Notes under the pieces: model-generated | What the model was told of the DNA's origin: nothing | Seen by the model: only the letters and a program-made list of their open reading frames with translations | Databases searched by the model: none | In this document: in pieces, positions 1 to 64,000 of the stretch | How the letters are laid out: the number at the start of each line of letters is the position of its first letter | Position numbering within the stretch: position 1 is the first letter of the stretch | Assembly (NCBI GenBank): GCA_012729315.1 | Contig: JAAYDI010000013.1 | Span: 1-64,000, forward strand | Source: Planctomycetaceae bacterium | GTDB taxonomy: Bacteria > Planctomycetota > Planctomycetia > Pirellulales > Pirellulaceae | DNA: 64,000 nucleotides | Direction: 5' to 3' | Position numbers and translations under genes: made by a program

Positions 1-213
1 GAAGAGGCGGGGTCCCAGATGTAATCTACAGAGGCGGGGTAGAAGGCGCACAGAGCGGCGGGGTACCGCGGGGTCAAATAATCCGAACCGTTGGCCGCTT
101 AATCCTGTCAGCTAATTTGCGCCGTCGCAACTTCCTTTGAAAAACCCTTAAGCGAAAGACGGACTAGTTTCTCTCGATAGGCGTAGGATGAACCAGCCTG
201 CGCCACGAAGAGT

Positions 214-591
214 CTACGGCGTTACGTCCTCCTTGCTGCGAATGCGATCTCCCCCGCCTTTGACCGCACTTCGATTCGGGCACGAACTGCCAAAGGTAAA
301 GGCGTTGACTCTGCCGTCGTCCCACGACACGCCGTTTGGGACACCCACTACGAAACGCACACGCACGTCCACATGAACCAAGCGCCACAGCGGTGCGTGG
401 AGGAGAGGGTCACTGCTCGCCGAGAAGTCCTGGTTGATCCACGCCGCCCGGTGGATGAAAGGTGCGAGCGACTTGCAAGGCAGCACGAAGAAAGAGTGCG
501 CCAATGGAGGCAGTTCCCAAACTGAAAACCGCAAGGGCTGGCGGAAAACCCAGCCGCCGCTGTGTGTGAGAGGCCAGACTTCAATTCGATT
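214..591 (-). pseudogene. unrecognised protein-like fragment
   Basis: This frame is open from just after an in-frame TGA (592-594) to a TAG at 214-216. It has no good ATG start, only an internal TTG at 534. The translation looks protein-like, with stretches such as SVWELPPLAHSFFVLPC and HVDVRVRFVVGVPNGVSWDD, and uses mixed third positions rather than the G/C-only third positions of a shadow frame. I do not recognise a family. It could be the end of a decayed gene or chance. Its neighbours do not help, since the surrounding kilobase is otherwise empty. Confidence 0.3.
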
Positions 592-954
592 TCAGCCCCA
601 CGAAGATTCGGGACGTAAGTTTCCTGACGACTTTGTTGTGGAAAGGAACTTGCGATGCCGAATCGACTCACGATGTCGAAGCCCGTCCATAGCTGGCATG
701 TCGTCCGGGGGAGACTCTGCAATCGCCGAGTTCACGGAACTCGATAGGCGCTCCCGACCGCTCAATTCAGTCTATCTCGTTGCCCATGCACCAGCCAGCT
801 TCCCTGCCTCACTGCCGGCAAGAGGGTTGATCCATCAATGTGCCCCTTTGCGGAGTTGCGTGGTGAGCAATTTTTTGGCTGGCCGCCTACTGGCAGATCA
901 CGCCAAACTGGAAAAAACTCGGTTTCCGTAACTGGCAGATTTACAGCCACTTCC

Positions 955-1051
955 ATCGCGTGACGCGTTGGGGCCACGTCACGTGATTTCGAGACTCCTG
1001 GGCCATTTCGAGACTTTTCGGGCCTCGCGGGCGGCCACCGCGTCACGCGAT
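955..1051. repeat. 13-bp inverted repeat with internal direct repeats
   Basis: ATCGCGTGACGCG (955-967) and its exact complement CGCGTCACGCGAT (1039-1051) lie 71 bases apart. Between them ATTTCGAGACT occurs twice. The unit could be a small mobile-element relic or a regulatory structure. No coding sequence lies inside. Confidence 0.5.
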
Positions 1052-1112
1052 TCTGGGCTGGCCGGCGACGCCAACCCTCGCAAATCCCGCGATACGTGCA
1101 CCAAACAAGCAA

Positions 1113-1169
1113 GGCCCGCCAGTGGTTGCTGACGGGCCCTGTTTCGATCGAGACGGGTTGCGGAACCCG
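1113..1169 (-). terminator. two hairpins after tmRNA
   Basis: Directly beyond the tmRNA 3' end on the minus strand are two stem-loops: CGGGTT/AACCCG with a four-base loop (1154-1169), and GGCCCG/CGGGCC (1113-1118 with 1133-1138). The second is followed by GCTTGTTTGG on the transcribed strand. They are placed where an ssrA terminator is expected, although the U-tract is poor. Confidence 0.5.
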
Positions 1170-1175
1170 ATCAAA

Positions 1176-1534
1176 TGGAGGCGGCGGGAATCGAACCCGC
1201 GTCCCGAGATATTTCCATGGAAGCATCTACGTGTGTAGTCGACTGTTTGATTTTCGCCCACAGCGGCCCCTGTCGACCGGGTCCGTCGCGGACTAGGCGA
1301 GAACAGTTTTAGCCGACGACGTGCCCGCCATGACCGTCGGCGAACCGGATTTGACGACCGACTTTTGGGACTCTCCGGTTAAGGCCCGCAGTCGGGACTA
1401 CCTGTTGCTAGGCAGCCAGTGCGAGGTTTTCCTCGGCAAGTAAATTTGTGGTCAGCTTTTTGCGTGGCCCACTGACCAACCACGACACGCCACTTCCACT
1501 TCAAGCTATCCGGTCGAATCCAAATTTCGCCCCC
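1176..1534 (-). ncRNA. ssrA: transfer-messenger RNA (tmRNA)
   Basis: tmRNA rescues ribosomes stalled on broken mRNAs and tags the unfinished protein for proteolysis. The 5' end reads GGGGGCGAAATTTGGATTCG and its first seven bases pair with CGCCTCC next to the 3' end, forming the tRNA-like acceptor stem with discriminator A at 1176. The terminal CCA is not encoded. The T arm is GCGGG-TTCGATT-CCCGC. The tag reading frame runs from 1437 to 1408 and reads AEENLALAA followed by TAG, a short tag ending in the usual LAA-type degron. The length, 359 nt, is normal for a one-piece tmRNA. No split or permuted form is seen. Confidence 0.95.
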
Positions 1535-2100
1535 CGTTGGCAACATTAGCAATACGTTGCAGACAACACGCTGCGACACCGCGCGACGGCCGGACACGCC
1601 TGCACCCACAGACAGGCCTCAACTGTGTCGACACTGGCTCTATTCTACCAGCGCGGCGACGCTGGGCAAACCCGCAGTGGACCGGGCCCCAGCGGGGGAG
1701 GTGCAGGAACGCACTTTTTCGGGAGAGGGACCAGGGGAATTCAGGAATTCAGGAATTCAGGAATGTGACCGTGTGGCACGTGTTGAGCCGTGCTGAAGGA
1801 GCGGACCGGTGAGCCCAACCGCTGCGCTCCATGAGGTCGCATGCTCGGAAACGGACCTTGCGATCGACGCTGGTCGGCAGTCAGCACGGCTACGAAGCAG
1901 GCCGGACGCTCGCCGCGTCGCACGGCCAACAAGTAGGCCGTGCCGCACGACCGACCCGTTATGGATACTGCGGCCAACAATATGTCCGTTCCTGCACCGC
2001 AGCGGGGGCCGACGCGGTCGCATGCCGCCGCGTCAAGACGCCCCCTATAGGAGAAACCGGTCGGATTCGCCATACTGACACGGCGAGATGGGACACAAGC
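1535..2100. other. intergenic region between ssrA and isomerase-like gene
   Basis: No gene is supported here. Reading frames across it have no recognisable content. It contains one copy of a dispersed repeat (1699-1765) and must contain the tmRNA promoter just above 1534, where I cannot pick out a convincing -35/-10 pair. Confidence 0.5.
1699..1765 (+). repeat. dispersed intergenic repeat, copy 1
   Basis: A block of about 67 bases starting AGGTGCAGGAACGCACTTT and ending in three head-to-tail AGGAATTC-like units. A near-identical block sits at 7285-7359 on the same strand, also in a gap between genes. The two share the core TCGGGAGAGGGACCAGGGG exactly. Confidence 0.85.
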
Positions 2101-3003
2101 ATGTACAAAAACCTCAATACTGCGGCTTTGGGTATTTCTGGCCGGCAAAGTGAACTGATCGAACTGGCCCTGACGTATGGTTTTCAAGGGCTGGACCTGG
2201 ACATGGCGGACGTGATCAAGCGGACGCGAGCACGCGGGCTGGACGCCGCGCGCCGGTATGTCGTCAGTGCCAGCGTGCGGGTGGGGGAGTTTCAGCTGCC
2301 GATCGACTTGCGGCAGCCCGACGTTACATATCGCTCCGCTCTCGTGGAACTCCAGGAGGTCGCTCAGACGGCTGCCGCGCTGGGCGCCACCGTGTGCACC
2401 GCGACCGTCCTGCCCTGCGGGGGCGAGCTGCCATATCACGAAAACTTCGAGCTGCACCGGCGGCGGTTCGGGGAAATCGGTGATGTGCTGGCGCAGCATG
2501 GCATTAAGCTGGGGCTCACGTTCCTGGCTGCCGCCGCCGAACGTGAAGGGCATCCGTTCCCGTTCATTCACCAGGTCGATACGTTGCTGACACTCATCCG
2601 GACGACGAGCAACCCGCACGTCGGTTTGACGCTCGATACCTGGAACTGGTTCGTGGGAGGAGGCACGCTCGATCAACTGTACCAGTTCCCGGCGGAGCAG
2701 ATCGTGGCGGTCCGCCTGGCCGACTATCCCGCAGCCCAGGACCGCGAGCGTCTCACCGACCAGGACCGGTATCTGCCGGGCGACGACGGCAGCATCGACT
2801 GTGCAGCGATCCTCCGCCACCTCGTGGAACACGGATTCACCGGCCCGGTCACCCTCTGTCCACACCCCTCTCGGTTCCGCGGGATGACGCGGGACGCGGT
2901 TGTGCAGCAGGCCGGCGCCCGGTTCGACGCACTCTTGCGAGCTGCCGGTATCAGCCGTACTGGGAAGCTTGAACCGCTGCCCGTGGAATCCGAGCAGGCC
3001 TGA
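2101..3003 (+). CDS. TIM-barrel sugar isomerase/epimerase-like protein
   Basis: This 300-residue protein has the layout of the xylose isomerase-like TIM-barrel family (AP endonuclease 2 group), which isomerises or epimerises sugars and inositols using a divalent metal. The start MYKNLNTAALGISGRQSELI at 2101 fits the first barrel strand. The open frame continues upstream, but that part has no recognisable content. Recognisable strands are GLDLDMADV (residues about 31-39), HVGLTLDTWNW and VAVRLADYP, and the loop LPGDDGSID. Two positions that usually hold metal-binding glutamates look changed: LTFLAA where a Glu is expected, and VTLCPHP near the end where the usual motif is EP. Activity is therefore uncertain. 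The ribosome-binding site is weak. It stands alone, so the substrate cannot be inferred. Confidence 0.75.
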   Translation: MYKNLNTAALGISGRQSELIELALTYGFQGLDLDMADVIKRTRARGLDAARRYVVSASVRVGEFQLPIDLRQPDVTYRSALVELQEVAQTAAALGATVCTATVLPCGGELPYHENFELHRRRFGEIGDVLAQHGIKLGLTFLAAAAEREGHPFPFIHQVDTLLTLIRTTSNPHVGLTLDTWNWFVGGGTLDQLYQFPAEQIVAVRLADYPAAQDRERLTDQDRYLPGDDGSIDCAAILRHLVEHGFTGPVTLCPHPSRFRGMTRDAVVQQAGARFDALLRAAGISRTGKLEPLPVESEQA

Positions 3004-3007
3004 GAGC

Positions 3008-3052
3008 TTGCAGCCCGTTGTATCGCAGCCCGTCGCATTGCAGCCCATGTCG
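3008..3052. repeat. three imperfect 15-nt tandem units
   Basis: TTGCAGCCCGTTGTA, TCGCAGCCCGTCGCA and TTGCAGCCCATGTCG follow each other directly after the stop codon of the isomerase-like gene. The function is unknown. Confidence 0.6.
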
Positions 3053-3284
3053 CCGTCTGTGCGGTAGCTGACGGTCGTGCTGGCCGGTGCCAGCGGTGGC
3101 ATTTCTGTCGATTATGCCGTGCCGCCGACACGGACTATGACGGCTGTGAAGTCCCCCCTCCGCGGCACGTGGTCGGTTCACGCCGGATTGGCTGATCGGT
3201 GCCCGACACGGCCGACGATGAGCCGATACAACGAGCCGGGCGCGAACGGATCGCGCTGCGCTCGACGGATTCCTGTAATTAATC

Positions 3285-4340
3285 ATGGACGGTGCGATGG
3301 ATCGCTTGCCACGCGGAATTGCCGTCTGCTGGGGCTGGATCGCGGCCAGCATACTCCTGCTACCCGCCTGTTCGGATGCATCACGACCAGGCGGCGCCAT
3401 GTGCGGCAGCTCGACCTCATGCGCCACGAGCGATCCACAGTCCGAGGTCGACAGGGTGGGTGACCGAGCGGGCGGATGGCACCAGCCTGACTCGCGTCCG
3501 GTGGTACCCGCATCGCACATGTTTACAGCGCCGCCGTTGCCCACCGTCGATGCACTGGCCGACAACGGGGCGGATGCACCCGGCGGGCACGCCCAGCGGG
3601 ATCCGGTGGTTCGGCTCGCCCCCAGCTTCAACACCGAGGGTGCCCCCACGGCGCTGCTGCGACTCCTGCCGGCTGTAGACGCTCCGACGCAGGACGAGCT
3701 TCGCAGTCTGCCGCCGACCGAACCGGGGATTCTGCCACCGCATGCCAAGTTGACCCCCATCGACAGCTGTCAGGGAGATGGGGACGAGGACGATGCGAAC
3801 CGCATGTACCTCCTTCCGCCTACTGACCGGGAGGAGGCCACGGACGAGGCCACGGACACAGCGCCGCAGGACGAGGAACCGGCCGGGGACGCCGAGGTGC
3901 GTCGTCTGCCGAGGCTCGTAACCGAAGGCCTGTCGGACGCGGCCGCAGCAGCCGATGCAGCGCACGTGCGGCGCCTTCCCGAGATACCTGCCGACCTGCC
4001 TGCCGACACGCCCGCCGACCTGCCCGCGGACCTGCCCACGGACCTGCCCGCCGACCAGCCCGCGGACGGTCCGCTGGCAGAGCCCGTGATCTCAGAGACC
4101 GACTTGCGCAACCTGCCGCCGCTGGAGGGTCCCGCCTCGAACGCGTTGGGGCACCGGTCGGCCCCGGTGCTGGACGCTGCCGCCCTGGCGGCTCTGGAGA
4201 GCCACATCCACGCGGCGACCTGCCGAGCAGCCGAGTTGGCGACGCGGGGCGCGTATTTCGCCGCGCGCAGAAATGCTCAAGTCGCTCCGCGCAGTGACCC
4301 AGACGCTGGACGCGAACCGGGGTACGCGCGAGCACAGTGA
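3285..4340 (+). CDS. Pro/Asp-rich lipoprotein, frameshifted near its C-terminus
   Basis: A 351-residue secreted protein as read. The N-terminus has a hydrophobic stretch followed by the lipobox LLLPAC, so it should be lipid-anchored. Translation may start at 3285 or at the ATG at 3297. The middle is low-complexity and acidic, with repeated R-LP and LPP motifs and a run of PADL/PADT/PTDL tetrapeptides (3987-4069). The last stretch, AELATRGAYFAAR, is where a conserved domain begins, but the frame then runs into unrelated sequence. The natural continuation is in another frame (4263-4467), so one base too many (or two too few) near 4262-4270 has broken the gene, or the sequence has an error there. 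The family is found in planctomycetes and has no known function. It faces the DUF11 gene tail-to-tail. Confidence 0.7.
   Translation: MDGAMDRLPRGIAVCWGWIAASILLLPACSDASRPGGAMCGSSTSCATSDPQSEVDRVGDRAGGWHQPDSRPVVPASHMFTAPPLPTVDALADNGADAPGGHAQRDPVVRLAPSFNTEGAPTALLRLLPAVDAPTQDELRSLPPTEPGILPPHAKLTPIDSCQGDGDEDDANRMYLLPPTDREEATDEATDTAPQDEEPAGDAEVRRLPRLVTEGLSDAAAAADAAHVRRLPEIPADLPADTPADLPADLPTDLPADQPADGPLAEPVISETDLRNLPPLEGPASNALGHRSAPVLDAAALAALESHIHAATCRAAELATRGAYFAARRNAQVAPRSDPDAGREPGYARAQ
3987..4069 (+). repeat. 12-nt coding tandem repeat (PADL units)
   Basis: Seven imperfect 12-base units of the form CCTGCCGACCTG encode tetrapeptides PADL, PADT, PADL, PADL, PTDL, PADQ and PADG. Such repeats can change copy number by slippage. 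Confidence 0.8.
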
Positions 4341-4467
4341 CGCGTTGGGCCGCGCGATGCGGGCGTTCCGGGAAGTCAGCGAACTGGCACCTCAGGGTGC
4401 AGGCCGGGAGTTGGATCTGGATCTGGCACAGGTGGCGAGTGGACACCGGACACCGGTGCTCAAGTGA
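4263..4467 (+). pseudogene. displaced C-terminal domain of the 3285 lipoprotein
   Basis: In the frame of 4273 the sequence reads MLKSLRAVTQTLDANRG and ends in VASGHRTPVLK. This is the natural continuation of AELATRGAYFAAR in the preceding frame: dropping one G near 4264 gives YFARAEMLKSLR without a break. It is therefore the missing end of the same protein, not a separate gene, and has no ribosome-binding site of its own. Confidence 0.7.
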
Positions 4468-4531
4468 CGTGAAAAGGCGTGGGTAGCGACTGGGCCGATG
4501 GCGAGGCAGAGAGCAGCCGTTGACACCGGGG

Positions 4532-4550
4532 CCGATTCTACCCGAATCGG
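4532..4550. terminator. hairpin between convergent genes
   Basis: CCGATTC-TACCC-GAATCGG forms a perfect seven-base-pair stem in the gap between two convergent genes. There is no U-tract, so it is only a candidate bidirectional terminator. Confidence 0.35.
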
Positions 4551-4571
4551 GGTGTGGCCGGGAGCCGCCGG

Positions 4572-7127
4572 TCACTGGTCAGTGTACACGCGTGTGATTT
4601 CTTCCTTGGTCACCGGCACCCGCACTTCAGCGCTCTGCAATTGCACGCGGATCAGATGATCCCCGACCGTCTGGCCTGTGGCATGGACCTTGAATATCGC
4701 TTCCTCGTCCGGCGCCAGCCGCGCCAGCGGGCTGAATACAACCTGCTGTCCCTGTACCGTGGCTGGGACCGGCCCGTCTCCGGCAGTGGGCATCATCCCG
4801 GGCGGCAGTTCGGCCACGATCCGGACGTCGCTGTCGGCTTTCGAGCCTCGGTTGTGTACTCGTATTTCGTAGGTCGTGCCGCTGCCCACTTCGATGGGAT
4901 CAGCGCCATCCGTAACGGAGAACGCTGGGGCAGCCAGTCCTTCCACCACCACTTCGTGTTCGCACGTGTGCTGCAGCCCCAACTCGGCATGCCCGTCGGC
5001 CTTCAACTTGTGGTTGCCCGGTTCGATCGGCAGCACGGTGAGGTGGACGTCCCCCTGCTTCTCGGCTGGCAGTTCCTCCAGGCTCCAGTACACGGCGTGA
5101 GTCTGCGAATCATACTGGCCGTGGTTGTTGCTCGTGACGTACTTCATGCCTTTGGGAAGATAGGTCACCAGTTCCACATTGCGGGCCGGTGCGGTCCCCG
5201 GGTTGGCCATCCGCACCACGTAGGTTGCCTGCCGGTCCAGGTACCGCAGCGCCGGACCCTGCATCGAGAGCTCCAGTTTCGGAGTGGTCACTTCGATCGA
5301 CCGCAGGTCTTCCTCGAGCAGGTTGCCCTCGCCGCGTACCGTGAGCCGATTCTCGTACACCCCCGGCTTGCTGGCCTCCAGCGCCAAGGTGAGCCGACGC
5401 GACTCCTGGGGGAGCAGCGTTCCGACTTCATGTTCCAACTGCCGGCCGGCGGCGTGCGTAAAGCCTTCGGGTACATCTTCCTCGATTATCACCTTCGCGG
5501 CCGCTCCGGAGCCGGTATTCGTCACGACGATTTCAATGTTGGCGGTCGTGCCGATAAGCACCTGCTCCGGGGCCGTCAGCGCCAGCGACAGTTGCGGTTT
5601 CGTGCAGATGGTCCGCACCGAGGCCTGTGCTTGAAACGCCACCTGTGCCACGCTGCCAATCTCGCCGGCTACTTTCGGCAACAGATTCACCGCGAGGATG
5701 ACCTCTTCATTCGCCTGCACCGTCTGCAGGTTCCACACCAGCATCCCGTCCGCCGTCGGCGAGCACTCCGGAACCGCATCGACGTACTCAGTGCCCCGCG
5801 GCACCCGATCGACCACGATGACGTTGTGCGCCGCCGCGTTGCCGACATTCCGGACGCGGATCTGGAATGTCGCCTTCCGGTCCACCTGGATTTCGTCCGG
5901 CGCTGTCTTCTCCAGCACGATCGCCGGTGACTGCTGACCTTCCAACGCCCGATCGCCCGGCATGTCCGACGAGAGGGCAGCAGGCACAGCCGATTGAGCG
6001 TTCAGGACGGCCGCACCAACGGGCGGCGCGGCCCCGGCCTGTGCCGCCGGGCTGGTCGCCAGCGAACGCGTCCCAACGGCGCTCGTCGACGGATAGGACC
6101 CCATGCCACGCGATGCCGGGAGTTCTTGCCCGCTGCCCCAGGCGACTGAAGGATCGAAACTGGTGGCATCGGTCCGCGTCATCTCCGGGCCGGGACTGAG
6201 CGTGGCACCGCTGCCGACTGTCGTGGCAGGTTCCGCCCCGCCCACCTCTGGCGATGCGGACTCGCTCGCCGACAGTCCTGTATCGTTGGTCGCAGGTTGA
6301 GTCGGCACCATGCTCGGATACGGGGCAGACGCTACGGGTGTCGTGCTGGGTGTCGTGCTGGATGTCGTGCTGGGTGTCGTGCTGGGATACGGGTCGGCGG
6401 GCGACGCCGCCGTTACAGGCGAATCGCTCACGCTGGCCGTGGGCCTCTCGGTATTGAGCAGTGGGAACGCCGATGCCGGCGGCGGGGTGGGTGGGCCCGA
6501 AGACGCACTCGAACGGTCCGCGGACGCAGCGGCCGCTGCCGACCCCCCCGGTTCCTCCACGCCGATCTGGTACTGCGGTGCCTCGGGGATGGCCGTACTC
6601 GCTACGGGCGATGAGGGTTCGTCCACTACGGGGCCGCCCGCACGGTCGGTGTGACCTGCGCCTGCCGGCGCTCCGGACAGGTCGCCAGGTTGGTCCAGGT
6701 TGTTGCCGGCGCTGTCTCCGTCAGATTCTCGCGCCGGCAACGCATAGGCTGAAGTCGCAGGAGATGACTCATTGTTGTCAGCAAGCGTGGGAATCGGATC
6801 CGCAGTGGGGAAAGCTGAGCTGCTCCCATCGGTCGCGTCCTCGTGCGAGACTGTCCGCAGCGGCAGCGGGCGCGTAAACGCGGAAGCAGGCGGCGGTTCC
6901 AGAGTGCCAACCGGAGCGCTGTCCGCCACGTCCTCCGTGCGGATCGGCGTCGGCGAACTGGCCGGATCCACCTGCCCCACCTGCTGCTGGCCCGCATCGC
7001 CGGCCGGCTGGTCCACGTCGCCCGGGGAAAGCATCTGCAGCGCAGCGGCTGCGGCACCCAGCGTCACCACGGCACCGGCAATTGACAAACGCACGCTCAA
7101 GCGATTCATGACACTCGCCCCAGCCAT
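4572..7127 (-). CDS. large surface protein with four DUF11 repeats
   Basis: An 851-residue exported protein. A hydrophobic N-terminal segment (about residues 10-32) acts as signal or anchor. Starts at 7127 or 7109 are both possible. Residues about 40-400 are Ser/Thr/Pro/Ala-rich and disordered, including a TTPSTTSSTTPSTTP run made by a 12-base DNA repeat. From about residue 405 to the end are four immunoglobulin-like DUF11 repeats, each with a core such as FQIRVRNVGNAAAHNVIVVD followed by VPRG or VPEG. Such repeats are common in planctomycete and chlamydial outer proteins and are thought to be structural or adhesive. The stalk-plus-domains design fits a cell-surface role. Confidence 0.85.
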   Translation of the reverse strand: MAGASVMNRLSVRLSIAGAVVTLGAAAAALQMLSPGDVDQPAGDAGQQQVGQVDPASSPTPIRTEDVADSAPVGTLEPPPASAFTRPLPLRTVSHEDATDGSSSAFPTADPIPTLADNNESSPATSAYALPARESDGDSAGNNLDQPGDLSGAPAGAGHTDRAGGPVVDEPSSPVASTAIPEAPQYQIGVEEPGGSAAAAASADRSSASSGPPTPPPASAFPLLNTERPTASVSDSPVTAASPADPYPSTTPSTTSSTTPSTTPVASAPYPSMVPTQPATNDTGLSASESASPEVGGAEPATTVGSGATLSPGPEMTRTDATSFDPSVAWGSGQELPASRGMGSYPSTSAVGTRSLATSPAAQAGAAPPVGAAVLNAQSAVPAALSSDMPGDRALEGQQSPAIVLEKTAPDEIQVDRKATFQIRVRNVGNAAAHNVIVVDRVPRGTEYVDAVPECSPTADGMLVWNLQTVQANEEVILAVNLLPKVAGEIGSVAQVAFQAQASVRTICTKPQLSLALTAPEQVLIGTTANIEIVVTNTGSGAAAKVIIEEDVPEGFTHAAGRQLEHEVGTLLPQESRRLTLALEASKPGVYENRLTVRGEGNLLEEDLRSIEVTTPKLELSMQGPALRYLDRQATYVVRMANPGTAPARNVELVTYLPKGMKYVTSNNHGQYDSQTHAVYWSLEELPAEKQGDVHLTVLPIEPGNHKLKADGHAELGLQHTCEHEVVVEGLAAPAFSVTDGADPIEVGSGTTYEIRVHNRGSKADSDVRIVAELPPGMMPTAGDGPVPATVQGQQVVFSPLARLAPDEEAIFKVHATGQTVGDHLIRVQLQSAEVRVPVTKEEITRVYTDQ
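6338..6385 (-). repeat. 12-nt tandem repeat inside the DUF11 gene
   Basis: Four copies of GTGTCGTGCTGG (one with a single change) lie head to tail and encode the Thr/Ser/Pro-rich stalk of the DUF11 protein on the minus strand. Length variation by slippage would be in frame. Confidence 0.8.
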
Positions 7128-7284
7128 TCCATGAGCCGAGAAAACGGTCGAATGTTCGCACGCTACGCGACGCTGGCTCGTCCTGAGCTGGCCCGCCGCG
7201 CAAATATCGCCCCGAAAGTCGGGTTCGGGTGGTGCTAAGTACCAAAATCCTCACGCAGTGCAAAGATCATTTGCCGAAAGAGGA

Positions 7285-7359
7285 AGGTGCAGGAACGCAC
7301 TTTCTCGGGAGAGGGACCAGGGGAATTAGGAAATTCAGGAATTCAGGAATTCGGGAATG
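7285..7359 (+). repeat. dispersed intergenic repeat, copy 2
   Basis: Second copy of the block at 1699-1765. AGGTGCAGGAACGCACTTT, the GGGAGAGGGACCAGGGG core and the terminal AGGAATTC units are all present, with one extra partial unit. It lies between the divergent DUF11 and site-2 protease genes. Confidence 0.85.
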
Positions 7360-7468
7360 GCGACTGAGCCGTATCAGTATCCTTTCCCCGCCGGATAGGC
7401 AAATTGGCTTGTCTGGGGAGGGTGGGGTGCGATGGGCGATTGGGTTTGCGTCTGCTATTCTTTTGGCT

Positions 7469-8599
7469 ATGAGTACAATGGACCAGTCGAACACGCCCGA
7501 GATGGAGCCGACCGAGCCCGCCATGGGGATGCGAGATGGTGAGCCGCTGCAGGATTCACCGGGCGATCAGGTGGTGCGGGCTTCCGAGTCGGAGGGTTCG
7601 GAGGGTGGCGTGCCACGGGATGGCTCGGGTGCGGCCGTGCGCACGTCGCCCCCACCGCCAATTGGGTCGGTGGCGGGCGACGCGTTGGAATTAAGCGTCG
7701 AATTCCGGCGGCCGGTGCGCCGTCGGCGGGTGTGGTTGCCCGTCATCCTCTTCGTGGCCACCTGCCTGTCGACGTTCTGGGTCGGGGTAAGTGGTTGGCT
7801 GCCGTGGATTCCGTTCGTTTCGCCGGGCCCTCCGTCGCTGCGCCGGCTGCTGGTTACCAACGGGCTGGACGGACTCATCTATATGGTCTGCCTGGTGGGC
7901 ATTCTGCTGATGCACGAGATGGGGCATTTTCTGGCCACACTCCGGTACCGGATCCCGGCGAGTTTGCCCTACTTCATTCCGCTCCCCATTTCGCCGATCG
8001 GCACTATGGGGGCGGTGATCGGCATGGACGGCCTGCGTGCCAATCGCCGCGAGTTGTTCGACATCGGCCTGGCCGGCCCGCTGGCGGGCCTGCTGGTAGC
8101 CGTGCCCATCATGTGTGTCGGGATCGCGCGGCTGGATCTTACCCGCATGGCGTACGGACCGTTCGCCGTCGACCTGCCGCTGTTTGTCCGCATCGCCCTG
8201 CAGGTGATTCAGCCGCCCGGCTATGAGCCGGGACGACTGATCCACTTTCATCAGCTCAATCCCTACTTCATGGCCGGTTGGGTTGGCTTCCTGGTCACCG
8301 GCCTGAACATGCTGCCGGTGAGCCAGCTCGATGGTGGGCATGTGGTGTACACGTTGTTCGGCAAACGCGCGCATTGGGTCGCACGCGGGTTCATCCTGCT
8401 GGCCATTGGGTTTGTCGTCATCTCGCAACAGTGGAACTGGATATTGATGATCGCGTTGGTCCTGTTCATCGGCACGGATCATCCACCGACGCGGGATGAC
8501 CAGATGCCGTTAGGGCGTGTGCGGATGGTGATTGGCTGTCTGGCGATCTTGATCCCGGTATTCTGCTTCGCGCCCTGGCTGTTTGTATTTCCGCGTTGA
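7469..8599 (+). CDS. site-2 protease family zinc metallopeptidase (M50)
   Basis: A 376-residue integral membrane protease. Site-2 proteases cut substrates inside the membrane, often releasing regulators such as anti-sigma factors. The zinc motif HEMGH is at residues 149-153 within a hydrophobic helix. The third zinc ligand motif, NMLPVSQLDGG, has its Asp at residue 288. The first 85 residues are acidic, polar and probably cytosolic, followed by at least six hydrophobic segments. I chose the ATG at 7469 (MSTMDQSN) because upstream codons are not protein-like. The ribosome-binding site is poor, and an ATG three codons on is possible. No PDZ domain is seen, so it belongs to the compact group. 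Confidence 0.9.
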   Translation: MSTMDQSNTPEMEPTEPAMGMRDGEPLQDSPGDQVVRASESEGSEGGVPRDGSGAAVRTSPPPPIGSVAGDALELSVEFRRPVRRRRVWLPVILFVATCLSTFWVGVSGWLPWIPFVSPGPPSLRRLLVTNGLDGLIYMVCLVGILLMHEMGHFLATLRYRIPASLPYFIPLPISPIGTMGAVIGMDGLRANRRELFDIGLAGPLAGLLVAVPIMCVGIARLDLTRMAYGPFAVDLPLFVRIALQVIQPPGYEPGRLIHFHQLNPYFMAGWVGFLVTGLNMLPVSQLDGGHVVYTLFGKRAHWVARGFILLAIGFVVISQQWNWILMIALVLFIGTDHPPTRDDQMPLGRVRMVIGCLAILIPVFCFAPWLFVFPR

Positions 8600-8672
8600 C
8601 CGCATGCGGATCGGCTATCGCGGCCGGCTCGGACGAAACGTGCCCTCGCAGACCTCCTCCGTCACCCGCCCC

Positions 8673-9476
8673 TCACACTTCCTGCTCGACCGGATTGGTC
8701 AACTCGCCAATGCGTTCAATCTCGACCGTGACCGTGTCCCCCGCCTGCAGGTACACCGGCGGCGTGCGTGCATAGCCCACTCCCTGCGGCGTGCCGGTCA
8801 GAATCACCGTGCCGGGCGCGAGCGTCGTGCTGCCACTGAAGAATTCGATCAAGGCCGGAATGTCGAAGATCATGTCGTTGGTGCGGCAATCCTGCATGAC
8901 GGTGCCATTGAGGATTGTCCGGATGCGCAGGTCGTTCGGATCTGGAATCTCGTCCGCCGTCACGATCCATGGTCCGAGTGGGCAGAACGTGTCGAAGGTC
9001 TTGCCGCGGCACCACTGACTCCCGCCCCATTGGGTCTGCCAGTCGCGCGCGCTGACGTCGTTGACGCAGGTGTAGCCCAGGACATAGTCCAGCGCCGCGT
9101 CCCGCGACACGTTCTTGCAGGTCTTGCCGATGACCACCGCCAGTTCACACTCGTAGTCCACCTCCGTGCTGCGCAGATGCCGGGGCAACACAATCGGGCC
9201 CCCGGGACGCTGGACGGCCGTCGGAGTCTTCATGAACAGCACGGGGAACTTCGGCAGCGGTACACCAGTCTCGACGGCGTGCTGGCGGTAATTCAGCCCC
9301 ACGCACAGAATGGCTGACGGCACCAGCGGCGCTAACAGACTGCCGGTGGTCATCTGCTCGCCCGTGTCGCGCAGCGATCCGAACAGATCTCCTTCCAGCC
9401 GTGTGGCACTCCCGTCGGGATGGCGACACGCCCACTGCGCAGTTCCGGCAGCATCGAGACAACGCACGATCTTCAT
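8673..9476 (-). CDS. fumarylacetoacetate hydrolase family protein
   Basis: A 267-residue protein of the FAH superfamily, whose members hydrolyse or decarboxylate acyl-pyruvates and related 2-oxo acids with a bound divalent metal. Clear family motifs are CVGLNYRQHA, VDYECELAVVIG (metal-binding glutamates), VNDVSARDWQ, GKTFDTFCPLGPW and the C-terminal GTPQGVGYAR. Length and order are typical of the acylpyruvase/ureidoglycolate lyase-like branch. A good ribosome-binding site, AGGA eight bases upstream, supports the start. It converges on the site-2 protease gene and has no pathway neighbours, so the substrate is not known. Confidence 0.9.
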   Translation of the reverse strand: MKIVRCLDAAGTAQWACRHPDGSATRLEGDLFGSLRDTGEQMTTGSLLAPLVPSAILCVGLNYRQHAVETGVPLPKFPVLFMKTPTAVQRPGGPIVLPRHLRSTEVDYECELAVVIGKTCKNVSRDAALDYVLGYTCVNDVSARDWQTQWGGSQWCRGKTFDTFCPLGPWIVTADEIPDPNDLRIRTILNGTVMQDCRTNDMIFDIPALIEFFSGSTTLAPGTVILTGTPQGVGYARTPPVYLQAGDTVTVEIERIGELTNPVEQEV

Positions 9477-9678
9477 GGTGGTGTTCCTGATCAGCGATCG
9501 GTCAAGTCCCTGTCCCGGTGGCAGACGCGGCCCGGTGGCAGACGCGCGACAACCACGTGAACGACACCAGCATAAGGGACGGAGGTCTCGCAGTCAGCAG
9601 GGGGCCAGTGTTCGGCTCCGAGTGCCGGACGCGTGAAGGTTGGAGGCTGCCCATTGGGCGCGGGGTGGCAATCAATGA

Positions 9679-11070
9679 TCAGTCTTCCGCCCGGCTGCCG
9701 TCGTCGCACATCTTGACGATCTTCGGATCGAACTGGGCCACGATGACGATCAGATTTGCCTGCTGCCGCATCACCGCCCGGATGTCCTTGTAGACGTGGG
9801 GCACTTCGTCAGCTCCGGCGGACAGCACGTGAATGCCGCGTGCCTGCAGTTCCTGTCTGACCGCTTTCCAATTGTACGTGTTGCGTGCCTGGGTGCGCGA
9901 CATGCGGCGGCCGGCGCCGTGCGAGGCGGAGTTGAGCGAATCAGGGTTTCCCCGGCCGCGCACGATGAACGCGGGATCGGCCATGGAACCGGGGATCACG
10001 CCCAGCACACCGCGATGGGCCGGCGTCGCGCCTTTGCGGTGCACGATCACCTCCCGTCCGCCATGCACTTCTTTCCAGGCGAAGTTGTGGTGGTTCTCCA
10101 CGCTCGCGACAATCTGGGCGCCCAGGAGGTGCGTGACCTGGCGGTGGATGATCTCATGATTGGCCGCTGCGTATTCCCCCATCAAACTCATGGCGGCCCA
10201 GTACTCCTGGCCTTCCTGTGTGTCCAGGCTCAGCCACGCCAGGCGACCCAGATGACGATATCGGCGCGGCAGTTGGCTACGGGCGATGGCGCTGTAGGTC
10301 GAGCAGACGGCAGCGCCCGTACCGCGGCTCCCGCTGTGACTCAGCAGCGCCACATACTGCCCGGCGTCGAGTCCCAGTTCCTGGTCCGGCACGTTGAGCG
10401 TCAGGAGGCCGAACTCGACGAAATGGTTGCCCGAACCGGAGGTGCCGAGCTGCCGCCAGGCGCGGTCCTTGGATTCACGCGTGATACGGGTGACCGACCA
10501 GTCGCGGTCGAGCACGGGATGCGATTTCGGTTGCCGGTATGCGGCTCCCACGCCGAACAGGGTGCCCCCTTCCAGCGCTTGTTTGTACGCGTTGAATTTC
10601 GAGTCGAGCGTAGCGGGGGGCAGGTCCAGCACGGACAGCTTCATACGGCAGGCGATGTCCACGCCGACCGCGTAGGGAATCACCGCATTGTCGCAGGCCA
10701 GCACCCCGCCGATCGGCAGACCATATCCCACGTGAGCATCGGGCATCAACGCCGCGGCCGTCGCGACGGGAACGCTGCAGGCCTGCCGCATCTGCCCGTG
10801 CGAGGCCTCGTCGATGTCGTCGCCGCCCCATGTCCGATACGTGACGGGGGCCGGCGGCGTGAAGTCCCGTTCCGCGACCAGCGACTGGGCGAACGCCCCG
10901 AAATGCTGATCGTCCACATGAGCCGCGGGATCATCAAGCACCTGACGCACCCGCTGCTTGACCTCCTTACCCCTCAGGTTCTCGGCCACGATCGCCGCCT
11001 GGATGGCCGCCATCGCCTCGCGGATGCAGTCGGCCGGCACACCCAGCTTAAGTAACTGACGACTGTTCAT
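9679..11070 (-). CDS. rtcB: RtcB-type RNA ligase
   Basis: A 463-residue RNA ligase that joins RNA 2',3'-cyclic phosphate (or 3'-phosphate) ends to 5'-OH ends using GTP and Mn2+. All diagnostic RtcB motifs are present in order: PDAHVGYGLPIGGVLA, VGVDIACRM (metal Asp and Cys), GTSGSGNHFVEF, HSGSRG, ENHHNFAWKE, HRKGATPA, IPGSMA and SHGAGRRMSR, the last with the His that carries GMP. The N-terminus has about 70 extra residues ahead of the catalytic core. In bacteria RtcB repairs RNA cut by toxins or stress. No archease or RtcA gene is nearby, so it appears to act alone here. Confidence 0.95.
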   Translation of the reverse strand: MNSRQLLKLGVPADCIREAMAAIQAAIVAENLRGKEVKQRVRQVLDDPAAHVDDQHFGAFAQSLVAERDFTPPAPVTYRTWGGDDIDEASHGQMRQACSVPVATAAALMPDAHVGYGLPIGGVLACDNAVIPYAVGVDIACRMKLSVLDLPPATLDSKFNAYKQALEGGTLFGVGAAYRQPKSHPVLDRDWSVTRITRESKDRAWRQLGTSGSGNHFVEFGLLTLNVPDQELGLDAGQYVALLSHSGSRGTGAAVCSTYSAIARSQLPRRYRHLGRLAWLSLDTQEGQEYWAAMSLMGEYAAANHEIIHRQVTHLLGAQIVASVENHHNFAWKEVHGGREVIVHRKGATPAHRGVLGVIPGSMADPAFIVRGRGNPDSLNSASHGAGRRMSRTQARNTYNWKAVRQELQARGIHVLSAGADEVPHVYKDIRAVMRQQANLIVIVAQFDPKIVKMCDDGSRAED

Positions 11071-11199
11071 GGCGATTACCTGTGGCAGAGGAAGAGAAAG
11101 GTTGGTTTCAGAGTTTCTGCATTGTAGTACGGCCGCTGTCCCGTGACACGTCGGCGCTTACCGCCAGTCCTGGCACCGACACACACTCTTCACGCTCTT

Positions 11200-12714
11200 T
11201 CAGGCACCCAGCAACGCTGCTCCGTGACGGCGGATCGAATCGAGCAGCTGATCCAGGTGCTCCGGGGTCGTGAGCGGGTTGATGATGGTTGTCCGCATGG
11301 CGCCGATGCCGTTGATCTTGGTCGACACAAGGTAGAATTCACCCGACTCGATGATGCGCCGTCGCAGCTCAAGCTGGAATTGTCCGAGCCGTGTGGGGGG
11401 GGCGCCGGCCAGTGCGCGAGGCACGTAGCGGAACACCACGATATTGCACTGCGGCTCGTGGAGCGGTTCGAAATCGGGCGCCGCCTGCAGCCGTTCGTAG
11501 AACTGGTGCCCCAGCGAGAAGGTCAGATCAACGAGGTCGGCAAACAGCTGCTGGCCGTAGAGCGCCCAGACACCCCAGAGTCCGAAGGTCGCTGCACGCT
11601 TCGTACACTCCACCGTGCGCAACCCGCTGTCGAACTCAGCCATCCCCGGGGCGGCCGGGTCGAACAGATAGGGCGCTTCCTGGCGAAACGCCTCGAACCG
11701 CAGTGCTTTGTCGCGGAAGAAGACGAACGCACAGAGAGCCGGCATGAACAGCATCTTGTGTGCATCCCAGACCACGCTGTCGGCCCGCTCCAGGCCGGCG
11801 ACCAGTGGGCGGTACCGCGCACTCACACACGCGCTGCCGCCGTGCGCCGCGTCCACGTGGAGCCACACACCGTAGCGCTGGCACACGTCAGCAATATCGG
11901 CCAACGGGTCGAACGCGCCGATCGACGTCGAACAGGCACAGGCCACCACCGCGACGATCGGGCGCTGTTGCCCGCGCAGCTGTCGCAGCGTGTCCTCCAG
12001 CTGCGCGGGGTCCATGCGGCGGCGCGCGTCCAGCCCGACCCGCTCCACCTGCGCCGTACCCAGCCCGAGGATCCCGGCTGAGCGTCCCACGGAGTAATGC
12101 GCATCGGCGTGCGCGACCAGCACCGGTGCACGACCGTGACCGGAGAGTCCTTGTTCCCACGAATCGCCGAGCGCGACGTTGCGGGCCGCCAGCAGCGCGG
12201 TCAGGTTGGCCAGCGAACCACCGTGGGTGGCCATGCCAGCAAACGTGCTCCGCGGCCAGCCAATCAGCTGACCCAGCCGTTCCACCAGGCACCATTCGGC
12301 AGCTGTGGCCCACGGCCCCATGTCATACACGGCCATGCACTGGTTGGTCGTGGCGCCGAGGGCGTCGAACAGTCCCGCCAGGGGAACCGGCGCCGGCACC
12401 TGATGGCCGACATAGCGCGGGTCATGCAGATTCTGGCCACGCTGCAGCATGAGCGTCACCAGCTGTGAAAAATGCCGCAGCACCTGCGTGCCGTCCGCCC
12501 CGGCCGGCAGGCTCCGTTCCAGCCAGCTCGCCGCCTCCGCCACATTCGCCGCCGGCTCGCGCCAAGGCAGCACCGCAGTACGGCTGGCCTGCACGTCGCC
12601 CAAATGCGCCGCCAGTTGCTCGATCAGCCGATGGCCGGCCCCGCGCAACAGTTCCGGATCGTACGCCGCAGCGATCCGCTGGCGAGCTTCGGACATTTCG
12701 GCCGACGACAACAT
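11200..12714 (-). CDS. PLP-dependent amino acid decarboxylase family protein
   Basis: A 504-residue group II decarboxylase (aromatic amino acid/glutamate/diaminobutyrate decarboxylase family), which removes the alpha-carboxyl of an amino acid through a pyridoxal phosphate adduct. Visible motifs are HDPRYVGHQVP, GGSLANLTALLAARN, HADAHYSV, WLHVDAAHGG (cofactor-binding Asp) and the Schiff-base lysine in WDAHKMLFMP at about residue 320. The C-terminal domain ends with TTIINPLTT. I chose the ATG at 12714 because GGTGG lies six bases upstream; codons further up read through the intergenic repeat. The exact substrate cannot be called. It ends 67 bases downstream of the LamG/di-haem gene and may share its transcript. 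Confidence 0.88.
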   Translation of the reverse strand: MLSSAEMSEARQRIAAAYDPELLRGAGHRLIEQLAAHLGDVQASRTAVLPWREPAANVAEAASWLERSLPAGADGTQVLRHFSQLVTLMLQRGQNLHDPRYVGHQVPAPVPLAGLFDALGATTNQCMAVYDMGPWATAAEWCLVERLGQLIGWPRSTFAGMATHGGSLANLTALLAARNVALGDSWEQGLSGHGRAPVLVAHADAHYSVGRSAGILGLGTAQVERVGLDARRRMDPAQLEDTLRQLRGQQRPIVAVVACACSTSIGAFDPLADIADVCQRYGVWLHVDAAHGGSACVSARYRPLVAGLERADSVVWDAHKMLFMPALCAFVFFRDKALRFEAFRQEAPYLFDPAAPGMAEFDSGLRTVECTKRAATFGLWGVWALYGQQLFADLVDLTFSLGHQFYERLQAAPDFEPLHEPQCNIVVFRYVPRALAGAPPTRLGQFQLELRRRIIESGEFYLVSTKINGIGAMRTTIINPLTTPEHLDQLLDSIRRHGAALLGA

Positions 12715-12757
12715 ATCGTACCACCGCGTGTTCGGGAACGTTGCCAGACGATCAATC

Positions 12758-12802
12758 GACTGGGCATCAGTCCACTGGGCATCAATCCACTGGGCCGGGG
12801 CG
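12758..12802. repeat. 15-nt tandem repeat between genes
   Basis: GACTGGGCATCAGTC, CACTGGGCATCAATC and CACTGGGCCGGGGCG lie head to tail across the end of the LamG/di-haem gene and the gap before the decarboxylase. Confidence 0.6.
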
Positions 12803-15800
12803 GACCACCGTGGGTGCGGTCTTGATGCGCGGCCGGATCGACAGCCAGTCCACTCCCTGGAACACCGGGTCCTCGATCTCCCGCACCTCCTCGGCACCCA
12901 GGTATGGACACATCGCATCGACCCAGGCAATCAGCTTCTGGAGGGACACCGGATCGACCTTGACACCGTAGTGCTGGCCGGAGCCCGCGATGTCAATCAA
13001 GCGGCTGTTGTAGGACAGGTAGGTCATGGGGGGCGTCGTCACGTAGGCGGCCGGATCGCGCGTGTCATAGCCCTCGACCATGATCATGTTGGCGATCCCG
13101 AATCCGGGCGGCGGATCCTCCGGCTTCTGATACGGTGCGCCCCAGCTGGGGTTGCCCGTCAGCAGCATGTACGTCTCATCGAAGCCCAGGAACCCTGGCC
13201 GGGCGGTCAGATCGAGCACGGCGCGCGCTTCACCGTCCCCTGCGTGGCATTCGGCGCAGTATTGATCCAGCACCGGCCGCACGAATCGCGGATAACTGAC
13301 CGATTCCTCGCCCCAGGGTGGCGGCGTGATTGTGCATGGTTCGCTGGCCAGCGCGAGACTATTGGTGGAATGGGGATACCGTGGGGTCCGGCTGTGGCTT
13401 TCGTGACAGCCCAGGCAGCCCCGCTCCTCGCCCGGCATCACACCGGTGAAGCTGCGCATGGTCTGCAGAGCGCGGAAGTGTTCATCGAGCAGCTGGAAGT
13501 GCAGTGCCTGGCCCGACGGAGCCTGGAAGGCGACCGAGCCATCCGGTTCGATCGGCACGGTGCCCAGAATCCGCTTCACCCCTTCACTCTGCACCAGCGA
13601 CACGACGGGGCCGGTGGAGAGCGCCGGGCGTTTGTGCCAGTACGTGTAGGTCTTCGGCTCGATGTTCAGCACCCGCAGGTAGCGGGCCTTGCCCTGCAGC
13701 ACCTCCGGCGCGCCCTCGTACACGTTGCCGCTGAACAGGACGCCCGGCTTGGGGGCGTGCCGTTCCTGCACCGTCGGCCAGGCGACCCGATCGACCAGCA
13801 CGGGTGGCACGGGCCGCGGCCGCACCGGCATGGCATGCAGGATGTTGTGGACCCCTTCGTAGACCAGCTCGCGATTCCCGTCCACATCCATCAAGTACAG
13901 CACGAACTTGCCGTTGCGGTTGGCCGACACCAGGAAATCCTGCTCGCTCAGCGGATAAGGCGAGTAGTAGGCCACGTAGCTGCCGCTGACGTGATAGGTC
14001 TTCGATTCGATCGGATCCACTGGCCCGTTCCCGCACTCCGGCCACTCGACATCCGCGGTGATCTTCGTCAGGCCGTCCGGGAAGTTCAAGCCGCGGGCCG
14101 GATCGATCATGCCCACGGAACCGGCGAACCAGTCGTGGTGCGCGCTGCCGGTGAACATGATCCGGCGGGAGCCGGGAACCTGGCGGGCGTCTTTCAACAG
14201 ATCGGGCCAGACGCTCTGATTCCCCCACAGCGTGTTGACCTGGGTTCCGTCGGGGTTGCAGGTCCACAGTTTCTGCGCGCGCCAGAGCGGCTTGTCGGTG
14301 TATTCCCAGCGGGTGTAGATCACGCGGCCGTCGTCGAGCACCGAGGGCAGATAGTCCGGTTCGTTGTTCCGCGACACGAGGTAGATCTCCTTCCCGTCCG
14401 CGTTACATCGCGCCAGCACGAAGGCATTGGTCGGCGGCATGCACCGCACGTACGTGTGCCCGCGGGTCGTGGAGAACAGCAGGTGCCCGTCCGGCAGATA
14501 GATCGGATCCAGGTCGTCGTACGGCCCATCGGTCAACTGCCTGAGCCCGCTGCCGTCGATATTGATCTCGTATAGGTGGAACGATTTCTCGTTGTGCGGG
14601 TGGAAACAGAACAGCACCTTCTCGGCGTCCCACGACAGATCGGGGCGCCAGAACGCGCCGTGCAGCGGCGGCTGGGGCATCAGCTGCCGCAACTGGCCCC
14701 CTGGAGAGAGACCTTCGAGCACCAGAAGCCGGCCTCCGGGGACTGCCATATAGCCCAGGCGATGCCGCGTTTCGTGATTCCACTCGCTCCCGGCTGGGAA
14801 CGGCATGTCGACAAACAGCACCTGGTCGAAGTCAACCACCGGGTTCTGGAAGACAATTGAGCGTTTCACTTCCCGCACGCGGAAGTAGAGCGCCGGATCG
14901 CTGCCCTGCACCTGCTCCGCCAGCTGCCGCAGTTCGACGAGGGTCGTCAGTTCCCGCGTCAGATCGATCGGCTGAGCGCTGCTCCGCACGATCCGCAGAG
15001 CCAGCTCGCTGGTCCAGCGGATTTCGTCCAGGATGCGTTCGCGCGTCGGATTCCCGTCCGCCTGGTGCAGCCAGTCCCGCTGCAGCGTCTCGACCGTCTC
15101 CTGCTGCGTGAGCGCGCGGGTGACGGGGGTCTCGGGGCGCCGATAGGGAGCCACCGCTTCGGCGACAGCGGGACGCGGCTGGACCCGTCGGCCGGCGGCC
15201 AGCATGACCTCAATCCACGCCGGCGAATCGTCGGCCGCCGTACCGGCGTCCTTCAGCTGCGAGAACTGCGCGGCAATCTGCTGGCACTCGTCCCAGTAGG
15301 TCTGTTCCGCGGGGGTCAGCCGCCGGTGCTGCTCGTCCGTGAGCGGCTGGTACTCCAGCATCAGTTCCACGAGCCGGCCGGCCGTGGCCGCCAGCGCTTC
15401 ATGATTGTTGGCCGTGAGGTATTCCAGCGGTGAACTGCCCAAGGTTGCAATGTAGTCGTCGTAGTCGCGCGGGAAATCGGCCTTCATCTTGGCCAGGATC
15501 ACCCCCGCCAGCTCACGATCCGCCAGCGCATCCGGATGCTGCATCATCGTCTGCCGGAAACTCACCAGCGTCGCGGCGAACGTCTCGCGCGGCTGGTAGT
15601 ATTCAGCGGCCGTCTGCTCCAGCTCCTGGAACCGCTCGGCGAGCGACGCGATGCCCTGGTCGTAGAGCCCGCGCACCTCGGCAGCCGTCAGAGCGCGCTG
15701 GTAGATGCGCAAATCGTCCAGCGCCCCCTGCAGATGCTCGCTGGTCCCACTACTGGACGCGATGAACGCCGGCACGTCCTTGTTGACGGCGATCACACCG

Positions 15801-16360
15801 GCACGTTTCTGCGCGCCAATCTCCACGCCGTCCAGATAGACGCGCATCACCTGGCCGTCAAAAGTGGCTGCCGCGTGATGCCAGCCCCCGTCAAGAACCT
15901 GGGCCGGATTGATCTCCGCGTCACATTCAATGTACCCGTTGATATTCAGACCCAGCGACAGGATCGTCCCGCCGTGCTGGAACGAGAACAACAGCCGCTC
16001 CGGACACTCCTGGCGAAACAGCTCCCTGTAGTCGGCCAGCTCGACCGGCTTGACCCAGACCGAGAAGGCAATCTCCGGCAGCGTGGCGGATGCGGTCAAC
16101 GGCGCAGTCTGCAGCTGGTGCGGTCCCGACAGTTCGGCGGCCATGCCGTGGACGCCACGCACGCGCGGCACCACCACCGCCTTCTCTGCTCCCTGCGCGT
16201 CGTCGTCGACGTCGTCAAAAGTCCAGTGCCCCAGGAGCGGCGCGTCAACCGCGGGCGCCGCTCCCTCACGCGCGCTGTCCGCGGTCCATCCCGTTGAGCC
16301 CAGCAGGAGAAGCCAGCCGCACAGCGACCACCCGAAGAACACCGACACTCGACGCATCAT
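12782..16360 (-). CDS. LamG / beta-propeller / di-haem protein resembling hydrazine synthase alpha
   Basis: An exported protein of 1192 residues. It has a signal peptide (MMRRVSVFFGWSLCGWLLLL), a LamG-type sugar- or protein-binding domain (about 45-235), a helical linker, a TolB-like WD/PD40 propeller (about 500-900, for example NIDGSGLRQLTDGP) and a C-terminal region with two c-type haem motifs, CLGCH near 982 and CAECH near 1035. The propeller plus haem part follows the middle and C-terminal plan of hydrazine synthase alpha, a family widespread in planctomycetes that do not perform anammox. The start at 16360 has GGAG nine bases upstream; 16378 is an alternative. It probably acts in the periplasm as a redox or carbohydrate-linked protein. 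The function is not established. Confidence 0.8.
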   Translation of the reverse strand: MMRRVSVFFGWSLCGWLLLLGSTGWTADSAREGAAPAVDAPLLGHWTFDDVDDDAQGAEKAVVVPRVRGVHGMAAELSGPHQLQTAPLTASATLPEIAFSVWVKPVELADYRELFRQECPERLLFSFQHGGTILSLGLNINGYIECDAEINPAQVLDGGWHHAAATFDGQVMRVYLDGVEIGAQKRAGVIAVNKDVPAFIASSSGTSEHLQGALDDLRIYQRALTAAEVRGLYDQGIASLAERFQELEQTAAEYYQPRETFAATLVSFRQTMMQHPDALADRELAGVILAKMKADFPRDYDDYIATLGSSPLEYLTANNHEALAATAGRLVELMLEYQPLTDEQHRRLTPAEQTYWDECQQIAAQFSQLKDAGTAADDSPAWIEVMLAAGRRVQPRPAVAEAVAPYRRPETPVTRALTQQETVETLQRDWLHQADGNPTRERILDEIRWTSELALRIVRSSAQPIDLTRELTTLVELRQLAEQVQGSDPALYFRVREVKRSIVFQNPVVDFDQVLFVDMPFPAGSEWNHETRHRLGYMAVPGGRLLVLEGLSPGGQLRQLMPQPPLHGAFWRPDLSWDAEKVLFCFHPHNEKSFHLYEINIDGSGLRQLTDGPYDDLDPIYLPDGHLLFSTTRGHTYVRCMPPTNAFVLARCNADGKEIYLVSRNNEPDYLPSVLDDGRVIYTRWEYTDKPLWRAQKLWTCNPDGTQVNTLWGNQSVWPDLLKDARQVPGSRRIMFTGSAHHDWFAGSVGMIDPARGLNFPDGLTKITADVEWPECGNGPVDPIESKTYHVSGSYVAYYSPYPLSEQDFLVSANRNGKFVLYLMDVDGNRELVYEGVHNILHAMPVRPRPVPPVLVDRVAWPTVQERHAPKPGVLFSGNVYEGAPEVLQGKARYLRVLNIEPKTYTYWHKRPALSTGPVVSLVQSEGVKRILGTVPIEPDGSVAFQAPSGQALHFQLLDEHFRALQTMRSFTGVMPGEERGCLGCHESHSRTPRYPHSTNSLALASEPCTITPPPWGEESVSYPRFVRPVLDQYCAECHAGDGEARAVLDLTARPGFLGFDETYMLLTGNPSWGAPYQKPEDPPPGFGIANMIMVEGYDTRDPAAYVTTPPMTYLSYNSRLIDIAGSGQHYGVKVDPVSLQKLIAWVDAMCPYLGAEEVREIEDPVFQGVDWLSIRPRIKTAPTVVRPGPVD

Positions 16361-16434
16361 GACATTCCACTCCACCATAGTTTGTCACCATAGTTTGATT
16401 GTTCACCGCGTTTGACTGCTCTCCGGCTCACTGC

Positions 16435-16707
16435 TCACCTGCAGCCTGCCGCCAGCGCGTTACTGTTCCAGTTGATCTCCCACACGTTGTCCGGTCCCGG
16501 CCGCAACGTCCGGACACTTGCCAGCTCGGTTCCCGCCGGCAGTCGGACGGTGACGGCACAGTCTCCGAGGAAGCCGCGAAACGCGGCTCGACCTGCGGCA
16601 TCGGTGGTCAGGGCCGCGCGGGTCCACTACTGGTTTCTGGTCAGGTCATGAAGTGCAGTATAAGCCAGTTTGGGTTGCAGGTCTTTACCCAGTGGCCCGG
16701 CCGGGGC
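16435..16707 (-). pseudogene. C-terminal remnant of a GH10 xylanase
   Basis: On the minus strand the sequence reads APAGPLGKDLQPKLAY, then TALHDLTRNQ, an in-frame TAG (16627-16629), WTRAALTTDAAGRAAFRGFL and on to a TGA at 16435. Family 10 endo-xylanases end in a similar way: QPKPAY-ALHDLI-NQWWT, then TD-GR--FRGFLGDYEVTV. The stop sits where a Trp (TGG) is expected, and the catalytic barrel is absent upstream, where another in-frame TGA occurs. This is a fossil of a xylan-degrading gene. It has no start and no ribosome-binding site. Confidence 0.7.
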
Positions 16708-17117
16708 GTTTTGTCGGGCGTTGTTGATGAGCGACCGTGCCAGTGTGCCGCCGTGGAGACGCCCGTGCATCCCGGCTCACCTTGTGCGGGTGAGGGCCCG
16801 TTGTTGCACCGCGCCAGCCGGCCGTTTAGGATTCTGGTGTAGTCGATGGATTGTGGTCACCTCCCTGTAGCGAGCGAGATACAGCATCGCGTCAATCGGG
16901 CGACGCAGTGTGATGTGATGCCGCATTTGTTTGACCTCGGAGGGGGACGCGATCGAGTTCCGCCGCGTCCGGTTGATCGGTGCATCGCCTTCCGCCGCCG
17001 GTACTTGACGAGTGATGCGGAGCGCGTCACCATCACTCCGTACAGGAATGAGGATGGCGTGTTCCGTGCAGACCGGCCGCGCCGGGACATTACTGTTGTT
17101 CACAAGGGTCCGTTGTC
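16708..17117. other. intergenic region upstream of rhamnulokinase
   Basis: No gene, repeat or convincing promoter is seen in this stretch. It should carry the rhamnulokinase promoter. Confidence 0.4.
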
Positions 17118-18620
17118 ATGGCAAAAGGTACGCAAGTCTTTCTGGCCGTCGACCTGGGAGCTTCCAGCGGCCGTGTGGTGGCGGGCGAGTTTTCGGGCAA
17201 GCGGCTCACGTTGGAAGAGGTCAGTCGCTTCGAAAACGGTGGCGTGCTGGCCAACGACCGGCTCCACTGGGACCTGCTCCACCTCTGGCAGCACGTGAAG
17301 GACGGCCTGCGGGGAGCGTGCGTGAAATATGGTGAGCGGATTGTGTCGGTCGGGGTCGATACCTGGGGGGTCGATTTCGGCCTGCTCAGCGCCCACGACG
17401 AACTGCTGGGCAACCCGCTGCACTACCGCGACCGGCGGACGGAAGGAGTGTTTGACCCCGCGTTCGAGGTGGTGTCGCGCGAGGAGATCTTCGCGCAGAC
17501 GGGACTGCAGTTCATGCAGTTCAACACGCTTTTCCAGCTCTTCACCATGCGGCAGGACGGATCGCCTCTGCTGGACGCCGCCCAGTCGCTGCTCATGATG
17601 CCCGACCTGTTCCACTGGCTGCTCAGCGGCGAGAAGTCCAACGAGTACACCAACGCCACGACAACTCAGTTTTTCAATCCGCAGGCGAACGACTGGGCGT
17701 TCCCGCTGCTGGAGCGGTTCGAGATCCCGCAGCGGCTGGTGAGTCCAGTGACGTTGCCGGGCACGCGGCTGGGGACGCTGCGCGCGTCGGTGGCCAGCGA
17801 GATTGCCGGGCACCGCATGGCGGTGGTGCTGCCAGGCTCGCACGACACGGCCAGTGCGGTGATGTCGGTGCCGGCCAGCAGCGCCTCGGGCAAGCGGCCG
17901 GACTGGTGTTACATCAGCAGCGGCACCTGGTCGCTGATGGGGATCGAAGTGCCCGGTCCGGTGGTGAACGATCAATGCCGGGAGCTGAATTTCACGAACG
18001 AGGGGGGCGTGGGCGGCACGATCCGCCTGCTCAAGAACATCGCCGGCCTGTGGCTGGTGCAGCAGTGCCGGGCAGTCTGGCAGCGGGAGGGGCGCGAATA
18101 CGACTGGAACCAGCTGACGCAGATGGCGCAGGCGGCCAAGCCGCTCGTCTCGTTGATCGACCCCGACGACCCGCGATTCGTAGCGCCCGAGAACATGCCG
18201 GCGGCCATCCAGGAGTACTGTCAGGAAACGGGACAGACGGTGCCGGAGAGCGACGGGGCCATCGTGCGCTGTGCGCTCGAGAGCCTGGCGCTGCGGTATC
18301 GCATGGTGATCGGCTGGCTGGAGCAGCTCAACGGTGGACCGCTGGAGACGATCCACATCGTAGGGGGCGGGACCCAGAATCGACTGCTGTGCCAGATGGC
18401 CGCCGACGCCTGCGATCGTCGCGTGGTGACCGGTCCGATCGAGGCGACCGCCATCGGCAACCTGATGATGCAGGCGGTGTCCAACGGTGACGTGGCGTCG
18501 ATTGCGGAGGCCCGGGAGGTAATCCGCAACAGCTTTGCGGTGGACGAGTATGTGCCGACGGCCCCGGACCCCTGGCACGCGGCCTACGAGCGATTTGTGA
18601 AACTGGTCGAACACGAGTGA
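17118..18620 (+). CDS. rhaB: rhamnulokinase (FGGY carbohydrate kinase)
   Basis: A 500-residue kinase that phosphorylates L-rhamnulose at O-1 with ATP in rhamnose breakdown. The N-terminal domain begins FLAVDLGASSGRVVAGEF, the ATP/sugar cleft signature, followed by VGVDTWGVDFGLL and the PLHYRDRRTEG segment, all typical of rhamnulokinases. The C-terminal domain has the FGGY signature region IHIVGGGTQNRLLCQMAADA. Length is normal for the family. The next gene, 122 bases away, is a Gfo/Idh/MocA oxidoreductase on the same strand, which fits a sugar-catabolic pair. Rhamnose isomerase and aldolase genes are not in the window. Confidence 0.92.
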   Translation: MAKGTQVFLAVDLGASSGRVVAGEFSGKRLTLEEVSRFENGGVLANDRLHWDLLHLWQHVKDGLRGACVKYGERIVSVGVDTWGVDFGLLSAHDELLGNPLHYRDRRTEGVFDPAFEVVSREEIFAQTGLQFMQFNTLFQLFTMRQDGSPLLDAAQSLLMMPDLFHWLLSGEKSNEYTNATTTQFFNPQANDWAFPLLERFEIPQRLVSPVTLPGTRLGTLRASVASEIAGHRMAVVLPGSHDTASAVMSVPASSASGKRPDWCYISSGTWSLMGIEVPGPVVNDQCRELNFTNEGGVGGTIRLLKNIAGLWLVQQCRAVWQREGREYDWNQLTQMAQAAKPLVSLIDPDDPRFVAPENMPAAIQEYCQETGQTVPESDGAIVRCALESLALRYRMVIGWLEQLNGGPLETIHIVGGGTQNRLLCQMAADACDRRVVTGPIEATAIGNLMMQAVSNGDVASIAEAREVIRNSFAVDEYVPTAPDPWHAAYERFVKLVEHE

Positions 18621-18742
18621 GGTGCCTGTAACTGGGCGCGCCGCGCACCAGGGACCGCGACGCAGCAGTCCGGTCCCGTACAGCACGCCGCCCGATTGCA
18701 GACGATCACCAACAGTTTTATTGGGTATCTCTCCAGGAACGG

Positions 18743-19795
18743 ATGTGCGTCATGATCAAGATCGGAATAGCCGGCATCGGGTTCATGGGTTGGATTCACT
18801 ACCTGGCCTACCAGCGTGTGCCGGGTGTGCGGATTGTGGCACTGTGCGAACAGAACCGAAAACGGCTGGCGGGGGACTGGCGCGACATCCAGGGCAATTT
18901 CGGCCCGCGCGGCGAGGTCGTCGACGTGTCGCAGATGCGCCGCTACGAGGTGCTGGATGAGCTGTTTGCCGATCCGGGAGTGGACCTGGTGGATATCTGC
19001 CTGCCGCCTTCCGCGCATGCGGACGCGGCGGTCGGCGCACTGCAGCACGGCAAGCATGTGTTCTGCGAGAAGCCGATGGCGCTGACTGTCAGCGACTGCC
19101 AGCGCATGGTGAAGGCCGCGGAGCGCGCCGACCGGCAGATTCTGATCGGGCATGTCCTGCCGATGTTCCCCGAATATGCACACGCGCGCAAGTTGATCGC
19201 CAGCGGGAAGTATGGCGCGCTGCGGGGTGGACATTTCAAACGGGTGATTTCCGACCCGCTCTGGCTCAGCGATTTCTACAACCCGCAGGGCTGCGGCGGG
19301 CCGCTTCTGGACCTGCACATCCACGACGCGCACTTCATCCGGTTCCTGTTCGGAATGCCGACGCACCTGATCAGCCAGGGACGGATGCGTGGCGAAGTGG
19401 TCGAGTACTGCAACACGATGTTCGAGTTCGCGGATGCGGATCTGACGGTCAGCGCCACGTCCGGCGTGATCAACCAGCAGGGTCGGTCCTTCACGCACGG
19501 CTTCGAGATCCACCTGGAGAAGGCCACGCTGTTGTACGAGATGGCGGTGTTGGGCGGGGAATCCAAAACGCTCATGCCGGTGACCCTGCTCGACAGCCGC
19601 GGCAAGGTGATCCCAGCCGCGCTCGCCGAACACGACGCCATCGAGCCGTTTGTGGCCGAGATCAAGGAGGTCGTCAAGGCGGTCCGGACCTCACGTCCCT
19701 CGCCGATCCTCGGAGGGGACCTGGCCCGCGATGCCATCATTCTGGCCCACAAGCAGACCGAGTCTGTCCTGAAGCGCAAGCGGGTGAGAATATAG
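18743..19795 (+). CDS. Gfo/Idh/MocA family oxidoreductase
   Basis: A 350-residue NAD(P)-dependent sugar oxidoreductase. The nucleotide-binding Rossmann fold starts at IKIGIAGIGFMGWIHY, and the CEKPMALTVSDCQRM motif with the conserved EKP lysine is present, followed by the substrate domain (GGPLLDLHIHDAHFIRFL). These enzymes oxidise or reduce sugar hydroxyls, often in sugar catabolism. The start could be 18743 (AGGA four bases upstream) or the ATG three codons later. It follows rhamnulokinase on the same strand and may be co-transcribed, so a deoxy-sugar substrate is a reasonable guess. Confidence 0.9.
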   Translation: MCVMIKIGIAGIGFMGWIHYLAYQRVPGVRIVALCEQNRKRLAGDWRDIQGNFGPRGEVVDVSQMRRYEVLDELFADPGVDLVDICLPPSAHADAAVGALQHGKHVFCEKPMALTVSDCQRMVKAAERADRQILIGHVLPMFPEYAHARKLIASGKYGALRGGHFKRVISDPLWLSDFYNPQGCGGPLLDLHIHDAHFIRFLFGMPTHLISQGRMRGEVVEYCNTMFEFADADLTVSATSGVINQQGRSFTHGFEIHLEKATLLYEMAVLGGESKTLMPVTLLDSRGKVIPAALAEHDAIEPFVAEIKEVVKAVRTSRPSPILGGDLARDAIILAHKQTESVLKRKRVRI

Positions 19796-20175
19796 TTTTT
19801 GACCGGCGGCCAGCACCTGCATATCATTGCTCGATGCCCCGAGGACACCGGGCCCAGGAAGGGCCCTGCGCAGCGGAATAAGCGCACACAACGCGAGCGG
19901 TGGAAACACGCTACGACGCGGCCAATCGTTCTAACTGGACAAATCTGTTCAGGCTGTATCGGTCGTAGGGAATGGCCGCACAGACGCGCGCGTTGGTTTT
20001 TTTGACCAGGGGCAAATCGTGTCCTATATTCGTGTAGACCGACGCCCTGTCTGCGTCTGGTCGGTCCCCCGAATTGACTGGTTGTGCGACCTGCCTGTGC
20101 GCGTGGCGTGTGCCGTGCACTTGGTGTGTGCATCCTGACGAGACTGCGGCAATCGTGCCCTCCCGCCAAGTTACG
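19796..20175. other. intergenic region with S41 protease promoter
   Basis: No gene is supported in this gap. It contains the promoter candidate at 20002-20030 listed separately, and then a leader of about 140 bases. Confidence 0.5.
20002..20030 (+). promoter_or_regulatory. sigma-70 type promoter for the S41 protease
   Basis: TTGACC (20002-20007) and TATATT (20025-20030) are separated by exactly 17 bases. Each hexamer matches the consensus at five of six positions. Confidence 0.6.
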
Positions 20176-21849
20176 ATGGACCGAACGATGCGAAGCTTTT
20201 TCTGGTTGGCGCGTACCTGGACCGTTCTCGCCCTCCTATGGGTTGCCGCGTGGGCACCCAGTACCACATCCGCTCAGCTGGCGGTTCCTTCCGCAGCGAT
20301 CGTCGACCGCGTGGACGACGTGATTCGGCAGGGGGAGTTGCTGGAGCGTGAACGGCGCTGGGGTGATGCGCTGGCCTACTACGAAGCCGCGATCAAGCAC
20401 CACCCGAACCGTGCCGAGCTGCAGCGGCGGCTGGACGTGGCGCGCACCCACTTGGATATCGCGCGCCGCTTGACGGATCAGAGTTACCTGGCGGCGCTCG
20501 ATCACCTCTCGCCCCAGGAGGCGCTGGAGCTGTACGCGGAGGTCCTGCTGAAGATCGACACGTATCATGTGAACGAGCCCAGCTGGCGGCATCTGGTGGA
20601 CCGCGGCATGGGCAACCTGGATATTGCGTTGTCCGAGCCGGCGTTTGTCGATCGGTTCCCGATTCCGGTATCGATGGACGGGGCGCGGGCGTTCAGCCAG
20701 GAAGTCCGCGCGGCCGTGAATCTCGAGGCGATTGCCAGCCGCAACCAGGCGGTGGATGCCGTGGCTGTAGCGGCCCAGGTCGCTGCCCGCCGACTCGGAG
20801 TGCCGCTGCAGGCGGCCGTGATGGAATTCACGTGTGCCGCCGCCGCATCGCTGGATCAGTACTCCGCCTACCTCACCGGCAACCAGCTCGACGAAGTCTT
20901 CTCACAGATCGAAGGCAACTTCGTCGGATTGGGAATCGAACTGAAAGCCGAGGCGGGTACGCTGCTGATCGTGCACGTGATCCCGGGGGGGCCCGCAGCG
21001 AAGGCCGGGATGATGGCTGGCGAGCGGATTGTCGCCATTGACGGCCAGGCGACCGAGACGATGTCGGGGGACGCGGCCGCCGACCTGCTCAAGGGGGCCG
21101 AGCTGAGTTACGTCGAGTGCGTGCTGCAGGCGCCCAACGGCGGGCAGCGGGTGCTCCGCATTCAGCGCCGGCGGGTCGAGGTGCCCAGCGTGCAGGACAT
21201 CCAGATGGTCGATTTGGAAAACGGCGTGGCATACATCAAACTGACCAGCTTCCAGAAGACGACGAGCCGCGACGTGGACGCCGCACTCTGGTCGCTGCAC
21301 CGGCAGGGCATGCGCTCGCTGATCATCGACGTGCGCGGGAACCCGGGGGGACTGCTCAACGCCTCCGTGGAAGTGGCCGACAAGTTCCTTCCCTCCGGTG
21401 TGATCGTGTCGACCCGTGGTCGCAGCACGCGGGAGGACTTCGACTACCAGGCCCACAACGTCGGTACGTGGCGCGTGCCGTTGGTCGTGCTGATCGACGG
21501 CGACTCAGCCAGCGCCAGCGAGATCTTCGCGGGGGCCATTCACGACCACGGGCGAGGTACGGTGGTCGGCCAGCGCAGTTACGGCAAGGGGAGTGTGCAG
21601 GGCATCTTCCCGCTCAGCCGTTACAAGTCCGGCATCCGCCTCACGACCTCCAAGTTCTACTCGCCCAGCGGTCACCCGATCAGCGATCGTGGCGTGATTC
21701 CGAACGTCGAGATTCGTCCCGATCACACCCGCGTCACCGCGCGTGTGACCGATACCGGCGAGATGCTCGGCGCGGCACTCGATCCCACGCTGCAGGCCGG
21801 CCTGGACGCCGCTCGGGCGATCGCGCACCGGGTGGGACGCGCAAACTGA
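20176..21849 (+). CDS. S41 family C-terminal processing peptidase with PDZ domain
   Basis: A 557-residue exported serine protease of the CtpA/Prc group, which trims or degrades periplasmic proteins from the C-terminus. A signal peptide (residues about 5-35, ending near TTSAQ) is followed by a TPR-like helical segment (EAAIKHHPNRAELQRRLD), a PDZ domain (FVGLGIELKAEAGTLLIVHV, then GGPAAKAGMMAGERIVAIDG) and the S41 catalytic domain. The Ser lies in DGDSASASEIFAGA and the partner Lys in SYGKGSVQG. The start at 20176 gives a proper signal peptide; an ATG four codons later is possible. The upstream reading frame is not coding. The N-terminal TPR-like part is longer than in E. coli-type enzymes. Confidence 0.92.
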   Translation: MDRTMRSFFWLARTWTVLALLWVAAWAPSTTSAQLAVPSAAIVDRVDDVIRQGELLERERRWGDALAYYEAAIKHHPNRAELQRRLDVARTHLDIARRLTDQSYLAALDHLSPQEALELYAEVLLKIDTYHVNEPSWRHLVDRGMGNLDIALSEPAFVDRFPIPVSMDGARAFSQEVRAAVNLEAIASRNQAVDAVAVAAQVAARRLGVPLQAAVMEFTCAAAASLDQYSAYLTGNQLDEVFSQIEGNFVGLGIELKAEAGTLLIVHVIPGGPAAKAGMMAGERIVAIDGQATETMSGDAAADLLKGAELSYVECVLQAPNGGQRVLRIQRRRVEVPSVQDIQMVDLENGVAYIKLTSFQKTTSRDVDAALWSLHRQGMRSLIIDVRGNPGGLLNASVEVADKFLPSGVIVSTRGRSTREDFDYQAHNVGTWRVPLVVLIDGDSASASEIFAGAIHDHGRGTVVGQRSYGKGSVQGIFPLSRYKSGIRLTTSKFYSPSGHPISDRGVIPNVEIRPDHTRVTARVTDTGEMLGAALDPTLQAGLDAARAIAHRVGRAN

Positions 21850-22059
21850 GCGTCGGGACCCGCACGGCGGCCGTCCGCGCCGGAACCCACCGTGGCACTG
21901 GCACAGTAGCGGCTGCGCACCCAGCCAGATCGTCCGGTGGGGGGGGCCGGCCCGCGGGCCGTGCTTGGATCGCCGACTGTCTGCTGGTACCATTTTCGGT
22001 TTGCAGCTTTCAGCGCTGTCATCGCCGCAGAGGTCAATGGGCATTCGGGGCGTGGTTTC

Positions 22060-24837
22060 TTGCGTATCTTCACATACCTCGCCGGGTTCGTTACTCGCCA
22101 TCGGATGCTGGTCGTCGTGGCATGGCTGGTTGCCGTCTTCGGCATTCAGTCGGTTGCCCCGAAGTGGGAGCTGATCACTCACGACGGCGATTTCAGCTAT
22201 CTGCCGTCGTATCTGCCGAGCGTGGTCGGGGAACGTTGGATGTCGGAGGCGTTTCCGCATCAGCGTGGCCGCAGCCAGATTGTGCTGGCCCTGGTCCGTG
22301 AGCAGGAACCGATCACCAAGGACGATGTGCAGATCGGCTATGACGTGGCCCGGCGGGTGAAAAACCTTCTGGGGGCAGCGCAGCTGGCGGCCGCCGCGCG
22401 GCTGGCCCGGGAGGAAGAGACGCTGCGGCAGGATCGGCGGGGCGCCGAAGCCGACACCGTGCGCGAGCAGCGGCGGACGGTCCTGCAACAGGCCGAAGAC
22501 GCGCTGCAGGACGCGCTGCAGCTCGACACCAAGCTGGCCGATTACTGGGACGCCCGGGTGGCGGCCGACCCATCGCTCGCGCCGGTGCGGCCGCCGCGGC
22601 TGGCCGAAATCTATCACAATCAGGCGCAGCTGTTCCGCTGCCGCGGCGAGGACGAGCTGGCGCGCGAGGCACGCGACAACGCACTGCAGCTCAATCCGAA
22701 CCTGCAGACGAATGAAGATGAAGTGTGTCCAGCGCGGGCGGCACGCCTCCCCCTGGTCGACGCGTGGACTTGGCGCGAAAGCTACTTCGGATCCAAACTC
22801 GTCAGCCGGGACAATCAGGTGCGGCTGGTGGTGCTGCAGCTGTCCAATGAGTTCATGGCCGTCGATAACATGCAGGTGCTCGAGACGATCGAGGCCGAGC
22901 TGCAGCCGGTCCGCGCCACGCTGGCGCAGGCCACGCGCCCAGGGCTGACCATCATCCAGTCCGGTTCTGCCGCTGTCGGTGCCGACCTGCTGCGGTCGGC
23001 GGCGGCCAGCATCCGCGACACCGAGACCGTCACCGTCGTGCTGGTAGTTTTGTTCCTGGCGCTGGTCTACCGGTCGCCACTCCTGGTGGTTGTCCCGCTC
23101 GTAACCATCGTCACGTCGCTGCTGGTGTCGACGGGCCTCGTGGCGCTGCTCACACAACTGTCCGCAGTGCCCGGTTTCAGCTGGTGGACACTCAAGGTGT
23201 TCTCCACGACGAGAATCTTCATCGTGGTGATCCTGTTCGGTGCGGGCACCAACTTCTGCCTGTTTCTGATTTCCCGCTACAAGGAGGAGCTCCGTTACGG
23301 ATGGGACCACTCCGCGGCAGTCTCGCGCGCTGTGATCCACGTTGGCGATGCCTTGTTGGCCAGCGCACTGACGACCATTCTCGGTCTGAGCACGATGATC
23401 TTCGCCGACTTCGGCAAGTTCCGCTACAGCGGCCCCGTCATCGGACTCTGCCTGGCCATCACGCTGCTCACCTGCCTGACCCTCACCCCGGCCCTGATCC
23501 GCATCGTGGGCCCGCGACTGTTCTGGCCGTTCCGGGTCGATCCCGCCCAGGTCGGCCGCGAGGCGGCGTCGCGCGCCCCGTCGGGAGTGTCGGGAGCCGT
23601 CTGGCATTTCTGGCACTTCACTGCGCGCGTGATCACCCGGCGTCCGGGACAGGTGCTGGTCGTCTCCTTTCTGATCCTGGCGCCGCTGGCCGGCTATGGA
23701 GCCTGGCGCGGACACGAGGTGACCTACGATTTCCTGAGCGGACTGCCGCGCGGTTGTCCGAGCCGCATCGGCGCGGAGACCCTGCGGGATCATTTCCCCG
23801 TGGGGGAAAGCGGCCCTGTCACGGTGTTGGTCCACCGCGAGAATGCCCAGTTCGAGACGCCGGAAGGTCGCGCTCAGATTCGCCAGCTGTCGGACGATCT
23901 GCACCTGCCAGGTGTCGTGACCGTACGCTCGGCTGAAGATCCGCTGGGGGACTATGCTCCCGGAGAGAAACCGGGGCTGTTGAGCGACCGCGGTCGTACG
24001 CTGCGCGTCTTGCGCGCGCACCCGCGGACCAAATCGATCTTCGTGGCGCAGACCCAGGAACTGGCTGGCAATGTGGCGAGGTTCGAGTTGATTCTCACAC
24101 ACGATCCGTTCTCGTTGACCGCCATTCGCGTGGTCGATCAGGTGCAGGAAGCGCTGCAGACGTTGACCCAGACCCCCGGTTCGTTCTGGCACGGGGCACA
24201 GTTCGCGCTGACGGGGACCACCGCGGCCATCCGCGACTTGCGCCAGGTGACGCGGCAGGACAATGTGCGGATTCAGATCCTGGTGGTGCTCGCCGTGTTG
24301 GCCGTGCTGCTGGTGATCCTGCGGCGCCCCGCCGTGTGCCTCTACCTGATGCTGACCGTGCTGTTCAGTTACTACGTGACGATAGGCATCACCGCCCTGC
24401 TGTTTCAGTACGCCTACGGCGACGCCTACCAGGGCCTGGACTGGAAAGTCCCCTTGTTCCTGTTCGTGATCCTGGTGGCCGTGGGCCAGGACTACAATGT
24501 GTACCTGACAACCCGTGTTTTCGAGGAGCAGGCGCGGATCGGTCTGTTCGCGGGGCTGCGGCGGGCAGTCGTGAGGACGGGCGGGATCATCACCAGTTGC
24601 GGTGTGATCATGGCCGCCACGTTCCTGTCGATGACCAGTGCCGCGTGGCCGAGCCTGCTCCCCGCTCCATTGGCGCGGTGGTGGAGTTCGTCGGTCGGAC
24701 CGGTGCACAGTATTCTGGAGATGGGTTTCGCACTGGCTCTGGGTGTACTGCTGGACACGCTGGTCGTGCGCCCGATCCTCGTTCCCGCCTTCCTCGCGCT
24801 GCTGTGCCGCTGGCGATCACGCCAAATGCTCACGTAA
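22060..24837 (+). CDS. MMPL/RND family transporter
   Basis: A membrane protein of about 925 residues with two MMPL/RND halves, each a transmembrane bundle following a large external loop. It resembles exporters of lipids and hopanoid-type molecules. TM1 is MLVVVAWLVAVFGIQ; the helix cluster at 23040-23520 includes FGAGTNFCLFLISRYKEE, and the second cluster includes VAVGQDYNVYLTTRVFEE, both typical MMPL motifs with an in-helix Asp or Asn. The first external loop holds a long charged helical insert (22375-22740, TPR-like). I favour a TTG start at 22060 because upstream codons look non-coding and RIFTYLAGFVTRHRM matches family N-termini. A GTG at 21937 is the longer option. Confidence 0.85.
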   Translation: MRIFTYLAGFVTRHRMLVVVAWLVAVFGIQSVAPKWELITHDGDFSYLPSYLPSVVGERWMSEAFPHQRGRSQIVLALVREQEPITKDDVQIGYDVARRVKNLLGAAQLAAAARLAREEETLRQDRRGAEADTVREQRRTVLQQAEDALQDALQLDTKLADYWDARVAADPSLAPVRPPRLAEIYHNQAQLFRCRGEDELAREARDNALQLNPNLQTNEDEVCPARAARLPLVDAWTWRESYFGSKLVSRDNQVRLVVLQLSNEFMAVDNMQVLETIEAELQPVRATLAQATRPGLTIIQSGSAAVGADLLRSAAASIRDTETVTVVLVVLFLALVYRSPLLVVVPLVTIVTSLLVSTGLVALLTQLSAVPGFSWWTLKVFSTTRIFIVVILFGAGTNFCLFLISRYKEELRYGWDHSAAVSRAVIHVGDALLASALTTILGLSTMIFADFGKFRYSGPVIGLCLAITLLTCLTLTPALIRIVGPRLFWPFRVDPAQVGREAASRAPSGVSGAVWHFWHFTARVITRRPGQVLVVSFLILAPLAGYGAWRGHEVTYDFLSGLPRGCPSRIGAETLRDHFPVGESGPVTVLVHRENAQFETPEGRAQIRQLSDDLHLPGVVTVRSAEDPLGDYAPGEKPGLLSDRGRTLRVLRAHPRTKSIFVAQTQELAGNVARFELILTHDPFSLTAIRVVDQVQEALQTLTQTPGSFWHGAQFALTGTTAAIRDLRQVTRQDNVRIQILVVLAVLAVLLVILRRPAVCLYLMLTVLFSYYVTIGITALLFQYAYGDAYQGLDWKVPLFLFVILVAVGQDYNVYLTTRVFEEQARIGLFAGLRRAVVRTGGIITSCGVIMAATFLSMTSAAWPSLLPAPLARWWSSSVGPVHSILEMGFALALGVLLDTLVVRPILVPAFLALLCRWRSRQMLT

Positions 24838-24964
24838 TAGCCGCCGGGTGCCCGCAGATCAGGCAATCCCGGGTGCGGGCGGCAACCGCCACGATGGCCT
24901 GCAGGATCGCGTAACCATCTGCCGAACAATAGCTTGCGGGATTCCTGCGTCTCGGAACTCCAAT

Positions 24965-24980
24965 TGGCGCTCGGATTGCT
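24965..24980 (+). promoter_or_regulatory. sigma-54 (-24/-12) promoter upstream of glnA
   Basis: TGGCGC-TCGGA-TTGCT matches the sigma-54 consensus TGGCAC-N5-TTGCW with the exact GG-N10-GC spacing. It lies about 105 bases before the glnA start, so transcription would begin near 24990. Nitrogen-controlled glnA from an RpoN/NtrC promoter is a well-known arrangement. Confidence 0.6.
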
Positions 24981-25085
24981 CATCAGTCGAGTGACGCCGG
25001 AGCAACAGTACAGCATCTCCGCTGAATGTTCGGCCACGGCTTGGATGGGGAACGGTGTCTGGTTGTTGGCGAAAGGGGAGGCGAA

Positions 25086-26498
25086 GTGACTCCAAAAGAA
25101 GTGTTGGCTTTGTGTCGGGAGAAAGACGTCAAGGCGGTCGATCTGCGATTCATGGATTTTCCGGGGTTGTGGCAGCATTTCACGATCCCGGTGACCAGAC
25201 TGGACGAAGACATCTTTGAGGATGGACTGGGATTTGACGGCTCGAGCATCCGTGGCTGGCAGGGGATTCACGAGAGTGACATGCTCGTGGTGCCGCAGCC
25301 GGAGACCGCGTTTCTCGATCCGTTCACGCAGCTCCCGACGCTGGTGATGATCTGCAACATCCAGGACCCGATTACGCGTGAGGACTATTCGCGCGACCCG
25401 CGGAACGTGGCCCGCAAGGCGGTCAACTATCTCAAGAGCACCGGGATCGCGGACACCGCGTATTTCGGCCCGGAGGCGGAGTTCTTCATCTTCGACGACA
25501 TCCGGTTTGACCAGAACGCACACGAGTCCTACTACCACATCGACAGCATCGAGGGGGAGTGGAACCGGGGACGGGTGGAGAACCCCAACCTGGGCTACAA
25601 ACTGCGTTACAAGGAAGGTTACTTCCCCGTACCGCCATCCGACCAGTTGATGGACATCCGCAACGAGATGATGCAGACGATGATCGAGTGCGGACTGGAT
25701 GTGGAGACGCAGCACCACGAGGTGGGAACGGCCGGCCAGTCGGAGATCGACCTGCGGTTCGGCAGTCTGGTGCAGATCGCTGACAAGGTGTTGATGTACA
25801 AGTACATCATCAAGAACGTGGCGGTCCGCCACAAGAAGTCCGTGACCTTCATGCCGAAGCCGATCTTCAGTGACAACGGCTCGGGGATGCACACGCACGT
25901 CTCGCTGTGGAAGGATGGCGAACCGTTGTTTGCTGGCAGTGCGTATGCCGGGCTGAGCGACATGGCGATGCACGCCATCGGCGGGTTGCTTGCCCACGCG
26001 CCAGCGATCCTCGCCTTTACCAACCCCACGACGAACAGTTACAAGCGGCTGGTGCCCGGTTACGAAGCGCCGGTGAACCTGGCCTATTCGCAGCGGAATC
26101 GTTCGGCCTCGATCCGGATCCCGATGTACAGTCCGAGCCCGAAGGCCAAGCGGCTGGAATTCCGCTGCCCCGATCCGAGCTGCAACCCCTACCTGGCGTT
26201 CTCGGCGATCCTGATGGCTGTCATTGACGGGATCCAGAACAAGACCCACCCCGGTGAACCGCTGGACAAGGATATCTATGACCTGCCGCCCGAGGAGGCC
26301 AAGCTGGTCTCGAAGACGCCGGCATCGCTCGAAGCCGCTCTCGAGGCGTTGCGGAGCGATCATGAGTTCCTGCTCAAGGGGGACGTATTCACCTCGGACG
26401 TGATCTCGACCTGGATCAACTACAAGATGAAGAACGAAGTGGATGCCATGCGGCTGCGCCCGCATCCCTACGAGTTCTGCCTGTACTACGACATCTGA
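25086..26498 (+). CDS. glnA: glutamine synthetase type I
   Basis: The central ammonium-assimilating enzyme: glutamate + NH3 + ATP to glutamine, a dodecamer in the cytosol. I place the start at the GTG at 25086, four bases after a strong AGGGGAGG, giving 470 residues, the normal length for bacterial GSI. Key motifs are [58 protein letters not shown], and NRSASIRIP with the ATP/glutamate site. [11 protein letters not shown] carries Tyr398, the adenylylation tyrosine of the GSI-beta group, so covalent control by GlnE is likely. A sigma-54 promoter candidate lies upstream. It converges on mtnA. Confidence 0.97.
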
Positions 26499-26509
26499 AC
26501 CGGAACGCG

Positions 26510-26526
26510 GGGGGCGAGATGCCCCC
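26510..26526. terminator. hairpin between convergent glnA and mtnA
   Basis: GGGGGC-GAGAT-GCCCCC forms a six-base-pair GC stem in the 33-base gap between the two stop codons. No U-tract follows. Confidence 0.5.
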
Positions 26527-26531
26527 GGTGA

Positions 26532-27650
26532 TCACTCACCCGCAGCGGAGTTTCCAGTTCCTGCAGGACGCTGTGCGCCTCCTGCCGGGGCTGTTTCCTG
26601 CAGCACAGCCGCGATGCGCGGGGCGGTCACGGGCGCGATCAGCCCGCGGTCGGTGATCAGCGCACGGATCAGCCGTGCGGGGGTCACGTCGAACGCCGGG
26701 TTGTACACCTGCACGCCGGCGGGTGCCGTCATCCGGCCGAACCCGTGCGTGATTTCCCGCGGATCGCGTTGTTCGATGGGGATGGCAGCGCCGCAGTCGA
26801 GCGTCAGGTCGAACGTGGAGTGCGGGGCGGCGATGTAGAACGGAATCTGGTGGGCGTCTGCCAGGACAGCCAGGGCGTAGGTGCCGATCTTGTTAGCGGC
26901 GTCGCCGTTAGCGGCGATGCGATCCGCGCCGGTGATCACCGCCTGTACCCGCCCCTCGCGCATGACCTGGGCGGCCATGGAGTCACAGATGAGCGTGGTG
27001 TCGACGCCGCGTTCGACGAGTTCCCAGGCGGTGAGCCGCGCTCCCTGGAGCAGCGGGCGGGTTTCGTCTGCGAACACGTGGAGCCGCAGGCCGGCTTCGT
27101 GCGCTGTGTAGATGACCGCCAGGGCCGTCCCATACTCCGACGCCGCCAGCGCGCCGGCATTGCAATGGGTCAGGATCCCCATGCCATCGCGCAGCAGCGC
27201 GGCGCCGTGGCGCCCGATCGCGCGGCAGGTGGCCCGGTCCTCGTCGTGAATCGCCTGCGCCTCGGCCAACAGCGCGGCGAGGATCCCGGGCGGTTCCAGT
27301 ACCCCTCGCAGCTGCCGTGCCCGGTGCCCCATCCGCTCCAGGGCCCAGTTCAGGTTGACGGCGGTCGGACGGCTGGCGGAGAGCAGTTGACGCGTCTCTT
27401 CCAGCGCGGCGAACAAGGCGTCGGTGCCCGCCGCCGCAGCCGGCTGCAGACCCAGCACGAGCCCGTAAGCGGCGGCGATACCGATGGCCGGCGCCCCCCG
27501 CACGCGCAGCGCGCGAATCGCCTCCACCACCGCGCTCACATCCCGGCAGGTGATCTCGCGCAGCTCCCCCGGCAGGCAGGTCTGATCGAGCAGCACCAGC
27601 TGGCCCGCGAGGCCGCCGACCCACCGCAGCGTCTCCCAACTACTCGGCAT
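26532..27650 (-). CDS. mtnA: S-methyl-5-thioribose-1-phosphate isomerase
   Basis: A 372-residue isomerase that converts methylthioribose-1-phosphate to methylthioribulose-1-phosphate in methionine salvage. Family motifs are [26 protein letters not shown] (catalytic Cys) and [20 protein letters not shown] (catalytic Asp), ending with [17 protein letters not shown]. The ATG at 27650 overlaps the 3' end of purE by 11 bases, so translation is probably coupled. An open frame extends further upstream, but it lies within purE and is not protein-like. Other MTA-cycle genes are absent from the window. Confidence 0.95.
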
Positions 27651-28164
27651 CTTCGTGGATGATCTCCTGCAGTCGCGCATCCTTGGTGGCGATCTGCTGC
27701 TCCAGCCCTCGTTTGAACTCGGCGAACTTCTCCGCCAGCGCGTCGTCCGCCACCGCCAGGATCTGTACGGCCAGCAACCCCGCGTTGCGCGCCCCCCCCA
27801 TGCCGACCGCCACGGTGGCCACCGGCACATCGCCCGGCATCTGTACAGTCGAGAGCAGGGAATCCAGTCCCCCCAACTCCGCGGTCGGGACCGGTAATCC
27901 GATCACAGGCAGAGTCGTGTGGGCGGCCACCACACCCGCCAGATGCGCCGCGCCGCCGGCGGCCGCGATGAGGACCTTCAAACCGCGCTGGCGCGCCGTC
28001 GCTGCGTACTCCCGCACCACGGCCGGCGTCCGATGGGCGCTCATCACCCGCACCTCCGACACGACGTCGAATTCCTCCAACGCCGCGCGCGCCCCGCGGA
28101 TCTTCGGCCAATCGCTGTCGCTGCCCATGACGATGCCGACCAGCGGCCGTCGTGAATGCGTCAT
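27640..28164 (-). CDS. purE: N5-carboxyaminoimidazole ribonucleotide mutase
   Basis: A 174-residue class I PurE, which moves the carboxyl of N5-CAIR to give CAIR in purine synthesis. Motifs are [20 protein letters not shown] (active-site His), [17 protein letters not shown] and LPVIGLPV. The ATG at 28164 has AGGAG ten bases upstream. It lies 26 bases after the zinc-ribbon/GYF gene and overlaps mtnA, so the three form one operon. PurK, the usual partner, is not here. Confidence 0.96.
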
Positions 28165-28190
28165 GCGTCTGTAGCTCCTGTTCCGGTTCT

Positions 28191-28871
28191 TCAACGTCCG
28201 GCACGCAGCATCAGTATGAGCGTCACAAGCAACACGACGCCCAGCGCCACCAGAGACGCGATGAACATCATAAGGCGGATACGCGAGTCGGGTTGGGACG
28301 GCGCACGATAGCGTTCGACCGCATGGCGAGCGCCGGCGACCGCGAAACTCTCGTCAGCAACGGCCAGCGCCGGTGGGGAGACCGGCAAGACGAGATCCGG
28401 ACCTTCCAGCGCCGGGAACACGGGACCGGCCGACCTCCAGTCGGGCCACCCTTCCCGCCACACCAGCGCATCGGCGCTCACCCGCCCCTCCATGAGCCAG
28501 CGGCGCATGATCTTTCCGTCAGCCGGTCCGAACTGACCGCCCGTGGGCGGTCGCACGTACCAGACTGCATCCGGCGCTTCCGCGATCGGGTCGGGCCCGG
28601 ACGATGTGCGCGCCTGCGAACCGGCGCGACGTTCGGTGGCTGTGGGATCGGCAGCGGTGTGGGCGGCATCCGGCGCCACGGCCGCCGAAACCGCTGCGCT
28701 GGCTCCCGCCGGCCGCTCGTCCTGTCCCGCCGCCCCGTTCGACGGATCCTGGCTGGTGAGCGGTATGCGCACTTTTGCACCGCACTTCGGGCACACCCCC
28801 CGCTTGCCCGCCAGGAACGCCTTCACGTGCAGTTTCTTGTCACATGCATGGCAGCGAAACTTGATTCCCAT
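28191..28871 (-). CDS. zinc-ribbon and GYF-like domain membrane protein
   Basis: A 226-residue protein. Residues 1-35 form a zinc ribbon (CHACDKKLHVKAFLAGKRG, then CPKCG). After an Ala/Pro-rich linker comes a GYF_2 domain (WYVRPPTGGQFGPADGKIM, then VWREGWPDWRSAG), and the protein ends in a single transmembrane helix. It is probably a tail-anchored cytosolic protein; GYF domains bind proline-rich peptides. The start MGIKFRCHAC at 28871 is typical of planctomycete relatives and lies at the predicted transcription start, so the mRNA appears leaderless. It is the first gene of an operon with purE and mtnA, but I know of no functional link. Confidence 0.82.
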   Translation of the reverse strand: MGIKFRCHACDKKLHVKAFLAGKRGVCPKCGAKVRIPLTSQDPSNGAAGQDERPAGASAAVSAAVAPDAAHTAADPTATERRAGSQARTSSGPDPIAEAPDAVWYVRPPTGGQFGPADGKIMRRWLMEGRVSADALVWREGWPDWRSAGPVFPALEGPDLVLPVSPPALAVADESFAVAGARHAVERYRAPSQPDSRIRLMMFIASLVALGVVLLVTLILMLRAGR

Positions 28872-28878
28872 GGGATCC

Positions 28879-28906
28879 ATTATAAAAGGGAATCAGGGCT
28901 TGTGAA
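28879..28906 (-). promoter_or_regulatory. strong promoter giving a leaderless message
   Basis: On the minus strand TTCACA (28906-28901) is separated by 16 bases from a perfect TATAAT (28884-28879). The expected start of transcription, about seven bases on, falls at the ATG at 28871. It should drive the GYF-purE-mtnA operon. Confidence 0.65.
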
Positions 28907-29022
28907 GCCAGACGGCTCCTTGCGTCGACGTACCGCGGCGACTATACCAACATACCGCTGCACCGCTGCCGCGTGGGCCGACTTGGGTGCCGCGTTCCCC
29001 CCGCACCGGACCGCATACTGCC

Positions 29023-29577
29023 ATGGATTCTGCCGCTCGACCCGCCGATGACGCACCGGAAGGACCGCTCGAAGTGGCCCTGATCGGAGACCTCACCGAA
29101 CACGAGCCCGACTGCTATGACAAGCTGCTGGGCGTCGCCCCTGGCTCCCCCTGCACGCTGTATATCAACTCGCCGGGTGGCAGCGCCTACACGGCGATCT
29201 CCCTCATGACCTTGATCCGGTTGCGGAACCTGCAGGTGACGGGGGTCGTGACCGGCGAGTGTTCGTCGGCGGCCCTGTGGCCTCTGGCGGCTTGCGTTCG
29301 CCGCCTGGTCACGCCGTACAGCGTCCTGCTGTTTCATCCGATGAAATGGCAGAGTGAGGAGCATGTGCAGCTGGATGAAGCGGCCGAGTGGGCCCGGCAC
29401 TTCGCGCGGCTGGAACAGGACATGGACCGCCTGCTGGCCCAGCAGTTGGGCCTGCCGTACGAACAGCTGCAGGCCTGGATGCGTCCCGGTCGGTACGTCT
29501 CCGGACCGGAGTTCGCGCAGGCGGGCCTTGCAGAACTGATCGATCTCGAAGCGCTGCCCTGTGACTTCCAACCATGA
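29023..29577 (+). CDS. ClpP-like serine protease
   Basis: A 184-residue protein of the ClpP/crotonase-fold protease group. The strand LYINSPGGSAYTAISLMTLI, the nucleophile region VTGECSSAALWPLAA and LLFHPMKW (catalytic His) correspond to the ClpP Ser-His pair, and YVSGPEFAQAGLAELID matches the C-terminal helix region. It lacks the N-terminal axial loops and hydrophobic-pocket features I would expect of housekeeping ClpP, and resembles TepA-like or stand-alone ClpP homologues. The ATG at 29023 fits the fold. Its stop overlaps the ATG of apbE by four bases, so the two are translationally coupled. No AAA+ partner is nearby. Confidence 0.82.
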   Translation: MDSAARPADDAPEGPLEVALIGDLTEHEPDCYDKLLGVAPGSPCTLYINSPGGSAYTAISLMTLIRLRNLQVTGVVTGECSSAALWPLAACVRRLVTPYSVLLFHPMKWQSEEHVQLDEAAEWARHFARLEQDMDRLLAQQLGLPYEQLQAWMRPGRYVSGPEFAQAGLAELIDLEALPCDFQP

Positions 29578-30722
29578 ACTCCCGCCACAAGTCGACGCGC
29601 CGCGAATTCCTCACCGGCCAAGCCGCCCGCGACGCCCTGGCCGGGTTGTCGAGCGGTGCAGACCTGGGCGGCGGCGCATCGTGGAAGCCGGCCAGCGGCG
29701 CACGGCGTGCCACACAGGACTACCTGCTCCAGCTCGGACGCCGGGCCATGGCCTGTGAGTTCCAGGTGTATCTCAACGCCGGCCAGCACGCCGGCGCGGT
29801 CGAAGCCGCGAACGAAGCCCTGGATCTCGTCCAGCACCTGGAAGACCAGCTGTCAGTGTTCCGGCCGGAGAGCGACGTGAGTGCGATCAATCGCCAGGCC
29901 GGCGACCGGCCGTGCCGCGTCGAATCCCGCCTGTTCGCCTTGCTCTGCCGCTGCGCCGACTGGAACCAGGCGACCGGCGGCGCGTACGATATCACGGCCG
30001 CTCCGCTGGTTAAGATCTGGGGATTCCACACACGCAGCGGACGCTTTCCTACCGCCGACGAGGTACACGAGGCCATGCAGCGCAGCGGCAGTCGGCACCT
30101 GACGCTCGATCGCGACCAGCAGACGGTGCGTTTCGACCGGCCGGGTATGGAGTTGAATCTCGGCAGTGTCGGGAAGGGATACGCGCTGGACCGCTGCGCG
30201 GAGGTCCTCTCGGCAGCCGGGGTGCAGGACTTTCTGATCCATGGAGGGCACAGCAGCATCCTGGCCCATGGCGCACGCGATCCGGACGGCGTTCTACCCG
30301 GGTGGAGCATTGCGCTGCGCCATCCGCTGCGCGCCGAGCGGCGACTCGCCGAACTGCAGGTGTGCAGCGGCGGGGTCGGCACGTCCGGATCCGGCCAGCA
30401 GTTCTTCTACCATCGCGGTCGCCGCTACGGTCACGTGCTGGATCCGCGTTCCGGTAGGCCGGCCGAAGGGGTGCTGTCCGCTACCGTGCTGGCGCCCGAT
30501 GCGGCCGAAGCCGACGCACTGTCCACGGCCTTCTTCGTGCTCGGGGTCGACGCCACACGCGCATACTGCGAAGCACGACAGGACCTGGGCGTCGTGTTCG
30601 TGCTCCCCGGCACGCGGGCCGGAACGGTGGCGATTGAGACGATCCACGTGACCGAACAACTCCGCATCCTCGACGAGGGAGCGGTCGACGAAACACCGAC
30701 CCACGGCGGGGCCGGTGATTGA
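29574..30722 (+). CDS. apbE: FAD:protein FMN transferase
   Basis: A 382-residue ApbE, which attaches FMN covalently to Thr or Ser of exported flavoproteins such as NqrBC, RnfDG and NosR-type proteins. The N-terminus carries a twin-arginine motif (STRREFLTGQAARDALAG), suggesting Tat export. Family motifs are FRPESDVSAINRQ, GGAYDITAAPLVKIWGF, LNLGSVGKGYALDR, GVQDFLIHGGHSSILAHG and YGHVLDPRSGRPAEG. It overlaps the ClpP-like gene (ATGA). No obvious FMN-binding target domain is encoded nearby; the redox operon at 40-51 kb is the nearest plausible client set, but this is a guess. Confidence 0.93.
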   Translation: MNSRHKSTRREFLTGQAARDALAGLSSGADLGGGASWKPASGARRATQDYLLQLGRRAMACEFQVYLNAGQHAGAVEAANEALDLVQHLEDQLSVFRPESDVSAINRQAGDRPCRVESRLFALLCRCADWNQATGGAYDITAAPLVKIWGFHTRSGRFPTADEVHEAMQRSGSRHLTLDRDQQTVRFDRPGMELNLGSVGKGYALDRCAEVLSAAGVQDFLIHGGHSSILAHGARDPDGVLPGWSIALRHPLRAERRLAELQVCSGGVGTSGSGQQFFYHRGRRYGHVLDPRSGRPAEGVLSATVLAPDAAEADALSTAFFVLGVDATRAYCEARQDLGVVFVLPGTRAGTVAIETIHVTEQLRILDEGAVDETPTHGGAGD

Positions 30723-30744
30723 CGCCGGACAAAACCAAAACAAA

Positions 30745-30776
30745 CAGAGCCCCTAATCACTCGATCAGGGGCTCTG
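30745..30776. terminator. strong bidirectional terminator
   Basis: CAGAGCCCCT and AGGGGCTCTG form a perfect ten-base-pair stem with a 12-base loop. On the minus strand it is followed by GTTTGTTTTGGTTTT, a good U-rich tail for the cysteine-repeat gene. It also closes the ClpP-apbE transcript. Confidence 0.8.
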
Positions 30777-30851
30777 TGAAGGTGTTTGCGTACGGCACGC
30801 ACCGGCCCGGTGTGTGGGCCAAGTGCCCGTGCCCCCGCTAAAAGTGTTGCG

Positions 30852-31472
30852 TTAGTTGCAGCCACAGCTGGGCTCTGCGCCACAAGCCGGCTCACAGCAG
30901 ACGGTCTCGCAGCAGACGGCAGCGCGGCAGGCACGCTTGGCAGCGAAACGCGCGCTAAGACGCTCAAGCAGACCGCAGCGATCCGGAACGCAGCAGGGAT
31001 CACAAGCCGCTTCGCAAGCGGGCTCAGCGCCGCAAGCGGGCTCAGCGCCACAAGCGGGCTCAGCGCCACAAGCGGGCTCGCAGCACACGGCCGCACGGCA
31101 GGCGCGCTTGGCAGCGCACTTGGCATGCAGGCGGGCCAACAGGCCCACGCGCGGCTCGCAGCATGGATCGCAGCACGCGACTTCGGCGCCACAAGCGGGC
31201 TCGGCGTCACAGGCGGGCTCACAGCAGGTGACTTCGCAGCAGGCGCGTTTGGCAGCACACTTGGCACGCAGGCGGTCCAGCAGGCCCACGCGCGGCGCAC
31301 AGCACGGGTCGCAGCACGCGGCTTCGGCACCACAGGCGGGCTCGACCACTTCGCAACCACAACACGGGTCCGCCACACAGCGACCGAACAGACCGGCCTT
31401 CGCACTCGAAGTGCTGATCAAACAGAACAGGCCGACCGCCAACAGGGCGGGGACAAACATACGACTCTTCAT
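30852..31472 (-). CDS. secreted cysteine-rich tandem-repeat protein
   Basis: A 206-residue protein. A clear signal peptide (MKSRMFVPALLAVGLFCLI, cleavage near SSAKA) precedes about three large repeats built from CCDPCC-PRVGLL-RL-AKCAAKRAC followed by AVCCEPACGAEPACGAE units. Cysteine makes up roughly a fifth of the mature protein. AGGAG eight bases upstream fixes the start at 31472, and a strong terminator follows. I know of no assigned function. Dense paired cysteines suggest a disulfide-cross-linked envelope or matrix protein, which would suit a planctomycete wall, or metal binding. The repeated DNA makes several long open frames on the other strand, which I consider shadows. Confidence 0.85.
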   Translation of the reverse strand: MKSRMFVPALLAVGLFCLISTSSAKAGLFGRCVADPCCGCEVVEPACGAEAACCDPCCAPRVGLLDRLRAKCAAKRACCEVTCCEPACDAEPACGAEVACCDPCCEPRVGLLARLHAKCAAKRACRAAVCCEPACGAEPACGAEPACGAEPACEAACDPCCVPDRCGLLERLSARFAAKRACRAAVCCETVCCEPACGAEPSCGCN

Positions 31473-31921
31473 TGGGAGGGCTCCTCGATCCAGAAACACG
31501 TGTAACGTTGACACTCGAACTTTGCGCGGCCGCCGGCCCCGCGTTTGCACTCCTGGGCGGCGGCCCGACGCTGACTCTGGCAAAAACTCAGCAAGCTCGA
31601 CCTGCCGAAGTCATGAACACGTATCGTCTGCTAAAACTTCCACATTTAGCCAAACACCGTATTCGTCCAGAACAGGCATCTTTTACGTGTTCGGAATTTC
31701 TTGACACGCTGATTATAGCGGTTGTGGGGGCTGTATGGCCAGCGGCTAGGGGGCCTAGCGATTCGTTCAATTTTCCCATTTGTGCCGCCGATGATTTCCG
31801 TAACAGCATCGGTGAGGTCTGCGCTTCCCATTTGCAGGCCACCCCCCGTCAGCCAGATTCCGCAAGCTGACCGGGTCGATACCGAGCCTGACCCAGACAT
31901 CGCAACAGAAGGATGGACCCG
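31473..31921. other. AT-richer intergenic region between divergent genes
   Basis: No gene is supported. A perfect TATAAT on the minus strand (31717-31712) could be the -10 box of the cysteine-repeat gene, though no good -35 is seen at the right distance. TTGACA occurs on the plus strand at 31701-31706 without a matching -10. Confidence 0.4.
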
Positions 31922-32242
31922 ATGAAACGTGCGTTGTTATTCGTGGCGTTCGTGTGCTTGGTGAGTCTAGGCTGCCAATCGCACTGCCGTATGGCCAACA
32001 GGCAATGCCAGAAATGCGGTCCGGTTTTCGGGCGTGCTCATTTCGGGTGTGGTAATGTCGTTCGCAGCGGTCTCGGGGGCAACACGGCTGGATCACCCGA
32101 CTATGTGCCGTACATACCCAAGGACTACTACAATCGGATAGAGCCGGCCGGCCCGCCGACTGCTGCTTATGCCTATCCGTACTACACGGTACGTGGACCG
32201 CGGGACTTCTTTCTGAACCAGCCGTCGACCATCGGGTATTGA
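31922..32242 (+). CDS. small lipoprotein of unknown function
   Basis: A 106-residue protein. MKRALLFVAFVCLVSLGC is a lipoprotein signal with its lipobox Cys at residue 18. The mature part is rich in Cys, Gly and Tyr and ends with TVRGPRDFFLNQPSTIGY, a tail I associate with short planctomycete lipoproteins. The ATG at 31922 is preceded by AGAAGGA. It may sit in the outer or cytoplasmic membrane. The function is unknown. Confidence 0.8.
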   Translation: MKRALLFVAFVCLVSLGCQSHCRMANRQCQKCGPVFGRAHFGCGNVVRSGLGGNTAGSPDYVPYIPKDYYNRIEPAGPPTAAYAYPYYTVRGPRDFFLNQPSTIGY

Positions 32243-32289
32243 CGGTGGGGCAGTTCTCCGGGGGGCGGGGATAGCCGTGGTATAGCGGC

Positions 32290-33576
32290 TTAGTCGGCGA
32301 ATCGGCGTACGATGAGCGTGATATTCTGACCGCCGAATCCAAAGCTGTTATTCAGCGCGATGTCGCATGGAGCTTCGCGCGCCACATTCGGCACGTAATC
32401 CAGATCGCAATCGGGATCTGGATTCTCGTAATTGATCGTGGGGGGCAGGACCTGATCACGAATGGCCATGAGGCAGACGATCAGTTCGGTGACTCCGGCA
32501 GCCGCGATCAGATGGCCCATCATGCTCTTGGTGCTGGAGATCGGCACCTCATAGGCGCGCTGACCGAAGACTTCCTTGCAGGCAACGGTTTCCACGCGGT
32601 CGTTCACGGCGGTGCTGGTCCCATGCGCGTTGACATAGTGGATGTCGGAGGCGTCGAGTGAGGCGTCGGCCAGGGCCATGCGCATGCAGGCGATCGCTCC
32701 ACGACCCTGGGGGTGGATGTCGGTGATGCGATAGGCATCTGCAGTGGCTCCGTACCCGACGATTTCACCGTAGATGGTGGCTCCCCGCCGTTTGGCCCGG
32801 TCGAGTTCTTCGAGCACGACCATGGCGGAGCCTTCGCCGATTACGAAGCCATCGCGCAGGCGGTCGAAGGGGCGCGAGGCCCGCGTCGGTTCGTCATTGC
32901 GGCGGGACAGGGCGGTGAGCAGGTTGAAACCGGTCACGCCGAGGGGGTGGATCATGCTGTGGGTGCCCCCAGAGAGCATGACATCTGCATCGCCACGCCG
33001 GATGATCTCGGTAGCCTCGCCCACGGCCTGACTGCTGGCAGCGCAGGCGGTGAGGCAATTGAAATTGGGCCCGCGCGCGTCGAACATGGCGGCCACATGG
33101 CCGGCCGGCATGTTCGGCTCCTGTTCGAGTTCGACGGCTGGGTTGAGCAGCTCCAGTCCGCGTTGAATGAAGCGTTCGACGTCGAACGAACCAGTGGTCA
33201 GGGCGGCGGCCATCATGTCGGCAAAGGAGAAAAAATCCTGGCTTCCCTCGCCGCTGCCCAGATACACGCCGAACCGCTCCGGATCCAGGTCCGGGGAGTC
33301 GAGGACGCCGGAGGCCTGGACGGCCTGCCGGGCCGCTCCGGCTGCGAAGCGGGAGTGGCGTCCGCGATTGTTCCACACGGCCGGGTCCTCTCCCACCTGC
33401 GAAATGTCCCAGTTCTTCACTTCGGCCGAGATCGTCGTGGGGAACGTGGAGGCGTCGAAGAGCGTCGTCTGCGCGACACCCGACTTGCCTTCCTTCAGAC
33501 CGGACCAGACAGACTCCACGTCATGCCCCATCGGGTTGACGCAACCGATCCCCGTTATGACGACACGTCGTCTCAT
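32290..33576 (-). CDS. fabF: beta-ketoacyl-ACP synthase (FabF type)
   Basis: A 428-residue condensing enzyme that extends acyl chains by two carbons from malonyl-ACP. The N-terminus MRRRVVITGIGCVNPMGHD, the nucleophile in NCLTACAASSQAVGE, HGTSTAVND (first His), KSMMGHLIAAAG (Lys and second His) and NSFGFGGQN are all in place, so the Cys-His-His triad is intact. It lies 38 bases after an acyl carrier protein gene and shares its promoter. FabD, FabG and FabZ are not adjacent, so this may be either the main FabF or a synthase for a special lipid. Confidence 0.92.
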   Translation of the reverse strand: MRRRVVITGIGCVNPMGHDVESVWSGLKEGKSGVAQTTLFDASTFPTTISAEVKNWDISQVGEDPAVWNNRGRHSRFAAGAARQAVQASGVLDSPDLDPERFGVYLGSGEGSQDFFSFADMMAAALTTGSFDVERFIQRGLELLNPAVELEQEPNMPAGHVAAMFDARGPNFNCLTACAASSQAVGEATEIIRRGDADVMLSGGTHSMIHPLGVTGFNLLTALSRRNDEPTRASRPFDRLRDGFVIGEGSAMVVLEELDRAKRRGATIYGEIVGYGATADAYRITDIHPQGRGAIACMRMALADASLDASDIHYVNAHGTSTAVNDRVETVACKEVFGQRAYEVPISSTKSMMGHLIAAAGVTELIVCLMAIRDQVLPPTINYENPDPDCDLDYVPNVAREAPCDIALNNSFGFGGQNITLIVRRFAD

Positions 33577-33614
33577 TCGTCACGACCCCACAATGAGCCA
33601 ATCCGCGGTACTGC

Positions 33615-34007
33615 TTACTGGGCCCCGACTTTGCTTCCCACGTAACGGCACAGATCCTGAACCGTCAACAGGTTGCTGAACTCCTGGACCGCCGGGTTGT
33701 CTTCAAACTTCGAGAGATCCGCAAAGGGCATGCGTTTCTTGAGTTCGCCGATGCCTTCCGGCGTCACCTTCCCTTCCTGGACATACTCGGAACTGGTCAA
33801 AACATCTTCTGGAAAGAGTTCCGACCGCGGGATCTCGATTTCGAAGGCCTTTTCGAGCCGGAACACGATGTCCAGAAAGTCAATGGACTCGGCACCCAAG
33901 TCGCCGACCAATGTTGCCTCGGCCGTGACTTCGTCATCATCCACACCCAAAGCGTCAACTAGAGCTTCCTTGACCTTTGCAAATACTTCGTCTTTCGTGG
34001 GTGCCAT
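33615..34007 (-). CDS. acyl carrier protein with an extended C-terminal half
   Basis: A 130-residue ACP; ordinary ACPs have about 80. The helix I region KDEVFAKVKEALVDALGV, DDDEVTAEATLVGDLGAESIDFL with the phosphopantetheine Ser, and the acidic helix II DIVFRLEKAFEIEIPRSELF are typical. After that, an insert of about 45 residues (ending KRMPFADLSKFEDNP) separates helix II from the last helix, LLTVQDLCRYV. GGAG nine bases upstream of 34007 sets the start. The pairing with a ketosynthase suggests that both serve the same chain-extension system. Confidence 0.88.
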   Translation of the reverse strand: MAPTKDEVFAKVKEALVDALGVDDDEVTAEATLVGDLGAESIDFLDIVFRLEKAFEIEIPRSELFPEDVLTSSEYVQEGKVTPEGIGELKKRMPFADLSKFEDNPAVQEFSNLLTVQDLCRYVGSKVGAQ

Positions 34008-34424
34008 GCGCAATATCTCCAATACTCGTCCTAGTCAATCGTCCCCGCCGACCCGCCGAGCAACGGCCCCGGGAACGCCTCATCAGCCTGCCTGTCCTGG
34101 GATCGTAAAGCACCACAGTATAGTACCCTCGCCGGACGGCTACAACCGATGACTTGTGGCTGCGGACCTTCCGCAAGCCACAAGCAGTCAACGACTTACA
34201 GACCTCGCGCACCCCCCGAACGACGTGGGGCCATTTGTCAACCGGCCACCCGGTTGCCACATCGTGGAGCACGCGAAAAGCACTTCATGCGCGACGAGTT
34301 ACAGCGGATCGCGCCGAACCTGAGCCTGTCGGATTCGGAGTAAGCGGCCGGGGGGAGCCCGCCAGTCAATCAGCCCGCCGTCAGCCCGGGGGACACCGCG
34401 GGTAGCATGCGGCACTGGCCGGCG
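34008..34424. other. intergenic region upstream of the ACP gene
   Basis: No gene is supported. It holds the ACP-fabF promoter (34117-34145). The remainder, toward the thioredoxin stop, shows nothing recognisable. Confidence 0.5.
34117..34145 (-). promoter_or_regulatory. sigma-70 type promoter for ACP-fabF
   Basis: TTGTAG (34145-34140) and TATACT (34122-34117) on the minus strand are exactly 17 bases apart, about 110 bases before the ACP start. Confidence 0.55.
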
Positions 34425-34751
34425 TCACTGCCCGACGGATTCCAGCGCTTCTTTGATCTTGGCCTTGGGCTGCACGCCGACAAACCGCTGCACGTCCTGG
34501 CCGTTCTTGAACACGATGAGCGTAGGGATGCTGAAGACCTTGTATTCCTGGGCGATGCCCGGGTTGTCATCGATGTTCAGCTTGCCGACCTTGACCGAGC
34601 CCACGAATTCCGTGGCCAGCTCTTCGATCATCGGTGTGATCTGGCGGCAGGGGCCGCACCAGGTCGCCCAGAAATCGACCAGGACCGGCTCGGGGGACTG
34701 CAGAACTTCTGCCTGGAAATTGTCGTCCGAGAAATGCGCCACGTCGCTCAT
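34425..34751 (-). CDS. trxA: thioredoxin
   Basis: A 108-residue thioredoxin that reduces protein disulfides in the cytosol. The active site VDFWATWCGPCRQITP and the cis-proline region FSIPTLIVFKNGQ are typical, and there is no signal peptide. It lies 51 bases downstream of the S1-domain gene on the same strand and is probably co-transcribed. Confidence 0.95.
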   Translation of the reverse strand: MSDVAHFSDDNFQAEVLQSPEPVLVDFWATWCGPCRQITPMIEELATEFVGSVKVGKLNIDDNPGIAQEYKVFSIPTLIVFKNGQDVQRFVGVQPKAKIKEALESVGQ

Positions 34752-34802
34752 CGTCGCTCGCTCCCTGGGATCATGGACTGGAATCCGTTACGGTTTCACC
34801 CT

Positions 34803-36305
34803 CTACCACTTGAGTCCGAACTGCTCTCCGCCGCTGGCGCGATCGGTCCCGCCGCGCAGCGGCGTGTGCCGCTTCGCCACCAGCGGTTCCGGTGGTGTCT
34901 CGGCCGACGATTCCGCGTCGAGTTCCGGTTCCTCTTCGGCCGGCGTGGGCAGCACGGCCTTCATGGACAGCGCGATCCGCTGGCTCTCCGGATCCACGGC
35001 CAGGACCTTGACCTCCACCGCCTGTCCTTCCGATACCACGCTGGCCACCGACGGGACACGGGCGTGCGACAATTCCGAGATATGCACCAGCCCCTCGATA
35101 CCCGGCGCCAGTTTCACGAACGCGCCGAACTTCGCGATCCGCGAGACCGTTCCCGTGACCACCGCATCGACCGGAAACTTGTCGTCGATGTTAACCCACG
35201 GGTGTTCGAGCAGGTCGCGGTAGGACAATCCGATCTTGCCGGTCTGCGGATCGATCTTCTCGATCTTCACGCGGATCTTCTGACCTTCGTGCAGCACCTC
35301 GTGGGGATCCTTGACGTGATCCCAACTCAGCTGACTGATGTGCACCAGCCCATCGATGCCTCCGACATCGACAAACGCGCCGAAGTCGAGGATCTTGCGG
35401 ACCACCCCTTCCACGACCTGACCCACCTCCATGCTGGCCAGCCGTTCCTTGCGCGCCTCCTCCTTTTCGCGTTCCAGCACTGCACGGCGGCTGAGGACGA
35501 GGTTCTTGCGTTTGGGATTGACTTCGGTCACCACGCACAGCAGCTTCTGTTCGAGAAACTCGGCGTAGTCCTCGACGCGGAACATGGCAATCTGGCTCGA
35601 CGGGATGAAGCCGCGGATGGCCCCCACTTTGCACTCCAGGCCGCCCGTGTTGGCGCCGGTAATGCGGGCTTCCACCACCGCCCCTTCCACCAGATCGGAC
35701 CAGTCTTCGACGTGCGTCGACGCGCCGGGGACAAGCAGTTCGTACAGGCCATCGTCCTCGTGATAGCCCTTCACGATCACTTCCATTTCCGTGCCGAGTT
35801 CCGGCGGCTGCGGAAACTGCCGCAGTGACGCCACTCCTTCATGGCGTCCCCCGAGCGAGAAGAACACGTTGTCGCCGTGGATCCGCACAATCTGCGATTG
35901 CTGCCGCGATTCCAACTCCGGCCCGGCCACCGGCTGAGGACTTGCACCGCCCGAGAGGATTTCGTCGAGCGACGCGTCCCCCATGGCTGCGGCAAACTCC
36001 CGTTCCAGATCGTCCGACAGCGGCTCGCGCACCGAAGGAGGACGCACGGGCGCGTGCTGCCTGGCCGGCGGCTCCGCGCTGGCCGGCGGCTCCGCGCTGA
36101 CCGGCTGACTTGGCGGCGCGGCGGGCGCCGGCGGGACCGCGGGTGTCTTGTTGCGGCGCGAGCCAACTTGAATCCGACCGCGCGTTTCGGGTTTCTGCAC
36201 ACTGTTGACCGGCTGGGGTGCTTCGGCAGAAGACTCCGGGGAATTCGCCTGCTCTGCAGGCATGGACTGATCGTGAGGCGCGGCCTCAGACGGTTTCGTA
36301 TTCAT
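34803..36305 (-). CDS. rpsA: S1 RNA-binding domain protein (ribosomal protein S1-like)
   Basis: A protein of about 500 residues with four S1 OB-fold domains. The first 170 residues are Pro/Ala-rich and polar, unlike classical S1. The S1 domains follow from about 170 to 455. The last two are the clearest: VVRKILDFGAFVDVGGIDGLVHISQLSW and VSRIAKFGAFVKLAPGIEGLVHISELSH. S1 proteins bring mRNA to the ribosome. With four domains it could be the genuine planctomycete S1 or a translation-related paralogue. I prefer the ATG at 36305, although the frame is open to 36386. Confidence 0.85.
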   Translation of the reverse strand: MNTKPSEAAPHDQSMPAEQANSPESSAEAPQPVNSVQKPETRGRIQVGSRRNKTPAVPPAPAAPPSQPVSAEPPASAEPPARQHAPVRPPSVREPLSDDLEREFAAAMGDASLDEILSGGASPQPVAGPELESRQQSQIVRIHGDNVFFSLGGRHEGVASLRQFPQPPELGTEMEVIVKGYHEDDGLYELLVPGASTHVEDWSDLVEGAVVEARITGANTGGLECKVGAIRGFIPSSQIAMFRVEDYAEFLEQKLLCVVTEVNPKRKNLVLSRRAVLEREKEEARKERLASMEVGQVVEGVVRKILDFGAFVDVGGIDGLVHISQLSWDHVKDPHEVLHEGQKIRVKIEKIDPQTGKIGLSYRDLLEHPWVNIDDKFPVDAVVTGTVSRIAKFGAFVKLAPGIEGLVHISELSHARVPSVASVVSEGQAVEVKVLAVDPESQRIALSMKAVLPTPAEEEPELDAESSAETPPEPLVAKRHTPLRGGTDRASGGEQFGLKW

Positions 36306-36436
36306 CACTTCCAGATCCGGTGGAGCGACCATGTGCCAGCAGCGATTCAGTGTACCACTGACCGCGCAGAAAGGATAGGGTCGCACCCCGCAGAGCCGGC
36401 CTTGCAGATGGCCGCCGCGCCTGCCATCATCGGCGT

Positions 36437-37117
36437 ATGCCAGTTCCCACCCTTACTCGCGAACCGTTGTCGATCGAGCGGTCGCGGGGGCGGTTGCTGG
36501 TCGTGGCGGCCGCCGTGTTATGGAGTACCAGCGGCTTCTTTGCCAAGGCACCGCTGTTCGAACACTGGCCGCTCGTCCTGTGTGGCATGCTGGGTGTCGG
36601 ATTCATCCTGTGGTTTGAAGCGCAGGGCGAACAGTTGTCCGGAGTCATCTTCGGAGCGCTGAGCGGCATAGCGTTTGCAGGCGTGGTGCTGTGCATGCGG
36701 CAGTTGCGGGACCAGGATACCGCCTGGCTGATCGCCCTGAATCTGGCGGTGACGACTGTGGTGCTGGCGCCCTGGGTGGTGGCCCACGGAATCTGGCCGA
36801 CCGGCACGCAACTGGGCTACCTCACCGCGTTTGGGATGCTGCAATTGGGGCTCCCTTATTTGCTGTTTGCGCGCGGCGTGCGCTGGATTTCCGGGCACGA
36901 GGCATCGGGCATCGCGTTACTCGAGCCGATCCTGGTTCCCGTCCGGGTCTTCCTGGCGTGGCACGCCGAGCCGACGTACCAGCCGCCGCGCTGGTGGACA
37001 TATGCGGGCGGCGCGCTGATCCTCACAGGGCTCGTCTGGCGGTACGCCGGCGCGCAGCGCGGAAGACACCGCAAGATTCCTCCGGCCGTCGATTGCATCC
37101 CCAGCACTGGTGACTGA
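36437..37117 (+). CDS. EamA/DMT-family permease with internal deletion
   Basis: A 226-residue member of the drug/metabolite transporter family, which normally has about 300 residues, ten helices and two EamA repeats. The first helix (LLVVAAAVLWSTSGFFAKAPLF) leads straight into what is usually the end of the first repeat (LVLCGMLGVGFILWFEAQGE), so about 80-90 residues, three or more helices, appear to be missing in frame. The second repeat looks complete (GALSGIAFAGVVLCMRQL to ALLEPILVPVRVFLAWHAE). It may be inactive or a degenerate gene. It is divergent from the S1 gene. Confidence 0.8.
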   Translation: MPVPTLTREPLSIERSRGRLLVVAAAVLWSTSGFFAKAPLFEHWPLVLCGMLGVGFILWFEAQGEQLSGVIFGALSGIAFAGVVLCMRQLRDQDTAWLIALNLAVTTVVLAPWVVAHGIWPTGTQLGYLTAFGMLQLGLPYLLFARGVRWISGHEASGIALLEPILVPVRVFLAWHAEPTYQPPRWWTYAGGALILTGLVWRYAGAQRGRHRKIPPAVDCIPSTGD

Positions 37118-37243
37118 TAATGCGAACGCGGTACGTTCCTGCCGCACGCGAGGATCACGCAACCGACTGCTCGCCCCACCGCAACGTCACCCCTACTGTG
37201 TCTAACCTGCCGACTGTGTGGAACCTGCGAAGGAGGACACCTC

Positions 37244-40200
37244 ATGCGTTGCCGCACCATCCAGGTCATCACGTTTCTTGCGCTGTCGCATGTGTTCTCC
37301 ACGGTGTGTCTCCGCGCCGACGACTGGCCCACGTATGCGCACGATGCGTGCCGGAGCGGGGCCACTGAGCAGTCGCTCAGCCTGCCGCTGGTGGAGCGGT
37401 GGACGCATCGGGCGGATCACGCGCCAACGCCCGCCTGGCCGCCCCCGGCCCGCCACGACTACTATCATTACAAACAGGATCTGCAGCCCCGTGTGACCTA
37501 CGACCACGCCTACCACACGGTGATCGCTGGCGGCCGGATCTTCTACGGAACCTCGACGGACGACCAGATCGTGTGCCTTGATGCGGCCACCGGCCAGCGC
37601 TGCTGGTCGTGTTTCACCGAAGGGCCGGTACGGTTGGCTCCGACGGTTGTGGGGGACCGGTTGTATGCGGGGTCGGACGACGGGTGCGTGTACTGCCTGG
37701 CGACTGCCGACGGCCGGGTGCACTGGCAGACCCGCATCGGCCCGGCGGACAGCCGCTGCATCGGCAACGGCCGGATCGTATCCCGGTGGCCGGTTCGCTC
37801 CGGCGTGTTGGTGCGTGACGGCATCGCCTACTGTGCGGCCGGCATGTTCCCCGGCAGTGAAGGGGCATTTCTGGTTGGCCTGGACGCCACCACCGGATCG
37901 TGCGTATTGCGTGCGCCGATCGAGCAGTCCGCCCAGGGTTACATGCTGCTGGCGGGCCGGCAGTTGCTGCTCCCGTCCGGCCGGACCTCGCCGGGCGTCT
38001 ATGATTGCCAGGACGGCAAGCGGCTGGGGGTCCTGTCGAGTCCGGGCGGCGCCTACACGGTCGTCACGGAGGACCTGGTAGCGACCGGACGCGGCGATAC
38101 ACTCGACGAACTGTCGATCCTGGAGCCGGCGACGCGCGAGCAGCTGATCACGTTCGATGGGCGGCACCTCATTGCTCACGGCACGCGGCTGTTCGTCCAG
38201 AACCGCACGCACCTGTCAGCGCTCGACCGCGGCAAGTTCCTGCCGTTGGCGCGCGAGCACGCCGTACTGCGCAACCAATTGGCCGCGCTGGAGAAACGCA
38301 AAGACGAGGCGGCCAGCGCCGAGGCGGCTGGCGTCAAGGCCCGACTCGCGGAACTGAAGGCCGACATGCACACCTGCTGGGTCTGGCGCACGCCGTGCCC
38401 GCATGTCGAATCGCTCATTCTGGCCGGCGACACGTTGTTTGCCGGCGGCCAGACGGAGGTGGCCGCTTACAGCGCAGCGGACGGACAGCAGCTCTGGACC
38501 GGTGCCGTGGAGGGCCGCGCCTGCTCACTGGCCGTCGCTCAAGGACAACTTGTTGTCAGTACAGACGCGGGGGTGATCCAGTGCTTCCAGGCCTCGGATC
38601 CGGCCGTGCAGCCGCCCGCCGCGGTGAGCGATGCGGCGCCGGGCGCGGCAGCGGCCGGCGCAGCCCCCACTGCGGATCCGGCGGCGGCAGACCAGGAGCT
38701 GGCGCGCACGCTGCTCGCCCAGGCTCAGGCCGATCAGGGATTCGGCCTGATCCTCGGAGCGCGTCACGCCGGGCTGCTGCCCGCGTTGGCCGCGCACTCG
38801 CGGCTGCACCTGACCCTGGCCGACTCCCATGCGGAGACGATCGAAGCCCTGCGGCCCGCGCTCGCACAACAGCTGCCCTACGGCGTGCGTGTGTGCGCGC
38901 ACCAGGTGGCCAGGACCGCGCTGCCCTATCCGGCATATTTCGCCAACCTGCTGCTGGTCGATCCCGGCGCGATGCCTTTGAGTGCGGAAAACGTCGCGCA
39001 GATTCACCGCGTCCTGCGCCCGGAAGGGGGCAGCGCCTGGATTGGTGGCTTTGCCGCGGCCGAGTCTGCCAGCGTGGAGGCCTGGACCACGGCACTCTCC
39101 GGCGACGGTCTGACGGCGCGGACCGTGGCCCTGCCGGGCACAACCTGGATCCAGGTCACACGCGGCCCATTGGATGGTGCCGGCCAGTGGACACACGGTT
39201 TCGCCGATCCCGCCAATACGGCGTGCACGATGGACCAGCATGTGCACGGCCCCCTGCGGGTCCAATGGTATGGCGAGCCGGGCCCAAGGCTGATGGCCGA
39301 TCGGCACCACCGCAACGTGCCGCCACTGTACAAGGCCGGCCGGATGTTCGTGCCCGGCGACAATCTGGTCATCGCGGTCGACGCGTACAACGGCACCAAC
39401 CTGTGGCAGCGCGACATCCCACAGTCGCTGCGCCTCGGGGCGTTCCTGGACTGCAGCAACTACGTCGTGGACGACCGGGCGCTCTATGTTGTGGCCGGCC
39501 CCACATGCCATGAGCTGGACGTGGTCACGGGGGCTACGATGCGCGAACTGGCGATGCCCGACCAGGTGGCCGATGAGCCGCGGCAGTGGGGGTATGTGGC
39601 GCGGGTCGATGAGCTGCTGATCGGCAGCCAGTGCCGACCGGGGGCGGCGTATTTCGAACAGAGTCGGGAGGCGGACTTGGCCTTGTGGTATGACAGCATG
39701 TCGCTCGTCACCAGCGACACGCTGTTCGCCTTGAATGTCCAGGACGCCTCGCGGCGCTGGCGCTACCAGTCCGGTCTGCTGCTCAATACCACGATCACCA
39801 TTGGCGGCGGACGCCTGTACGTGCTGTCGAACCACAGTCCGGCAGCTCTGGAGAACCGCCAGGGGCGGATGCCGATGAGCACGTTCCTGGAGGGCCCCAA
39901 TTTCCTGGTCGCGCTGGACCTGCAGACCGGTAAGGAGCTGTGGAAGATACCGCTGAGCCTGGAGAATTACCGGCACATCGCTTACACGAACTACGCGCAA
40001 GAGAAACTGCTCGTCAGCGGCAATCGCTACATCGACAACAAGCTCTGGTACTTCTTCGAGATGCTCGATGCCGCCACCGGCCAGACGTTGTGGACGGCTG
40101 GGCACAATACGCTCTACGATCCGCGGGGTGGACATGGCGAACAGAATCGCCATCCCACGATCGTGGGCAACACGGTCTATACCTACCCCCTGGCGTACGA

Positions 40201-40489
40201 CCTGCACACGGGTCAGCAGCGGGAGGGGTGGAAGTTCGATCGCCTGGGGCATGGCTGCGGCAATGTCTCGGCGTCGGCCGGCAGTCTGTTCTGGCGCGGC
40301 GGCAACCCTTGGCAATGGGACCTCGGACCGGACGGGCAGGCCCGGCGGATCAACACGGTCTCGCGCCCCGGCTGTTTCATCAACATGCTGCCGGTCGGTG
40401 GGCTGCTGTTGATTCCCGAGGCCAGTTCCGGATGCACCTGCGCCTATCCGTTGCAGACGTCGCTGGCGTACGTGCCGGAGGGGGTGTAG
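37244..40489 (+). CDS. exported beta-propeller / methyltransferase-like / beta-propeller fusion
   Basis: A 1081-residue protein with a signal peptide (cleavage near CLRAD). The N-terminal part (about 30-460) has PQQ-like propeller blades such as IVCLDAATGQRCWS and VYCLATADGRVHW. Residues about 470-640 resemble a SAM methyltransferase fold (GFGLILGARHAGLLPAL, then YFANLLLVDPGAMPLSAENV and HRVLRPEGG), but the glycine-rich SAM loop is degenerate. The remainder (about 690-1081) is a second propeller set (VIAVDAYNGTNLWQRDIP, LVALDLQTGKELWK). AAGGAGG seven bases upstream gives a firm start. Being exported, it is unlikely to methylate with SAM; the inserted domain may be structural. It converges on the redox operon. 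Confidence 0.85.
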   Translation: MRCRTIQVITFLALSHVFSTVCLRADDWPTYAHDACRSGATEQSLSLPLVERWTHRADHAPTPAWPPPARHDYYHYKQDLQPRVTYDHAYHTVIAGGRIFYGTSTDDQIVCLDAATGQRCWSCFTEGPVRLAPTVVGDRLYAGSDDGCVYCLATADGRVHWQTRIGPADSRCIGNGRIVSRWPVRSGVLVRDGIAYCAAGMFPGSEGAFLVGLDATTGSCVLRAPIEQSAQGYMLLAGRQLLLPSGRTSPGVYDCQDGKRLGVLSSPGGAYTVVTEDLVATGRGDTLDELSILEPATREQLITFDGRHLIAHGTRLFVQNRTHLSALDRGKFLPLAREHAVLRNQLAALEKRKDEAASAEAAGVKARLAELKADMHTCWVWRTPCPHVESLILAGDTLFAGGQTEVAAYSAADGQQLWTGAVEGRACSLAVAQGQLVVSTDAGVIQCFQASDPAVQPPAAVSDAAPGAAAAGAAPTADPAAADQELARTLLAQAQADQGFGLILGARHAGLLPALAAHSRLHLTLADSHAETIEALRPALAQQLPYGVRVCAHQVARTALPYPAYFANLLLVDPGAMPLSAENVAQIHRVLRPEGGSAWIGGFAAAESASVEAWTTALSGDGLTARTVALPGTTWIQVTRGPLDGAGQWTHGFADPANTACTMDQHVHGPLRVQWYGEPGPRLMADRHHRNVPPLYKAGRMFVPGDNLVIAVDAYNGTNLWQRDIPQSLRLGAFLDCSNYVVDDRALYVVAGPTCHELDVVTGATMRELAMPDQVADEPRQWGYVARVDELLIGSQCRPGAAYFEQSREADLALWYDSMSLVTSDTLFALNVQDASRRWRYQSGLLLNTTITIGGGRLYVLSNHSPAALENRQGRMPMSTFLEGPNFLVALDLQTGKELWKIPLSLENYRHIAYTNYAQEKLLVSGNRYIDNKLWYFFEMLDAATGQTLWTAGHNTLYDPRGGHGEQNRHPTIVGNTVYTYPLAYDLHTGQQREGWKFDRLGHGCGNVSASAGSLFWRGGNPWQWDLGPDGQARRINTVSRPGCFINMLPVGGLLLIPEASSGCTCAYPLQTSLAYVPEGV

Positions 40490-40569
40490 TAGTAGCCCCT
40501 GGCCGACTGCCGGGCGGCAGATGGCAGACGCGTGGCAGACGACGCGGTAGCTGCACGCCCGGCCTGCAT

Positions 40570-42165
40570 TCAGTCGGCGGCGCAGCGGTCTTCGGGGTGC
40601 GTGGTCGCATGCCGCGCGAATTGCAGCGCGGCGGTAGGGCAGGCGGCTACACACTCGGCCGCCACCTTCGACAGTGCCGCGTCCATATCGCCGCCGAAGG
40701 GGACGCGCAGCTTGACGTCGAACCCGCGGCCGACGAAGGTCAGGCCCAGCGGCTCCTGCGCTCCGGCCGCGATCTTGACGCACAGCTCGCACTTGATGCA
40801 CTTGCCCGGCTCAAACAGCACCGCAGCGTGCCGGCCGATCACTTCGTAGGGTCGGCGCTGACCTTCATACCGGGTGGCATCCGCCTGATAGAGGATGGCA
40901 TAGCGTTCCAGTTTGCAGCTCCCATGCGCCACACAGCCGCAGGCGAGGCAGCGGTTCGACTGCTCGGCGGCCGCCGCGTCGGAATACGTTTCTCCGGCGG
41001 CGGGCGTGCTGTGGCAGGCTGCACCGGCCCCTGCCAGGAACTCCTGCATCTCGTCCGACGTCAGCCGATGGATGCGGGAGGAGAACGGCCGGCCGGGACC
41101 GCGCACTGCGCGGCCCGACACGTACTGATCCATGGTCTGCGCGGCTTCCTTGCCGTCGGCCGTGCTGCGGACGACCAGCGCCTTGCGCCGGAAGATGTTC
41201 CCGGCCGCGAACAGGCCGGGACGCTGTGTCTGATAGGTATTCCGGTCCACTTCGATGCCGCGTCGCGTGGCGGCCAGCCCCCAGGCCGCAATCTGCTCCG
41301 GCTCCACGGCGCCGCAGGCCAGCAGCACGGCGTCGAACGAATCGCACAGCCGGTCCAGATCGGCCTGGTCCGCCACTGCCGTGTTCCAGCGTGTCTCGAC
41401 GCCCAGGCGCAGGATCTGGGCGATCTCAGCCTCCAGCACCGCAGCCGGCAACTCCTCCGGCGTCGGCTCGGTGCGCAGGCGTCCCCCCGCCTGCGCTTGC
41501 CGGTCAATCAGCACGCAGGCGTGTCCCAGACGCCGCAGGTAATACGCGGCAGCCAGGCCGGTCGGTCCGGCGCCGACAATCGCCACGCGTTTCCCGCTGT
41601 CGGGCTGGCACGCAGGCTGGTACGGATCGCCGCTGGCCAGATCCGCATCCGCGACGAAGCGTTTCAACTCGCAGACAGCCACGGGGTTGTCGGCGGCATT
41701 CCGCCGGCAGCCTTTTTCGCAGGGCTTTGGGCAGACGCGTCCCAGCACGGCCGGCAGGGCGATGTCCTGTTTGATCGTCGCGATCGCCTCGCGCAAATTG
41801 TGCTCGCCGATCTGCCGCAGCATCAGCGGGATGTCCATGTGCGCGGGGCAGGCGAAAAAGCACGGGGCGAGGCAGTCACCGACATGGTCGCTCAACAGCA
41901 GTTCCAGCGCCGTGCGCCGCATGGCGCTGACCGCTTCCGTCGCGTTGTCAATCTCCATCCCATCCACGACGCGCGTGGCGCAGGCCGGCACATACTGACC
42001 CGTCTGCCGGTTCCGCACGACGCACACCAGGCAGGAGGTCGACGGTTCGTAGCCCTGGAGGAAGCACAGCGCCGGGATCTCGATGCCGAGTTTCTCCGCG
42101 GCCTCCAGGACCGTGGCGCCGGCAGGCACCTCCACTTGCTGACCGTCAATCGTAAGAGTGGGCAT
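40570..42165 (-). CDS. GltD-like FAD/iron-sulfur oxidoreductase with NuoG-type ends, lacking the NAD(P) domain
   Basis: A 531-residue multi-domain electron-transfer protein. Residues 1-75 form a plant-type [2Fe-2S] domain like the N-terminus of NuoG and HydA (Cys 34, 45, 48, 62). Residues 90-160 carry the GltD-type cysteine helices (CLAPCFFACPAHMDIP, RVCPKPCEKGCRR). The FAD motif VGAGPTGLAAAYYL is at 197-210. The chain then passes from FDAVLLACGAVE directly to the terminal FAD strand RPGLFAAGN (about residues 278-323), so the usual pyridine-nucleotide domain is absent. The end has [4Fe-4S] ligands (CLACGC, CIKCELC, ECVAACP). It is last in the operon and probably takes electrons from the NuoEF-like protein. 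Confidence 0.85.
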   Translation of the reverse strand: MPTLTIDGQQVEVPAGATVLEAAEKLGIEIPALCFLQGYEPSTSCLVCVVRNRQTGQYVPACATRVVDGMEIDNATEAVSAMRRTALELLLSDHVGDCLAPCFFACPAHMDIPLMLRQIGEHNLREAIATIKQDIALPAVLGRVCPKPCEKGCRRNAADNPVAVCELKRFVADADLASGDPYQPACQPDSGKRVAIVGAGPTGLAAAYYLRRLGHACVLIDRQAQAGGRLRTEPTPEELPAAVLEAEIAQILRLGVETRWNTAVADQADLDRLCDSFDAVLLACGAVEPEQIAAWGLAATRRGIEVDRNTYQTQRPGLFAAGNIFRRKALVVRSTADGKEAAQTMDQYVSGRAVRGPGRPFSSRIHRLTSDEMQEFLAGAGAACHSTPAAGETYSDAAAAEQSNRCLACGCVAHGSCKLERYAILYQADATRYEGQRRPYEVIGRHAAVLFEPGKCIKCELCVKIAAGAQEPLGLTFVGRGFDVKLRVPFGGDMDAALSKVAAECVAACPTAALQFARHATTHPEDRCAAD

Positions 42166-42188
42166 GGTTGTGTGGCGGGGGAACGGGG

Positions 42189-44546
42189 TTATGAAACGAC
42201 ATCCACGGCCTGCATCGGGCAGACCTGGCGGCACGTATCACAGCGCGTGCAAAGGTCCATGTTCACTGCGTGCCGCCGGTAAGGGGTAAGAGGGATGGCG
42301 TGAACGGGACAGTGCTGGGCGCAGAGCGTGCAGCCGATGCACGCCTGGTTGATCTCGTAGCGAATCAGGGCGGCGCACTTCCCGGCGGGGCACTTCCCCT
42401 GCAGGTGCGCCTCATACTCGTCGCGGAAGTACTTGAGCGTGGACAGCACGGGGTTGGGGGCGGTCTTGCCCAGCCCGCAGATGCTGCCGGCCGCCACGCT
42501 GTGCGCCAGCTGCTCCAACTGCTCCAGATCGCCCGGCCGACCCTGGCCGGTGCAGATGCGGTCCATGATCTCCAGCATCCGCTTCGTGCCGATGCGGCAG
42601 AGGGTGCACTTGCCACACGACTGCTCCTGCGTGAAACGCAGGAAGTAGCGCGCGATATCGACCATGCAGTCGGTGTTGTCGAGCACGACCAGCCCGCCGC
42701 TGCCCATGATCGCTCCCACCTGCACCAGCGCTTCGTAGTCCACTGGCGTGTCCGCGAGCGAGGCGGGAACACAGCCGCCGGACGGCCCGCCCACCTGCAC
42801 CGCTTTGAACGTGCGTCCCGGCAGCGCGCCACCGCCGATGTCGTAGACGATCTGCCGCAACGTGATGCCCATCGCCACTTCGATCAGGCCGCCGCGCACG
42901 ACCTTGCCGGCCAGCGCAAACACCTTCGTGCCTTTGCTGGCGCCGGTACCCAGCTGTGCGAATTGGTCTCCGCCGTGCCGGAAGATCCAGGGCAGGCAGG
43001 CCAGCGTCTCCACATTGTTGATCAACGTCGGGCGATCCCACAGTCCGGTTTCCACCGGGTAGGGCGGGCGCAGCGTGGGTGTGCCGCGGCGTCCTTCCAG
43101 GGAGTTGATCAGCGCGGTCTCTTCGCCACAGATGAACGCGCCCGCACCTTCCGCCACGCGGAACTTCACGTTCAGGCCGCTCCCCAGGATCCCGGCGCCG
43201 ATCAGCGCGTGTTGTTCACACCGCTCGAGCGCCTCCCGGATGCGCGCGACGGCCAGCGGATACTCGTCGCGGATGTAGAAGATCGCTTCCTGCGCGCCGA
43301 TCGCGAGCGCGGCGATGGCCATCCCTTCGATCACACGATAGGGGAAGGACTCGAGCAGCATGCGGTCCATGAAGGCACCGGGGTCCCCTTCGTCCCCGTT
43401 GCAGACGACGTACTTCGTGTCGCCGGCGGCAGCTCGCGCCTTCTGCCACTTGATATACGTCGGGAAGCCTCCGCCGCCACGTCCCCGCAGGCCGCTCCGC
43501 CGCACTTCGTCCACGATCGACGGGGGATCGAGTTCGCGGAGGCATCGTCGCAGCGCGGCGAAGCCGTCGTGCCGCAGGTACTCGTCCAGGTCCAGCGGAT
43601 CCAGGTCGCCGCAGCATTCGGTGGCAATGTGCTTCTGCGGCCCGAGAAAGCCGCACACGGCTTGTCCGCCCACATCCAGCGCGTGCGACTCCACCGCGTC
43701 GTCTGCTTCGTTGGAGTAAAATGCGTCCAGCCACCGCGCGAACCGGTAGCCGAGCCGCCGCACCAGTCCGGGCGGGCGGAAATGCCGCAGCACAATGCTC
43801 CGCACATCCTCCGGCCGCACGTGCGAGAAGAACCGCGATTCGCCCGCTGGCGTGATCAGCTGCACCAGTGGCGTCTGGTGGCACATGCCGATGCAGCCGA
43901 CACGTTTCACCGCCGCGGGCGCCCCCGATTCGCTCAGCACCGCCAGGATCTCATCGTGCACCCGGCCGCTCCCCTGCGCCTGGCAACAGGAACCCAGCCC
44001 GATCCGGATCTCACCCAGTTCGCCCGGTCGCGAATTGGGTGCGGGGCGCGCCGCGGCGGGTGGCGCGCTGCGCGCATGCCGCTCCTCGGCCACCATCTGC
44101 GGGACGCTCCGCGGGCTCACCCGCCCGTACGTCACGTCGTCGATCTGCACGACCGGCGCCAAGGTACAGCAGCCCAGACAGGCGACCGACTGGAGCGTGA
44201 ATTCGCCGCGCGCGTCCGTGTCCTGGCCGGGGGCCAGCCCGAGGTGCAACGCCACCGCATCGCGCACCAGCTCCGCGCCCTTCACGTGGCACGCCGTCCC
44301 TTCGCAGACGTGAATCACGTGCCGCCCCACCGGCTGGTGGCGGAAGTGCGTGTAGAACGTTGACACCCCCGTGATGTCGGCGGGCGTAATTTCGGTCAGC
44401 TCACACACGCGCATCAGCGCGGGCTGCGGCAAATAGCGGTAGTGGCGCTGGATCGCCTGCAGGATCGGAACGACGGCCTCGCGCCGCGTACCGCACTGGA
44501 CGACAATCTCGTCCACGTAATTCAAGTCAAGCTCGGATCTGATCAT
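42189..44546 (-). CDS. fused NuoE-NuoF-like NADH-binding flavoprotein
   Basis: A 785-residue protein. Residues 1-150 are NuoE-like with a [2Fe-2S] site (CEGTAC at 81-86, CLGCC at 123-127). Residues about 180-245 form a second thioredoxin-type [2Fe-2S] domain (GSCCQAQG, CIGMC). The rest is NuoF-like: GLRGRGGGGFP and GDEGDPGAFMDR for FMN and NADH, CGEETALINSLEGRRG, and CGKCTLCRIGTKRM for the N3-type cluster. The end has two ferredoxin clusters (CIGCTLCAQHCP, CTRCDTCRQVCP). This resembles HydB/HndC of NAD(P)-linked and electron-bifurcating enzymes, with NuoE fused on. ATG at 44546; 25 bases after the propeller gene, 23 before the GltD-like gene. Confidence 0.9.
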   Translation of the reverse strand: MIRSELDLNYVDEIVVQCGTRREAVVPILQAIQRHYRYLPQPALMRVCELTEITPADITGVSTFYTHFRHQPVGRHVIHVCEGTACHVKGAELVRDAVALHLGLAPGQDTDARGEFTLQSVACLGCCTLAPVVQIDDVTYGRVSPRSVPQMVAEERHARSAPPAAARPAPNSRPGELGEIRIGLGSCCQAQGSGRVHDEILAVLSESGAPAAVKRVGCIGMCHQTPLVQLITPAGESRFFSHVRPEDVRSIVLRHFRPPGLVRRLGYRFARWLDAFYSNEADDAVESHALDVGGQAVCGFLGPQKHIATECCGDLDPLDLDEYLRHDGFAALRRCLRELDPPSIVDEVRRSGLRGRGGGGFPTYIKWQKARAAAGDTKYVVCNGDEGDPGAFMDRMLLESFPYRVIEGMAIAALAIGAQEAIFYIRDEYPLAVARIREALERCEQHALIGAGILGSGLNVKFRVAEGAGAFICGEETALINSLEGRRGTPTLRPPYPVETGLWDRPTLINNVETLACLPWIFRHGGDQFAQLGTGASKGTKVFALAGKVVRGGLIEVAMGITLRQIVYDIGGGALPGRTFKAVQVGGPSGGCVPASLADTPVDYEALVQVGAIMGSGGLVVLDNTDCMVDIARYFLRFTQEQSCGKCTLCRIGTKRMLEIMDRICTGQGRPGDLEQLEQLAHSVAAGSICGLGKTAPNPVLSTLKYFRDEYEAHLQGKCPAGKCAALIRYEINQACIGCTLCAQHCPVHAIPLTPYRRHAVNMDLCTRCDTCRQVCPMQAVDVVS

Positions 44547-44571
44547 GCGAGTTCGCAGTCTCGGTGTATCG

Positions 44572-46425
44572 TTAGTGCGTACCGATGCAGAACAGGTGTG
44601 TCTGGCCGCGAATGTAGATCCGCCCAGGCTGAAACGCCGGGCTGGAGCGGATCGGTTCCCCCATCTCGAACTCTCCCACACGCTGGCACGCGTCCGCCTG
44701 CGGCTCGAGGATCCACGCCTTACCCTCCTCCGAAAACACATAAACGCTCGAACCCACCTGACTGGGCGAAGACGACACTTCCTCCAGCATGTCCTCCTCC
44801 CAGAGCGGCTCTCGCGGGTCGGCATCCAGCCCGGGCGTGGTCCCCGGTGCGCGATCGAAGCAGGCCAGCATGCCGTGCGCCATCAGCAGCAGATACTTGT
44901 CGGTCGCCAGCGGACTGCAGACGTCCGGCACGCCGATGTCGGTGTACCACTGGACGTGTGTCTCCGTGACGTCACCGCTGCCGTCAGCGCGGACCGCCGC
45001 CATGCCGCTCGTTTCGTTGGCCGCGTACACCACACCGTCGACGCACACGGGGGATGGGCCGATCTCCCCTCCCAGGCACTTGGCACGCCAGAGTTCGCTG
45101 CCGTCGACCGGCGAATACGCGATCAGCCACGGATCGACGCACGTAATCACCATCCACCGCCCATCGTGCTCCACGACAATCGGCGACGACCAACTGCTGG
45201 GCACTTCGCGTTTGACTTCCCACACCGGGGTGCCTGTGGCGCCATCGAGTGCAATGAGTCGGGACAGCCCCTCTTCCTTGCGCCCCTGATCGAACTGGAT
45301 GATCAGGCGGTCGTTGTACGTGGCGAGGGAACTCGCGTGACCGTAGTGGTTCTGGGGTGTCCCCAGATTCTGGTGCCACTGTTCTTCCCCTTGCAGACTC
45401 AGCGCGATCACATCACCCGTGGCGAAGATCGCGTACACGCGGAGCCCGTCGGTCGCCATCGTCGGCGCTGCATACGACGTTGCCTCCATCACTTCCAGTT
45501 CCTTGCCGTCCGGCCTGGTGGGAGGCAGGTCGTGCCGCCACACCAGTTCACCGCTGGCCGCCGCGAAACAGAACACCGCCTGCTCTTCCGCCGTCGCCCC
45601 GGACAGAAATACCCGATCCTGCCAGACAATCGGCGAGTTGGGGCCCGGCAAGGGCACCTCCGTCTTCCACATAATCCCCGCGTTGTCCGGCACACTCCAC
45701 GTGGTGGGAATGTCCGTGTAGGCGGACACCCCTGATCCGGACGGGCCGCGGAACCGCGGCCACTGCTGCAGGTACTCGGCGTACGACGGCAGGGGAGCTA
45801 CCGGCTCCGCTGTACCGGCAGGCTCCGTCTCTGCTGCATCGGCCGATTTCGTCTCCGCCGGTGTCACCGGCGCCTGGGTGTCCGCCGTATTCGGCAGCTG
45901 CGCCGCGGGACCGGCCGCTGGCGCGGCGGCCAGTTCTTTCGGACCGGACGGCACAATCGGTTCCGCGCGCAGCGCGAAACCGCACAACACGGTGGCGACG
46001 ACCAGCACCACACCGACGGTCGCCCAGCGGGCGTAGCGCTGCGCCAGAGATTCCGCGTCGTGCTCGGGGTCCACCGGCCCCGGCAGGTACGTCGTGCCGC
46101 GTACGGCCACCGCCCAGCGCGCCGCGAGCAGCGCCAGCGTCAGGCCGCCCAGCATCAAGTAGGTGCCCATCGCCATGAACCGGCGTTTGCGGAAGTACGT
46201 GTCGCGCAGCAGCAGATCCAGCGCGCGGATCTGCTGCTGTATCTGCGGGTCGCCCGGCTGGTCCCTGAGCTGCTGCTTCAGTTCGAGGTAGGCCGGGGTG
46301 TCGAACAGCTCGTACGTGCCGCGACCGGCATAGTCCATCGCCATCAAGAGCCCGACGGCGAGCGAGAAGACGGCGGCGACGACTGCCGTTCCTACAAGCG
46401 TGGGATAGCGCACGGAGATACTCAT
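44572..46425 (-). CDS. membrane-anchored PQQ-like beta-propeller protein
   Basis: A 617-residue protein. The N-terminal 160 residues have three hydrophobic helices (LVGTAVVAAVFSLAVGLLMA, YLMLGGLTLALLAARW, WATVGVVLVVATVLCGFAL) with a charged loop between the first two. An Ala/Pro/Thr-rich linker leads to a propeller from about 210 (WPRFRGPSGSGVSAY, LIALDGATGTPVWEV, LIAYSPVDGSELWR). The propeller should lie outside the cytoplasmic membrane. WPRFRGP is the common start of planctomycete PQQ-like propellers. There is no evidence that PQQ itself is bound. The ATG at 46425 has AGGAG eight bases upstream and overlaps the stop of the gene before it (ATGA). Confidence 0.88.
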   Translation of the reverse strand: MSISVRYPTLVGTAVVAAVFSLAVGLLMAMDYAGRGTYELFDTPAYLELKQQLRDQPGDPQIQQQIRALDLLLRDTYFRKRRFMAMGTYLMLGGLTLALLAARWAVAVRGTTYLPGPVDPEHDAESLAQRYARWATVGVVLVVATVLCGFALRAEPIVPSGPKELAAAPAAGPAAQLPNTADTQAPVTPAETKSADAAETEPAGTAEPVAPLPSYAEYLQQWPRFRGPSGSGVSAYTDIPTTWSVPDNAGIMWKTEVPLPGPNSPIVWQDRVFLSGATAEEQAVFCFAAASGELVWRHDLPPTRPDGKELEVMEATSYAAPTMATDGLRVYAIFATGDVIALSLQGEEQWHQNLGTPQNHYGHASSLATYNDRLIIQFDQGRKEEGLSRLIALDGATGTPVWEVKREVPSSWSSPIVVEHDGRWMVITCVDPWLIAYSPVDGSELWRAKCLGGEIGPSPVCVDGVVYAANETSGMAAVRADGSGDVTETHVQWYTDIGVPDVCSPLATDKYLLLMAHGMLACFDRAPGTTPGLDADPREPLWEEDMLEEVSSSPSQVGSSVYVFSEEGKAWILEPQADACQRVGEFEMGEPIRSSPAFQPGRIYIRGQTHLFCIGTH

Positions 46426-47732
46426 GCAGGGGGCTCCTCGACCATTTCGGACACATCCTGGATCAACCCCAGACGCACAAGCTCCACCGGACATGACTGG
46501 AAACAGCGCCCGCACGACACGCAGCCAGCCTGCTGGGGGCGATAGTCGGTGCGGCGTCGGCGGATCGAGAGCTGCACCAGCTTGACGCTCAGCACCACAC
46601 CCACCCAGGCGCCGAACCAGCCTCCGATCCGCACGAAACGCTGCTGCCACGCGTACGCTTCGCCTTCCAGCAGCGAGAGCGGCTGACCGGTATTGCGGTA
46701 CGCATCGCTGGCGTCCGTCGTGCCGTCTGCAAGCCCCCGCTCCTCCTGACAAATCTGATCCCAGAGACGCACGGTCGGATGAAAACGCGACAATGGGACG
46801 GCCCACCAGGTGCCAATCCAGGCCAACAGCCCGATCGCCAGAGGCGCCACGGCCAGGACCCACAGCAAGTTCCGCTTGCCCTGCATGCGCTGCCGGGCTG
46901 TCTGAGGGACCGTCGGCGGATGGATGGCCCCATAGGGACACGCGTCCTCGCACAGCCGGCACTTGATGCATTCCCCGGGCACGATCCGCAGGTGCCACTT
47001 CGCCACGCGCGACAACAGGCCCAGCAGTGCCCCATAGGGACAGAGGTAGCGGCAGTAGGGGCGGCCCACAATGCCCGCCACGATCAGCATACAGACGCCG
47101 AACACCAGCATGTGTACATTGCCGTTGAGCCGGAAAAAAGCCACGAACGGATCGTAGCGGCAGATGATGAACGCCGTGCCGGTCGCGGCGAAGATCACGG
47201 CCGCTCCCAGATAGAAAAACGGCAGCAGTCCGAGAGACTCGTCCAGCCACCGGGGCACCTTCAGGCTGCGCACGGCCACGATCTCCTGGATCGCCCCCAG
47301 GGGACAGACACTGGCACAGAACGTACGCCCGAAGAAAACAGTGAACAGCAGCGGCAACACGAAAAAGAGCGCGACGCCGGCTGGCAGCAGGTAGGTCGGC
47401 TCCGCGCAGGCCAGCGCCACGTTCTGCAGCGCGCCGATCGAGCAGATGCAGCCGTCGCGGATGAAACCGAACCAGACCAGGCAGGCGACACTCAGCACGA
47501 GCAGGTGGCGACGCGACCGGCTGACCAGCGCGAAGTAGCTGGCCAGAATCAGGGCGACGCACAGCAGCCCGACATCCACCCACTGCCAGTACGACGGGTC
47601 CCCGTGCGGCACCTCGGCTGTGGGAATCGCGTGGTTGGAAAACGTCGGTGTGGGAATCAGCTCCCCGGCCGCTGTGGACGCCCACAGTACGGCAACTGCC
47701 CCCACACATCCGGTCCTGACCCGCATCGTCAT
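46422..47732 (-). CDS. NapH/NosR-like polytopic iron-sulfur membrane protein
   Basis: A 436-residue membrane protein with a signal or first helix and about five further helices. It carries the paired CX3CP motifs of the NapH/NosR/RdxA family (FCASVCPLGAIQ, YCRYLCPYGALLG) and two [4Fe-4S] ferredoxin motifs (CIKCRLCEDACPYGA; CVSCGRCFQSCPVEL near the C-terminus). This family passes electrons from quinol or cytosolic donors across the membrane to periplasmic iron-sulfur proteins. There is no N-terminal FMN-binding domain, so it is closer to NapH than to full NosR. Its ATG overlaps the stop of the polyferredoxin gene before it (ATGA), and its own stop overlaps the propeller gene. Confidence 0.9.
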   Translation of the reverse strand: MTMRVRTGCVGAVAVLWASTAAGELIPTPTFSNHAIPTAEVPHGDPSYWQWVDVGLLCVALILASYFALVSRSRRHLLVLSVACLVWFGFIRDGCICSIGALQNVALACAEPTYLLPAGVALFFVLPLLFTVFFGRTFCASVCPLGAIQEIVAVRSLKVPRWLDESLGLLPFFYLGAAVIFAATGTAFIICRYDPFVAFFRLNGNVHMLVFGVCMLIVAGIVGRPYCRYLCPYGALLGLLSRVAKWHLRIVPGECIKCRLCEDACPYGAIHPPTVPQTARQRMQGKRNLLWVLAVAPLAIGLLAWIGTWWAVPLSRFHPTVRLWDQICQEERGLADGTTDASDAYRNTGQPLSLLEGEAYAWQQRFVRIGGWFGAWVGVVLSVKLVQLSIRRRRTDYRPQQAGCVSCGRCFQSCPVELVRLGLIQDVSEMVEEPPA

Positions 47733-48376
47733 GGCTGATATACCTGCTGGAGGAGCGCGCGGGCGGCCACGTTGGCCGGATCGCTGGCCTTCTGCCGGAT
47801 CAGCGCCAACGCCTGTTGCTTGACACGGTACGGTGTCTCCTGCGGAATGCGTTCGAAGGCCAGGCTCGGGCACGACACGGCGATGGCGCATTCGTTGCAA
47901 TTCTTGCACAGATCGTGCATCACCTGCAGATAGAGCGAGCCGTTCATCAGCGCACACCCTTTGACGCAGACACCGCAGCCAATGCACAGAGTCCGCTCGA
48001 TCGTGTACTCGTAGAACCGCTGCCCCGCTTGCTCCTCGATCAGCGTACGGACGATCGCCCCCGTGGGGCACAACTGGTTCTCGGCCGCCGTGTCGACGCG
48101 CTCGTACTGCGCGTCCAGATACCCTGTGCAGATGTCGCAGTACCCACACATCTCAAAGCACTGCACACACCGGACCGCCGATTCGTCCAGCACACAGTTG
48201 GTGGCGCACTTGCCGCAGCCGACACACTTGTCGGGATCGATCTGCCAGCGCAGTTCGGTGGCCCGTCCCTTGGCACCCGCCAGGAACCCTGTGCCGGTAC
48301 CGAGCGCCACGGCACCGGCGACACGGGCCGTGTCCATCAGAAAACGGCGCCGATCCAACGACTGCTGTTCGGCCAT
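47729..48376 (-). CDS. Tat-exported polyferredoxin (NapG-like)
   Basis: A 215-residue protein with a twin-arginine signal (SLDRRRFLMDTARVAGAV) and about four [4Fe-4S] binding sets: CVGCGKCATNC, CVQCFEMCGYCDIC, CIGCGVCVKGC and CKNCNECAIAVSCP. It should fold with its clusters in the cytosol and be exported whole to the periplasm, where NapG-type proteins receive electrons from NapH-type partners, here the next gene. AGGAGG seven bases upstream sets the ATG at 48376, which overlaps the stop of the 77-residue gene before it by one base. Confidence 0.9.
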   Translation of the reverse strand: MAEQQSLDRRRFLMDTARVAGAVALGTGTGFLAGAKGRATELRWQIDPDKCVGCGKCATNCVLDESAVRCVQCFEMCGYCDICTGYLDAQYERVDTAAENQLCPTGAIVRTLIEEQAGQRFYEYTIERTLCIGCGVCVKGCALMNGSLYLQVMHDLCKNCNECAIAVSCPSLAFERIPQETPYRVKQQALALIRQKASDPANVAARALLQQVYQP

Positions 48377-48609
48377 CAGTGGTCCTCCTGCAGTGCCTGT
48401 GCCGCACGAGCGGTTGCCGCGCGTGGCACAGCACAGCGCGGCAGCCAACCACAGGATGCACAAGCGCGCGTCGTCTCCGGGCAGCGCCGGATCTGCCCCC
48501 GTCCGGCCAGCACACCCGTTGCTGCCGCCAGCGCGCCCAGCACGGCGCAGCGCCCGCAGCTGGCCAGCCACGCGCGGCGAGGAAGTTCGTGCACGGCACT
48601 CGGTTTCAT
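48376..48609 (-). CDS. 77-residue twin-arginine-like cysteine protein
   Basis: A small protein with a basic start (HELPRRAWLASCGRCAVLG), a hydrophobic stretch ALGALAAATGVLAG-like that could be a Tat or Sec signal, and a C-terminal cysteine cluster, CPETTRACASCGWLPRC. GGAGGG nine bases upstream supports the ATG at 48609, and it overlaps both neighbours by 1-4 bases, so it is a real, coupled gene. I do not recognise a named family. The cysteine arrangement could hold a metal or cluster, or form disulfides, perhaps assisting the adjoining polyferredoxin. Confidence 0.75.
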   Translation of the reverse strand: MKPSAVHELPRRAWLASCGRCAVLGALAAATGVLAGRGQIRRCPETTRACASCGWLPRCAVPRAATARAAQALQEDH

Positions 48610-49733
48610 GATTGCGGTCCCTCCGCCCCCTTCGGATAGAACACCCGCACGCATCGTTCGAATGCGTCCAACACCAGGATCGCCCCGTCCGGCGCGACTG
48701 CCACGTCGAACACCCGTGCGACAGACTCGCCCCGCGCATCGACCAGCGACGACGCCCTCACGCCCAGGCCGCGCGCACCGACCACCACATGCTGAAACTC
48801 GCCGCTCTCCGAATACACCTTGATGCGTGGAATGCCCTTCTCCGACGTCACGAACCGGCCGTCGGGCAGCAACGCCAGGTGCGCTGGATTGCAGCAGCCG
48901 AAGAAGCCCGCCACGTCAGCGCCGGCCCGCCCCCACAGCGACTGCAGCTCCCCCGTGAACGAATACGACTCGATCCGCCGCATGCCCGGATTGACCACCC
49001 ACAATGTCTCATCCGGTCCCACCGCCAGGTCGAAGTAGGCACTCGGAATCACAAAACCCGGCATGCTCCGGTCCGGATCGACCGTCCCGATCTGCCCTGC
49101 CGGACGCCCCTCCCGATCCAACACGTGTACCACGCGCTGACCGGCGTCGGCTACGAATACGCGCTGCCCGCCGACGGCGATCGCTGTCAGCACGGCCTGC
49201 GGACCGAAGTCCGGCCACGCACCGATCGCTTGCCCGGTGCCATCGAGCACCAGCACCTGGCGGCGGCAGCCGACGTAGATCCGTCCCGACTCGTCCGTCG
49301 TCGCCGGCTCCACCGCCAGGCAGGTCGGCGTCTGGTCGAGCGGGATGGTCGCTAACACCTCGCCGGCCGAGCTCAACCGGACCACCGCCTGATCCCCCGC
49401 GACCAGGATCGTCCCGTCCGCGCTGGTGGTCAGTGCTTGCGGCCGCTCGAGCGCCGTCTCGAACTGTGCACGCTGGACATACGCTACCAGCTCGGGCGGA
49501 ATCTCGGCCTGCTCCTGCAGATCCAGCTCAAAACGGCGCGGTGTCGCATCCGCGCGTTCCCCCCATGTGTCGAGACGCGACAGGGCCAACACGGCGACCA
49601 CGAGCGCCACAGCGATCACGGCCACCAGGATCCGGCTGCCGGTCCGGACCGGCCGGCTCCCGGTGGGCGGCACCGCATCCGCCATCTGACTCGACTTGTG
49701 CACATCGTTCACATTGTTCATGTCGTTCTTCAT
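48606..49733 (-). CDS. membrane-anchored NHL-type beta-propeller protein
   Basis: A 375-residue protein. A polar N-terminus of 33 residues is followed by one transmembrane anchor (ILVAVIAVALVVAVLALSRL), then an NHL/six-bladed propeller from about residue 90 with blades such as RPQALTTSADGTILVAGDQ, VFVADAGQRVVHVLDREG and VFDVAVAPDGAILVLDAFERCVRVF. The propeller faces outside. It contains FFGCCNPAHLALLPDGRF, a Cys pair in a blade. It overlaps the next gene (ATGA) and follows the first propeller gene by ten bases, so it is part of the redox operon, perhaps as a scaffold or sensor. Confidence 0.85.
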   Translation of the reverse strand: MKNDMNNVNDVHKSSQMADAVPPTGSRPVRTGSRILVAVIAVALVVAVLALSRLDTWGERADATPRRFELDLQEQAEIPPELVAYVQRAQFETALERPQALTTSADGTILVAGDQAVVRLSSAGEVLATIPLDQTPTCLAVEPATTDESGRIYVGCRRQVLVLDGTGQAIGAWPDFGPQAVLTAIAVGGQRVFVADAGQRVVHVLDREGRPAGQIGTVDPDRSMPGFVIPSAYFDLAVGPDETLWVVNPGMRRIESYSFTGELQSLWGRAGADVAGFFGCCNPAHLALLPDGRFVTSEKGIPRIKVYSESGEFQHVVVGARGLGVRASSLVDARGESVARVFDVAVAPDGAILVLDAFERCVRVFYPKGAEGPQS

Positions 49734-49743
49734 GCGCGCCGCT

Positions 49744-51177
49744 TCACTCCCCTGTGCCCCCGCCGGCTGCCAGATCCAGGCAGGTCATGCGGGTCATGTC
49801 GCGCACGATCAGCCGTCCACCCGCCAGCGCCATCGGACCCCAGGCATCGTGCCCGTCCGCAAACACCTGGAACCGCGCCAACGGGTGATAGCCTGTCGTG
49901 CTGGCCTCCGCCATCACCAGTTCCCCGTCGTTGCTGAGCGCTAGAATCACGCCGTCAGCCACCATGTACGGACCGTGACCGAATCGATCCTTACCGCTGT
50001 GCCAGACTTCGTTCCCTGCCAGATCCAAACACACCAGGCGGCCACGATCCTGCTTGCGCACCCCGAGCAGATGCCCGTCGAAAAAGATCGGAGTGTGCTG
50101 CTCCGAGTTGAACTGTTTGGGCGCCAGTTCAAAACGCCGCTGCACCTCGATCCCGTCCTGCGTGGGATGCAGCTGCAGCATGAGACTGCCGACCTTGTTG
50201 CCATAGCCGCTGCACAAGAAGATCTGCCCCTCGGGCAGGACGACTGGCGAAGGCGACGTCGCAAACTGCTCGAACCAGTCGGTCGACTGCCACAGCTGAG
50301 TGCCGTCGTCCGCCGAGACACCTACGACCGCACTGCTGGCACAGTAGACGTACATGCGCCGGCCCAGGAACTCCAGCGGCACGATCGAGGCGTGTGTCAT
50401 CGTCCGGTGTTGCGGGTTGGGAGTCGTCCAGATCGGCTCACCGGTCTGGATGTCGAGAGCGGCCAGCAAGGCCTTGGGCCCGGCCGGGGCCAGGATCAGC
50501 CGCCCGTTGTCGATCAGCGGACACTGGCCGGTGTACCAGCGGGGTACTTCCGTACCGTACTCCATCGCCAGATCGCGCAGCCACCGGTTTGCGCCGGTCA
50601 CCGCGTCCCAACACGCCACCTGGCAGCGCGGGCCGATCGTGATGACGGCGTCATTGACGATGGCCGGCACGGTGCGCGACATGCCGTGGTTGCGCATGAC
50701 GTCGACAGGATAGCTGTTGTGCCAGATCTCGCGCCCGTCGTCGAGCGACAGGCAGCGCAGCGTGTCGGCCTTCGCCTGCTCGTCGTAGTCCAACACGTAG
50801 ACGCGTCCCTGGTCAATCGCCGCGCCTGCATAGCCTTCCCCCAGCGGCACGGTCCACAGGACGGGCGGCCCGCTGTCCGGCCAGCTGCGGGCAAGTGGCG
50901 TGGCGTCCCGGCAGATGCCGTCCCACTCCGGACCGCGAAACCACGGCCAGCTGCCGGCCACGAGGGAAGGCACGCCGGCGCCAGCCTGCGGCGAACCGGC
51001 CACCGGTGCTGTGAGCGCAGCAGCCAAGGCGACCTCCGACCCCACAGGCCGATCCTGCCCCGGCTCGCGCAGAGCCAGATCGTGCGACGTGCCAATACTG
51101 ATCCACGCACCGATGAGCGCAGCGCCCAAGATCCCTGCTGTTGCAGGGATGATTGCATCTGTCATCCGCCAATTCAC
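49744..51177 (-). CDS. membrane-anchored PQQ-like beta-propeller, first gene of the redox operon
   Basis: A 477-residue protein with an N-terminal anchor or signal (IIPATAGILGAALIGAWIS) and a propeller starting near WPWFRGPEWDGICRDA, with blades LRCLSLDDGREIWH, ALDIQTGEPIWTT and LVCLDLAGNEVWHSG. The GTG at 51177 has GGAG six bases upstream; the ATG at 51165 is an alternative. WPWFRG is the usual entry motif of planctomycete PQQ-like propellers. Its domain should be periplasmic. A promoter candidate lies about 30 bases upstream, so transcription of the eight-gene operon begins here. Confidence 0.87.
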   Translation of the reverse strand: MNWRMTDAIIPATAGILGAALIGAWISIGTSHDLALREPGQDRPVGSEVALAAALTAPVAGSPQAGAGVPSLVAGSWPWFRGPEWDGICRDATPLARSWPDSGPPVLWTVPLGEGYAGAAIDQGRVYVLDYDEQAKADTLRCLSLDDGREIWHNSYPVDVMRNHGMSRTVPAIVNDAVITIGPRCQVACWDAVTGANRWLRDLAMEYGTEVPRWYTGQCPLIDNGRLILAPAGPKALLAALDIQTGEPIWTTPNPQHRTMTHASIVPLEFLGRRMYVYCASSAVVGVSADDGTQLWQSTDWFEQFATSPSPVVLPEGQIFLCSGYGNKVGSLMLQLHPTQDGIEVQRRFELAPKQFNSEQHTPIFFDGHLLGVRKQDRGRLVCLDLAGNEVWHSGKDRFGHGPYMVADGVILALSNDGELVMAEASTTGYHPLARFQVFADGHDAWGPMALAGGRLIVRDMTRMTCLDLAAGGGTGE

Positions 51178-51212
51178 GTCCGACTCCAGGTGCTCAAAGG
51201 TGCGTAACGGCC

Positions 51213-51241
51213 ATTATACGGCTGCGCTCCCCCCATGACAC
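51213..51241 (-). promoter_or_regulatory. promoter of the redox operon
   Basis: GTGTCA (51241-51236) and a perfect TATAAT (51218-51213) on the minus strand are 17 bases apart. The expected start, near 51206, leaves a leader of about 29 bases before the first gene. Confidence 0.6.
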
Positions 51242-51371
51242 GGGGCGCCAGGGAAAACGGACCTGGAGCAATGAGCCTAAGAATGTCGTCTGGGCTGGCA
51301 GGCTCGGCTGCAAGCTGCAGTGCACGGCGAGTGCAACGCCTGCCTGGCTCGCGTTGCCCGGCCGCGGTGAT

Positions 51372-52112
51372 TCACCGGCCGCCCCGGCGCAACACGAAGA
51401 GCTGGAACTCGCCCACCGAAGGCACGCCGAACTCCTGACCGGCACGATCGCGCAGCGCCACGCGGAAGCGTTCGGCCGCCGCGTGGTGGAATGCCTGCGC
51501 CGCATAACGCCCCGGATCGCCAATCCAGCAAATGCCATCCGGAGTCAGTAGTCGATCGATCGCGCGCAAGATCGCCCCGTGGCTGCCACAGTGGTAGAGC
51601 ACGTCCGACGCGAGAATCACATCGTACGACGCGGCTGGCGGATCGTGCCAGTCGATCAGTTGTGCCTGCGCCTCCGGAAACCCGTTCTGCCGAGCATTCT
51701 CCAGGGCCAGGCAGGTGGCTTGCGGCGCACTGTCGGAAAACGTCACGTGGCAACCTCGCACCAGGGCCGCCAGACCGACCAGGCCGGCCCCGCACCCCAG
51801 TTCCAGCGCCCGTGTGCCCGGCGGCCAGGTGGCCCGCAGCACCGCCTCCGCTGTGGGCGTCGCGGCCGACCATAGCGCTGCCCAATACGGATCCGGCCAT
51901 GCCTCGTCCGGCAGCGCGCCCTGGTGCATGGCCTCCACCTGCGCGTCCAGCACACGATCGGGATCCGCCGGAATGGTCAATCGCAGTGGCACGCCACAGA
52001 GTTCCAGGCGGCAGTCCTGCCAGCCGCCGGGAACGGCAAACAGTCGATCCTGTGTCGAATCCCGCAGCGAACCCTGCAACAAACCACGCGCGCTCGGAAT
52101 CATGCGCCCCAT
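51372..52112 (-). CDS. class I SAM-dependent methyltransferase
   Basis: A 246-residue methyltransferase. The SAM loop is ALELGCGAGLVGLAALV, the acidic post-I strand is HVTFSDSAP, and ASYDVILASDVLYH is motif IV, followed by LLTPDGICWIGDP. The order and the DVLYH motif match the Methyltransf_16 group, which modifies protein lysines and similar targets, and it resembles PrmA-like enzymes. The substrate is unknown. The start may be 52112 or the ATG three codons later. It lies upstream of the redox operon on the same strand but is separated from it by the operon promoter. Confidence 0.82.
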   Translation of the reverse strand: MGRMIPSARGLLQGSLRDSTQDRLFAVPGGWQDCRLELCGVPLRLTIPADPDRVLDAQVEAMHQGALPDEAWPDPYWAALWSAATPTAEAVLRATWPPGTRALELGCGAGLVGLAALVRGCHVTFSDSAPQATCLALENARQNGFPEAQAQLIDWHDPPAASYDVILASDVLYHCGSHGAILRAIDRLLTPDGICWIGDPGRYAAQAFHHAAAERFRVALRDRAGQEFGVPSVGEFQLFVLRRGGR

Positions 52113-52286
52113 CGCGTTCTTGCCCCTGGGTATGTGACGCGGGCCGCTTCTCCCACTTGACTTATCCGCGAATAACCGGGGATCATGGGAGGCCGACTGG
52201 CCAGTTTCCGCAGCCGGCTCAACCCGGTTGCGAACGGCGACGGCACGGCCGAGTACGATTCAGGTCCAAGCCAAGGAGAAAGCAAC

Positions 52287-52496
52287 ATGCCGGATCGAGT
52301 ATACAAGAAGATCGAAGTTACCGGTACGTCCGCCAGTTCCCTGCAGGAGGCGGTGGAAAACGCCATCGAACACGCGTCGAAGACGGTCCGGAAGATGCGC
52401 TGGTTCGAAGTGATGGAAACGCGCGGCCGCATTGACGACGGCAAAGTGGTCGAGTGGCAGGTGACGGTGAAGATCGGCTTCGCGCTGGAAGAGTAA
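52287..52496 (+). CDS. dodecin
   Basis: A 69-residue flavin-storing protein that forms hollow dodecamers and binds FMN, riboflavin or their degradation products between tryptophans. VYKKIEVTGTSASSLQEAVE, the flavin-stacking Trp in KMRWFEVMETRG, and EWQVTVKIGFALEE match the whole family length. AAGGAG eight bases upstream fixes the ATG at 52287. Confidence 0.95.
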   Translation: MPDRVYKKIEVTGTSASSLQEAVENAIEHASKTVRKMRWFEVMETRGRIDDGKVVEWQVTVKIGFALEE

Positions 52497-52510
52497 ACGC
52501 TGGCGCCCAC

Positions 52511-52549
52511 AACCAGCACACCGAACCAGCACACCGAACCAGCACACCG
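52511..52549. repeat. three perfect 13-nt tandem units
   Basis: AACCAGCACACCG is repeated three times without change in the gap between dodecin and the convergent nucleoside hydrolase gene. No gene lies in this gap. Confidence 0.85.
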
Positions 52550-52691
52550 CCACCGCCAGCGTGCCGCCGGGGCCCGCGTCCGGCCGCGCCACCGACCACG
52601 CCAGGTCGCGTGCGTCGGTGGCATCCTGAACTCGCCCCCCGGCCGAACGCAGAACAGACACTGCTCGCGGTGCGCTCATCGCGTGCTTGGT

Positions 52692-53717
52692 TCAGCGCGT
52701 CCCCGGCGGCTGGCTGGACAGCTGGACCAGTGCCTCGGTAACGCGGGGCACCTGCAGAGAGTTCATCTGCAAATGCCGGTGCTGCCCCTCCGCGTCGGCT
52801 GTCCAGGTCGTGTAGCCGTCGTCCGCGACCGTCACGCGGCCTGGCTCGGACAGGTCGAAATATCCCCGGTCCGGAAACACCGCGTAGAGCACGCTCGTCA
52901 GGTCCCACGTCGGCCGGTTGTGCGGGGGCGGCTCGTACAGTCGATAGGCCTCGGCCAGCGGATGGTGCTCGACGTAGCCGTAGTCCCGCTCAATGCTCTC
53001 CGCCGGATACGGCACGGCAATGCCGATCTCAAAACCACTGAATACAACGGGCGTCGGCCAGCTCTTCACCAGCTCCTGGCAGGACTGGATGTCGGTCTTC
53101 ACGTTGTACTCGAGGAACCGCTCGGTGGTGGCCTCCGGCCGGAAGTGCCCGGCCATGATCGAGAGCAACCGCACCTTGCGCTGAACCAGCTCCTTTCCGC
53201 TGAGCGGACAGATCGAATCGGGCGGGGATGCCAGCAACCGCGCCAGGTTGGTGGAGAAGCCGACCTGGGCGATGCTGACCGACTGGTCGGGCTGCTGGCT
53301 CAGCACCTGGCGGAGCACGTCGGTCCCGGACGGGGTTTGAGCCCCGTCGAGATCGTGCGGGAACCGCAGCGCGTGGTTGTCCTCTACACGGGCCAGTTGT
53401 AGAAACTTGCCTTCGTCAGGGGTGATACCGCTTCGCGCCATCCCGATCGGGATGTCCCCCCGGCCGTAAAAGGTGTTGATCGCATCCACCAGTTCGGCGG
53501 CCCAGGCATGGTCCTTCGTGATCGTCACCGCCAACAGCTCGCACTGCCCGCGACTCTGCAACGCGTGAATCACGCCCAGCGCCAGAACATCATCAACGTC
53601 GTTCCCAATGTCCGTGTCGAAGATCAGCCGCACAGGCTCCGCCGCCCTGGTGGCACACTCGTCCACCAAAAGTCCCGCCAACATCGACATCACCAGAATC
53701 ATGGCCAGCGCGCGCAT
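52692..53717 (-). CDS. exported inosine/uridine-preferring nucleoside hydrolase family protein
   Basis: A 341-residue hydrolase that splits the N-glycosidic bond of nucleosides, with Ca2+ bound by the DTDIGNDVDD motif near the N-terminus. A signal peptide (MRALAMILVMSMLAGLLV, cleavage after TRAAE) shows export, unlike the cytosolic enzymes. GHFRPEATTERFLEYNVKTD replaces the usual EFNxxxDPEAA region and is more divergent, so substrate preference is uncertain. GGGGAG nine bases upstream sets the ATG at 53717. The open frame extends well above this, but it reads non-coding sequence there. Confidence 0.85.
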   Translation of the reverse strand: MRALAMILVMSMLAGLLVDECATRAAEPVRLIFDTDIGNDVDDVLALGVIHALQSRGQCELLAVTITKDHAWAAELVDAINTFYGRGDIPIGMARSGITPDEGKFLQLARVEDNHALRFPHDLDGAQTPSGTDVLRQVLSQQPDQSVSIAQVGFSTNLARLLASPPDSICPLSGKELVQRKVRLLSIMAGHFRPEATTERFLEYNVKTDIQSCQELVKSWPTPVVFSGFEIGIAVPYPAESIERDYGYVEHHPLAEAYRLYEPPPHNRPTWDLTSVLYAVFPDRGYFDLSEPGRVTVADDGYTTWTADAEGQHRHLQMNSLQVPRVTEALVQLSSQPPGTR

Positions 53718-53818
53718 GTCTTGTCGCTCCCCCCGCCCAAGAATCAGGAAAAAAGTCACCGGCAGTCTCCGGATCGCACCGGGTGTCACTGCTCCGTACG
53801 AATACCCGTACAGCCGTC

Positions 53819-54643
53819 TCAGATCAAGGTGTCGTCGCGGCAGACCAGGACCCACGCCGGGCGCTCCTGTCCGGCGCGCGACAGGCCACCTTGCGGCTCC
53901 CCCTGGAACTTCGGCCCCAGCCAGGCCAGGAGCACGCCGAACCCGATCGCCGCGCCCCCCACACCGATGAGTATCACTAACCCGACCACACGATCCCAGC
54001 GCTTGTACAGGTAGACCGGCGGCAGGATCATCGCCACCACCCCATCGAGCACGGAATCCTTGAACGCCATAATCACAATCCGCAGGAAATACAGCGCCAC
54101 GACCAAAGCCCCGCCGATCTGCAACACCATCCCCGAGTTGTACATCACGTCTTCCTGCGGCATGCTGACCATCCCGATCGCAAACCCGACCACTCCGAGC
54201 AGCGCGAGCAGCAGCATCCACCAGGGCGTGCCTTTGACCAGGCGCTCCTGTTCCTTCTTCAGGAGGGCTATCTGCCGCTCTGCCCGGTCCAGCGCCTCCA
54301 CCCCGTGCGTCGGCAGGTCGCCCAGGTCCTCGTCGTCCGCCTCCACCGAAACCCCGACCCGCGTCTTCAGGCGGCGGCCGATCCGCGTGTCGTACCCGCA
54401 TATCACGCACAGCACGGCCACGTCGCCCAGCTCCGCAGCACAGCCCGGACAGCGGCGGATGCCGGCACGCATGCCCGCATCGTCCAGCAGTTCCGACAGC
54501 GGTTTGCCGGTGCTACCCTGCTGCGCTCCCGGCGCAGCGATCGTCAACACCGCCCCGCATTTGGGACACTTCACCCGCTTCCCCGCAAGCTCGTCTTTGG
54601 CAGCAAACTGCTGCCCGCATTGACAAACAACTTTGATCGGCAT
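53819..54643 (-). CDS. zinc-ribbon membrane protein
   Basis: A 274-residue protein. It starts with a zinc ribbon (VVCQCGQQFAAKDELAGKRV, then CPKCG) and a second CX2C pair set (CPGCAAELGDVAVLCVICG) near residue 75. A charged helical segment (EALDRAERQIALLKKEQERL) is followed by about four transmembrane helices (WWMLLLALLGVVGFAIGM, MVLQIGGALVVALYFLRIVI, VVAMILPPVYLY, VVGLVILIGVGGAAIGFGVLL). Planctomycetes carry many such zinc-ribbon membrane proteins of unknown function. The ATG at 54643 gives the standard MPIKVVCQCG start. Confidence 0.8.
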   Translation of the reverse strand: MPIKVVCQCGQQFAAKDELAGKRVKCPKCGAVLTIAAPGAQQGSTGKPLSELLDDAGMRAGIRRCPGCAAELGDVAVLCVICGYDTRIGRRLKTRVGVSVEADDEDLGDLPTHGVEALDRAERQIALLKKEQERLVKGTPWWMLLLALLGVVGFAIGMVSMPQEDVMYNSGMVLQIGGALVVALYFLRIVIMAFKDSVLDGVVAMILPPVYLYKRWDRVVGLVILIGVGGAAIGFGVLLAWLGPKFQGEPQGGLSRAGQERPAWVLVCRDDTLI

Positions 54644-55145
54644 GCAGCACCTGATTCCGGCTCCGGCCACCTACGCACGCGCACAGGTCGGTCCATCTGC
54701 CAGGCGTAGCGATTCTAGCCCGATATGGGGGCAATTCGGGCGATCCATCGTGATTTCGTCGGCTGCCGACGGGGCCGACCCGCCGCAGTCGTGGCGTATC
54801 ACACAACTGCTTATTGTGCACACAGTGGCGAGGGGAAACAAGTCGCGCGAGGCGGTGGCGGGGCTCTGCCAAAATGGCAGTAGGACGCGTGTGTCGGTGG
54901 TGCCATGCAGGGGGGCGCGTCGGCCCTGGACGTGGGAGGGGGGCGAGGGTCAGGTGCGGAGAGGAGCGGGTAAAGCCGGGGAAAACCGGGGCCCGGTGAA
55001 ATCAGATTTCGTTTGGCGCGGGAATTGCCTTCCTGGGGTACCACGACCTAGTTGGTGTACCAATTTGGCAGCCGACGGCCGCACCGCGGGTCCGGGCGGC
55101 ACGAGATACGGGCGATGTGAAGCGACAATGGGAGGTGAACAGCAC
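54644..55145. other. intergenic region upstream of groES
   Basis: About 500 bases with no supported gene. I looked for the CIRCE operator (TTAGCACTC-N9-GAGTGCTAA) and did not find it. TTGGT-GT-ACCAA at 55053-55064 is a short palindrome of unknown meaning. No clear sigma-32 or sigma-70 promoter could be chosen by eye. Confidence 0.45.
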
Positions 55146-55472
55146 ATGTCGACGGGGACCAAGAAGAAATCCACGAAGAAGATCCAGTTGCAGCCTTTGG
55201 GCGATCGTGTGGTCGTCCAGCGTGAGGCTTCGGAAGAGCGCACTGCGGGTGGAATCGTGTTGCCGGACACAGCCAAGGACAAGCCCGCGCGGGGGACGGT
55301 GATCAGCGTCGGCAACGGCAAACTGTTGGAAGATGGGACGCGTGGGGCGATGCAGGTGAAGGTGGGCGACCGGGTGGTCTTCAGCAGTTATGCGGGGGAA
55401 GCATTCAAGGTGGAAGACGAGGAACTGCTGCTGATGCGGGAAGACGATATCTTCGCCGTCCTCGACGAGTAG
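55146..55472 (+). CDS. groS: GroES co-chaperonin
   Basis: A 108-residue GroES that caps the GroEL folding chamber. After a basic extension of about 18 residues (MSTGTKKKSTKKI) the core is typical: LQPLGDRVVVQREASEERTA with the mobile loop GGIVLPDTAKDKP, then GDRVVFSSYAGEAFKVE and DIFAVLDE. GGAGGTGA eight bases upstream gives a firm start. groEL follows after 98 bases. Confidence 0.96.
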   Translation: MSTGTKKKSTKKIQLQPLGDRVVVQREASEERTAGGIVLPDTAKDKPARGTVISVGNGKLLEDGTRGAMQVKVGDRVVFSSYAGEAFKVEDEELLLMREDDIFAVLDE

Positions 55473-55489
55473 CTCGACGAGTCATGTGA

Positions 55490-57190
<1,701 letters not shown>

Positions 57191-57232
57191 ACGCCCGCTC
57201 ATCAGAATGTCGCGAAACTCTCACAGGCTCAA

Positions 57233-57260
57233 GGCAGGGCGGACGCGGATCCGCCCTGCC
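57233..57260 (+). terminator. groESL terminator hairpin
   Basis: GGCAGGGCGGA-CGCGGA-TCCGCCCTGCC is a perfect eleven-base-pair stem 43 bases after the groEL stop. The U-tract is weak. Confidence 0.65.
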
Positions 57261-57469
57261 GGCCGTCTCTGACGTGCTCCAGACCCCGCGTTTCACAGCG
57301 GGGCCTGAGCGTTTCTTGGCGTGGCTCATCTGGTTACGCCGCGGGGCGCGTCCTGTGCCGGCTCCCGCCCGCTGCTCCCGGCCGCAGAACCAGCAGAATA
57401 CCTGCAGCCGCTGCAACCGCGTCCTGGCCACCTTGCCGCCCCCGCCGCCCGCCCTGCCGTCTGATTCGT

Positions 57470-57499
57470 TTGTCCAAATCCCGCCTCGCCTCATATACT
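57470..57499 (+). promoter_or_regulatory. promoter of the HEAT-repeat gene
   Basis: TTGTCC (57470-57475) and TATACT (57494-57499) are 18 bases apart, about 80 bases before the start at 57582. Confidence 0.5.
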
Positions 57500-57581
57500 G
57501 GAAGGTAGTCTTCAAAGCGCGCCTCGCGCGGCGGCCCGGCCGCGCTGGCCGCTCGCCCCCCGGTTGCGGGAAGACCTCCTC

Positions 57582-58802
57582 ATGAAGCGAACTCTGCGCC
57601 ACCTGCTGCTGCTCGGCCTGCCGATCATCTGGATCGCGGTCCCGGCGCGCGCTGAGGTGTTCCTCTTGACCCACGGTGGACGGGTCGAGGGGCAGTGGCT
57701 CAACCAGGACGACAAGCAATCCGCCGTGTACGAGATCGAGATGACGGACGGAGGACGCATCACCCTGGCTGCCAGCCAGGTCACGGAGGTGATTGTCCGT
57801 TCGGAGATGCTGCGGCGATACCAGGAGGAACTGCCGAAGGTCCCGCACACGGTCGAAGGGCATTTGGAGATGGCCGAGCGCTGCCGGAAGGCCGGCCTGA
57901 AGGAGCAGCGCGAGTTCCACCTCCAGAAGGTACTGGAACTCGATCCCGAACAGGCCGAGGCGCGGCGTGGTTTGGGCTACAGCCAGGTGGATGGCCAGTG
58001 GATCCGGGCCGATGAGTGGTTCGCCAGCCAGGGGTATGTACGGCACAAGGGGGATTGGCGTCTGGCACAGGAAGTCGAACTGGACGCGCGCAAGGATCGG
58101 CAGGCGGTGGAAGAAAAGGAGTGGCGTAAGCGTCTCCAGGTCTGGAGGAACGCGGTCGTGCGCAACCGGAAGGATGCGGCCGAGGCATTGACCCAGCTGA
58201 GCGCCGTCGACAGTCCGCTGGCTATTGCCGGGCTGTCCGAAATGCTGGCCGACCTGGAGGAACCGAAGCAGCTCCGCCTGCTGTACGTCGATGTGCTCAG
58301 CAAGTTCAGCCAGACCGCGGCGGTCAATGCGTTGTTGAAGCGTGTGATGCAGGATCCGGACGTCGAGATCCGCGAGCGCAGCATTGATGCGGCCCGCCTG
58401 CACGGCGGCGACCATGCGTTGGCCGTGCTGACCAACATGCTCAAGAACAAGGACAATAATGTGGTGAACCAGGCGGGCTGGGCGCTCGGTCGCCTGGGCG
58501 ATCCCGCCGCGATCCCCGCCCTGATCGATGCCGTCGTCACCAAGCACCGCTTCAAGGTCCAGACTGGCAGCGGGCCGGGCGCCATCACCGGAGGCTTCAG
58601 CCCGCAGGGTGGTGGCGGGATGCAGACTGGCGGGGGCGTGAAGATCATCGAAAAGGAGCTGCAGAACCGGCAGGTGCTCAGCGCCCTCACCGCGCTCGTG
58701 CCCAACGGCGTCAACTTCGCCTACGACATCGTGGCCTGGAAGAACTGGTACGCGCGGCAGCAGCTGCTGGCACCCGGCACCAATCTGCGGCGGGATCTGT
58801 AG
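57582..58802 (+). CDS. exported HEAT-repeat protein
   Basis: A 406-residue protein with a signal peptide (MKRTLRHLLLLGLPIIWIA, cleavage near PARAE). It has a small N-terminal beta domain (EVFLLTHGGRVEGQWLNQ), a TPR-like pair (LEMAERCRKAGLKEQREFHL and LELDPEQAEARRGLG), and HEAT-type helical repeats from about residue 200 to 320, such as VRRNRKD-like and DNNVVNQAGWALGRLGDPAA. A Gly-rich loop precedes the last helices. Such proteins usually act as scaffolds. The ATG at 57582 is chosen because it begins the signal peptide. The role is unknown. Confidence 0.8.
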   Translation: MKRTLRHLLLLGLPIIWIAVPARAEVFLLTHGGRVEGQWLNQDDKQSAVYEIEMTDGGRITLAASQVTEVIVRSEMLRRYQEELPKVPHTVEGHLEMAERCRKAGLKEQREFHLQKVLELDPEQAEARRGLGYSQVDGQWIRADEWFASQGYVRHKGDWRLAQEVELDARKDRQAVEEKEWRKRLQVWRNAVVRNRKDAAEALTQLSAVDSPLAIAGLSEMLADLEEPKQLRLLYVDVLSKFSQTAAVNALLKRVMQDPDVEIRERSIDAARLHGGDHALAVLTNMLKNKDNNVVNQAGWALGRLGDPAAIPALIDAVVTKHRFKVQTGSGPGAITGGFSPQGGGGMQTGGGVKIIEKELQNRQVLSALTALVPNGVNFAYDIVAWKNWYARQQLLAPGTNLRRDL

Positions 58803-58934
58803 CGGGCCGGTGGGCGGTTCGGGCGGTTCACCTGGCGGGGCGTGCCGGTCGCGGTGGACCGTGCCGCAGCGGTGGGCCGGCGGACGTGCCAGGCGCCCGC
58901 TGGCGACAGTCACAGCCGTGACCGCCTCCGCTCC

Positions 58935-59879
58935 CTACTCCACCAGCTTCTGTACAAACTCCACGTCCGGATCGGCCGCCGCGTGCTTGGCCGTGAGCGT
59001 TTCCTGCACGTATCGCACCCCCTGGCGACTGCCGGTCACGCGGAAGTTGTCGCCTTTCTGGAGGATGGGGCGCGTTTCGGCCATGGCGCCGAAGATGCGA
59101 GTTCCGGCAGCCTGGCAGGGGTACCAGTGCCCCTGCCCCTGGTCGTCTTCCAGGTAGAACTCCGGGTAGCAGTGCCCGGGGACCCAGACACAGCGAGCCG
59201 GGATGCCGACACCACGGCACATGGCCACGAACAGGGAGGTGAGTTCTTCGCAGTCTCCGAACCCGTCGTCGAGGGCCTGGCGCGCGCCTTTGATCTGACG
59301 GTCGAACCGGTAGGCGACTTTGGCACGCACCCAGTCGTAGACGGCTTCGACCTTGTGCCACGCCAGTTCCTGATCCGCCACAACCTGCTCCGCAGCCTGG
59401 CGGATCACACGATCGTCGCTATCGATGTAGGGACTCGTCCCGAGGTAGATCCGCAGCGCGCGGGGTACTGACGCCGGCACGCGCAGCACCTCGGTCGACT
59501 GCGGCGCAACAATGTCCCGCTTCACGATCTCCACCGTCAGCCGAGCTGCCGCTTCTTCACCGGCGGACAGTCGCGGAATGCTCACCATCATCTGCTTGAC
59601 ACCGTTGTCCAGCACGCGATACCGCACGTTCCGCACGTGGGGAGTCACTTCTTCGGCGAGCACCTTCACATCCTGTTCGGGCCACGGCATGGGAACCGGC
59701 AACGTCGCGACGATGCCGGTCGTATCGCCGCGGGCACGGACCACGACTCCGAACTGCCATCGCTCTGTGTGCGGGTTGGTCAGGCGCACCGCGGCGGGTG
59801 GTGTGTCGTCGCGCGGTACGCCAGTACCGGGAGAAAGCCACCCGGCAACCAGCCACAGAATCACAGCCAGACACTTCAT
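58935..59879 (-). CDS. exported transglutaminase-like cysteine protease
   Basis: A 314-residue secreted protein. MKCLAVILWLVAGWLSPGTG is the signal. Residues about 30-150 form a beta-rich domain, and the transglutaminase-core domain follows, with the catalytic Cys in FGDCEELTSLFVAMCRGVGI and the His in WVPGHCYPEFYLED. Such bacterial domains act as peptidases or amidases on envelope proteins or peptidoglycan. It overlaps its upstream neighbour by four bases (ATGA). That neighbour is a paralogue with the catalytic residues replaced, so the two probably work as a pair. Confidence 0.88.
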   Translation of the reverse strand: MKCLAVILWLVAGWLSPGTGVPRDDTPPAAVRLTNPHTERWQFGVVVRARGDTTGIVATLPVPMPWPEQDVKVLAEEVTPHVRNVRYRVLDNGVKQMMVSIPRLSAGEEAAARLTVEIVKRDIVAPQSTEVLRVPASVPRALRIYLGTSPYIDSDDRVIRQAAEQVVADQELAWHKVEAVYDWVRAKVAYRFDRQIKGARQALDDGFGDCEELTSLFVAMCRGVGIPARCVWVPGHCYPEFYLEDDQGQGHWYPCQAAGTRIFGAMAETRPILQKGDNFRVTGSRQGVRYVQETLTAKHAAADPDVEFVQKLVE

Positions 59880-60823
59880 GGCACGACTTGCCGCACGAAC
59901 TTCACCTGGGGGCGTCCGACCCCTTTCACCTCCACGAGTTCCGGCACCAGCCGGTACGGCTTGTCCTTCTCCGGCACGCGGATGTTGTCCCCTTTCTGCA
60001 TGATAATATGCTCGTTCGAGACCGTGCCGAACACCGTCTTCTCTTTCAGCTCGCAGGGGAACCAGAATCCGTTCCCCTCCTCATCTTCCAGGTAGAACTC
60101 GGCGTAGCAGTAGTTCGGGACCCAGACGGTTCGGGCGGGGATCTTTTCGGCGCGGCACAGGGCGATGAACAGGCCGGTCAGGTCCTCGATGTGCCCACCT
60201 TTGTCGTTCAAGGCCTTGACGGTCCCCTTGAACTTTTCATTCGTATGCCGGATGTTGTCTTGGACCCAGTCGTGGATCGCTTCGACCTGCTGCCAGGCGT
60301 CCTGCTTGTCGGCCGTGATCTGCTTGGCCAGCTCGCGGATCTTCCGGTCGCGCGCGCTGATCAGCGGGCTGTCGGCCAGGAACTTCCGCAGGTCGCGCGG
60401 GATCCGTTTCGGGATCCGATAGATGCTCGTATCGGCCGGCAGTTCGATGGCGCGCCGCGTGACTTCCACGGTCACCAGTGCCTCGGCCTGGTCCCCGGCC
60501 GCCAACTGCGGCACGGCCACGAGCATCTGACGAATGCCCTCTTCCAGATCCCGATACTGCACCCGGCCGATGGTGGCCGAGATCTGCTCGTCCATGACCT
60601 TCACATCTTGTTCAGGCCAGTCCGTGGGCACGGGCAGCGTCCCCAATATGTTGACGCACGGGGTGTTGGCGGTGACGATCATGCCGACCTTCCAGCGCTG
60701 GGTCCGCTCGCCGGTCAGCACCGGGCCCCCTTCCGGCGTCGCGGCACCGAACTGTGCCGCAGCCTGCGACGCTGCACAGAGGATCCAGCCGGCAATCAGT
60801 GTCAGGGTGCGGGCGCGAATCAT
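59876..60823 (-). CDS. transglutaminase-like protein lacking catalytic Cys and His
   Basis: A 315-residue exported paralogue of the following gene, with the same domain order and shared strings such as PWPEQDVKV/DWPEQDVKV, AVPQL/SIPRL and EFYLED. The catalytic site is altered: KGGHIEDLTGLF stands where GDCEEL is expected, removing the Cys, and WVPNYCYAEFYLED stands where GHCYPEF is expected, removing the His. It should therefore be catalytically inactive, perhaps binding substrate or regulating its partner. AGGAG four bases upstream supports the ATG at 60823. Confidence 0.85.
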   Translation of the reverse strand: MIRARTLTLIAGWILCAASQAAAQFGAATPEGGPVLTGERTQRWKVGMIVTANTPCVNILGTLPVPTDWPEQDVKVMDEQISATIGRVQYRDLEEGIRQMLVAVPQLAAGDQAEALVTVEVTRRAIELPADTSIYRIPKRIPRDLRKFLADSPLISARDRKIRELAKQITADKQDAWQQVEAIHDWVQDNIRHTNEKFKGTVKALNDKGGHIEDLTGLFIALCRAEKIPARTVWVPNYCYAEFYLEDEEGNGFWFPCELKEKTVFGTVSNEHIIMQKGDNIRVPEKDKPYRLVPELVEVKGVGRPQVKFVRQVVP

Positions 60824-60926
60824 ACGACTCCTCACACAATGCCACCGCGGGACGACGCGTCAGGATAGCACGTCGTCCCGTCGGTGGTTCCGCTTGGCCG
60901 GGAGGGCTAAGCAACGGTGAGATTGT

Positions 60927-61175
60927 TCAGTTCGGGGGGAGGGCTTCCATCGCCGGTGGAGCCGTTGATGGAATGGTTGTCGTGGTGGTGCCCATCGGCA
61001 CACCCGGAATATACATGGGATCACAGTCCGGTTGGCATTCTTCGATGCACGGCGGAGCATAGGTTTCACACACCGCACCGCGGTCGAACCACCGCGAACA
61101 TCCCGTCCCACGGCATCCGCTGACGGCGGCTACCGTCAGGATCATAATAACCGGAACAAACAGTAGCCTCTTCAT
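60927..61175 (-). CDS. small cysteine-containing lipoprotein
   Basis: An 82-residue protein with the lipoprotein signal MKRLLFVPVIMILTVAAVSGC. The mature part has several Cys pairs (CETYAPPCIEECQPDC) and a Thr-rich tail ending MEALPPN. GGAGAAG upstream supports the start at 61175. It precedes the transglutaminase pair on the same strand and could be co-transcribed with it. The function is unknown. Confidence 0.78.
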   Translation of the reverse strand: MKRLLFVPVIMILTVAAVSGCRGTGCSRWFDRGAVCETYAPPCIEECQPDCDPMYIPGVPMGTTTTTIPSTAPPAMEALPPN

Positions 61176-61376
61176 GGCAAACTTCTCCGCACAGGCGACA
61201 GGCTTCAATGGCGTTGAGACTGCGGGTCTCACAACTCTACAACACGCCCGGCGATGTGCAAACGAAACAGTGTTTTTTTTTCTTCATCTACCGTGTCTTC
61301 TGTCATCACACTTCGCAGAAAAGATGCTACAGTTTTATAGTTCGTTTTTTATATATAGTCAGTGACAGGAGGTCAT

Positions 61377-62447
61377 GTGACGAATGTCAGGATTTCTGCC
61401 AGGTCGATTCTCCCCATGCACGCGAGACCCTGTACGCCATCTCCCCGCCCGTGTTGGTGGTTCGAGCCTGCGACACGACCATCTCGGCCGGCAACCGCCC
61501 GCCTGTGCGCCGTCCTGCTGTTGTGCATGACTCTCTGTTGGCTGCCCGCCCGACAGGTACTCCGGGGCGCGGAATGCGGCGCGCGTCCGCAGGATGAACT
61601 GTGGCTCGTCTCAGCCCGGCAATGCTGCGCCGTCAGTTCCGGCGGCGAACCGCGGCTGAGTGCCCAGCGGCTCGACGACGACAGCCGGTGGCAAGGGGCC
61701 GACCTGGAGGCACTCTACACGCCGGCGTCCGCCGATCAGGTTGTCGTGATCTATATCCACGGGAACCGTGTGCCGAGCAGCGCGGCAGCCGCCGAAGGAC
61801 AGCGCGTCTACCGGTTGCTGATCGGCGGCGCAGAGAGCGCGCCGCCGCTGCGGTTTGTGATCTGGTCCTGGCCCAGTGCTCGGGTGAGGGGGCACCTGCG
61901 CGACGTGCGGGCGAAAGCTCAACGCACCGACGTGGCCGGGTATTGCCTCGCCTGGGTGCTTGTGCATCTGCCGGAGGATCAGCCGGTGAGCCTGCTGGGT
62001 TACAGCTTCGGAGCGCGGATCGCCACCGGCGCGGCGCACCTGGCGGGCGGCGGTTCATTGGGCGGCCGTGCGTTGCCACCCCATGTGACCAGCGCGCACA
62101 CGATGCGCGCCGTGATACTGGCCGGAGCGCTGCACGCCTCCTGGCTGCGCCCAGGCGGGTACCATGAACGGGCGCGCACCCAACTGGACCACCTGCTGAA
62201 CCTCTATAACACCTGCGACCCGGTCCTCAAGCGATACCATCTGCTGGACAAACGCACGCGGGCATCGGCCCTGGGGTTCTCCGGTATGTATACGGCTGAC
62301 CTGGTAGAGGCACCGCGGCTCGAACAACTCAACGTGCGGAACATCGTGCAACGTTCGCATGAGCTGGAAGACTACCTCTACAGCCCCCGCCTGTTGCAGC
62401 GGATCCGCGAGGTCCTGTTCTGGCAGCCCGCCCCCACGTGGCGCTGA
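61377..62447 (+). CDS. exported alpha/beta hydrolase fold protein
   Basis: A 356-residue protein. A basic N-terminus of about 40 residues precedes a hydrophobic signal (LCAVLLLCMTLCWLPARQ). The hydrolase fold shows VVVIYIHGNRVPS (oxyanion region), VIWSWPSARVRG, and the nucleophile elbow SLLGYSFGARIATGAAH. An acid and a His toward the C-terminus are less clear (CDPVLKRYHLL). AGGAGG lies four bases before the GTG at 61377; the ATG at 61416 is an alternative. It is probably an esterase-like secreted enzyme, substrate unknown. Confidence 0.78.
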   Translation: MTNVRISARSILPMHARPCTPSPRPCWWFEPATRPSRPATARLCAVLLLCMTLCWLPARQVLRGAECGARPQDELWLVSARQCCAVSSGGEPRLSAQRLDDDSRWQGADLEALYTPASADQVVVIYIHGNRVPSSAAAAEGQRVYRLLIGGAESAPPLRFVIWSWPSARVRGHLRDVRAKAQRTDVAGYCLAWVLVHLPEDQPVSLLGYSFGARIATGAAHLAGGGSLGGRALPPHVTSAHTMRAVILAGALHASWLRPGGYHERARTQLDHLLNLYNTCDPVLKRYHLLDKRTRASALGFSGMYTADLVEAPRLEQLNVRNIVQRSHELEDYLYSPRLLQRIREVLFWQPAPTWR

Positions 62448-62546
62448 CCCCGCGTTCCCCCACCCCCCCGCCCTCGTGCAATCGCACGCTACACGCTAGG
62501 ATGGTACGACTGCCGTTCGAATCGCTGGCGCACCGCGCATTGTCAC

Positions 62547-63446
62547 ATGACAGAACCTATCGCCTACCTCAACGGTGACTTTATCCCCGCCTCGGAGCTG
62601 GTTGTCTCGACGGAGGATCTGGGGTTCTCGCAGGGGGTATCGGTCAGCGAGCGGCTGCGGACATTCCGCGGCCGGCTGTTCCGGCTGGACGAGCATCTCG
62701 ACCGGCTGGCGAACTCATTGCGCATCGTGGATCTGCAGCCCGGCCTGTCGATTGCCCGGATTGGCGAACTGGCGAACGAACTGGTGTCGCGCAACGGTCA
62801 CCTGCTGCTCGATGGCGACGACCTGGGAGTGTCACTGTTCGTGACGCCTGGCGTGCCCCCCCGCCTGGATCCCACGATCGGCCTGCGCGCCTATCCGCTG
62901 CCGTTCGGCCAGTGGGCGTCGTACTACGAGCATGGTCAGGCGCTGACAGAGACCGGCGTGCGGCAGGTGCCGGAGTCCTGCTGGCCGGCGGCACTCAAGT
63001 GCCGCAGCCGCATGCACTACTTCCTGGCCGACCGCTTGGCTCATGCGCTCGATCCCGGTTCGCGCGCGGTGCTGCTCGACCAGGATGGCTCCGTGTCCGA
63101 AGCGTCCACTGCCAACGTGCTGTTCTATCGTCGCGGGGAGGGACTGGTATCGCCGCCCCGGGAACGGATTCTGCCCGGCGTGAGTCTGTCGGTGCTGGCC
63201 GAACTCGCGGCCGGTCTCGCAATCCCGCTGCACTTCCGCAGCTTCCAGCTGGAGGAGCTGGCCGTGGCCGATGAGATCCTGATGTGCAGCACCTCGCCGT
63301 GTGTGTGGCCGGTGACACGGTTGAACGGCCAGCCGCGGGAGCCGGGTGCCGGGGGAGCGATCTTCCAGCAGATCCTGCAGGCCTGGAACGAACTGGTGGG
63401 CGTCGACATTGTCGCCCAGGCGCGGCGGTTCAGTTTCCGGACCTGA
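62547..63446 (+). CDS. class IV PLP-dependent aminotransferase
   Basis: A 299-residue fold-type IV enzyme, the family of branched-chain aminotransferase, D-amino acid aminotransferase and aminodeoxychorismate lyase. Motifs are IAYLNGDFIPASE, FSQGVSVSERLRTFRGRLFR, the Schiff-base Lys in AALKCRSRMHYFLAD, VSEASTANVLF, and ILPGVSLSVLAELA. DEILMCSTSPCVWPVTRL closes the active site. The particular reaction cannot be decided by eye. It stands between two unrelated genes. Confidence 0.88.
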   Translation: MTEPIAYLNGDFIPASELVVSTEDLGFSQGVSVSERLRTFRGRLFRLDEHLDRLANSLRIVDLQPGLSIARIGELANELVSRNGHLLLDGDDLGVSLFVTPGVPPRLDPTIGLRAYPLPFGQWASYYEHGQALTETGVRQVPESCWPAALKCRSRMHYFLADRLAHALDPGSRAVLLDQDGSVSEASTANVLFYRRGEGLVSPPRERILPGVSLSVLAELAAGLAIPLHFRSFQLEELAVADEILMCSTSPCVWPVTRLNGQPREPGAGGAIFQQILQAWNELVGVDIVAQARRFSFRT

Positions 63447-63451
63447 TCGCG

Positions 63452-64000
63452 TCACAGCCGTGTCACGGCCAGCGCCATCATCTGCAGCGCCTCGTTGAAG
63501 GGCTTCAGGTACAGCTGCATGAACAGGTGGAACACCAGGAAAACGATCAGCGTAGCCACCAGGATCCAGATCCCGACAGACGCCGCGACCGCCAGGGCCC
63601 CTGTGGCCGACTTGGCCTGCGTCTGATAATCGGCCGACAGTCGGTGGAGCGATTCCGTCTCCGTGCCTGACACTTCGGCCGCGCTAAGCGCCTGCAGGAA
63701 CTCGTCCGGAAAGACCCCCGTTGCGCGCAGCGCCTCGTGGAACTGCCCCCGCCGGGCAATGACCGCCTCCGCCTCCGCGATGTGCCGGGTGTAATACGGC
63801 ATCTGCGCGCTCCGGAGCGCCATGCGGAGGGCGCGCTTCGCGTCGATGCCGGCATTGAGGGCCAGCGAGAGGGTCCAGGAAACGCGGGCCAGCGCCATCG
63901 TCTGCAGGGTCCGGCCCACCACCGGCACATGCAACAACAGCTCGTGCGGCCACGCCCCGAACCAGCCGCGGAGCAGACCGCCAAGCACCACCGCGATCAG
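63452..64000 (-). CDS. GspF-type secretion inner membrane protein, partial
   Basis: The last 182 residues of a type II secretion/type IV pilus platform protein (GspF/PilC); the start lies beyond the window edge. The T2SSF domain shows VGRTLQTMALARVSWTLSLA, LNAGIDAKRALRMALRSAQ, VFPDEFLQALSAAEVSGTE and a final transmembrane helix (GIWILVATLIVFLVFHLFM). GspF proteins anchor the assembly ATPase. Partner genes, if present, are outside the window. Confidence 0.85.
   Translation of the reverse strand: MIAVVLGGLLRGWFGAWPHELLLHVPVVGRTLQTMALARVSWTLSLALNAGIDAKRALRMALRSAQMPYYTRHIAEAEAVIARRGQFHEALRATGVFPDEFLQALSAAEVSGTETESLHRLSADYQTQAKSATGALAVAASVGIWILVATLIVFLVFHLFMQLYLKPFNEALQMMALAVTRL

Follow-up and report, generated by a model that had tools for sequence, protein, structure and literature searches.

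The window analysed here, a 64,000-nucleotide stretch of a Planctomycetaceae bacterium (contig JAAYDI010000013.1), carries eight closely packed genes on its reverse strand (Table 1). With the starts chosen here, these genes overlap by 4, 1, 4 and 4 bases and otherwise lie 10-25 bases apart. They encode a GltD-like subunit (BfuA), a NuoE-NuoF fusion (NuoEF), a NapH-like membrane protein, a Tat-type ferredoxin (TATFer), a small Cys-containing protein and three beta-propellers. Convergent with this operon, positions 37244-40489 encode a 1081-residue PQQ-propeller-like protein, the middle of which, judged by its motif, resembles a methyltransferase.

Table 1. Genes of the operon and regions of BfuA, in window coordinates.
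Feature	Position	Strand	Basis
BfuA/GltD-like subunit, 531 aa	40570..42165	-	FAD half-domains kept, NADPH domain absent
BfuA residues 1-98, NuoG-like [2Fe-2S] domain and H94	41872..42165	-	PF13510 at residues 3-75, conservation
BfuA residues 99-177, GltD-type Fer4_20 cluster domain	41635..41871	-	Pfam, conservation
BfuA residues 190-286, first half of FAD domain (GAGPTG, D221, GG227-228)	41308..41598	-	model, alignment
BfuA residues 283-319, junction; insertion point of the NADPH Rossmann domain in NfnA/StnC/NfnB	41209..41319	-	alignment, model
BfuA residues 317-350, second half of FAD domain (GLFAAGN...)	41116..41217	-	model, alignment
BfuA residues 400-520, C-terminal NuoG/Nqo3-like cluster domain	40606..40968	-	Pfam, model, alignment
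NuoE-NuoF fusion, 785 aa, BfuC+BfuB-like	42189..44546	-	Pfam, PDB alignment, conserved Cys
PQQ-like beta-propeller, three N-terminal hydrophobic segments	44572..46425	-	Pfam, segment prediction
NapH-like polytopic Fe-S membrane protein	46422..47732	-	two 4-Cys cluster motifs, CxxxCP motifs
TATFer, twin-arginine-like start (RRRFL), 16 conserved Cys	47729..48376	-	Pfam, conservation
Small Cys-containing protein, RR-containing N-terminus	48376..48609	-	homologue in few loci
NHL-type beta-propeller, N-terminal hydrophobic segment, GCCNP motif	48606..49733	-	Pfam, conservation
PQQ_2-type beta-propeller, N-terminal hydrophobic segment	49744..51177	-	Pfam, conservation

Domain architecture of BfuA

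The original prediction described BfuA as a GltD-like subunit without its pyridine-nucleotide domain, in which the sequence passes almost directly from one half of the FAD domain to the other and no second GxGxxG is seen. This description holds. The frame encodes 531 residues with zero internal stops, FDAVLLACGAVE occupies residues 277-288, RPGLFAAGN follows at 315-323, and GAGPTG (198-203) is the single GxGxxG motif. Pfam places Fer2_4 at residues 3-75, Fer4_20 at 100-177 and an FAD-type Rossmann fold from 192-196, while NuoG/Nqo3-type matches at 83-99 and 454-514 are weak and below the cut-off.

In the PDB, the BfuA subunits of NfnABC (9bov_A, 9n5u_A) and of Stn (8oh5_C) come closest to BfuA, with E from 7e-95 to 1e-87. 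When BfuA is aligned to 9bov_A with phmmer, residues 4-298 match 6-299 and residues 278-514 match 427-671, so that ~127 residues of 9bov_A (~300-426, the NADPH Rossmann domain) are without a counterpart. The NCBIfam profile NF009454 (PRK12814; 657 positions) hits BfuA as two separate stretches (379.7 bits, under the curated cut-off of 916). L140, a 704-residue relative from the same operon type that has kept the domain, served as positive control for detecting an intact NADPH domain with this profile, and is hit as one stretch, 1-634.

An AlphaFold2 model built on a 60-sequence input (pLDDT 92.7, pTM 0.88) contains no second Rossmann domain. Between the strands at 279-282 and 318-320, the sole listed element is a helix at 289-294. 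In VIA-align, 512 of the 531 model residues fit 3..679 of 9bov_A from Caldicellulosiruptor (Z 39.5, rmsd 2.4), which leaves no room for such a domain; 508 residues fit 9n5u from Thermococcus sibiricus (Z 38.5) and 512 fit StnC (Z 37.8). This confirms that BfuA is collinear with NfnA and StnC, without the NADPH Rossmann domain, and the original prediction thereby stands up to the structural check put forward with it. It also ends approximately where the FdhF-like half of StnC (683-1172) would start, and the C-terminal ~250-500 residues of the NfnABC/Nfn-Bfu proteins are missing. With NfnB/NfnL and GltD, BfuA shares the FAD domain and the cluster motifs (253 residues on 48..472 of P. furiosus NfnL, 5jfc_L; Z 30.7), but it has neither their central NADPH domain nor an arginine at the position of R201 (P. 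furiosus). NuoG-type clusters had been predicted at both ends, and indeed 205 residues spanning 1..519 fit 10..216 of 5xf9_B (Z 22.0), chain B of an NAD-reducing hydrogenase, presumably HoxU.

A homologue without the insert, 80% identical to BfuA, is present in a genome of the same genus, and near full-length homologues of this kind occur in 10 of 60 related genomes, own genome included (45-80% identity, the window itself apart). Scanning a single genome for each species yielded 232 BfuA relatives, of which the best 80 were kept as loci, a sample biased towards window-like proteins. Open frames of 514-610 residues are found in 77 of these best 80, the frames of L031, L067 and L082 being broken or cut. 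Of the 80 titles, 71 denote Planctomycetota or groups inside it, including several strain-labelled Planctomycetota records. The other nine are titled Kiritimatiellia, Aminicenantes (2), Caldithrix, Verrucomicrobia, Actinomycetes (2), Nealsonbacteria and unspecified bacterium, and MAG taxon labels can be wrong.

BfuA was aligned with 59 of the best 80 loci; L031, L067 and L082 were omitted for their broken or cut frames and 18 further loci for space. The segment between the FAD halves (283-318) has 36 residues in 54 of the 60 sequences and 32-44 in all of them. A frameshift or assembly artefact as the source of the missing domain is ruled out by this common gap. That the truncation stems from sequencing or annotation, or that another subunit supplies an NADPH site, is very unlikely: we found nothing in its favour, and the other operon proteins scanned gave no Pyr_redox or NAD_binding match (Pfam, E up to 0.1).

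The FAD part is kept, as had been predicted. All 60 aligned sequences keep the GxGxxG glycines, GG227-228 and an acidic residue at 221, and from these motifs BfuA is predicted to bind FAD. Equally invariant are the [2Fe-2S] cysteines C34, C45, C48 and C62 and Cys 98, 102, 106, 145, 149, 153, 406, 409, 411, 456, 459, 462 and 509, with Cys 417 and 505 in 59/60. K168 is present in 60/60 and C165, three residues ahead of it, in 58/60. K168 aligns by phmmer with StnC K170 (StnC numbering from PMC10482914), which, according to that paper, ligates the FAD-proximal cluster C7. StnC R239, the equivalent of the N5-contacting R201 in NfnB, corresponds to BfuA 238, where the window has E and only 2/60 sequences have R. 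StnABC of Sporomusa ovata (8oh5) resembles the window in its NuoG-GltD-NuoG layout, this lysine and a BfuBC-type core, but differs in that the window has I112 in place of C114, E238 in place of R239, an extra C165, and no NADPH or FdhF-like domain.

The NuoE-NuoF fusion and the adjoining membrane genes

NuoEF consists of two PF01257 stretches, an FMN domain, an NADH_4Fe-4S domain and a C-terminal dicluster. The SLBB-type family PF10531, which we take to be the BfuB SLBB domain, reaches 16.1 bits against a cut-off of 27, and 9bov_B and 8oh5_B can be aligned across this region with no large gap. Matches above cut-off are PF01512 (2e-44), PF10589 (2.8e-34) and PF14697 (1.5e-9), families that we assume to be the counterparts of the BfuB InterPro domains of PMC9304861. 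The closest PDB chains are StnB, NfnB and HydB (E 3e-207 to 8e-182), with the NuoF-type chain 9bov_B as the best match; the alignment takes in the N-terminal thioredoxin-like 2Fe-2S domain and runs from the FMN domain through the C-terminal dicluster. In the BfuC-like NuoE part (PF01257, residues 12-154), C81 and C86 are conserved in 62/62 and C123 and C127 in 64/64 sequences. Where the match was long enough (65 loci), every sequence has C188, C218, all four cysteines of NADH_4Fe-4S and the eight at the C-terminus; position 222 holds C in 55 of them and S in the other 10.

According to Schut et al. 2022 (PMC9304861), non-bifurcating homologues lack clusters B2-B5; the additional clusters missing from such homologues are an N-terminal 2Fe-2S and the C-terminal dicluster. 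Since NuoEF keeps the cysteines of these clusters, it is a Bfu core by anatomy, with the clusters predicted from cysteines. The original prediction had electrons arrive through NuoEF, as in electron-bifurcating assemblies. The core domains and cysteines for this are in place, and the electrons could run in either direction. Alternatively, NuoEF might belong to an NADH dehydrogenase that does not bifurcate and passes its electrons to quinones or to exported acceptors. Several carriers are labelled Pirellulaceae (e.g. Rhodopirellula, Stieleria), whose cultured relatives are mostly aerobes, and ferredoxin-linked bifurcation is less expected in aerobes. The retained cluster cysteines and the presence of [FeFe]- and Hox-type hydrogenase-like genes in the same genome both point the other way, and we regard this alternative as unlikely.

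Elsewhere in the genome, contig C115 (L237, 4242-9423) encodes a 592-residue HydA-like protein of the [FeFe]-hydrogenase type next to a 1115-residue HydB-GltD fusion with complete NADPH motifs (GGGNSAIDAA, YRRSREVMPA), a second positive control beside L140, and contig C2 carries a NuoF-type subunit near a protein resembling a hydrogenase small subunit; these protein names are assigned from sequence motifs. With an NADPH-type GltD domain elsewhere in the genome, together with hydrogenase-like genes, a ferredoxin-linked metabolism of the source organism is plausible.

NapH is a membrane protein that combines FCxxxCP and YCxxxCP motifs with 4Fe-4S motifs, and the NapH-like protein of the window has this pattern. 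Its C139, C143, C227, C231, C255/258/261/265 and C404/407/410/414 are invariant in 38 sequences. In TATFer, 16 cysteines are kept in 43-44 of 44 homologues, and the protein is expected to carry four [4Fe-4S] clusters. The pair resembles NapGH, in which a polytopic membrane Fe-S protein likewise stands beside a Tat-type multi-cluster Fe-S protein. However, both proteins score far under the curated cut-offs (42 bits against 213.05 for TIGR02163; 20.6 bits against 269 for the NapG-type NF007012), and no nitrate reductase was found among the operon proteins scanned with Pfam and curated profiles. A PDB fold search with the model of the NapH-like protein returned no match (best E 0.78), which has no bearing on novelty. 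In the NHL propeller, the GFFGCCNP motif contains C280/C281, present in 40/40 homologues.

Among the best 80 of the 232 BfuA relatives, 45 loci have at least 9.8 kb of upstream sequence. Homologues of NuoEF, the NapH-like protein, TATFer, NHL and PQQ2 are all present in 38 of these (L036, L056, L067, L074, L093, L095 and L102 are incomplete), and order and strand of all partner genes are identical in 38/38. NuoEF was found in 72 of the 80. Three loci without it start within 710 bases of a contig end (L059, L066, L080), and five lack it despite 2.6-10 kb of upstream sequence (L048, L049, L051, L073, L093). In two further genomes (L206, 8033-10021; L207, 7515-9398), the NapH-like protein and NuoE form one open frame, which we consider the strongest sign of physical linkage.

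These data also bear on the idea that the enzyme is soluble and linked to NADH and ferredoxin, its membrane and propeller genes being merely co-transcribed. Four loci with NuoEF and GltDx have room enough, yet no NapH or TATFer nearby (L056, L067, L074, L102), and three have GltDx with none of the partner genes nearby (L093, L048, L051), as would suit a soluble enzyme. Such an enzyme is hard to reconcile with the fixed gene order of the complete loci and with the NapH-NuoE frame, and we hold it to be improbable.

Domain loss in BfuA among relatives of the operon

A less biased sample than the best 80 was obtained with a TATFer search of 392 genomes of the phylum, which gave 38 loci in 37 genomes. 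BfuA is readable past the insertion point in 26 of them. The other 12 comprise L162, cut ahead of the insertion point, eight loci at contig ends (L141, L147, L148, L150, L154, L168, L170, L175), and three without NuoEF beside the TATFer or NapH gene: L156 and L161 have a NapH gene and no NuoEF within 7.7 and 4 kb, respectively, and L152, on an 8.4-kb contig, has TATFer without any other operon gene.

The NADPH domain is present in one of the 26 readable proteins, L140, with the motifs GGGNTAMD, YRRTVREMP, GIPAYRLPK and FAGGD. Eighteen, the window's among them, lack it but keep an intact FAD part. In six others the FAD part itself is altered: L163 and L167 have a shortened one, L159 and L169 a degenerate one, and in L157 and L164 it is deleted. 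In L142 the whole GltD part is missing, and NuoEF and BfuA share a 998-residue frame (11174-14170) that runs from NuoE and NuoF straight into a HoxU-like end. A search with the L140 protein revealed L206 and L207, where the NADPH domain has full length but lacks the YRR..EMP stretch. Judged from sequence, the operon relatives are a graded erosion, from an intact NADPH domain over a degenerate one to FAD only, no FAD and no GltD part.

In a quick NuoF tree with complex-I-type paralogues as its root, L140 and L206/L207 fall near the base, alongside FAD-only L210 and also L162/L173. With three outgroup rows (L218-L220, other NuoF paralogues) left out of the count, this tree needs two state changes, as L210 is sister to the NADPH-bearing L140 (SH-aLRT 90). 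Holding all domain-less rows together gives a better likelihood (AU p 0.85); this test put L162, with BfuA cut ahead of the insertion point, and L148, with no BfuA sequence, among the domain-less rows. Several independent losses are not claimed, since a single loss is not rejected by this test.

The residues next to the FAD follow the state of the domain in part. C165/K168 are replaced by G/H, A/H and A/H in the NADPH-bearing members, and both are lost in L157, L159, L163, L164 and L167, where the FAD part is deleted, degenerate or shortened. FAD-only L153, L165 (L/K), L172 and L210 do not have both. The Cys-Lys pair thus tends to accompany FAD-only, FAD-intact proteins, with exceptions, and the trend favours a working FAD-cluster pair in window-type BfuA.

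The same series raises the possibility that the FAD part is a relic, that electrons travel via the NuoG-like clusters only, and that the FAD domain is structural or empty in a GltD part that is vanishing. The relatives with degenerate, shortened, deleted or absent FAD parts fit this, as does the FAGGD aspartate, kept in just 16 of 60 aligned sequences; N replaces it in 26 and another residue in 18, the 44 replacements being N, G, S, C, T or A. The conservation of the FAD motifs, C165 and K168 in the alignment, and the disappearance of C165 and K168 where the domain is deleted or shortened, speak against it. We regard a relic as rather unlikely for window-type BfuA, while the FAD-less members suggest that some of the family can do without FAD.

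Proposed function and relation to known complexes

With the NADPH end gone, the core and most of the cluster chain left, and membrane and Tat Fe-S genes adjoining, BfuA is most simply read as the link between the FMN core and the membrane module. We lean towards BfuA being part of a membrane-linked Bfu complex that meets its third partner via this module instead of NADP(H). NuoEF would be the BfuBC core, where NAD(H) and ferredoxin exchange electrons at the FMN. BfuA would have descended from an NfnA/StnC-like NADPH-binding form and then lost the domain. In Stn, electrons follow the path NADPH-FAD-C7-C6-C5-C4-C3-B1-FMN (PMC10482914). In the window, the cluster chain of BfuA would join the FMN core to the NapH-like protein and the Tat-type four-cluster ferredoxin, and the third substrate would be a quinone or an exported partner, not NADP(H). 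FAD is probably bound in window-type BfuA, where it may act as a relay or a docking site by the proximal cluster, at which a Cys and a Lys are conserved. In one option, NADH and reduced ferredoxin would push electrons out; in the other, an exported donor would supply NAD and ferredoxin. The relatives that have lost FAD or the whole GltD part hint at contact with the third partner by way of the membrane module, and at some members doing without FAD. The interpretation given in the original prediction is partly supported, being incomplete on the NapH-like protein, TATFer and the relatives without an FAD or GltD part.

Several observations count against a membrane-linked Bfu complex: the low NapH and NapG scores and the missing PDB match of the NapH-like model; L152, L156 and L161, the five loci without NuoEF and the four without NapH or TATFer; and the FAD-less members together with the FAD-only proteins without the full C165/K168 pair (L153, L165, L172, L210).

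NfnABC/Nfn-Bfu, the closest relatives by structure, have the NADPH domain that is missing here, and NuoE and NuoF are fused and membrane genes present in the window. In Nuo-Bfu and Mbh-Bfu (PMC9304861), a BfuBC core is attached to a membrane module, as is proposed for the window. Their modules are built from proton-pumping subunits of complex-I-like or Mbh type, a place that the NapH-like protein, the Tat-type ferredoxin and the beta-propellers would take in the window. One of the unassigned BfuB clades of Schut et al. may contain this NuoEF type.

Anammox bacteria such as Kuenenia belong to Planctomycetota. The Rieske/cytochrome b complexes of Kuenenia with NAD(P) oxidoreductase (PMC12954380) are membrane complexes in which an FAD/Fe-S subunit resembling that of NfnABC is placed on the cytoplasmic face; a lysine lies close to its FAD-proximal cluster. 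They differ in that they contain Rieske/cytochrome b and multihaem proteins and have NAD(P) as proposed substrate. Among the open PMC titles and abstract beginnings listed in our searches, none described this operon or a domain-less NfnA.

A more specific proposal, which we put forward tentatively, is a transmembrane bifurcation complex with an NADP(H)-free BfuBC core that exchanges electrons with the exported side through the NapH-like protein and the Tat ferredoxin, with propeller partners. Within it, BfuA would have gone stepwise from an NADPH flavoprotein to a bare cluster wire.

If our reading of BfuA is right, a flavoprotein of the GltD group works, or is retained, without its pyridine-nucleotide domain. 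The occurrence of BfuA with an NADPH site, with FAD only, or with neither in one operon type would provide a natural test of the idea of Schut et al. Should the membrane link hold true, then bifurcation in Planctomycetota would be tied to a partner that is exported or sits in the membrane, with complex-I-like pumps playing no part.
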